Shown: positions 1 to 30,610 of the stretch, in pieces
Layout of the letters: the number at the start of each line of letters is the position of its first letter
Numbering within the stretch: the stretch's first letter is position 1
Origin: a virus
Length of the DNA: 30,610 nt
IMG/VR virus record: IMGVR_UViG_3300009068_000122
Coordinates: 1 to 30,610 of that record
Strand: one strand, 5' to 3'
The notes under the pieces: model-generated
The model's input: only the letters and a program-made list of their open reading frames with translations
Database searches by the model: none
Told to the model about the DNA's origin: nothing
Program-made: the position numbers and the translations under genes

Positions 1-2
1 CG

Positions 3-299
3 GGCAGAGGTAAGTCAGTTGAAATTAGAAGGGTATTAAAGTACAAAGATGACATTGAATCATTGAATCGTATTATCAAAAGTTGTGAACATTATAAAAA
101 ATTAAACGATATGGAAAATAAAAAAATAGGAAGTCTTGAAATAGTTAAATATAGATTTGAAAAAATAAATGGAGAGCCAAAAATAATAATTGAAATGATA
201 AAGGTATTAGACACAGATGGTAACTATATTAAGTTTGCAAAACTTGAAGGTGTTGTTGATTTTTTATCAAAATACCCAATAAAATTTAAAGAATTATAA
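3..299 (+). CDS. C-terminal end of an unidentified protein (5' partial)
   Basis: The frame starting at base 3 is open from the window edge to the TAA at 297-299. The visible 98 residues begin GRGKSVEIRRVLKYKD and end KFKEL. A TTG at 63 or an ATG at 111 could be proposed as a start, but the frame runs on upstream of both without a stop, so the simplest reading is the tail of a longer gene that begins outside the window. The segment is rich in Lys, Ile and Glu with alternating charged and hydrophobic stretches and shows no motif I recognise. It ends one base before the helicase ATG, which suggests co-transcription with it. Function unknown. Confidence 0.6.
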   Translation, partial: GRGKSVEIRRVLKYKDDIESLNRIIKSCEHYKKLNDMENKKIGSLEIVKYRFEKINGEPKIIIEMIKVLDTDGNYIKFAKLEGVVDFLSKYPIKFKEL

Positions 300-300
300 A

Positions 301-1554
301 ATGGATATGGACAAAAAGTTCCCATTTCGGGAATACCAAAAAGATATTATAACCAAAGGTTATGAGATACTTAAAAGGCATAAGTTCTTGTATCTTGCAA
401 TGGAGGTTCGTACCGGCAAGACATTAACGAGTTTAGGTATAGCAGAGCAAATTGGTGTATTTAAGGTTTTGTTTATTACCAAGAAGAAAGCTATCAATTC
501 AATCGAGGCTGACTACAATACACTTAGTCCGTCTTACAGTTTGACTGTTATTAATTACGAGAGTTTACATCTTGTTATGAACAACAAGAAGTGGGACTTG
601 ATTATATGCGATGAGGCACATAGTATGGGGGCATTCCCAAAGCCTAGCCTAAGAGCAAAATTAGTTAATGGGTTGATTGGATGGTGCAAACCAATGGTGA
701 TTCTTTTATCAGGCACCCCAACACCGGAGTCATACTCTCAAATGTATCATCAAGTTTATGGCATACCTAATAATCCATTCAGAGAGTTTGCAAACTTTTA
801 TAGGTTCTGTGACAAATATGTAAAGGTGAAAGACAAGAAAATAAATGGGTTATTGATTAGAGATTACAGCGAAGGACTAGAATCAATAATTAAAGCAGTA
901 GAGCCGTATACCATCAACTATACTCAGGCAGAGGCAGGATTCAAATCTGAGACCACTGAGGAGGTGCTTGAGGTGGAGATGAGTGATATGACATACAACT
1001 TAATTAAGAAACTGAAGAGAGATTTGGTAGTCGAGGGGAAGGGTGAGATAATATTAGCAGACACTCCTGTAAAATTAATGATGAAAGTGCATCAATTATG
1101 CTCAGGAACTGTTAAATTTGAAAGTGGAGAATCTATGGTGATTGATTTAAGTAAGGCTGAGTTTATTAAGAAAAGATTTGAGGGTTGCAAGATTGGAATT
1201 TTTTATAAGTTTAAGGAAGAGTTCAATGCACTTCGTCAAGTATTTGGTGATGAAAACTTGACAACTGATTTAAATGAATTTGACACTACTGATAAAAGTA
1301 TCGCTCTACAGATTGTATCCGGCAGAGAAGGGATATCGTTAAGAAACGCTAAGTACTTGGTATATTACAATATTGACTTCAGTGCTACTAGTTATTGGCA
1401 GAGTAAGGACCGGATGACTACAAAGGATCGTCTTGAGAATCAAGTGTATTGGATATTCTCAAAGGGTGGCATAGAGAAGGACATTTATAAAGCAGTTACT
1501 AAAAAGAAGGATTATACCATATCACACTTTAAAAATGATTTTTATGTCAACTAA
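301..1554 (+). CDS. SF2 DNA helicase/translocase, SNF2-like
   Basis: This 417-aa protein is a superfamily 2 NTPase, presumably remodelling or unwinding phage DNA in the host cytoplasm. Visible motifs in order: a Q-like FREYQ at residues 9-13, Walker A EVRTGKT at 35-41, Walker B DEAH at 104-107, motif III-like SGTPTPES at 137-144, motif V-like GREGISL at 341-347 and a motif VI region with Q367 and R371 (YWQSKDR). The two RecA-like lobes are short, with no long SNF2 insertions, so this is a compact phage version. Small SNF2-type helicases are common in replication modules of Bacteroidota and crAss-like phages. The motif VI core differs from the usual QxxxRxxRxGQ, with a second DR (KDR) five residues later. 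The start follows the previous stop by one base. The helicase assignment is secure; the exact subfamily and substrate are inferred. Confidence 0.92.
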   Translation: MDMDKKFPFREYQKDIITKGYEILKRHKFLYLAMEVRTGKTLTSLGIAEQIGVFKVLFITKKKAINSIEADYNTLSPSYSLTVINYESLHLVMNNKKWDLIICDEAHSMGAFPKPSLRAKLVNGLIGWCKPMVILLSGTPTPESYSQMYHQVYGIPNNPFREFANFYRFCDKYVKVKDKKINGLLIRDYSEGLESIIKAVEPYTINYTQAEAGFKSETTEEVLEVEMSDMTYNLIKKLKRDLVVEGKGEIILADTPVKLMMKVHQLCSGTVKFESGESMVIDLSKAEFIKKRFEGCKIGIFYKFKEEFNALRQVFGDENLTTDLNEFDTTDKSIALQIVSGREGISLRNAKYLVYYNIDFSATSYWQSKDRMTTKDRLENQVYWIFSKGGIEKDIYKAVTKKKDYTISHFKNDFYVN

Positions 1555-1565
1555 ATGATGAAAAT

Positions 1566-1580
1566 TCGGAATATTTCCGA
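1566..1580. repeat. Inverted repeat TCGGAA-TAT-TTCCGA
   Basis: Perfect 6-bp arms with a 3-nt centre, 12 nt after the helicase stop codon. No T-tract follows on either side, so it is not a convincing intrinsic terminator; it may be a protein-binding dyad or an RNA 3'-end stabiliser. Confidence 0.55.
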
Positions 1581-1606
1581 CATAACCGCCAAGTAATGAC
1601 GAAATC

Positions 1607-1621
1607 AGTAGTAATACTACT
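1607..1621. repeat. 15-nt palindrome AGTAGTA-A-TACTACT
   Basis: Perfect 7-bp arms around a single central A. The 1-nt centre makes an RNA hairpin unlikely, so a DNA-binding dyad is more plausible. The ligand is unknown. Confidence 0.55.
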
Positions 1622-1656
1622 CATATTATAAAAAAAGTAAACTAATAGCTTGACAT

Positions 1657-1709
1657 ATTTTACAAAAAGACAAGGTATTGCTTTACATTTTGCATAAATT
1701 TTACAAAAT
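1657..1709. repeat. ATTTTACAAAA direct repeat pair
   Basis: ATTTTACAAAA occurs at 1657-1667 and 1698-1708, with starts 41 nt apart. A related TTTACATTTT lies between them at 1682-1691. The second copy is itself nearly palindromic (ATTTT-AC-AAAAT) and sits inside the 1690-1719 dyad. In AT-rich DNA such repeats can arise by chance, so a role as iterons is speculative. Confidence 0.4.
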
Positions 1710-1719
1710 ATTGATGCAA
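1690..1719. repeat. Nested inverted repeats TTGCAT...ATGCAA
   Basis: Outer arms TTGCAT (1690-1695) and ATGCAA (1714-1719) enclose inner arms ATTTT and AAAAT around 1698-1709. The two centres differ by one base, giving a nearly concentric nested dyad that could form a bulged hairpin or cruciform. Confidence 0.5.
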
Positions 1720-1734
1720 TAATTGGTCATTAAC

Positions 1735-1760
1735 GTCACAATTTTAGCTTAATGTGTGAC
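1735..1760. repeat. Inverted repeat GTCACA...TGTGAC
   Basis: Perfect 6-bp arms at 1735-1740 and 1755-1760 separated by 14 nt. The arms resemble the TCACG half-sites further downstream, and the spacing is typical of a dimeric helix-turn-helix operator. No regulator can be assigned. Confidence 0.5.
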
Positions 1761-1784
1761 TTATACAACACATTAATTATACTA

Positions 1785-1838
1785 GATAAGGTATAAATAG
1801 CTAGAATATTAAGGATTTATACGTGATATGGTATAAAA
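1785..1838 (+). repeat. GATAWGGTATAAA direct repeat pair
   Basis: GATAAGGTATAAA (1785-1797) and GATATGGTATAAA (1825-1837) differ at one base and lie exactly 40 nt apart. The GGTATAAA core looks like a -10 or phage-promoter element, but no partner -35/-33 element at a fixed distance was identified. Promoter function is a guess. Confidence 0.4.
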
Positions 1839-1849
1839 TTAGAAACATA

Positions 1850-1865
1850 ATTATAAAATTATAAA
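1850..1865. repeat. Tandem 8-mer ATTATAAA x2
   Basis: Two exact copies of ATTATAAA abut, followed by AATTA. An A/T-only tract of this type could be an easily melted segment. Confidence 0.4.
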
Positions 1866-1899
1866 AATTAGGTGCAAAAGAATATAAATAGGAGCAAAT

Positions 1900-1915
1900 T
1901 AGATATATATATCTA
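1900..1915. repeat. 16-nt perfect palindrome TAGATATATATATCTA
   Basis: A perfect palindrome with no spacer, 20 nt upstream of the TCACG/CGTGA cluster. Its central AT alternation is easily distorted or melted. Operator, unwinding element and chance are all possible in such AT-rich DNA. Confidence 0.45.
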
Positions 1916-1934
1916 CTCAAACCGTTACAATTTG

Positions 1935-1981
1935 TCACGCTTTCAAATGTTCACGAATACGTGAACAAATATATAACGTGA
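1935..1981. promoter_or_regulatory. Four-half-site operator (TCACG/CGTGA)
   Basis: Half-sites are arranged TCACG (1935-1939), 11 nt, TCACG (1951-1955), 4 nt, CGTGA (1960-1964), 12 nt, CGTGA (1977-1981). The inner pair extends to a perfect dyad with 8-bp arms (TGTTCACG-AATA-CGTGAACA, 1948-1967). The outer pair is almost concentric with it (centres 1957.5 and 1958). A fifth copy, CGTGA, lies at 1822-1826. The symmetry indicates binding by a dimer or tetramer. It ends 45 nt before the first gene of the small-gene array, so repression or activation of that array, or origin binding, are the likely roles. Confidence 0.6.
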
Positions 1982-2026
1982 ATATGAAAAGAATACAGGA
2001 ATAGAAAACTATAAAAAAAAATTAGA

Positions 2027-2233
2027 ATGAAAACAGCAATGCAAATGGCACTAGATAGAATTGAAATGTTATATATTGAAAAAGATAGCATTCATTGGGA
2101 AATGTTTAAGAATGATTGTATGGAAAAAGAAAAAGAGCAGATAATGAATGCTCATACTGAAGGGTATTCTAATTATGATTCCGAAATGACATCAGTAGAA
2201 TACTATAACCAAACCTATAACCAAAACAAATAA
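2027..2233 (+). CDS. Small hypothetical phage protein (68 aa)
   Basis: The first gene after the control region encodes a 68-aa, highly charged, largely helical protein. Residues 33-43 (KEKEQIMNAHT) followed by GYSNY and a C-terminal EYYNQTY resemble a small family common in phages of Bacteroidota, where an EKEQI...A...G segment precedes an EQYYNETY-like end. No function is known for that family. The start ATG follows an A-rich leader with no Shine-Dalgarno sequence. The stop lies 2 nt before the next ATG, so the genes are probably one transcript. Confidence 0.7.
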   Translation: MKTAMQMALDRIEMLYIEKDSIHWEMFKNDCMEKEKEQIMNAHTEGYSNYDSEMTSVEYYNQTYNQNK

Positions 2234-2235
2234 AT

Positions 2236-2433
2236 ATGCCTGACATAACAATGTGTAAAGGACAAATAAATGAAATCGTTTGCCCTTATAAAGACCAATG
2301 CTACAGATTTACTGCAAAAGCAGATGAGTATGCCCAAAGTTACTTTATGGAGTTACCTTTGAAAGATGGTAAATGCGATCATTATTGGGGTAATGATGGA
2401 GAAGATATTTGGAATAAAAAAAATGACGTATGA
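2236..2433 (+). CDS. Small four-cysteine phage protein (65 aa)
   Basis: Cys7, Cys16, Cys22 and Cys47, with CPYKDQC in the middle and CDHYW near the end, give a spacing that could bind one zinc ion. The pattern (C...CP...C.RF..K.DEY.QSYF....G.CD.YW) is one I recognise as recurring in short early proteins of Bacteroidota phages, without a known function. Its stop overlaps the next start by 4 nt (ATGA), indicating translational coupling. Zinc binding is inferred only from the cysteines. Confidence 0.75.
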   Translation: MPDITMCKGQINEIVCPYKDQCYRFTAKADEYAQSYFMELPLKDGKCDHYWGNDGEDIWNKKNDV

Positions 2434-2753
2434 TAAAATGTATATGTATTAATGACAAGGGTAAGCCTAATGATATACCACAAAGTAAATGGGTAAAAAA
2501 AGGGCAAGTCTATACTGTTATATTTACTATAATGGTTCTCCCACAGAAAACTTTAGCTATACAATTGGAGGAAATTGACCTAGATGAGACCTGTAGTCCA
2601 TACGAATATTTTTTAGCAGAAAGATTTATGTTTGACCTAGATGACATACAAAAGTTCATAGACTTCATTGAAGAGTGTACCGATATCAATATGTCCATCA
2701 GAGAATTAATGGAACAAACCAATATAAATGAAAGAGCAGCAGATACAGTCTAA
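2430..2753 (+). CDS. Small conserved phage protein (107 aa)
   Basis: The N-terminal part (about residues 1-50) reads as a small beta-rich domain: CINDKGKPNDIPQSKWVKKG followed by YTV and a hydrophobic strand. This IP.SKWVK.G..Y.V pattern recurs in short proteins of Bacteroidota phages and prophages of unknown role. The C-terminal 50 residues are acidic and helical. The start overlaps the upstream stop by 4 nt, and its own end overlaps the next gene by 26 nt, so it sits within a tightly coupled operon. Confidence 0.75.
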   Translation: MIKCICINDKGKPNDIPQSKWVKKGQVYTVIFTIMVLPQKTLAIQLEEIDLDETCSPYEYFLAERFMFDLDDIQKFIDFIEECTDINMSIRELMEQTNINERAADTV

Positions 2754-2970
2754 GAAAATTAAAGAACTAGAAGCTCAAGGGTACTATGTAATAAAATTAA
2801 TCAATACCAATAAGAATGGTATCCCTGATCTAATAGCCATCCCTCCAAACTGTGACGTGCTATTTGTTGAAGTAAAAAAGCCGGATGGTAAATTATCAAA
2901 ACTGCAAGAGTTCAGACTAAAAGAACTTGAGCAACACGGAATCAAAGTAGAAATATTTAAAGGAAACTAA
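2728..2970 (+). CDS. VRR-NUC domain nuclease
   Basis: An 80-aa stand-alone VRR-NUC protein, a PD-(D/E)XK-type nuclease fold found in phages and in eukaryotic FAN1. The active-site pattern is visible: G31-I-P-D34, then E48-V-K50, followed by KPDGKLSKLQ with Q60, as is usual for the family. The length fits single-domain phage members. Stand-alone VRR-NUC enzymes are associated with structure-specific cleavage such as Holliday-junction resolution, so a role in resolving replication or recombination intermediates before packaging is likely. It lies beside a helicase and another nuclease. The ATG inside the end of the previous gene is the only start that gives the full domain. Confidence 0.88.
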   Translation: MKEQQIQSKKIKELEAQGYYVIKLINTNKNGIPDLIAIPPNCDVLFVEVKKPDGKLSKLQEFRLKELEQHGIKVEIFKGN

Positions 2971-2981
2971 AATCAAATCAA

Positions 2982-3494
2982 ATGAGCGAAATGCAAGAAC
3001 TATCGGATATTATAAAATCCGTATTTAATGAAGATGTAAAAGACATAACAAGAAGACGTGAGATTGTAGATGCAAGAATAGTGTTCTCTAAAATACTTAG
3101 AGAAAGAGGTTACACCTATTCTGCGATTGGCAGGTTTTTAAGAAAAGACCACTCTAGTATTATAAGCTATATGCGTAACGTACAATCTCTACTTACTCAG
3201 GTGGATGGGTTAATGCAAAAGTATAAGGTTTGCAGGGACTCATTTTTTGCAAATAAAGAGGATTTAATTGTGGTTAAAACTCAAAATGAAAAAGAAATGT
3301 CTATTATTAGTTTAAATAATCAATTAGAAAAGCTAATTTTGGAAAGGAAGTCAGTATTAGAAATGGAACAGAAGTACACAAGGCTTTCTGCCATACTTGA
3401 AATGATAGATAAAAGAACGCCAAAGGGGAAAGAAAAATTAGTATTTAAAAATATCAACTTAATGTTTAATGATATAGCTAACTATGGAAAATAG
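2982..3494 (+). CDS. DnaA domain IV-like DNA-binding protein
   Basis: Residues 24-68 match the helix-turn-helix of DnaA domain IV: RRREIVDARIVF, then ERGYTYSAIGRFL and RKDHSSIISY, where DHSS (56-59) corresponds to the DnaA signature DHTT/DHST that contacts DNA. There is no AAA+ ATPase domain; the remaining 100 residues are charged and helical, probably a coiled coil for oligomerisation. Orphan domain IV proteins occur in phages and may bind origin-like or promoter sequences, or compete with host DnaA. Here it may recognise the repeats at 1555-2026, but that is inference. It ends TAG TGA, and the next gene begins 11 nt before the end. Confidence 0.8.
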   Translation: MSEMQELSDIIKSVFNEDVKDITRRREIVDARIVFSKILRERGYTYSAIGRFLRKDHSSIISYMRNVQSLLTQVDGLMQKYKVCRDSFFANKEDLIVVKTQNEKEMSIISLNNQLEKLILERKSVLEMEQKYTRLSAILEMIDKRTPKGKEKLVFKNINLMFNDIANYGK

Positions 3495-3669
3495 TGAAAA
3501 TTTAAGGGCAGAACGGATTTCATTTAGGATAAATGAACACCACCTTCTATTGGCAAATATTTATGAAAATTTGGTGGACAGGGATTTCGTGCCTGTGGAA
3601 AAAGATATACGGAACCTAATTATAGATTTACGGTTAATTTTAAAATCAATGGAAGAAGATGATTTTTGA
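3484..3669 (+). CDS. Hypothetical protein (61 aa)
   Basis: A 61-aa acidic protein of probable helical character (FRINEHHLLLANIYENL, then IRNLIIDLRLILKSMEEDDF). It overlaps the DnaA-like gene by 11 nt and the next gene by 11 nt. Both overlaps, plus the position in a uniform array, are the main support for it being real. I recognise no motif. It could be an adaptor or inhibitor; nothing in the sequence decides. Confidence 0.6.
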   Translation: MENSENLRAERISFRINEHHLLLANIYENLVDRDFVPVEKDIRNLIIDLRLILKSMEEDDF

Positions 3670-4072
3670 AAAGGAAACAGACCTAGTTAGAGAAAAAAGA
3701 GCAATAGAATTATTTACAAGCACCTTTGGTTGCACATATAAAAAGCTAGACCCCTTAGATATTGATTACAAAGTATTTGATAAAGATCAAAAATTAATAG
3801 CTTACGCAGAGGTAAAGGGTCGCATCCGGACATTGTACGATGCGTACCCTCTACCAATATCAGCACATAAATTAGTAAAGTTAATAGACAAACGGCTTGT
3901 GCCTCTAATAATATGGGCGTGCGAGGATGGTATTATCTATGGCAAAGCAAATGAGTTGAAAGGGGAAATAAAGTGGGGAGGAAGACCTCCCCGTGCTAAT
4001 TCCTATTCCGATTCAGAGATGATGGTTTATTATGATAAACAAAAACCATTAAAGTATATAAGGTTTATCTAG
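3659..4072 (+). CDS. PD-(D/E)XK nuclease-like protein (137 aa)
   Basis: The order of conserved residues suggests a PD-(D/E)XK nuclease fold. An N-terminal helix contains REKRAIELF, D36 lies in LDIDYKVF, and a core strand contains E51-V-K53-G-R (AYAEVKGR), followed by a YPLPISAHK segment and a strand KRLVPLIIWACEDG. Such proteins occur in phage replication modules, and this one resembles small restriction-endonuclease-like proteins. The substrate is unknown. It is the last gene of the plus-strand array and ends with TAG at 4070-4072, overlapping the end of the convergent 2655-aa gene by 8 nt. A strong GC hairpin lies inside it at 3975-3992. Confidence 0.7.
   Translation: MIFEKETDLVREKRAIELFTSTFGCTYKKLDPLDIDYKVFDKDQKLIAYAEVKGRIRTLYDAYPLPISAHKLVKLIDKRLVPLIIWACEDGIIYGKANELKGEIKWGGRPPRANSYSDSEMMVYYDKQKPLKYIRFI
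3975..3992 (-). terminator. GC-rich hairpin, possible late-operon terminator
   Basis: GGGGAGG-AAGA-CCTCCCC is a perfect 7-bp, almost all G:C stem with a 4-nt loop, striking in this AT-rich window. It lies in the plus-strand nuclease gene (encoding GGRPP), 73 nt beyond the minus-strand stop at 4065. On the minus strand it is followed by ACTTTATTT, a weak U-tract. The plus side has no U-tract. A terminator for the leftward late transcript is possible but not proven; it could also simply be coding sequence. Confidence 0.35.
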
Positions 4073-7000
4073 GACCAAATACAGATTTAGATGTTCTTTT
4101 TTGTGGACCAAATGTGCTTCTTTTTCCTTCTTTTTGTTGACCAAATGTGCTTCTTTTAAATGTTCCATCAGAGTTCTTTCTGCTTTTTGAAACAGGTATA
4201 TAACCCTCTTCCTCATCTTTTTGTCTTCTCAACTCTTCTCTCAACCTTTTTTCAACATCCTTCTCGTCTTGATGGTTTTTATACCAATCAGATTGCTCTC
4301 CAAAGTTTTTTTCGTAAATAGATGGCTGATACCTTTTTAAATCAGACTCGTTGTCATATTCTTTTCCTGTATTAGGATCGGTAAGCAATTCTTTTTTAAG
4401 TTCTCTTTCTGCTCTGTTCTCTTCAGCAATTACCTTTTTCTCTTCATTAGTAGCCTCTAGTTCATTTATCTTTTCATCAATTGCATCTAATTCTTTACTA
4501 GAACTTACATCTTCACGTATCTTATCAAGTGCTTCTACTTTTTGATCAATATCTTCTTGCTTTTGTTCTTTTCTTTCTATTGCATCAGCTTTTTCCTCAG
4601 TTGATTTGCCTTTACCTTTTTTAGCATCTTTAATGGCATTTTTTACAATACTATTTATTTCAACAGGAGCTAATCCAACATTAGATAAAATAGCAGGACC
4701 AATAAGATACCCTAAATTTTCTTTATTTTTTTCTGAGATTTGTTTTACTTTACCATATTCATCAGTATACTCTCCGGTAGTAGCTAATTTTGAGATGTCA
4801 TATAATTGTGAGGCTCTATCTGCTGCTATACCAAATAACCCAAGACTTTGTACATACTCTTGTTTAGGTACACCATATATCGAGAACACACTTTCTTTTG
4901 GAATATCTAATAAAGTTTCAGTTAAAAAATTACCTCCTTTCTGATATGCTTTATCTAATATTGGTAGTGGAGACATTACATCAGTAAATGAACTTGTAAC
5001 TTGACCTTTAATAACATTATTAACTCTTTTTTTGTATTCTTCATCATCCTCATCGTCACCCATTGCTATCTTAGCTAATGATCCTAACAAAATAGCAGAC
5101 CCTGCAGCTACCATTTTAAAAGTAGCCATTTCCACAGCAAATCCACTTAATGAACGAATAGCAATTTTTTTATCTTCCTGAGTAGATGTTTTATCTGATA
5201 ATACAGCAAGGTCAGCACCTAGTCTTGCAGATTGGTTCATTCTAAAACTTGCAAAAGGCATTAATATTTTAACAAATAATTGATTAGATGATTCTTTATT
5301 TGAAAACATCTTGCCTGCAAGGTCTGAATCTGATACGTTTTGTTGTCTATCAACCATACGTTGTGCATAATCAGCAGCCTGCTCATTTACTTCGTGTGTA
5401 TTGTAATCTATTCCATTAGGATTAACACCTTGTTTCTTTAATGATTGCTCATAATAAGTTATCCAAGATGCACGTGCAATAAATAAATCAGGTTTAACTA
5501 AAAACTTTTCTAGCCACCATTTATTTAGTTGCTCAACTTTTTTAACAAGTGCCTCCCCTTTTGATTTAGATGCTTCATCAATTAATTTATTCAATGATTC
5601 AACTTGAGCTTGAGATTCAATACCCCTATTTGATATAGCGTATCCTGTTCTATTAATAAAATTATTTTTTGCAGCACTAAAAATCGCCCCCATATCTAAA
5701 CTGCCGGCATTTACAAGTGTATTCATTGCTACAGGTATAACCTGTTTAATTGGTTGCAATACGCCACCTAATGCTTGACTAACACCAATATTTGCAATTT
5801 TATTAAGGCTTCTTACAGCAGCAGATAACTCATCATTTGAGTATGGATTTTTATTTCTAATATTTCCAACATACAATTGGATTCTATCTTTTAAAATTTT
5901 AGCATCCTCTGCTTTGGGAACAATCTTTTTAAAATCAGATGAATTTAAAAATGCCTCAATTTGCCTGATTGGAGCAGCAGTACCCATATCAACAAGTGCA
6001 TCGTACATAGCATTTGCATTGTTTTTATCAAATGATAAATCAATAAACATACTTGTCTCTCCATTCTTAGAATTTGTAGGTAATACTTCAGGTTTAACTG
6101 CAGTCATCAACACTCCTGTTTCTTTTTTATAAATAGTCCCATTATTATTATGAAATGCAGACTCATCATTGCTTAGTTCAACATTACCTGTTTCTGAGCT
6201 TAATTTAACAAACTTATCAGGAGTGTAGTTTAAGTCTTTGTCTAAAACTTTATTATATACATTCTCAGATACATCTGACAATTGCTCATATTTGTCTGCC
6301 CACTCTTTATTCCAAAAGTCAACACCATCTAAGTTTGTGTTATCGGTCTTATCTTTTACTGCTTGAATAGATTGAGAGTCCTTCAGAACTTTATCGTATA
6401 CTTTTTTGTATAGCTCTCCCTTTTTTTGCTCTTGTTCGTTACCCTGAGAAAGAACATTAATAGACTCTTCTATTAATCCTTTTCTTCTATTAAACTCATC
6501 CTGCATTTCATTTTCAGTTCCAATAACATTTCTAATCATAAAAGCAGCTAACCCACGTTCAACACTATTGTATTCACTATTGTATGCCTCACCATTTGCT
6601 TTCTTATTATAGAACTGACTTACATATTTATCAACAATATTATTAGCTTCTCTTTGAGCCATTGACTTATTGTTCTTTAACTTGGTAACTCCCATAGCAT
6701 CCTCTACTTCACCACCACGATTAAACCCTTTAAACATTTTCTCAAACAACACGTTTAAGTTTGTAGTTTGTTCTCCTAAGAATCTACCAAATTTTTCTGA
6801 CCAATATTTTTTTAATGGTTGAGCAACTACACCCTTTTCTGCTAATTTTTTTGCATTGAAATTTGCTGTGTATTCTGATAACACAGTCTCCATTTTTGCA
6901 GTAGAATGATTTTCTAAAAAATTTGCTAGTGCATCTACAGTTTGTAAAGCTTCTTTTGGTTTTAATAAAGAAAGGTCCATATCCATAAACCTTTTAATTA

Positions 7001-10000
7001 AAACTTTTTGATTTTTGGTAAACTCTACATCTTCATCATTAAATTGGTCTTTACCTGTTTTTATTGTTGCATTAATAATGCTTGAATAAATATCAAACAT
7101 CTTCTGAATAGTATCTCTAATGATACTTTCATTGTATTTTGTAATAGGTTGTTTACTATCTAACAATTCCATCATCTGATCATAACTTAACTCAGATACA
7201 TCAATTCCCATTAAGTCTTGAATCTCTTCAGCTTTTTGTTCACGAATCTTTTCATCTTGAGCAGTTAAAGTCTCAGTAATGTAATCAGTTGCATTCTCAA
7301 TGTTTACTGTATCTGCAAACGTAACTTTTTCTTTTCTAATAGTAGAACCTTTAATAGCTTCTTTAATTTTAGAAGCCATATTATTATAAGATTCAATATC
7401 TTCAACCATTGATGGATCAATCTTTACAAATTTTTGAGCCATATCTCTAAGATTGGCATTCTTGTCTTTATTCTTTGAAAGTTTTGATATATCTTTTTTA
7501 AGACTATTTGCTTGATTTAATTTAGACACATAGTCTGCCTTTGCAAAAACCTTAGTCATATAGTCAGTAAATGAATTGATTGACTTTTGACTAAGCACAT
7601 TTACTTTACTAAACTTGCGAAGAACATTAGCTGCTTGATTTACTGTTAACTTGCCTTGTCCAACTAATTCTTTTACTTCTTTACTTAGTTGTTGAGTAGC
7701 TATAGTAATAGCAGTCTTAGCATCTTTTGCTCCCCTTGCCAAATCTTTTATTTGCTTTATAAGACCTTGCTTCTCAGTCATTGTTATTTTGGTAACATCT
7801 TTAATGTCTCCAATAATCTTTCCTGCTGATGGAACTGCTTTTTCTTTAACTCCAAACATTTTATTTACATCACGAACTAATTTCTCACGTTGTACATCAG
7901 TCGCTTTTTCATATACTGATGATTTTGTGACATAGTTCATCACACTTTCTTTTGTTCTTTCATTAGAAGCACCACGCTCTTGTGATCTTTGAATTATACC
8001 ATCTACCTCTTGCATCATCCTATCGTATCCCGGCAATACCTCTTCAGATAACTCTACTTTCTTTGCTGCCTCTGTTGGCTTTTCAAGTGCAGAAATTATT
8101 TCTTGTTCATTAAAATTTTTATCTTTAAGAACTTTTGTTATTGCCTCTTCTGATATACCATTGGCTCTACCTATTTTTATTATTTCATTTATATCTGTTA
8201 TTGCAGACATCCTAGCTTTAAATGCAGCTACCGAAAGTTCAGGAGCAAATTTTGCAGAAACTTCTTTTCCTGAAAATAAATCAGCTAATCCTGTATTTAT
8301 AAAATCCTCTAATTTAATTTTAGATATTTTATTTACATCTAAATCTTTAAACGTAATAAATTTTTCTTGTATATATTTAAATACAGCATTTAACCAAGAT
8401 TTAAATTGTGATTTTTTAGCAGCATCAATAATAGTTGCACCTTTATTTGCCATCAATTCTACCAATGCTTCTTCTAATGCTAATTCATTATCACCATACT
8501 TTTCAATTGCTTTTTTATGTTCTTCTGTATTTTTAATTAATCCTAATCCTCTATCTAATAAATCAGTTCCTTTTTTACCTGATTCATCTGAACGTAAAAA
8601 ATCAATCCATATATGACCAAATTCGTGTATTGGTGTTTGTAAAGATGCCATCTCAGGATTCAAGTATATCTTGCCATCTTTTGTAACTCCAAGTATTATT
8701 TTACCATTTGATGTTTCAGTTCTTACATCAGGACTATTAATTATATTATTAAACTCTTCTTGTGTTGTTGAAACACTAACACTTGGAAAAGCAAATCTCA
8801 ACTTTCCAATCAATAAATTTAAATCATCTATTAGTCCTACAGAAACTTTTGCTCCTTTAAATGCTTTATCAGTAAAAAATGCTCCTCCTGTTTGTATTGC
8901 TACACTTTCAGGTGACGGAACTTTACCTGCTTTGTTTTCTTTAAATACTCTTGAGGTTTTAGCTTTCCATTCAGGAAATACATCTATACCGTGCGTAGGA
9001 TTCTCAATTAATGCAATAGTTTTTCCTTTAGGTCCAAAGCCATAGTTCCCGTGTTCTACAGGTATAACACCTCCATTTTTAACATCTATACCAACTATGC
9101 TAACAACCTCACCCTGTTTAGTTTTTAACATTGATGGTTCACCTATAGAATTATAAATCACATCAGAAGTAAATAATTTATTTCTAGAGTTATCAGTTCC
9201 ATTTAATAATGCTTTTACAGTTGGTTTACTAGCTGTTTTAATTCCTTTTGGAGCAAAAATTAAATCATATATCATTGACCTGTTGTCAAGTTTTAATTTA
9301 GACTCAACATTTCCTTTTGCTCTATTATTAGAATCTGAAATAATTTCTTTTAAAAATTGATTAAGTGATATTACTTTTTTCTCTTTAATAAAATCTAATA
9401 TTCTTTGTGCAGATGATGCATCTGCTTCACTTTTTGTATTTAACTTTTCTTTAACAGATTCAATAAATGCTTTCATTGCATTTACATTATTTTTCTTAGA
9501 AAACTTTTCTACCGTTGGGAGTATCCATCTAAATACAGCCTCATTTGAGTTAACTGCTGTGTCAGCCATTCTCATAATAGCCATAGGGATGTGACCATCA
9601 GGTAATTTTCCTTCAGACCAAAGTCTATCAAATAGTTCTTTATTTGATTGATATAATTTAATAGCATTATCATACTGTGCCTGAGCACTTTCTTTATTTA
9701 CACCTGCCCAAGCTGCTTCTTTATTTTTTCCTAATACATTAAATAATAAACCACCTTCAACATCCATCTCATTACCTTCAGAATCTTTTATTTTTCCTGC
9801 AGATAACATATCAGACATACCTGTTATCATAGGTATACCATTAAAAGATTGGATTGGTTTTAATAAAGCATCACCTGTTTCTTTATCAATTTTAACTGTT
9901 GAATTTGATTCAGCTACCGGATTTACTTTTAATCCTTTTTGTGAAACTTCAGGTTCAGTAAAATTAAGTTCAACTGCAGGCATATTATTCATTTCTTTCT

Positions 10001-12032
10001 CAATGACCTCTGTATCAGTCGTAAGTGGTTTCTCCGTTTCTTCTGCTAATCTGAATTTTGGTTCTCCACTTGGAGTTCCTAATAAAGCGTGCAATTTTTC
10101 TGCTTCAGCATCAATTTGTTCTTTTGTTTTTACTTCTTCCTTAATTTTAGGAGCGATGGTTTCTTTGGTCCCTGCGGTAGTTCCTTCAGGTTGGATGTTT
10201 CCTTTGCCCACTTCTTGCAATCCCACTTCGGGTTGTTGGCTGAGTAACACGCCTTCATTTGTTGTTTGTTTTTGAATGGCATTTTCTTCTGATTTTACGG
10301 TTTCTAATGTAGCTTCTTCTTGTAATTGATTCTCTTGAATATCTTTAATTTGACTTCTAACAGCAGCAGCTTTATCCTTGCCCGTTTGAGTAGTATTGCC
10401 TTCTAATTTTTTTAACTGTACTTCTAAATCTGTAATGGCATTTAAACTTGGTTCATTCAAATCAGGATTGCCTTGTCTTACTTGTTCTTTAACTGAGTGA
10501 GAAACAATTTTATCTTGTATTTTTAACTCAAGAGGACGATCATTCTTTATTTCTAATTTGGATTTGATTAACTCAGCACCACTCATTTTGTCTAAAAGAT
10601 CAGGTGCAATATCAGGATTAAGGACTATACCATTTAATTTATATGAAGGAGGAGGACCCTTTGGTTTTTCCTGAAACTCTTGCATTTGCTTTTCTATGAT
10701 AGCAGCTTCAACTTCTTTTCCTTGTTTTCTTAGTATCTTGGCATTTGCACCCATTGCATTAAGCAAAAATCCAACACCAAAACCCACACCACCTGATTCA
10801 CCAACACCCTCAAATAAATCTTGATTAGTATTGTATATATCTTTTGCTGTTTTATTAGAATATAGTTGTTGTAATATCTCTGTAGTCATCTCTTCTGTAC
10901 CACCTACAAGACCACTAATTGTTTTTGTTTTAAGATAATTCTTTACCCCACCTGCTGTTGCTTTATCAAATCTTTTTAAAAATCCCATAACAGGGATTGT
11001 TTCTAAAATTGATCCTACTGATGCATTTTTTAAAAATGCCTCATATGCTTGGTCATCAGTAGCACCTGCCTGTATTGCTCTATCAAATTCAGCTTGACCC
11101 ATTGAAAGACCTGCACTAATTGAAGTAGGAGCAGATAACTCAGCTCCAACAGTTTTTAATGTACCTGAAACAACTCCTGCAGCTTTGGGAGCAGTTTGAG
11201 AAGCTAACTCTGCCATCTGTAATGCAGATGTTGATTTTCCTGCAGCACCTGCAGCTTTTGCTGCACCTCCTGTTGCTATTAATGATGCTACTTGCCCAAA
11301 TGCTTGAGCAAATTGATCTGATAAACTATTTTTATACTCTTCATCTTGAGGAGCAAGTTCATCAATCATTTTATTGTAATAGTCACCAAATTTAATTAAA
11401 GCATCAGTAATAGGTTCTTTACCTGATGTGCCTGTAACTTTTGCATTTAATCCTTGAATAAGTGTACCTAATCCTTTAATAGGATTACCAATAATATTTT
11501 TAGCAAACCCTCTATCTAAAGCTGCTGCTGTATTATTTATCCAATTACCAATTGATTCTAAAGTTGATTTTTCTTCTTTTGGAGCTTCTTCTTGTTTAGG
11601 CTCCTCTTTAGTAGTAGGGTATTTTATTTTTACTGTACGTGCTTGTTCTTCAGGAGTTAAAAAACCACCGTAATCAGGTCCTGTTATCTTTTGATTAAAA
11701 ACTCCAAGTGGTGTTTGGTCCACTTGTTGACGCACAGGTGGTACGTCAGTTGGTCTAACCGGTATTGGATTACTTGTCGAAGACTGCGAATCCAAAGAAG
11801 TATCTTCCGAAGGAGACCCCGTATAAGGTTGAACTCCGGGTATTGCGTTTGGTACTTGCTCTTGCTGAGGAGCCATTGGAAGTACGGGACTGACTTTTTT
11901 TTTTAATTCTGTACCATCTTCAACTTTTACAAACGCACCACTAGCCAACATCTCTTCAAACCTTGCACCATAATAACTTCTTAATTCTTGTTCAGTTGCT
12001 ATTGTCCCGTTTGCTGTTTTATATTTATTCAT
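4065..12032 (-). CDS. Giant internal virion (ejection) protein with zincin metallopeptidase motif (2655 aa)
   Basis: The N-terminus (MNKYKTANGT, then ELRSYYGARFEEML) is the short opening domain seen in many large phage internal proteins. A Pro/Ser/Gln-rich linker follows (about 45-125). Next come an Ala/Gly-rich helical region (about 240-430), charged coils and another linker (about 500-700), and a globular part that includes a zincin motif HEFGH at 1136-1140 with candidate third ligand E1188 in EEALVELMANKG. After long coiled coils, a conserved C-terminal region contains MPFASFRMNQ (from M2258) and a hydrophobic segment (about 2305-2325). The end is a charged coil closed by a period-11 repeat. 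Last of three internal proteins, it occupies the place of T7 gp16 but shows a peptidase rather than a lysozyme motif. Likely role: injection with the DNA, cutting a host or virion protein. No RNA polymerase DxDxD motif was seen. Confidence 0.85.
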   Translation of the reverse strand: MNKYKTANGTIATEQELRSYYGARFEEMLASGAFVKVEDGTELKKKVSPVLPMAPQQEQVPNAIPGVQPYTGSPSEDTSLDSQSSTSNPIPVRPTDVPPVRQQVDQTPLGVFNQKITGPDYGGFLTPEEQARTVKIKYPTTKEEPKQEEAPKEEKSTLESIGNWINNTAAALDRGFAKNIIGNPIKGLGTLIQGLNAKVTGTSGKEPITDALIKFGDYYNKMIDELAPQDEEYKNSLSDQFAQAFGQVASLIATGGAAKAAGAAGKSTSALQMAELASQTAPKAAGVVSGTLKTVGAELSAPTSISAGLSMGQAEFDRAIQAGATDDQAYEAFLKNASVGSILETIPVMGFLKRFDKATAGGVKNYLKTKTISGLVGGTEEMTTEILQQLYSNKTAKDIYNTNQDLFEGVGESGGVGFGVGFLLNAMGANAKILRKQGKEVEAAIIEKQMQEFQEKPKGPPPSYKLNGIVLNPDIAPDLLDKMSGAELIKSKLEIKNDRPLELKIQDKIVSHSVKEQVRQGNPDLNEPSLNAITDLEVQLKKLEGNTTQTGKDKAAAVRSQIKDIQENQLQEEATLETVKSEENAIQKQTTNEGVLLSQQPEVGLQEVGKGNIQPEGTTAGTKETIAPKIKEEVKTKEQIDAEAEKLHALLGTPSGEPKFRLAEETEKPLTTDTEVIEKEMNNMPAVELNFTEPEVSQKGLKVNPVAESNSTVKIDKETGDALLKPIQSFNGIPMITGMSDMLSAGKIKDSEGNEMDVEGGLLFNVLGKNKEAAWAGVNKESAQAQYDNAIKLYQSNKELFDRLWSEGKLPDGHIPMAIMRMADTAVNSNEAVFRWILPTVEKFSKKNNVNAMKAFIESVKEKLNTKSEADASSAQRILDFIKEKKVISLNQFLKEIISDSNNRAKGNVESKLKLDNRSMIYDLIFAPKGIKTASKPTVKALLNGTDNSRNKLFTSDVIYNSIGEPSMLKTKQGEVVSIVGIDVKNGGVIPVEHGNYGFGPKGKTIALIENPTHGIDVFPEWKAKTSRVFKENKAGKVPSPESVAIQTGGAFFTDKAFKGAKVSVGLIDDLNLLIGKLRFAFPSVSVSTTQEEFNNIINSPDVRTETSNGKIILGVTKDGKIYLNPEMASLQTPIHEFGHIWIDFLRSDESGKKGTDLLDRGLGLIKNTEEHKKAIEKYGDNELALEEALVELMANKGATIIDAAKKSQFKSWLNAVFKYIQEKFITFKDLDVNKISKIKLEDFINTGLADLFSGKEVSAKFAPELSVAAFKARMSAITDINEIIKIGRANGISEEAITKVLKDKNFNEQEIISALEKPTEAAKKVELSEEVLPGYDRMMQEVDGIIQRSQERGASNERTKESVMNYVTKSSVYEKATDVQREKLVRDVNKMFGVKEKAVPSAGKIIGDIKDVTKITMTEKQGLIKQIKDLARGAKDAKTAITIATQQLSKEVKELVGQGKLTVNQAANVLRKFSKVNVLSQKSINSFTDYMTKVFAKADYVSKLNQANSLKKDISKLSKNKDKNANLRDMAQKFVKIDPSMVEDIESYNNMASKIKEAIKGSTIRKEKVTFADTVNIENATDYITETLTAQDEKIREQKAEEIQDLMGIDVSELSYDQMMELLDSKQPITKYNESIIRDTIQKMFDIYSSIINATIKTGKDQFNDEDVEFTKNQKVLIKRFMDMDLSLLKPKEALQTVDALANFLENHSTAKMETVLSEYTANFNAKKLAEKGVVAQPLKKYWSEKFGRFLGEQTTNLNVLFEKMFKGFNRGGEVEDAMGVTKLKNNKSMAQREANNIVDKYVSQFYNKKANGEAYNSEYNSVERGLAAFMIRNVIGTENEMQDEFNRRKGLIEESINVLSQGNEQEQKKGELYKKVYDKVLKDSQSIQAVKDKTDNTNLDGVDFWNKEWADKYEQLSDVSENVYNKVLDKDLNYTPDKFVKLSSETGNVELSNDESAFHNNNGTIYKKETGVLMTAVKPEVLPTNSKNGETSMFIDLSFDKNNANAMYDALVDMGTAAPIRQIEAFLNSSDFKKIVPKAEDAKILKDRIQLYVGNIRNKNPYSNDELSAAVRSLNKIANIGVSQALGGVLQPIKQVIPVAMNTLVNAGSLDMGAIFSAAKNNFINRTGYAISNRGIESQAQVESLNKLIDEASKSKGEALVKKVEQLNKWWLEKFLVKPDLFIARASWITYYEQSLKKQGVNPNGIDYNTHEVNEQAADYAQRMVDRQQNVSDSDLAGKMFSNKESSNQLFVKILMPFASFRMNQSARLGADLAVLSDKTSTQEDKKIAIRSLSGFAVEMATFKMVAAGSAILLGSLAKIAMGDDEDDEEYKKRVNNVIKGQVTSSFTDVMSPLPILDKAYQKGGNFLTETLLDIPKESVFSIYGVPKQEYVQSLGLFGIAADRASQLYDISKLATTGEYTDEYGKVKQISEKNKENLGYLIGPAILSNVGLAPVEINSIVKNAIKDAKKGKGKSTEEKADAIERKEQKQEDIDQKVEALDKIREDVSSSKELDAIDEKINELEATNEEKKVIAEENRAERELKKELLTDPNTGKEYDNESDLKRYQPSIYEKNFGEQSDWYKNHQDEKDVEKRLREELRRQKDEEEGYIPVSKSRKNSDGTFKRSTFGQQKEGKRSTFGPQKRTSKSVFGPR
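4073..4157 (-). repeat. 33-nt direct repeats encoding an STFGPQ-type tail
   Basis: GACCAAATGTGCTTCTTTT occurs exactly at 4106-4124 and 4139-4157, and a diverged third copy starts with GACCAAAT at 4073. The period is 33 nt. In the 2655-aa protein these encode three 11-residue units (RSTFGQQ, RSTFGPQ, KSVFGPR), a basic C-terminal tail. This is probably a recent tandem duplication; a role as a virion-incorporation or binding tail is speculative. Confidence 0.7.
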
Positions 12033-12044
12033 ATTTATAAATTA

Positions 12045-13925
12045 TTATGGTACACAATTTCCGAATTGATCTCTAGGTTTACCGTTTGCACAAGGTGGTA
12101 ATTTGGCATTTGCTCCTCCTAATTTTTTTAATATATTTTCTTTATCTGCTTTTGGAATAGTCTCTAAGAAATTTAATAAATTAGTTTTTTGTCTTTCAGC
12201 TCCATCATCATCTTCTTGGTTAGAGTTTATAGTTACTGATTTATCTTTATACCTTAATGTAATATCATTGCCTAAAAATTTAGCAGGCTCTATTATTACT
12301 CCTGTGTTTTTAAAATATGGAGTTAATTTATCAGCAGCAGCACCACTTTTTGTATTTTTAAATAAATCATTAGGAATAACTGAGAATTTTTGAGTAAATG
12401 CTGTTTCTACATCAACTTCAGGAGCACCTACATCTACAAATGCTCTTCCTTTTCCTGCTGTATTAAATTTAGCACCTTGAAGTAATCCTCCATTCTGTAT
12501 TGCAGTAGCAGCATTAATATTTCCTGCTAATAATGGTGCTGCTTCTTTAATAAACTCTTCTTGAGTCATTATATTTCCATCAGCTCCTTTAAATGGCAAT
12601 CCTCTTGTTACTATTTTTTTAGTATCAGGGTCTTTTATTTTAACAGTAACTCCATCTGCATCTCTACTTATATCTTGTATGTCTGAGTTCATATCCCTAA
12701 ATGCAGTAAGAGCTTGTTGAATTTGTTTATCACTTCCTCCCCATAACGCTCCAATGTCTGATGTAATAGCAACATCTTTTTTCTTTTCTAGACCTGCTTT
12801 ATATTGATATTCAGGTACTTGAGGTGCGTAAGGAGTAGTAGAAGTAACTTTAATATTTCTTTCTCTATCAAGTTTACTTAACAATTGATTTTTAACCCAA
12901 TCTCTTGCTTCTTGTACTTGTTCTTTATAATGAGGACCATTTTCATCCAAAACAGGAAGACCTGAAGTTGGGTTAATTTTTAAAAGTAATTTACTTGAAT
13001 CACTAGCTTCATTTTTATCATACGTATATGAGTCTTGATGGTATTTGTCTGTATTTTGAGTTAATACAGAAGATATATGATAAGAATCTGAAAAATATCC
13101 ATCAATAGTTTTATCTATTGCTGAATTAAAATTATTAATTATTTCTTTGTAATCACCCATTTTACCTTTTAACTCAGGGTGTTCTTTTTCAAGATTATCT
13201 AATGCTCCAACTCCCATTAATTCAACAATACTACCTGCTTTTGAATTAGTAGCGACTTGGTATATAAAATCTTTTTCTTTTCCTAAATGTGAGATGGTAG
13301 CATTCATTGCATCATCAACTTTAAAAGCACCTATTTTAGCTAATATTTTTCCTTTAATAACATTAACAGGAACAACATCATTGGTTAATTCCATTACTCC
13401 TTGAGCATTTGGTTTCATTATGCCAACATTTATATTTCCTGTGTAAGGATTAATAACTGCTTTTGATTTTGAAAAATCAGCAAACCCCTCAACACTACCC
13501 ATATTATAACCTGTTAACGCTTGAAGGTCTCCACTTTGTATTCCTTCCATTGTTGATTTATAATTATCTTGATATAATTTTTGTAAATCAAACAATTGAT
13601 CAGTACCGTCTATATAATTTTGCCTTCTTAATGTAAAATCTTGCAATTTCATTTGACCTGATTTTAATAATCTAGTGTCAATTAATTGCTGTGCCATCAT
13701 ATCGTGAGCAAAATTATTTGTAAATTTATTGCCATCTTGAAATTGACCTTGAGGAGCTTCTGCTAGTTTATTTTGAAATTGACGAGTAGATTCATCAATA
13801 GCTGCCTTTTTTTGTCTACGAATTTCAGTTTCTGCTTGAAGCATATCGGTAACACCCTTACCTATTTCTGCCCAATTTACTTGACTATCTGCGTTCCGTT
13901 CTGCGTATTTATAATATGTTGGCAT
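12045..13925 (-). CDS. Internal virion protein, T7 gp15-like position (626 aa)
   Basis: A 626-aa soluble protein, mostly helical in the first half (MLQAETEIRRQKKAAIDES, then AHDMMAQQLIDTRLLKSGQM), with a more beta-rich second half. Its place between a small membrane-prone core protein and a giant ejection protein corresponds to T7 gp15, a component of the ejected trans-envelope channel. Sequence features alone do not prove that. It ends with CANGKPRDQFGNCVP, a short two-cysteine tail of a type seen at the ends of phage virion proteins. Double stop TAA TAA. It starts 16 nt after the 272-aa gene. Confident as a virion protein, moderate for the gp15-like role. Confidence 0.75.
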   Translation of the reverse strand: MPTYYKYAERNADSQVNWAEIGKGVTDMLQAETEIRRQKKAAIDESTRQFQNKLAEAPQGQFQDGNKFTNNFAHDMMAQQLIDTRLLKSGQMKLQDFTLRRQNYIDGTDQLFDLQKLYQDNYKSTMEGIQSGDLQALTGYNMGSVEGFADFSKSKAVINPYTGNINVGIMKPNAQGVMELTNDVVPVNVIKGKILAKIGAFKVDDAMNATISHLGKEKDFIYQVATNSKAGSIVELMGVGALDNLEKEHPELKGKMGDYKEIINNFNSAIDKTIDGYFSDSYHISSVLTQNTDKYHQDSYTYDKNEASDSSKLLLKINPTSGLPVLDENGPHYKEQVQEARDWVKNQLLSKLDRERNIKVTSTTPYAPQVPEYQYKAGLEKKKDVAITSDIGALWGGSDKQIQQALTAFRDMNSDIQDISRDADGVTVKIKDPDTKKIVTRGLPFKGADGNIMTQEEFIKEAAPLLAGNINAATAIQNGGLLQGAKFNTAGKGRAFVDVGAPEVDVETAFTQKFSVIPNDLFKNTKSGAAADKLTPYFKNTGVIIEPAKFLGNDITLRYKDKSVTINSNQEDDDGAERQKTNLLNFLETIPKADKENILKKLGGANAKLPPCANGKPRDQFGNCVP

Positions 13926-13941
13926 TTATTATTTTTTTTAT

Positions 13942-14760
13942 TTATCGGGAAAATCCACTTAATTTTCTCATCTTCCTAAGATTCTTATAATTTTGCTGAC
14001 TAAGATAATCTTGCAATTCATTAGATTTCATAGACCCTAGACTAGATACATCAAACCCATATGCTCCACCTGTTGGACCTCCCATTACTTGAACTGCTTG
14101 ACCAAAAGGTAAAGGATTACCATCTTTCATATAAACATCTTTTAATGTTTTATTTTGAGCAGCATTAGCATAATCTGATTGCAATTTTGAATATTCTTTT
14201 GCCGATTTTGTTTTTTGATATAATGGCATTTGTTCATATACTTGTTGCCCAATACTTGTAAGACCTTGCATACCTTGTGTTAATGATTGAGCACTTAATT
14301 CTTCATTATTTGCTGCTGCTAACTGAGCACCTGCAACCTCTTCCAAGTCTAATTGAGTTCCTACATCACGAAGTCTACTATCTTCTTGAGCACTTAATTT
14401 CTCAAGACCACTTAACTCTTGACCCATTGCAGACCTTATTCCACCCTGACCTTCATTCATAGCCATTTGTACACGACCTGCAGTTGCTGCTGCACCTCTT
14501 TCGCTTTCTACACCTGCTTGAATAGCTTGAGCACCCTGAGAAAGAAGAGCTTCTCTTTCTAACTCATATGGTTCTTTTTGTATAGATAATTTATCATAAT
14601 AATTTACCTCAAGTTTTTGTCTAGCTTCTTGCATAGCTTTACTTGCATCTGCTTCGGCTTGACGTTGTGCTTTTTTTTGCTTTCCTGCTTGCACAAATGA
14701 CATAGAAGTAGAGGCTACTGATAAACCTATTCCAATTGCTGCTGCTGTTCCAATTGCCAT
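13942..14760 (-). CDS. Internal core protein, T7 gp14-like (272 aa)
   Basis: The N-terminus MAIGTAAAIGIGLSVASTSM is a Gly/Ala-rich hydrophobic segment able to insert into a membrane. It is followed by a long Ala/Gln/Glu coiled coil (about 28-175) with QAIQAGVESERGAAATAGRV and GQGGIRSAMGQELS, typical of small podovirus core proteins such as T7 gp14, which enters the host outer membrane during ejection. The C-terminus is basic (NLRKMRKLSGFSR). The order small, medium, giant with the two downstream genes mirrors T7 genes 14-15-16. The start is one base after the upstream stop. Confidence 0.78.
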   Translation of the reverse strand: MAIGTAAAIGIGLSVASTSMSFVQAGKQKKAQRQAEADASKAMQEARQKLEVNYYDKLSIQKEPYELEREALLSQGAQAIQAGVESERGAAATAGRVQMAMNEGQGGIRSAMGQELSGLEKLSAQEDSRLRDVGTQLDLEEVAGAQLAAANNEELSAQSLTQGMQGLTSIGQQVYEQMPLYQKTKSAKEYSKLQSDYANAAQNKTLKDVYMKDGNPLPFGQAVQVMGGPTGGAYGFDVSSLGSMKSNELQDYLSQQNYKNLRKMRKLSGFSR

Positions 14761-14761
14761 A

Positions 14762-15172
14762 TTATAATATTTTAATCATTTCTGTTGTATAAGTGCTTCC
14801 TTTTATATACCCTGAATTTTGGTATGTATTTATAAGACTTTCATTTTTAATTAATGCGTATATGTATTTATTTCCTGCTTTTTCACAAATATTTGTAAGT
14901 GCTGATACCAATAACTTAATGGCATCCTTTCTTTGTGGTTTTTTAGTGTATTCCTTGTTTGATATTATCCAATCTACCCAAGCTGCTTTTGAATTGGTTA
15001 TATACATAAAACCTGCACAAACCGGCACTTCCCCATCAAATACTATAATACCACCCTTCCCATTATCAGGTAAAAAATCTCTTTTAGGAGGTACCCATCC
15101 CCACTGTTCCCACCATCCTACAAGAATATCACTATAATCATTTTCGTTTAGTTCTCGTATATATAACTCCAT
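14762..15172 (-). CDS. GNAT acetyltransferase-like protein in virion block (136 aa)
   Basis: The fold pattern fits a GNAT N-acetyltransferase: the N-terminal MELYIRELNENDYSDI, central strands (GIIVFDGEVPVCAGFMYI and AAWVDWIISNKEY) and a C-terminal IKNESLINTYQNSGY motif B segment. The acetyl-CoA loop where Q/RxxGxG/A is expected reads PQRKDAI (residues 79-85) and lacks the glycine, so activity is uncertain. GDYDDILVGWW-type proteins of this kind recur in structural clusters of Bacteroidota phages. It could acetylate virion or host proteins, or serve a structural role. It is short of nothing obvious at 136 aa. A possible -7 box (TAAATTTG, 15180-15187) lies just upstream but without a -33 element. 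Confidence 0.72.
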   Translation of the reverse strand: MELYIRELNENDYSDILVGWWEQWGWVPPKRDFLPDNGKGGIIVFDGEVPVCAGFMYITNSKAAWVDWIISNKEYTKKPQRKDAIKLLVSALTNICEKAGNKYIYALIKNESLINTYQNSGYIKGSTYTTEMIKIL

Positions 15173-15184
15173 ATTCTCACAAAT

Positions 15185-15964
15185 TTAAGGAAAACTTTTC
15201 ATTACTTCTGATTGCACGGCAAATAACTCAATTTTACTACTAGATGTATTCTCAATACTAAATGTACAGTAATGCCCTAGCACCCCGTGAGACTCAGCTA
15301 CTGAGTTTTTTATATATAAGAAAAATGCATTTTGTATAGGTATCGGTGTAGTTCCCGGAATAGTAGTATCAATAGTTAATTGGTTTATACCATTTGGTAA
15401 GTCTACTGTAATTGCTGTAACTCTTCCTGCTAAAACAGGAACAGTATAAGGAGGTAAAGAGAAATATAAAATATCTCCTACACTTATTATATTCCCTATA
15501 GAAATTGATGCAGAAAACTTAACTATTACTGCTGTTCCACTTCCTGTAACTTGATAACTTCTGCCTATACCATTTACACTCCTAAGAGCAAGTTGACCTA
15601 ATGTATTGTTTCTTACAAACGCAAAATAAGAGGCTTCTTTTTTCTCAAACCAAGAGGCTTCAATAAATCCTGAGTATTGCAAATCTGTTTCTAATGCTGC
15701 AGACCAACTTGCATCTCCTTGTAAATTAATAGTCTTAAATAATTTATTCTCTAAAGGAGCTGTATTTAATACACTTTGTAATGTGGTAGGACTAAATTGT
15801 CCATAGAATGTATTTCTAGAAGCATTTACATTATGCCTATATAAATTACCTCCCTTAAAAGTATAGAAATAGTTATTCATCCCAATCATCCAATCAGGGT
15901 AGTATGAGTAAAAAGATACCCATCCTCCAACCATATCACTATATGTTAATGTATAATTTGCCAT
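15185..15964 (-). CDS. Beta-rich virion/tail protein (259 aa)
   Basis: The N-terminal half contains GGWVSFYSYYPDWMIGMNNY, then FYTFKGGNLYRHN and NTFYG. This GW.SF...P.....NN.YYTF..G.L..H....RN.FYG pattern is familiar from tail-associated proteins and from the large stabilisation proteins of crAss-like and marine phages. Residues about 140-219 form a separate beta cassette (SVGDILYFSL, then RVTAITVD and FFLYIK) similar in layout to inserts in the capsid and a connector protein. It follows the Cys-rich protein by 12 nt. Probably exposed on the tail or muzzle; the exact place is unknown. Confidence 0.7.
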   Translation of the reverse strand: MANYTLTYSDMVGGWVSFYSYYPDWMIGMNNYFYTFKGGNLYRHNVNASRNTFYGQFSPTTLQSVLNTAPLENKLFKTINLQGDASWSAALETDLQYSGFIEASWFEKKEASYFAFVRNNTLGQLALRSVNGIGRSYQVTGSGTAVIVKFSASISIGNIISVGDILYFSLPPYTVPVLAGRVTAITVDLPNGINQLTIDTTIPGTTPIPIQNAFFLYIKNSVAESHGVLGHYCTFSIENTSSSKIELFAVQSEVMKSFP

Positions 15965-15976
15965 TTTTTTATTTTA

Positions 15977-16792
15977 TTAAGGTACAGGACAATAAGGATA
16001 TCCTGAACCCATAGTTTGCACGTGATCGTATGGATCGTTAGTAAAATAATTTACATAATATATAATATCAGTATCAATCCTATAATATAAATTAGCTGTA
16101 GCTCCATCTCCCGGAAATACAACTATAGAACCTATAGGTGTACAACTGTCATTGTAAATAGTACAATTAACATTTATTGCAGGAGGTGCACAAACAGCTT
16201 CACAAGCTTCTAAGTTAATATAATCACCACCACTACCACTAACTTCTACACAAGTGCCTGACTCGCAATTATATGATGTAACAGGAGTAAGACTACAAAC
16301 TGCTTCACACTCTACCAATGTAGCATAGGTTCCACTTCCATCTCCCGGATCAATACAAGTTCCTGATACACAATTAAAAGAAACAGGTTCTGAACAAGGT
16401 GTTATTGAGATAAATCCTGAATGAGGGAATCTATAATCATAACAATTTACACCGTCACTATAAAATCCTGCAGGAGCCTCAATAGTCATAGCCTCATCTA
16501 CCCATAAGTAACAATAGTATAACACAAGATTTTCACAATTACTATAATATGTAACAGTTGTTTGAGTACAAGCATCTGTACAATCTACTGTACTATATCC
16601 TAAATCGTGTGGAAAAGAACAAGATGGACAAGTTTGTTGTGGTAATAAAACACAATCTACTTGTTCCCTTGAGATTACCCCATCTGAATAAAAACCATCA
16701 AGAGCACAAGTGGTTAATGCACTATCTGTAAATACAGCAGTAGCTGACTCAAGAGAGGGTGCATTTATGTAATATGATGAAGATACTGCCAT
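15977..16792 (-). CDS. Cysteine-rich repeat virion protein (271 aa)
   Basis: About 20 cysteines and two kinds of internal repeat are visible. GFYSDGV occurs twice (ALDGFYSDGVISRE and APAGFYSDGVNCYD). Two 35-residue Cys units share the spacing C-x4-C-x15-C-x3-C (GTC...ECEAVC and GTC...ACEAVC). Such repeats occur in surface and tail proteins of Bacteroidota and their phages, so a tail fibre or spike-like role is likely. I chose MAVSSSYY at 16792, 10 nt after the upstream stop, because the neighbouring virion genes also start MA after a short A/T leader. An in-frame ATG at 16837 would add 15 residues and overlap the previous gene. Disulphides could form after release. Confidence 0.7.
   Translation of the reverse strand: MAVSSSYYINAPSLESATAVFTDSALTTCALDGFYSDGVISREQVDCVLLPQQTCPSCSFPHDLGYSTVDCTDACTQTTVTYYSNCENLVLYYCYLWVDEAMTIEAPAGFYSDGVNCYDYRFPHSGFISITPCSEPVSFNCVSGTCIDPGDGSGTYATLVECEAVCSLTPVTSYNCESGTCVEVSGSGGDYINLEACEAVCAPPAINVNCTIYNDSCTPIGSIVVFPGDGATANLYYRIDTDIIYYVNYFTNDPYDHVQTMGSGYPYCPVP
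16190..16375 (-). repeat. Tandem 35-codon cysteine repeat
   Basis: Two adjacent units in the Cys-rich protein have identical cysteine spacing and shared residues (NC.SGTC.....G.Y..L..CEAVC). The DNA is diverged, so this is an older duplication rather than a recent one. Confidence 0.65.
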
Positions 16793-16802
16793 ATAATATA
16801 TT

Positions 16803-19800
16803 TTATGTTGGTATTGTACAGTTACAGCAAACGTCAAATAAATCTACATCTGAGTAACAAAGTGTAACAGAAACTGATTTTCTAAAATCCCATATCAAAT
16901 ATAGATAATCTTTAAGTGTTGGCACAGTAAAATCTGCGTAATTATATGAACCACTACCTGAATTAGGTGTTGCAGTTGTTGCTAAACCTAATAAAGTATT
17001 TATATCAGTAGTAGTATTATTATACAATGTATCTGAAACCAAGTACTTAAATTTGTCATTAGCAGGATTAAATACAAATGTATCTGTAGCAAATTGGTTT
17101 GAAATCAAACTCATTACGCTTCCTGCAGGAGGGAACCCTCCTGTACCAACAAAGTCTGTAGTTACATTGTATCTTGATACAAGAGGATTGGTAGTCCCAT
17201 CAGCAAAAATTACAAAACTTGATTGTAATGGAGAAACAAATTCCCCACTAATAAATCTATATTGAGTATGAACTGTATTACCTGAATCATAATCACTTGT
17301 TAAAACAATTTGTACTATGTTTAAAGAATCAGCATTACAACAATCAGCAGTTACTTGTAATGTAATATCTCCTATATAATTTATTGTAATAGTAGCAATT
17401 TCTACTGATACATTATTTTTATTAAATGTTAATGTACCTGAAGTATTTACAAATCCTGTAGTATAAGTATTACCATCATAATCAACTACTACCTCAAACT
17501 CTGCTCCTGATGATATAGCTCCAACTCCATAAATAACATTTGTTAACCCTACTGTTGGACCTAAGTCAACACAATATGTTGTTTGTTTTGCAATTTCTGT
17601 TGGATTTGATAAATTAAATACTTGAGAAATACCACAGTTTATACATTGAGGATTAGATGGTAACTGTATGTCATTAGTTGATAAAACATATTCATTCATA
17701 TATGGATCAAACCCACCTAACTTTTGAGTGCTAAATGAATTATTAAAAGTATCTCTAAACCAAGTACGCATATTCATTTCAGATACCACTTTTAATTGGT
17801 CATTTGAACTAGCATCGCCTCTTAGTTGAATAACTACACCACGTTTTACATCTGTAAAAAATCTATCGTATCCCCACTGAATATAACTTTCAGGATTAAA
17901 ACTAACTCCATATTTTTCAGTACGAGCAATTTGGGTTCCTAATACTTCAGGAACTGAAGTTACTGCACCACCACCTGTAGAATCAGATAATAAATTTTTA
18001 CCTGTCAATACATATGATATTTTATCTTCTTGCAAAACAAGTACATCTGTTTGCCTTCCATCCATTACAAAAATATCGCCAAACGATCTTTCTAAATTTT
18101 TGTAGTTTAATAATCCTAAATTAAATTCATTTAGTTTATTTATGTTTGACTCTGCATTATATACACCACTATAAGTAATATCTGAGAATCTATCAGTTGC
18201 TTTATAATCTTGTGCTGATACACTTGTAACCCTATTGCCAAAATTAAAAGACCTCCCAACAATTGAATCACGAATCTTGTAACTTTCTGCTCCATTTCCA
18301 AATGCAAAACAATTAAAAAATTTAGTATCAACAATTGCAGGTGTACCCGTACCTATATTTTGGTTTTGAATGTTACCCATATGGTTACCACCTGTAATAG
18401 CAAATGACATTTCATTTTCAAAAAATACATCAGGTAAAGCATCAGATGGTTCTGTTTCAAATATCAAAGTATTTTCAGCACGGAAAACAGTAATATTTGC
18501 ATCAACATCAGAAGAACGATTGTTTGGATATCCAACACCTGTACAACTTTTTGTACCTGTAATCATTAATTCTAATTGATTGGTAGCTGTATTTCTATAA
18601 AATCTATAGTAATTAGTTACTAAATCTGTTGGTATATCTCCTGCAGCAGTTGCAATTGTATTAATAAAAACATTTTTAGGTACATCATTTCCACAAGCTG
18701 CAGTTACTATACAATCTTTTAAAATCTGATCAATATTATCTCCTATCCACCAATCATACATATTGTCATAATTGTTAGAAGCTGTTATTGTTTTTTCTAA
18801 TGTACTTGACCTTTCTTCACAAGAACATCCTACTCCTCCACGATTTTGTTTAATACTTAAAACAATCCTACTACCTGATGGTACAGAGTAATCTACCCAA
18901 GCAGATGTTACTGTATCATAATAATTCATTGGGTAATATAAAATAGGAAATGTTCCCGGACCTATTATACCCGGATTCGCTGCTCTTTCGTGTCTTTTTC
19001 CCGGAGCAATAACTGCTAATTCATCTTGAACAACAGTAAAGCTATTCGGATTAACTTTCATATAAACCCCTGCAGGAATTGGTATAAAAACAGTAGGGTC
19101 TAATTTACTTGGAACTTTAATAAAATTTGATGACTCCGCATTTTTATCTAAAACAGTTGTATAGACACAACTTGTAGTTGCTCCATTTGAATCTGCTTTT
19201 ACAATAAGTCTATCTCCCTTTTCAACTTTTCTTGCATTCTCTCCTGCAAGTAATAAATAAGCATCATTAGTTAATGGGTCTTGAAAATATATACTACAAT
19301 AAATTGTTTCATAATTCTCTTGATCAGGTTTAATAACAAACTTATATCTTGTTGCCCAAGCAGGAGGTAATTGTGTAGGTGGTATTGTTACTTGTATAGA
19401 ATTTTTACTAGCAGATAATCCACAAGGTACGTGTTCAGTATTATTAGGACTTACTAAAGCAGTTGTTGCTCTATTAAAATCATCCATATAAACTATACCA
19501 ATCTCATAGTCACGATTGCTATGCAAACTTTGTGGACTAGCTATTTCTTGAAAAGTAGCGTTTGAGTATAATACTCTATAATATTCATAAAAAGTTTGAG
19601 TTGGAGTTGTTACATTATCTACATATTCCATTGCAATAAATTGCAATCCTATTACATTACTTCCCGGACTTGTTATAATTGCAACAGGTTGACCAACTGC
19701 ACTAATACCACTTGCAACTTTTATGTATGCATCTAAGTTATTTGGAAGCAAACAGTTTACTGAATCAGTAAATGTTGTTCCTAAACAAGCATTGGGTACC

Positions 19801-21236
19801 GTCTGTATATTTATAGCAGTGCCTATTGCATTTTGAAACTCTACACTTGTAGCTAATTCATATACTGAATTGTATGTTGTAGATAAAAAGAATCCAAAAT
19901 TTAAAACTATTGCAGTTGTAACTTCAGTAGGATATGGAGTTTCTCCTGAAAATCTAGAATGGTCTATAGTTACATCTATATTGAAAGAAGAACCTGCTAC
20001 TAATTTTTGACCTGTTAAATCAAAAGTAACTGCAGAATCTGCAACAGTAACTGCTCCATTTATACTATAATTACTTGAAATTACTGAATCTACAATATTT
20101 GAATTACCTATAGGAAGAGAAACTAAATCAGTAAAATATTCAAATTTAATAGGAGACCCAAATTCATCAACTAAATTATATCCTTCTACATAATTACCAT
20201 ACATTAATCTATTGCCCATAATTGTTTGAGCTTTAGCGTATCTAGGTACATTGTCATATAATCTTAACAATTCGCTTTCAGCTAAAATTGTAAAAATTTT
20301 ACTATTTGTAAACGTATAATTATAATCTGTATTATTTGCTAATCCTAAATTTGCTTTATTTAATTTCTCAATAACTTTAATAATGTTATTGTTAGATTGT
20401 TTAAATAACAACTCCATACCAACTACAAGTGGACCACCTGAATTGTAAGTTACTATAACAGAATTACAAAAGTTAGTCATCCCTTCATTTAAAAAATTAT
20501 CTGTACTAAACCTAAAAGGATTAGGAACAAATGCAGGTTGAGACCATTGTGATGTAGCACTGTACTCTCCATCAATGTATAAATATCTGTAAGCAAAACA
20601 AATAAACCTTGTATCTAAATAGTTTTCTTGACCATTGGTAACAATAGGTTCAATAGCAGGAGATTCAGTAGGTGGTTTTTTAATAACAAGCAATGACTCT
20701 GCACTAACTTGATCTATATTTAAAACAGGGTTAGGGTAGTTCCTACTTACATTTATAAATCTAGGAGCATTGTAATCATCAGTGAAAAATAATAATCCAC
20801 CAATAATATCAACTCCTGTAATAAGATAACTTGAATTAAAATTTAAAGTTGTATTTATATTACCACCATCATTAATACTAATAACGTGATACGTAAGTAT
20901 GTTTGTATATATATTAAAAGAAACAATTAAATCAAGTTTTCCTGTGGCTCCTATTGGAAAATTATTGTCGTGAACAAACCAATACAACGTCTCATTAGCA
21001 CTATCTTCAACAGCACCAATACATCTTGCAGTTGCACTTAATGGTGTACCGTCTATATATGTTAATGATGTAAGAGATAAATTACCTTTTGTATTTTCAA
21101 TTACACCAACTTCAGAATTTTCGGTAGAACCCATTCTGATATTCATAGCATCAATATATTCACCTTCAGGTAGAAGACGTTGGTCAACAACCTTATTCAT
21201 TCTTCCTGCTATAAAGTTCCTTGTAAAATTTGCCAT
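16803..21236 (-). CDS. Muzzle/stabilisation-type tail protein (1477 aa)
   Basis: The N-terminal block (FIAGRMNKVVDQRLLPEGEY, then DAMNIRMG, ENSEVGVIENTKGN) is the hallmark of the stabilisation proteins of crAss-like phages and related podoviruses, distant relatives of P22 gp10. In crAss001 such a protein forms the muzzle at the tail tip. Repeated blade-like segments (about 70-200) suggest a beta-propeller. A second conserved block (GKNLLSDSTGGG, then EKYGVSFNPESY and GYDRFFTDVKRG) lies near 1075-1140. The C-terminal 400 residues are beta-rich, with CCNAD and a Cys-rich end (C1460, C1470, C1471, C1473). It starts 1 nt after the connector gene. Probable function: closing the tail and contacting the host surface. 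Confidence 0.82.
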   Translation of the reverse strand: MANFTRNFIAGRMNKVVDQRLLPEGEYIDAMNIRMGSTENSEVGVIENTKGNLSLTSLTYIDGTPLSATARCIGAVEDSANETLYWFVHDNNFPIGATGKLDLIVSFNIYTNILTYHVISINDGGNINTTLNFNSSYLITGVDIIGGLLFFTDDYNAPRFINVSRNYPNPVLNIDQVSAESLLVIKKPPTESPAIEPIVTNGQENYLDTRFICFAYRYLYIDGEYSATSQWSQPAFVPNPFRFSTDNFLNEGMTNFCNSVIVTYNSGGPLVVGMELLFKQSNNNIIKVIEKLNKANLGLANNTDYNYTFTNSKIFTILAESELLRLYDNVPRYAKAQTIMGNRLMYGNYVEGYNLVDEFGSPIKFEYFTDLVSLPIGNSNIVDSVISSNYSINGAVTVADSAVTFDLTGQKLVAGSSFNIDVTIDHSRFSGETPYPTEVTTAIVLNFGFFLSTTYNSVYELATSVEFQNAIGTAINIQTVPNACLGTTFTDSVNCLLPNNLDAYIKVASGISAVGQPVAIITSPGSNVIGLQFIAMEYVDNVTTPTQTFYEYYRVLYSNATFQEIASPQSLHSNRDYEIGIVYMDDFNRATTALVSPNNTEHVPCGLSASKNSIQVTIPPTQLPPAWATRYKFVIKPDQENYETIYCSIYFQDPLTNDAYLLLAGENARKVEKGDRLIVKADSNGATTSCVYTTVLDKNAESSNFIKVPSKLDPTVFIPIPAGVYMKVNPNSFTVVQDELAVIAPGKRHERAANPGIIGPGTFPILYYPMNYYDTVTSAWVDYSVPSGSRIVLSIKQNRGGVGCSCEERSSTLEKTITASNNYDNMYDWWIGDNIDQILKDCIVTAACGNDVPKNVFINTIATAAGDIPTDLVTNYYRFYRNTATNQLELMITGTKSCTGVGYPNNRSSDVDANITVFRAENTLIFETEPSDALPDVFFENEMSFAITGGNHMGNIQNQNIGTGTPAIVDTKFFNCFAFGNGAESYKIRDSIVGRSFNFGNRVTSVSAQDYKATDRFSDITYSGVYNAESNINKLNEFNLGLLNYKNLERSFGDIFVMDGRQTDVLVLQEDKISYVLTGKNLLSDSTGGGAVTSVPEVLGTQIARTEKYGVSFNPESYIQWGYDRFFTDVKRGVVIQLRGDASSNDQLKVVSEMNMRTWFRDTFNNSFSTQKLGGFDPYMNEYVLSTNDIQLPSNPQCINCGISQVFNLSNPTEIAKQTTYCVDLGPTVGLTNVIYGVGAISSGAEFEVVVDYDGNTYTTGFVNTSGTLTFNKNNVSVEIATITINYIGDITLQVTADCCNADSLNIVQIVLTSDYDSGNTVHTQYRFISGEFVSPLQSSFVIFADGTTNPLVSRYNVTTDFVGTGGFPPAGSVMSLISNQFATDTFVFNPANDKFKYLVSDTLYNNTTTDINTLLGLATTATPNSGSGSYNYADFTVPTLKDYLYLIWDFRKSVSVTLCYSDVDLFDVCCNCTIPT

Positions 21237-21237
21237 T

Positions 21238-22161
21238 TTATTTTATTTGCTTGTCCATACCTCTCATATTCATTAAGAGTCTACCGGGATGGATATTACT
21301 AATTCTGATTTTTGCATTTCTAAGTAAAGCACTTTGCTCTTTACGAGCACGAGAAACGATATATTCCTGCACTCCTAATTTAGCATTTAATATCTCATAT
21401 TTAATATATGCATATATATATTTCTCAAATAACTTATTAACAGTAATCAAAGAATTATCCCCTTGTTCCATACCATCAGATACATACTCAAGTATACAAG
21501 ACTCACCTGACATTGACGAATCAAAATTAATAACTCCTGCTTTTCTTTCAATATTAAAAGTAGGGTTAAAGTTTGCAGTCTCTGTATTTAAACCATATGC
21601 TGTACCAATGTTGTAATCAAAATACCACATCCCATCATAGTTCCAACCTAATTGTCCATTAAATTGACTGCCTTGATTTAAATATATACTTTTCTTTATA
21701 TGCGTTAATCTATCGTAATCTATCTCAGAATACTGAGGACTCAATGCATTTCCAAATTGATCAAATAAAATCCTTCCTGTATTATCTTGAAGATATGCTT
21801 TAGATGAAAGGGTTTGAATATTCTCAGACAATGGACGCAACCATCCATTCTTATATAATGATACACGTACCCAATTGACGTAGTCAGAAGGTAATATGAA
21901 TCTTAAATTGTCAGGAACCGTTAACTCTAATACTTTAATTTCTTTAAATGCATCGTAGTTTAATTCTTGTATTGCACGCTTTGCGTGAAACAATATTTTA
22001 TAACGCTCTTCATTATTAACTAATGAATGGTTTCCTGAATACATTAATAAAAAATTGTTGACAATATCTGTTAAACTAACGTATTGATATGAACCCCAAT
22101 TTTTATCTTCAGGTACTACCCCACCATTCTCATAATATTGATATTGTGATATATATGCCAT
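21238..22161 (-). CDS. Tail tube/connector protein (307 aa)
   Basis: Residues 26-90 (YVSLTDIVNNFLLMYSG, then ERYKILFHAKRAIQELNYD, ELTVP and FILPSDYVNWVRV) match a family of connector or ring proteins of crAss-like and T7-like environmental phages, in which a helical part is followed by a P.D.V..V.. strand. In those phages such proteins sit under the portal as a ring or tail-tube component. The C-terminus is basic (SRARKEQSALLRNAKIRIS). It ends one base before the muzzle-type gene and starts 12 nt after the 317-aa gene. The structural role is likely; the exact ring number is not decidable. Confidence 0.75.
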   Translation of the reverse strand: MAYISQYQYYENGGVVPEDKNWGSYQYVSLTDIVNNFLLMYSGNHSLVNNEERYKILFHAKRAIQELNYDAFKEIKVLELTVPDNLRFILPSDYVNWVRVSLYKNGWLRPLSENIQTLSSKAYLQDNTGRILFDQFGNALSPQYSEIDYDRLTHIKKSIYLNQGSQFNGQLGWNYDGMWYFDYNIGTAYGLNTETANFNPTFNIERKAGVINFDSSMSGESCILEYVSDGMEQGDNSLITVNKLFEKYIYAYIKYEILNAKLGVQEYIVSRARKEQSALLRNAKIRISNIHPGRLLMNMRGMDKQIK

Positions 22162-22173
22162 TTTTTAAATTTT

Positions 22174-23127
22174 TTATTGTTGCATACTGAATGTAGGCTG
22201 TTCGTGTTGTTGTTCTGCCATACCAAATTGAACAACTTCGCTTTCACGAATAGACATACCTGCATATTCAAGAATTTTAGTAACTAATTTATATTCATCT
22301 TCAGGAGGCAACTCAAAGTCTTGATAATCTGATTGTGATTGGTCAAATACGGGTTCACCATTTGCCAAAGTAATATATGTCCATTTAGGCACTTTAGGAT
22401 ACCTAAAATAAGTTGCTTCTACTTGACCCTTATTACTTATTGTAACAGGATAAAAAGTTAACTCATTACCTTGTAATGCATAAACAGGAAACTCAACCGT
22501 TGGTTTAGTTAGATTGGAATTTACTAACAAAGTAAGTTTATTATTTATTACTTTTTCAGCTTGAACAACAGTAGCAGAAGAAACGATGGTGTAAGCATTT
22601 CCTGATGCTAAAAATATATTTGAATCTAACAATAACACTGTATTACTTAATACAGATACTACTGTAGATACTAACCCTGTAGTTAAATTAGTTACAACAT
22701 CTCCTGCAACAATATCATATGTAGTAAATAATGCAGTACTATCAACCAATTCTAAAGACACCACACTTGTATTTGTACCTGTTTTAAGAATAACAGGTTT
22801 ACATTTAACATCTAACAACATATATGTATCATATCCTGTAGTAGATGGTGTAGGCATTGAAAATCTATTAGCAGCAATTTTCCACAAATAATCTGTTCTT
22901 AAAAAGTATTCTAAAACCTCTGCAATAGGTTGCTCAATATCAGCATAATCCACACCTGATGAACGAACATTTTCAGCATTTATAACTTTGTTATAACTAC
23001 TAAAATACTCTTCATATATCTCCATCTGTGAATTAGCTGCAAACAGATTGAAATCAGAAGGAGATATATACCCATAATTATTCTTATTAAGAATGGATAA
23101 TACACTATTTCTTACTCCATTTATCAT
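22174..23127 (-). CDS. Head-tail connector/ring protein (317 aa)
   Basis: The N-terminal half (NSVLSILNKNNYGYISPSDF, then SQMEIYEEYFSSYN) is a known pattern of connector proteins in Bacteroidota phages, probably helical and contacting the portal or its adaptor. Residues about 118-187 are an inserted beta cassette (DIVAGDVVTNLTTGLVS, then TVLLLDSN, SGNAYTIV). The end is Gln/Met-rich (MAEQQHEQPTFSMQQ). This is the first gene after the terminator/promoter at 23142-23181, so its start ATG is only about 15 nt from the -7 box, giving a short A-rich leader. It opens the connector-tail transcription unit. Confidence 0.75.
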   Translation of the reverse strand: MINGVRNSVLSILNKNNYGYISPSDFNLFAANSQMEIYEEYFSSYNKVINAENVRSSGVDYADIEQPIAEVLEYFLRTDYLWKIAANRFSMPTPSTTGYDTYMLLDVKCKPVILKTGTNTSVVSLELVDSTALFTTYDIVAGDVVTNLTTGLVSTVVSVLSNTVLLLDSNIFLASGNAYTIVSSATVVQAEKVINNKLTLLVNSNLTKPTVEFPVYALQGNELTFYPVTISNKGQVEATYFRYPKVPKWTYITLANGEPVFDQSQSDYQDFELPPEDEYKLVTKILEYAGMSIRESEVVQFGMAEQQHEQPTFSMQQ

Positions 23128-23141
23128 TAGTTCTTTTTTTA

Positions 23142-23170
23142 CAAATATACATAAAAAAAAGAGGACACAA
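23142..23170 (-). promoter_or_regulatory. Bacteroidota-type promoter (TTG-N18-TATATTTG)
   Basis: On the minus strand TTG (23170-23168) is followed after 18 nt by TATATTTG (23149-23142), matching the published Bacteroidota primary-sigma pattern (TTG about 19 nt before TAnnTTTG). The start ATG of the 317-aa gene is 15 nt further on. The upstream element lies inside the terminator hairpin and the spacer contains its T-tract. Confidence 0.65.
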
Positions 23171-23181
23171 TTAGTGCCCCC
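23153..23181 (-). terminator. Intrinsic terminator after the 247-aa gene
   Basis: Minus strand: GGGGGCAC-TAATT-GTGTCCTC, an 8-bp stem (two G:U pairs) followed by eight T. It lies 38 nt after the stop of the 247-aa gene and ends the capsid transcription unit. The plus side is less T-rich (TTCTTTCTT), so it is chiefly a minus-strand terminator. Confidence 0.75.
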
Positions 23182-23219
23182 TTCTTTCTTATTTAATCAA
23201 ACAAAAACTAAGATATTTA

Positions 23220-23963
23220 CTAACCTAAAGATGATTCGAGCATCTTTAGAGAGTCAAGACCTTCATCGCTTTGCAAGAAATGGGCAACCATATCATACGG
23301 GTCTTCCCCAAATGGTACAGATAACATTTTTTTCTTATTAGTAGTGGTATTAAACCATACTTCTTTTTCTGAATTTCTTAGTATTAATAGTTTGTTTTCA
23401 AAAAACAAACGAACTTTTGCTTGGAATTTTAATTCAGGATCATTTAATACGTTTAAAAATTCTCTAGGATTTGTTTTTGCGTATACTAGAATGTCCCTTT
23501 TTAACTCAGCAGTTGATACCGTTGATGGGTCTTTACCAAATAAAACTCTTGTTAAAGTTTCAATTTGGTCAAGTGTAAGCTGACGAGCTTCAACCAATGC
23601 ATCTACTTCTGTATTTAAATCCTCAACCTCTACGCTTGCATCTTTCTCTTTATCTACCTCAATAAAAATATTGCCATTCAATGGATGGTAGTGTAAAAAT
23701 TGCTGTAAAACCGGGTTTGTTCTTGGGACTCTTAAAAATCCATCCTCAAAAATAATCGGTTCAATAATAGCATTACCATCTTGTTCATCCTCAAAAGGAG
23801 ACTTTTGGTTTACTGAATATCTTAAAGCACGATTTTGATTATTCTTTTCATCAAACCACATTAAAGGAAAACGAGGGTGGTTTCTTGATGCTAATGTATA
23901 TGAAAGGGGATTCCCAATCTTTAATTTGTATACCTTATCTGCAATTATTATTGTCTTTGCCAT
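23220..23963 (-). CDS. Capsid-module protein of unknown function (247 aa)
   Basis: The 247-aa protein lies between capsid gene and connectors. It opens with a beta segment (MAKTIIIADKVYKLKIG), has a conserved-looking middle (FEDGFLRVPRTNPVLQQFLHYHP, broken here as LRVPRTNPVLQ), a helical part (LDQIETLTRVLFGKDPSTVS, LKRDILVYAKTNPREFL) and a C-terminal KKKMLSVPFGEDPY followed by FLQSDEG. I recognise the pattern from environmental Bacteroidota phages, where it is annotated only as hypothetical. A head-completion, capsid-decoration or adaptor role is possible from position. It ends TAG TAA. Its A/T leader (TTAAATTAAAT) matches that of the scaffold gene. Confidence 0.65.
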   Translation of the reverse strand: MAKTIIIADKVYKLKIGNPLSYTLASRNHPRFPLMWFDEKNNQNRALRYSVNQKSPFEDEQDGNAIIEPIIFEDGFLRVPRTNPVLQQFLHYHPLNGNIFIEVDKEKDASVEVEDLNTEVDALVEARQLTLDQIETLTRVLFGKDPSTVSTAELKRDILVYAKTNPREFLNVLNDPELKFQAKVRLFFENKLLILRNSEKEVWFNTTTNKKKMLSVPFGEDPYDMVAHFLQSDEGLDSLKMLESSLG

Positions 23964-23985
23964 TTTATTTAATTTAATTTAAGTT

Positions 23986-24016
23986 AAAAAGGAGAGTGTC
24001 TTTAAAGACACCCTCC
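23986..24016 (-). terminator. Intrinsic terminator after the major capsid gene
   Basis: Minus strand GGAGGGTGTC-TTTAAA-GACACTCTCC forms a 10-bp stem with one G:U pair and a 6-nt loop, followed by TTTTT. It lies 21 nt after the capsid stop. It would separate capsid mRNA from the 247-aa gene, or allow partial read-through to give a high capsid level. Confidence 0.8.
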
Positions 24017-24037
24017 ATATTTATTTTTTCTTTAATA

Positions 24038-25456
24038 CTATCCGTAACGGAATAATACAAAGTTATTTGCTCCAAGAGTACATACGCAACGCTCAGAAAG
24101 GAAGTTAACCTCCATTGCATCCAAGTCGCTTGTAGCAGCACCACCGGCAGAACCTGTGATCCAAGTTTTGTATCTGCGGTCTTCAGCTTCAGAAGCACGG
24201 TAACGAACGTGTAAGAACGGACGTTTAGCGTTTTTGCCCATAATTTGGTCATAAACTGAAGTAGAACCTGCAGGAACCATTAAACCTGTAATAGTACCGG
24301 TTGCAGTTGAAGCAGTAGTATTCAAACCACCACGCATTGTTGGGTCGTTCAAGTATTTCCAATCAGATTTGTAGAAATCATAACCTCTACGGAATCCTGT
24401 GAAACCTAAGTTTAACGCCATATCAACATCGTTGTCAAAAAGACCAAATGAAGCTGATTGAGCAACACCACCTGAAGTGTAACCGTTCAATTGAGCCAAC
24501 ATATTGTCAATATCAAAACTAAGACCACGATTTACAAATACTACGTTTTCTTCGATAGCACCTTGCTTATCCAAACGAGAAACGATAGAATCCCAATCAG
24601 ACAAAGTTGTTGGAGTACCACCACCCCATACGTTACCACGATTGTTTACTACGTAGAAGATACCTTGAGAACCAATGTATCCTGCAGTTGCAGCTCCGGA
24701 AGAAGATGCAGCAGGAACTGCTTCAATCATTGCAGTCTCTAAGTAATCTTCAAAACGAAGACGAGTTTCGTGCTCTGATTTCAAATACCACAAGTATCCT
24801 GTAGCACCGTTCTCAGTAGTTACTTCAACCCATCCAATTTGAGCCATATCAGAACCATTAACCGCATACTTATCTTTGATGATAATAGGGTTATTGCTGT
24901 AGATATCATCTTCAGACTCTAGAGAACCAACCATTCCGTTAGTTCCTTTTTTAAACTCAGAACCGTAAATGAATACAGTACAAGCTGTAGATACTGCAAA
25001 CGCTTGACCTGCAGTCTCATAATAAGCTACAGTAAAAGTTGTTGCTGAACCTACTGCAGTTACAATAGCTTTGTTGAAAACACCTGATGTATTGTTTTGA
25101 ATCATCAAAGTTTGTCCAACACGGATAGCTATGTAAGTTACACCACTATCAGCTACAGTAAAGGTTGCTGTAGAAGCACCTGATGCTGCTGCTGAAGTAC
25201 AACTTGTGTACTTAATGTGTAAACGTCCTTGTTCTGCCCATTTAATTTGATCAGAGTTAGACGGCATCTCTGCTCCTACCATACGTAAGAATGATGCGAT
25301 TGTTCTGTTACCATAACGCTCAAATTCTTTCTCATAAGTATCAGGTAGATATTGATTTAAGAAGTTGAAGTTAGTAATGTAGTTTGTTTGTAGTGCTACC
25401 TGTTCTGCAGAAGGCTGCAGGGCGTAAGTAGGACTGCTTAATAATGCACTTGCCAT
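24038..25456 (-). CDS. Major capsid protein, HK97-like fold (472 aa)
   Basis: A 472-aa protein of the size and layout of crAss-like major capsid proteins. An N-terminal arm (residues 1-35) is followed by LPDTYEKEFERYGNRTIASF and QIKWAEQGRLH, a pattern I know from capsid proteins of Bacteroidota phages. Residues about 84-166 are a Thr/Ser/Ala-rich beta insert. The second half has WYLKSEHETRLRFEDYLETA and a conserved C-terminal strand (RPFLHVRYRASEAEDRRYKT). Higher GC and favoured codons suit high expression. It follows the scaffold candidate and is closed by a strong terminator. Stop is TAG, backed two codons later by TAA. The start MASALL follows an A-rich leader. Confidence 0.88.
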   Translation of the reverse strand: MASALLSSPTYALQPSAEQVALQTNYITNFNFLNQYLPDTYEKEFERYGNRTIASFLRMVGAEMPSNSDQIKWAEQGRLHIKYTSCTSAAASGASTATFTVADSGVTYIAIRVGQTLMIQNNTSGVFNKAIVTAVGSATTFTVAYYETAGQAFAVSTACTVFIYGSEFKKGTNGMVGSLESEDDIYSNNPIIIKDKYAVNGSDMAQIGWVEVTTENGATGYLWYLKSEHETRLRFEDYLETAMIEAVPAASSSGAATAGYIGSQGIFYVVNNRGNVWGGGTPTTLSDWDSIVSRLDKQGAIEENVVFVNRGLSFDIDNMLAQLNGYTSGGVAQSASFGLFDNDVDMALNLGFTGFRRGYDFYKSDWKYLNDPTMRGGLNTTASTATGTITGLMVPAGSTSVYDQIMGKNAKRPFLHVRYRASEAEDRRYKTWITGSAGGAATSDLDAMEVNFLSERCVCTLGANNFVLFRYG

Positions 25457-25478
25457 TTTTTTTAATTTTTAAATGTTT

Positions 25479-26573
25479 TTAAATCTTTTTTATGCTGCGA
25501 ATTTTTAAATTTCTTCCTGAATCAGGGTTTATCGCTTTCACCTGCATTCCGTCTGTAGACTTGCTAACTTCGGGTGCTCTTCGCTCTGACATATTTATGT
25601 TTTTGGTTTTACGCATTACATCTTCAGTAGCATCAGATAATCCTTGTTCGTAAAAGAACTTAGCAAACCTATCAGGGTTCATTGCTATTGACAATGATCT
25701 GTGATAACCTGCAGCATCTTTAATTAAACCTTGCTCATCCAAATACTTGTTTATAAAGTTTTGAGGAGTCGATTGGTTCTTTTTTAATTCTGAGGCATCT
25801 CCCGGAGCAAACGTAATTTTTTTGTTATTGATATTGAACTCAAAACCTTTGAACTCACTTCCAAAAACATCATCCGTTTTTTGGTCAAACCATTTACGTT
25901 TACGATTGTTCTCTTCTTCTATTGTCTTTGCTTGTTGGGTATACTGCTTATAACTTTGATACATCTCTTTCTCATCATCGGAAACGAATGCCTCACTTGA
26001 CTCAAGGGGCACTTTATATTTCTCTTTTTGAGAATTGAAGTATTTTTTAGCCTCAGCAATAACTTTCTTTTTGGCGATTTTAACTTTCTTTACAGTTAGT
26101 TCATCGTCTATATCTTCATCAAATCTGTAATCCTCCATCAATGTATCTATATCATTACTATCAAGACCGTCTTGAGTAGATGTAAGATAATCTTTAAGGA
26201 GTTGTTCAGAATCTATTGAATCATAATCTTTATTCAATTTAAGAAAATCTTCAAATCCCCTCCCTGTTTCTTTTTTATATTTCATATAAGCAGAAACATC
26301 TTCAGGTAATTGTTCATTCTCTTTACGTTCAGCCATTAACTCATCAAATGAGTTTATTTGCTTATTATACCTTTTTCCAATATATGAAAGAACTTCTTCT
26401 TCTTTTAAATCAGTCTCTAGATTTTGCACAACCTCTTGTGCATTATTATCAGGGACTTGCACATCTTCTTGTGCATTACTTAACGATTGTTCGTGCTTAT
26501 CAAGCAACTCTGTTTCTACTTGTTGAACACTTTTTGGTTCAATTACATCTAATGATCTAACTTTATATTCCAT
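25479..26573 (-). CDS. Scaffolding/head-assembly protein candidate (364 aa)
   Basis: Position between portal and capsid and a strongly charged, helical sequence identify it as the likely scaffold. The N-terminal 90 residues are acidic and Gln-rich (SLSNAQEDVQVPDNNAQEVV). The middle has an Asp/Glu stretch (EDYRFDEDIDDELTV) followed by a Lys-rich helix (KKVKIAKKKVIAEAKKYF). The C-terminus is basic (RNLKIRSIKKI), as needed to bind the capsid shell. No protease motif was seen. Length 364 fits. The 22-nt gap to the capsid gene is A/T only. Scaffold identity is inferred from place and composition. Confidence 0.7.
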   Translation of the reverse strand: MEYKVRSLDVIEPKSVQQVETELLDKHEQSLSNAQEDVQVPDNNAQEVVQNLETDLKEEEVLSYIGKRYNKQINSFDELMAERKENEQLPEDVSAYMKYKKETGRGFEDFLKLNKDYDSIDSEQLLKDYLTSTQDGLDSNDIDTLMEDYRFDEDIDDELTVKKVKIAKKKVIAEAKKYFNSQKEKYKVPLESSEAFVSDDEKEMYQSYKQYTQQAKTIEEENNRKRKWFDQKTDDVFGSEFKGFEFNINNKKITFAPGDASELKKNQSTPQNFINKYLDEQGLIKDAAGYHRSLSIAMNPDRFAKFFYEQGLSDATEDVMRKTKNINMSERRAPEVSKSTDGMQVKAINPDSGRNLKIRSIKKI

Positions 26574-26593
26574 TTAATTTAATTTTATTTATA

Positions 26594-26601
26594 CAAAAAT
26601 A
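26594..26601 (-). promoter_or_regulatory. Possible -7 promoter box (TATTTTTG)
   Basis: TATTTTTG fits TAnnTTTG and lies in the 47-nt gap between portal and scaffold genes, 21 nt before the scaffold ATG. No TTG is found at the usual distance upstream, so this is a weak candidate for a capsid-module promoter. Confidence 0.3.
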
Positions 26602-26620
26602 TATAAAAATTTTGACATTT

Positions 26621-29056
26621 TTATCTAGGCGAAAATTCTGCTAAATCAAACCCATCTAAACTATCCTCATTTGACTCAAAACTAAGTGGAGGAAGATTGT
26701 TCTTTCTTTGATTAATTAATTTAGATTGCTCAGTATTTTGTTGGCTAATTCTTTTTGCTTTAGCATCTTCTTTCTTTTGCTCTCTCTCAGTTAAATTATT
26801 AATCTCCATTCCGTGCATTTGTTGATTATACTGAAACTCTTCAGCCATTAAATGAGATTTCAACTCAGCTTCTTTTTGCATCTTTTCTATTTCAAACGCA
26901 ATCTCAGCTTGTTTAATCTGCATTTTAGACTTGGTCTCCATATCAATTTTTTGCATTGCCATCTGCCCTGCCATCTCTTGAGACTTCAATTGTTGTTGAG
27001 CAATCATAGCTTGTTTTTGCATAGCCATCTTCTCTTCACGCTCTTGAGTCTTAATACGCTTCATCTTTAACAATTGATTAGCAAGTTTAAGATTCCTTAT
27101 CTCACGTATGTCAATTGCATCTTCAAGGTTAATATCACCTTTAGCTAATGCCATTTGAATGTTAGCTTCAAGTTGTGATTTTTGTTCTTCATCAGGAGAA
27201 ACCTCAATGAATATACCAAAATCATAAATATAAAGGTCTTTAATGTCATCTAATATAGATACATTGTATTTACCAATTTGATTTGTAAACTCTTCTTTAA
27301 AATCAGCATATTCTAGAATATCACCAATTCTATAAGTTAAAGCCTCTGCCAATGAACGGTACATATACAAAGAACCGTCAAGTATATGCCTTGTAGCTGT
27401 ATTTGAGTTTAATGCTGCTAATTTCTGTAATCCAACCAATGAGTTAGGATCAGGATTAGAACCATCTCTTGCTTCATTAAGACCGGTCACAGACCTAATC
27501 ATATCTACATAGTGATTCATATTTGTAATTAACATCTGAGTTTTAGCAGAACCTGAGTTTGATGTTAACTGAGTAATAGGGACTCTTGCATTGTTAAAAT
27601 CTCCATCTTGAGTAAAACTTCTACCAATTACACTACCTGTTTGGAAGTATAATCTTAAAGCATCTTCAGGATTATAAGCATTACCGGTTCCTAAATCAAT
27701 CTCACTTAATCCATCTGCATCTATAAATACACCATCAGGAACTGTACGTGCAATAACCTGTTGTAATTTTAAATGCGTTATTTGAATCAAATCAGCAAAT
27801 GGAACCATCCTACGACACAATGACTCAATTACCCCCTTGTACATACGTGGAGCACAAGCAACATAGTTTGGTAATGCGTGTTGAGTAGATGACTTTGGAC
27901 GAACCATATTCTCAGACAATCTCCATTGTAATAGCATACTTGTACCCATTACCATTATACCTTCATACCAAACATCAATTGTTTTCTCTATCTTCTCAAA
28001 GTTACCCTCTTCCATCTTTTCAGTAGGAGGATTAAATGTATCATCTTTTTCAATAATACGTGAACCACCACCTTCAAGATTTTTCTTTTTGTAAACTACT
28101 TTTTTAGTGGTCTTATAGTTAAAATATAATAATGTACAGGTATCTCTATGGAACATACTGTTCTCATAAAATTGAGCAACATTAAAATAATCATACCAAG
28201 ATTGACTGTATTGTGTAACTTCTTGCAAATCTTCTTTAGTCAAAGATTGGTCAATTTTCATTAACTCAAGTATTGGAACAGTTTTAATTTCACCCCAATA
28301 AAAACAATCTTTAAAGTATGGGTCTTCAGTATAACTATAAACAATATTTGCCGGGTCTACATATGAAATTTTAACACCTGCTCCTTGTAAGAACTCGTGC
28401 TTTGCAACTCCTAATCCAACAACAGTTATATCGTAATCAATTCTTTTACGAATGTCATCATAATGATTGGTATCAAATATTGTATTAATAGCTTCTTCTT
28501 CTGCAATCTCAATAGCAGGTTTGTAATTAAGTTGCATATACAATGACAACTCTTCATCTGTTTCGGGTAATTTCTCAGGGTCCATCATAAATGTATCTAC
28601 CCCTGTTTTTTCTTTAATGGTTGTTAAGATATCTTTAGATATCATTTGAGATTCAACCATATCCTGATACTTACTTCTTTTAGATTGAGACATTGCATCT
28701 TGTGCATAAGCCTTTACTTTAAAGAGTCTATCAGACATACCATTAACAACAATGTCAATAAACTTAGGAATGATAGGAACCGGAGTCCAATCTAAATTTA
28801 AATAAGATAAGTCTCCATCAATTGCTAATTCATTTTTATATTTAGCTATTGATTGCTCACCACGTGCATATAACCTTAATCTGCGAAAATCTCTCCATTG
28901 GCTATAGTATCTACAAGAACTTCCGTCTTTACGAAACCACTCATATTGTATTGCTTGACCTATTTGTAAACCAAATTCCTGTGACGCTTTTTCTGCATCA
29001 GTTACTAACTGACTTGGAAAAGATGTTGCGTTTATTGATATTGTTATATTTTTCAT
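26621..29056 (-). CDS. Portal protein (811 aa)
   Basis: Identified by position after the terminase and by segments typical of crAss-like portals. The N-terminal region reads WRDFRRLRLYARGEQS and LDWTPVPIIPKFIDIVVNGM, then DYDITVVGLGVAKHEF and ISYVDPANIVYSYTEDPYF. A long wing/stem region follows, with RSVTGLNEARDGSNPDPNS (about 545-565), and a C-terminal Met/Gln/Lys coiled coil (about 655-770). It forms the dodecameric ring through which DNA enters and leaves. The start overlaps the terminase stop by 4 nt (ATGA), so the two are translationally coupled. The length of 811 aa suits the family. Confidence 0.9.
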   Translation of the reverse strand: MKNITISINATSFPSQLVTDAEKASQEFGLQIGQAIQYEWFRKDGSSCRYYSQWRDFRRLRLYARGEQSIAKYKNELAIDGDLSYLNLDWTPVPIIPKFIDIVVNGMSDRLFKVKAYAQDAMSQSKRSKYQDMVESQMISKDILTTIKEKTGVDTFMMDPEKLPETDEELSLYMQLNYKPAIEIAEEEAINTIFDTNHYDDIRKRIDYDITVVGLGVAKHEFLQGAGVKISYVDPANIVYSYTEDPYFKDCFYWGEIKTVPILELMKIDQSLTKEDLQEVTQYSQSWYDYFNVAQFYENSMFHRDTCTLLYFNYKTTKKVVYKKKNLEGGGSRIIEKDDTFNPPTEKMEEGNFEKIEKTIDVWYEGIMVMGTSMLLQWRLSENMVRPKSSTQHALPNYVACAPRMYKGVIESLCRRMVPFADLIQITHLKLQQVIARTVPDGVFIDADGLSEIDLGTGNAYNPEDALRLYFQTGSVIGRSFTQDGDFNNARVPITQLTSNSGSAKTQMLITNMNHYVDMIRSVTGLNEARDGSNPDPNSLVGLQKLAALNSNTATRHILDGSLYMYRSLAEALTYRIGDILEYADFKEEFTNQIGKYNVSILDDIKDLYIYDFGIFIEVSPDEEQKSQLEANIQMALAKGDINLEDAIDIREIRNLKLANQLLKMKRIKTQEREEKMAMQKQAMIAQQQLKSQEMAGQMAMQKIDMETKSKMQIKQAEIAFEIEKMQKEAELKSHLMAEEFQYNQQMHGMEINNLTEREQKKEDAKAKRISQQNTEQSKLINQRKNNLPPLSFESNEDSLDGFDLAEFSPR

Positions 29057-30610
29057 CTAATCAATTGACTTGTTGTACCATCATTTGTATACTTGGCGAA
29101 GTTAATAATTAATTTTGATTCTTTTTTCTCCGGCATATACATATGTTTTTGATTTGCCATTATACATAAACCTGAACTAATAGAGGCATCAAACTTTGTT
29201 CTATCATTTATGTCAAATTTTGCCCAATCCTCAAGTGTCCTTGTAAATGACATTGTACCCATTTCTTCAGGGTCTCTATACTTTGCCTCTAAGTCCATTC
29301 CTACAAATTTCTCAATATATGACTCAATAGCTGATGCGTGTGCTTGTTTTACATCTTCTGATGAGTTAGGTATACCACCAAGCTCACGTTCAGTCTTTGA
29401 CAATTTCATTAACTGCTTGTCAGGACGGTTTAAACTGTATCCCCTGTATCCTCTGTTTTTAATATGGTATAATAGTCTAGGTTTGTTATTCTCTACAAGT
29501 ATTGGCATTCCATAAAATACAATTGCCATTAGTACCTCCTCAAAGAATATCTCTGCTGTCTGAGGGCGAGCGATATACTCTAGGAAAAACTGATTGACAG
29601 GAGCATCGTCCATATGGAACTTAGTCATACCGTGTAGAGCTCCATTGGACCCACGACCACCTACCACTGCTGAGATATCATAAGAGTCACAACCAAATGA
29701 TCCAAGATGCTCGTTGCCGGGATACTTGATACCATTTCTTAAATGAATATTATTTTGCATATGCTTGGGTGGTGCCCAACTAATATTGAATCTACCCCTT
29801 TGCTCAGGAGTCCATATAACTTGCGTATCTTTTATTCCGTCTTTCCACGAGAATGACCCACGAGTAAGATAATGGTCCTTAATCATTGAGTCGTTATAGT
29901 CAATCTGCTGATATATCTTAGTTAAGTTAAATATAGCCTGTTTGCTCTCATCTCTGAATGCGTGTGACTCAGTACGTGGGAACTGACGATAAAACTCGTT
30001 TAAGGCATCTGCATCGCTCTTTAATGACTCAACCTCAGCTTCCCAATAGTCAATTGCTCCATTTTTAATTAAAGCTCCATCTACGCCCATTATAGGCTCA
30101 GTAGGTTTATTGAATACAGGATGACCATACCGATCAATAAATCCTTCCATATTCCATTCCATTGGAATAAATAACCCATATAGTCCACTTTTAGTCTGAC
30201 CATTTGCATTTCGGTTAGCTACCCTTGAGTCCTCATAAATGTCTTTATAATTTTGACCCCCTTTTGACAGTGCGTTAGAGGTTGAACCCATCATACACTT
30301 ACCAATAATCTTGCTACCTAAACGAAGACAAGTTTTGGTTACACGCCAATTCTCTTTAATATTTACAGGCTTTGTCCACTTTGCAGACTCATCGTGTGCT
30401 AAGAACAATAACTTCTCTCCATCATAAGAGTTGTCCTCTGTATTCTTCCAATCTATTGAGGTGTCAAGACCATCCACGTCATTGTCATTGGTCTCATACA
30501 TATTTTTTTTAGTAATCTTTGCTGCAGGTACCCTATATGCCAACTCAGTCTTTGGCTTATCCATACCATCCATAATAGGCTTAAAGAAAAAAGGTAGTCT
30601 GCTATTAATA
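29053..30610 (-). CDS. terL: Large terminase subunit, 5' end outside window
   Basis: The packaging motor ATPase/nuclease. The frame is open to the window edge (a further 12 codons precede the ATG at 30573), and Walker A is not in the visible part, so the N-terminal ATPase region is cut. Counting from the ATG at 30573: Walker B LLFLAHDES (D61, E62), a coupling motif GKCMMGSTSNA (91-101), then the RNase H-like nuclease with D296 in FGCDSYD, E361 in PILVENNK and D462 in TKFDAS, the three acidic residues expected for two-metal catalysis. The segment RGYRGYSLNRP after E361 also fits the family. It ends TGA, coupled to the portal start. Confidence 0.92.
   Translation of the reverse strand, partial: INSRLPFFFKPIMDGMDKPKTELAYRVPAAKITKKNMYETNDNDVDGLDTSIDWKNTEDNSYDGEKLLFLAHDESAKWTKPVNIKENWRVTKTCLRLGSKIIGKCMMGSTSNALSKGGQNYKDIYEDSRVANRNANGQTKSGLYGLFIPMEWNMEGFIDRYGHPVFNKPTEPIMGVDGALIKNGAIDYWEAEVESLKSDADALNEFYRQFPRTESHAFRDESKQAIFNLTKIYQQIDYNDSMIKDHYLTRGSFSWKDGIKDTQVIWTPEQRGRFNISWAPPKHMQNNIHLRNGIKYPGNEHLGSFGCDSYDISAVVGGRGSNGALHGMTKFHMDDAPVNQFFLEYIARPQTAEIFFEEVLMAIVFYGMPILVENNKPRLLYHIKNRGYRGYSLNRPDKQLMKLSKTERELGGIPNSSEDVKQAHASAIESYIEKFVGMDLEAKYRDPEEMGTMSFTRTLEDWAKFDINDRTKFDASISSGLCIMANQKHMYMPEKKESKLIINFAKYTNDGTTSQLIR

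Follow-up and report, generated by a model that had tools for sequence, protein, structure and literature searches.

A zincin-type domain of an uncatalogued family occupies an exchangeable slot in giant podoviral ejection-type proteins

Many phages encode giant internal proteins whose purpose is unexplained. No domain is commoner than the zincin in the large polyvalent proteins encoded by phages and conjugative elements, according to the survey describing them (PMC5512222), which agrees with the statement in the original prediction that such domains occur in large polyvalent phage proteins. In the same survey, the layout of these polyvalent-protein MPTases is given as an N-terminal helix, three strands, a helix carrying HEXXH and a helix carrying a glutamate, and variable inserts are allowed between the core helices. 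Two injected podoviral proteins are also close to the case presented here. A published account of T7 gp16 places its lytic (transglycosylase) domain at aa 1-156, in the periplasmic N-terminal part, calls this peptidoglycan-hydrolase domain phage-specific and absent in P22-like phages, and treats mosaicism of ejection proteins as known in general (PMC8954989). The injected virion RNA polymerase of phage N4 (vRNAP, gp50) bears an HExxH motif in its C1 domain, as described in its structural account (PMC12633501; PDB 9pnr); according to the survey (PMC5512222), the polymerase enters the capsid without being processed, and encapsidation requires the region that contains this zincin-like domain.

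The DNA analyzed here, referred to as the window, is the whole of one IMG/VR virus record of 30,610 bases (IMGVR_UViG_3300009068_000122), and this record is probably a fragment. Its features are compiled in Table 1. A giant gene in a place comparable to that of the 2655-aa gene was found in all seven relatives inspected (MW202828, Panino, Gundel_1, elemoC, phi38:1, phi46:3, and Calle_2), and blastp links the window protein to only some of their giant proteins. By position only, the order of the gp14-like, gp15-like, and giant genes is compatible with that of T7. Like gp16 (PMC8954989), the giant protein is encoded by the largest and last gene of the set and has a basic C-terminus (net +10 over the last 40 aa). 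Unlike gp16, it carries its enzyme domain centrally, is twice the size, and contains no detected transglycosylase; the two proteins are likened here by gene position and C-terminal charge. Searching Pfam with the whole 2655-aa protein yielded two weak, irrelevant matches at an E-value of 1 or less and nothing else; no peptidoglycan-hydrolase domain was matched at the N-terminus at that threshold. The position of its gene makes it most likely that the giant protein is taken into the virion and ejected from it, in the manner known for T7 gp16 and N4 vRNAP.

Depositors annotated the giant proteins of Gundel_1 (gp074) and elemoC as ‘structural protein’. Two other deposited names, ‘reticulocyte binding/rhoptry protein’ (MW202828, 741-12320) and ‘tRNA methyltransferase’ (PP540027, 28228-33717), were not backed by Pfam scans. 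Two further genes of the window deserve mention. A 136-aa gene (14762-15172, phrog_17252) sits among virion genes in many relatives, and its counterpart in MW202828 is annotated as an N-terminal acetyltransferase complex subunit. A 286-aa cysteine-rich ORF (15977-16837), featuring a repeated C..GTC-like unit and having no PHROGs match, lies near the spot where MW202828 has a putative glycosidase.

Table 1. Features of the window with their positions, strand, and the evidence on which each assignment is based.
Feature	Position	Strand	Basis
Giant ejection-type protein, 2655 aa	4065..12032	-	ORF; closing gene of the virion cluster; comparable giant gene in relatives
C-terminal body type A, aa 1328-2630	4143..8051	-	common to relatives without the window's kind of zincin; 76% identity to L002, about 51% to L163
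Short helical exit module, aa 1285-1317	8082..8180	-	motif recurrence in relatives
Zincin metallopeptidase-like domain, aa 1069-1260	8253..8828	-	predicted fold, VIA-align, conservation
E1188, predicted third zinc ligand	8469..8471	-	64/64 aligned rows; model helix 142-167
HEFGH, aa 1136-1140: two predicted zinc-ligand histidines and general-base glutamate	8613..8627	-	motif, in frame
Companion alpha/beta domain, aa 700-1040	8913..9935	-	57/79 viral loci; model pLDDT 87.9 (aa 700-1280); dN/dS 0.06
LKKKV, aa 43-47, non-strict form of the relatives' N-terminal basic motif	11892..11906	-	V in place of E/D
626-aa neighbour, possible gp15-like ejection protein (by position only)	12045..13925	-	phrog_35506, unknown function
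272-aa virion structural protein, possible gp14-like (by position only)	13942..14760	-	phrog_13764
Virion cluster: tail and structural genes, major capsid candidate, portal, terminase large subunit	15185..30609	-	PHROGs matches

The HEFGH motif and a downstream helix had originally been read as an HExxH...E zincin, and the motif's uniqueness, the conservation of E1188, and the predicted layout agree with this reading. A degenerate DNA pattern for HEFGH matched the window once (8613-8627, minus strand) and none of 100 shuffles, and HExxH appeared in 6 out of 2000 composition-preserving shuffles of the 2655-aa protein. The downstream EEALVELMANKG is present, its second E being E1188. In an alignment of 64 rows, in which the window was joined by 63 of the 71 loci left after dereplication of 103, H1136, E1137, H1140, E1188, G1115, T1133, W1142, G1162, G1198, and F1244 were invariant; the eight weakest bacterial loci (L106-L113) were left out, several of them having F or Y at the W1142 position. 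Since HEFGH was contained in the search patterns, its invariance in these sets is partly circular, and a control search was therefore run with patterns made only of the part downstream of the motif, including the E1188 region. HExxH was found upstream in all 49 loci recovered (45 HEFGH, 2 HEYGH, 1 HEFAH, and 1 HEVGH); the first search, of whose 168 relatives the best 80 were listed, had already given 42 of the 49 contigs in that list, and the other seven include all four variant motifs. The motif is thus kept where the domain is present, and a chance occurrence is ruled out by the shuffles (6/2000) together with the control loci (49/49, 42 contigs overlapping the first listing).

Comparison of the window with L001, the single pair for which dN/dS was calculated, gave 0.12 for the zincin, 0.06 for the companion domain preceding it, 0.16 just after the zincin, 0.25 for the linker before both, and 0.46 at aa 1340-1540, so the zincin and its companion look to be under purifying selection in this pair. 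In the proposed active site, zinc would be held by H1136, H1140, and E1188, with E1137 acting as general base. The fold could instead be kept for structure or packaging alone, without catalysis; that the comparable N4 region is needed for encapsidation while the protein stays unprocessed indicates that such a domain can be structural. This explanation appears improbable, because the two histidines, E1137, and E1188 are invariant in 64/64 rows (the HEFGH part being seed-biased), HExxH was recovered in every control locus, and related phages do without the domain.

An AlphaFold2 model of aa 1041-1300 reached a pLDDT of 85.7 and a pTM of 0.85. Its predicted elements (H30-41, E46-48, E72-78, E81-84, H92-107 with HEFGH, and H142-167 with E1188) correspond to the arrangement of polyvalent-protein MPTases described in the survey, in which HEXXH lies in one core helix and the glutamate on the next, preceded by an N-terminal helix and three strands (PMC5512222); extra helices lie between the two core helices of the model. 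When 344 chains taken from Foldseek were compared with VIA-align, zincin-fold proteins ranked at the top, and all rows with Z of about 4 or more were zincin-fold. Lethal-factor domains gave Z of 6.9 and lower, some of these rows representing the non-catalytic N-terminal domain, followed by PPEP-3 (6.4) and PPEP-1 (5.7), and the matches also included Zmp1 proteases, ACE2, and MATCAP. Every Z was below 8, the range that the tool calls ambiguous, so the fold assignment rests on the motif, the layout, and the consistency of the match list. The closest solved folds by VIA-align are M34-like zincins (lethal-factor catalytic domain and PPEP, Z 6.9/6.4 over 158/154 residues), from which the window domain differs in having no sequence-level match and in its delivery and organism, and the Z values are too low for a claim of membership.

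Foldseek searches of the PDB returned nothing significant for the zincin model, with no evident zincin among the 50 rows listed, and nothing significant for a longer model (aa 700-1280, pLDDT 87.9 over that span) either. Matches in BFVD include proteins of Gundel_1 (E 2e-7) and elemoC (6.5e-3) and the uncultured phage protein cr108_1 (1e-2), which we take from its name to be crAss-like. No above-cutoff Pfam match and no NCBIfam match was obtained for the zincin domain; the nearest Pfam miss was DUF7809 in one of five domains scanned (L086, located before the motif; E 1.1e-4, with a score of 23 bits where the cutoff is 27). PHROGs matches of the domain were scattered, with the metallo-protease phrog_87 hit by 2/66 members (best 1.3e-4) and phrog_2579, ‘ParB C-terminal domain’, by 1/66 (2.8e-21). 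Sequence searches of the PDB gave no match for the window protein and one irrelevant match (E 1.6) for the domain profile. The structure prediction and fold search that had been proposed as a check thus recovered the active-site layout in the predicted fold, with weak matches in the structural databases, and the domain is, as modelled, a genuine zincin-type domain.

The longer model aligned weakly with N4 vRNAP aa 2156-2372 (Z 3.7 over 152 residues, rmsd 6.9), a stretch overlapping the HExxH-bearing C1 domain. Both cases represent a zincin-like HExxH domain within a giant injected podoviral protein (PMC12633501 for N4), the injection of the window protein being presumed. They differ in that no polymerase was recognised in the window protein and in that the window-type zincin is exchangeable among relatives.

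Two further modules flank the zincin. Among the 79 viral loci L012-L090, the zincin region was matched in all 79, which is how these loci were found, the companion domain, usual at its side, in 57, and the body stretch aa 1560-2100 in only 4, some contigs ending early. No known fold was found for the companion, the comparison barely covering most of residues 1-361 of the model; an hhalign comparison with the domain beside the second zincin of L163/G003 gave a probability of 10% locally and 68% globally. The exit-module motif occurs 148-187 aa past HExxH in 54 out of 107 zincin proteins, and 58 occurrences were counted in 123 proteins against 0.6 expected (near-identical contigs counted). This module, possibly UBA-like, also closes the second-zincin cassettes of L163 (aa 2276) and L249 (G003, aa 1728). 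In gp16-like ejection proteins, hydrophobic segments border the cytoplasmic hub at either end; by hydropathy, such segments flank the zincin on both sides in 19/74 relatives and on the C-terminal side only in the window.

The zincin and its companion form a cassette lying between the N-terminal part and the C-terminal body of the giant protein. L001 shares window aa 462-1543 at 85% and has a different C-terminal body, while L002 shares aa 1328-2630 at 76% and has no zincin. Their genes, compared as DNA by blastn, show 90% identity between window and L001 from gene position 1504 to 4504, after which the match breaks off. The body of the window (type A) and that of L001 (type B) have no blastp similarity over aa 1560-2540. 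With body A, the slot holds the window-type zincin in the window, L031, and L038, an HDxFGH domain in L002, G005, and G012, a second kind of zincin (HEVAH) in L163, and neither motif in G007. With body B, the window-type zincin fills the slot in L001 and another 22 loci, a count that includes near-identical contigs. HDxFGH is found there in G004 and G010, and the second zincin in G003 as well as in elemoC, whose body is 24% identical; G001 and G006 have neither motif. Each of the four slot states was thus seen with each of the two bodies, eight combinations in all. The window-type zincin was accompanied by neither body in 53 loci, partly because contigs end. Bacterial loci (L091-L113) were excluded from this tally, L011 was skipped as the same contig as L001, and near-identical contigs were counted separately; its motif test misses some HDxFGH copies, e.g., that of L054. 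G002, whose giant gene is cut, entered by its tail protein, its second-kind zincin being seen by reading; the giant genes of G008 and G013 are also cut, and several contigs are truncated at their ends.

The two zincin kinds look homologous by profile comparison (hhalign 92.8%, three-sequence template), and the same comparison finds the HDxFGH domain dissimilar to the zincin (0.7%). PHROG 3170 is matched by the HDxFGH copy of L002 (aa 1017), the remaining copies being assigned by similarity or motif. This domain is strongly conserved, occurs in G004, G005, G010, G012, L066, and others, and either fills the zincin's slot or lies upstream of a zincin; L081 has two copies. In the slot of G003, LPD23 was matched above cutoff (E 4.5e-11), together with a SprT-like match just below cutoff and weak GNAT matches; the slot of G007 also gave weak GNAT matches, and a stretch of it is ART-like by eye. 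Two HExxH motifs per giant protein were observed in MW202828 (L004; aa 1615 and 2500) and in G003 (L249; aa 897 and 1523). Judged from these sequence comparisons, the zincin is an accessory domain in an exchangeable slot in the middle of the protein.

The window and its relatives thus share with the polyvalent proteins very large multidomain architectures encoded beside late virion genes (PMC5512222), and disparate domains, namely companion and zincin in the window and LPD23, weak GNAT, the second zincin, and HDxFGH in relatives. Compared with the published MPTases, which form 12 clades (PMC5512222), the window family has no Pfam or NCBIfam model that we found and has its own companion and exit module.

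The original interpretation also held that a protease takes the place of the lytic domain of gp16. Its placement of a zincin-type domain in a giant gene ending a podoviral gene cluster stands; the replacement is unsupported, as the T7 domain is N-terminal, the zincin lies mid-protein (aa 1069-1260 of 2655), many portal relatives lack it, and other domains occur in its slot. A related explanation, that the zincin is an endopeptidase cleaving peptidoglycan or another envelope component in place of that lytic domain, draws on the gp16-like gene position and on the N-terminal transglycosylase reported for T7 (PMC8954989). It is very improbable, considering that the domain is central and accessory, that the whole-protein Pfam matches are irrelevant, and that unrelated domains, among them the weak GNAT matches of G003 and G007, share the slot.

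The lineage is common, a related portal being encoded by at least 600 viral contig stretches. Among phage records, 87 are related by portal, and these comprise phages of Flavobacterium (68, elemo), Cellulophaga (15), Tenacibaculum (2, Gundel_1), and Maribacter (1, Panino) as well as MW202828; tblastn detected the window-type zincin in three of them, representing Gundel_1 (twice) and MW202828. It was also present in 2 out of 13 contigs chosen for length from the 80 listed of these at least 600 stretches (all but G009 and G011 were read further) and absent from L163 and L002, which were added as known negatives. Starting from the zincin, homologues of the window's virion genes were found in 74 of the 80 viral loci listed (the best 80 of 168 relatives), the remaining six having less than 5 kb upstream of the match. 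Bacterial assemblies contain at least 23 loci, 20 of those 23 being titled as Bacteroidota taxa, and two of the 23 listed show some of the window's virion genes. Most occurrences of this kind of zincin belong to a single podoviral lineage, and the named isolates of that lineage are phages of Flavobacteriia. In L092, L093, and L095-L113, bacterial assemblies whose titles mostly name Bacteroidota, the zincin lies in a large ORF, and homologues of the window's virion genes were not detected there.

The N-termini of the giant proteins show regularities of their own. The motif [LVIA]KKK[ED] occurs within the first 160 aa in 53 of 96 non-redundant N-termini (0.36 expected), compared with 3/96, 1/95, and 0/93 internal windows. 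A tandem pair of modules of about 30 aa was found at the N-terminus in 58 out of 77 dereplicated viral cases versus 4 out of 151 internal windows. These modules are of several types, unlike one another by eye, and LKKK[E/D] often comes after them. The window has neither pattern in strict form, and L163, with the same N-terminus, does not score as duplicated. It is possible that the N-terminal pattern is a tag for loading into the virion.

We propose that the protein is packaged in full, exits together with the DNA, and refolds in the host. There, at an early stage of infection, the zincin would cut a host protein, such as one with a defence or regulatory role. The C-terminal body would probably help to build the genome-delivery channel, and related phages would place other cassettes in the same slot. 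The probability of this reading is estimated at roughly one half. The main rival is that the zincin cleaves the giant protein that carries it, or else a different ejection protein, and thereby releases domains, either while still in the prohead or once injected. Self-processing has been proposed for DdrB of phage P1 and for polyvalent proteins generally (PMC5512222), and a very large multidomain protein would suit processing. A protease cutting inside its own cassette is also compatible with exchange between bodies, which keeps self-processing a candidate. We nevertheless consider it the less likely course, because giant proteins without HExxH were found with body A (G007) and with body B (G001 and G006), so that processing by an own zincin seems dispensable for both bodies (elsewhere in those phages, the profile of the window family was the one searched), and because N4 vRNAP is packaged unprocessed according to the survey cited above. 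The zincin is accessory, appears to be under selection, is found with different bodies, and has other domains as alternatives in its slot; such a pattern is more easily explained by an injected effector than by an injector component or an enzyme required for processing.

The results are best read as revealing a zincin family that is uncatalogued but of a kind known from polyvalent proteins, located in an exchangeable slot and probably cutting a host protein after injection. No account of the window-type zincin in these phages was found in the open PMC literature. As far as the literature searches show, the zincin family with its companion domain is new, as is the shuffling of slot content against the body within one lineage.

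The occurrence of the same two bodies with and without the zincin indicates that the injector is separable from its payload. This natural swap makes it testable whether the zincins that phages inject within larger proteins act on those proteins themselves or on host targets, and cultured phages exist for this purpose, namely the Tenacibaculum phage Gundel_1 with the window-type zincin and the Flavobacterium elemo phages with the second kind (read in elemoC 14-1A). On a broader and more tentative view, the giant ejection proteins of this lineage of Bacteroidota phages may be polymorphic effector systems within a DNA injector, in which, for many of the proteins, a common N-terminal tag (the tandem modules followed by LKKK[E/D], of which the window has only LKKKV) loads the protein, one of several bodies builds the channel, and the slot swaps effectors against host defences. 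If this were true, the two zincin kinds, HDxFGH, and GNAT-like or ART-like domains would be the slot effectors, and the short exit module would close the slot. Should the pattern at the N-terminus prove to be a loading signal, it would also allow such payloads to be recognised in other phages.
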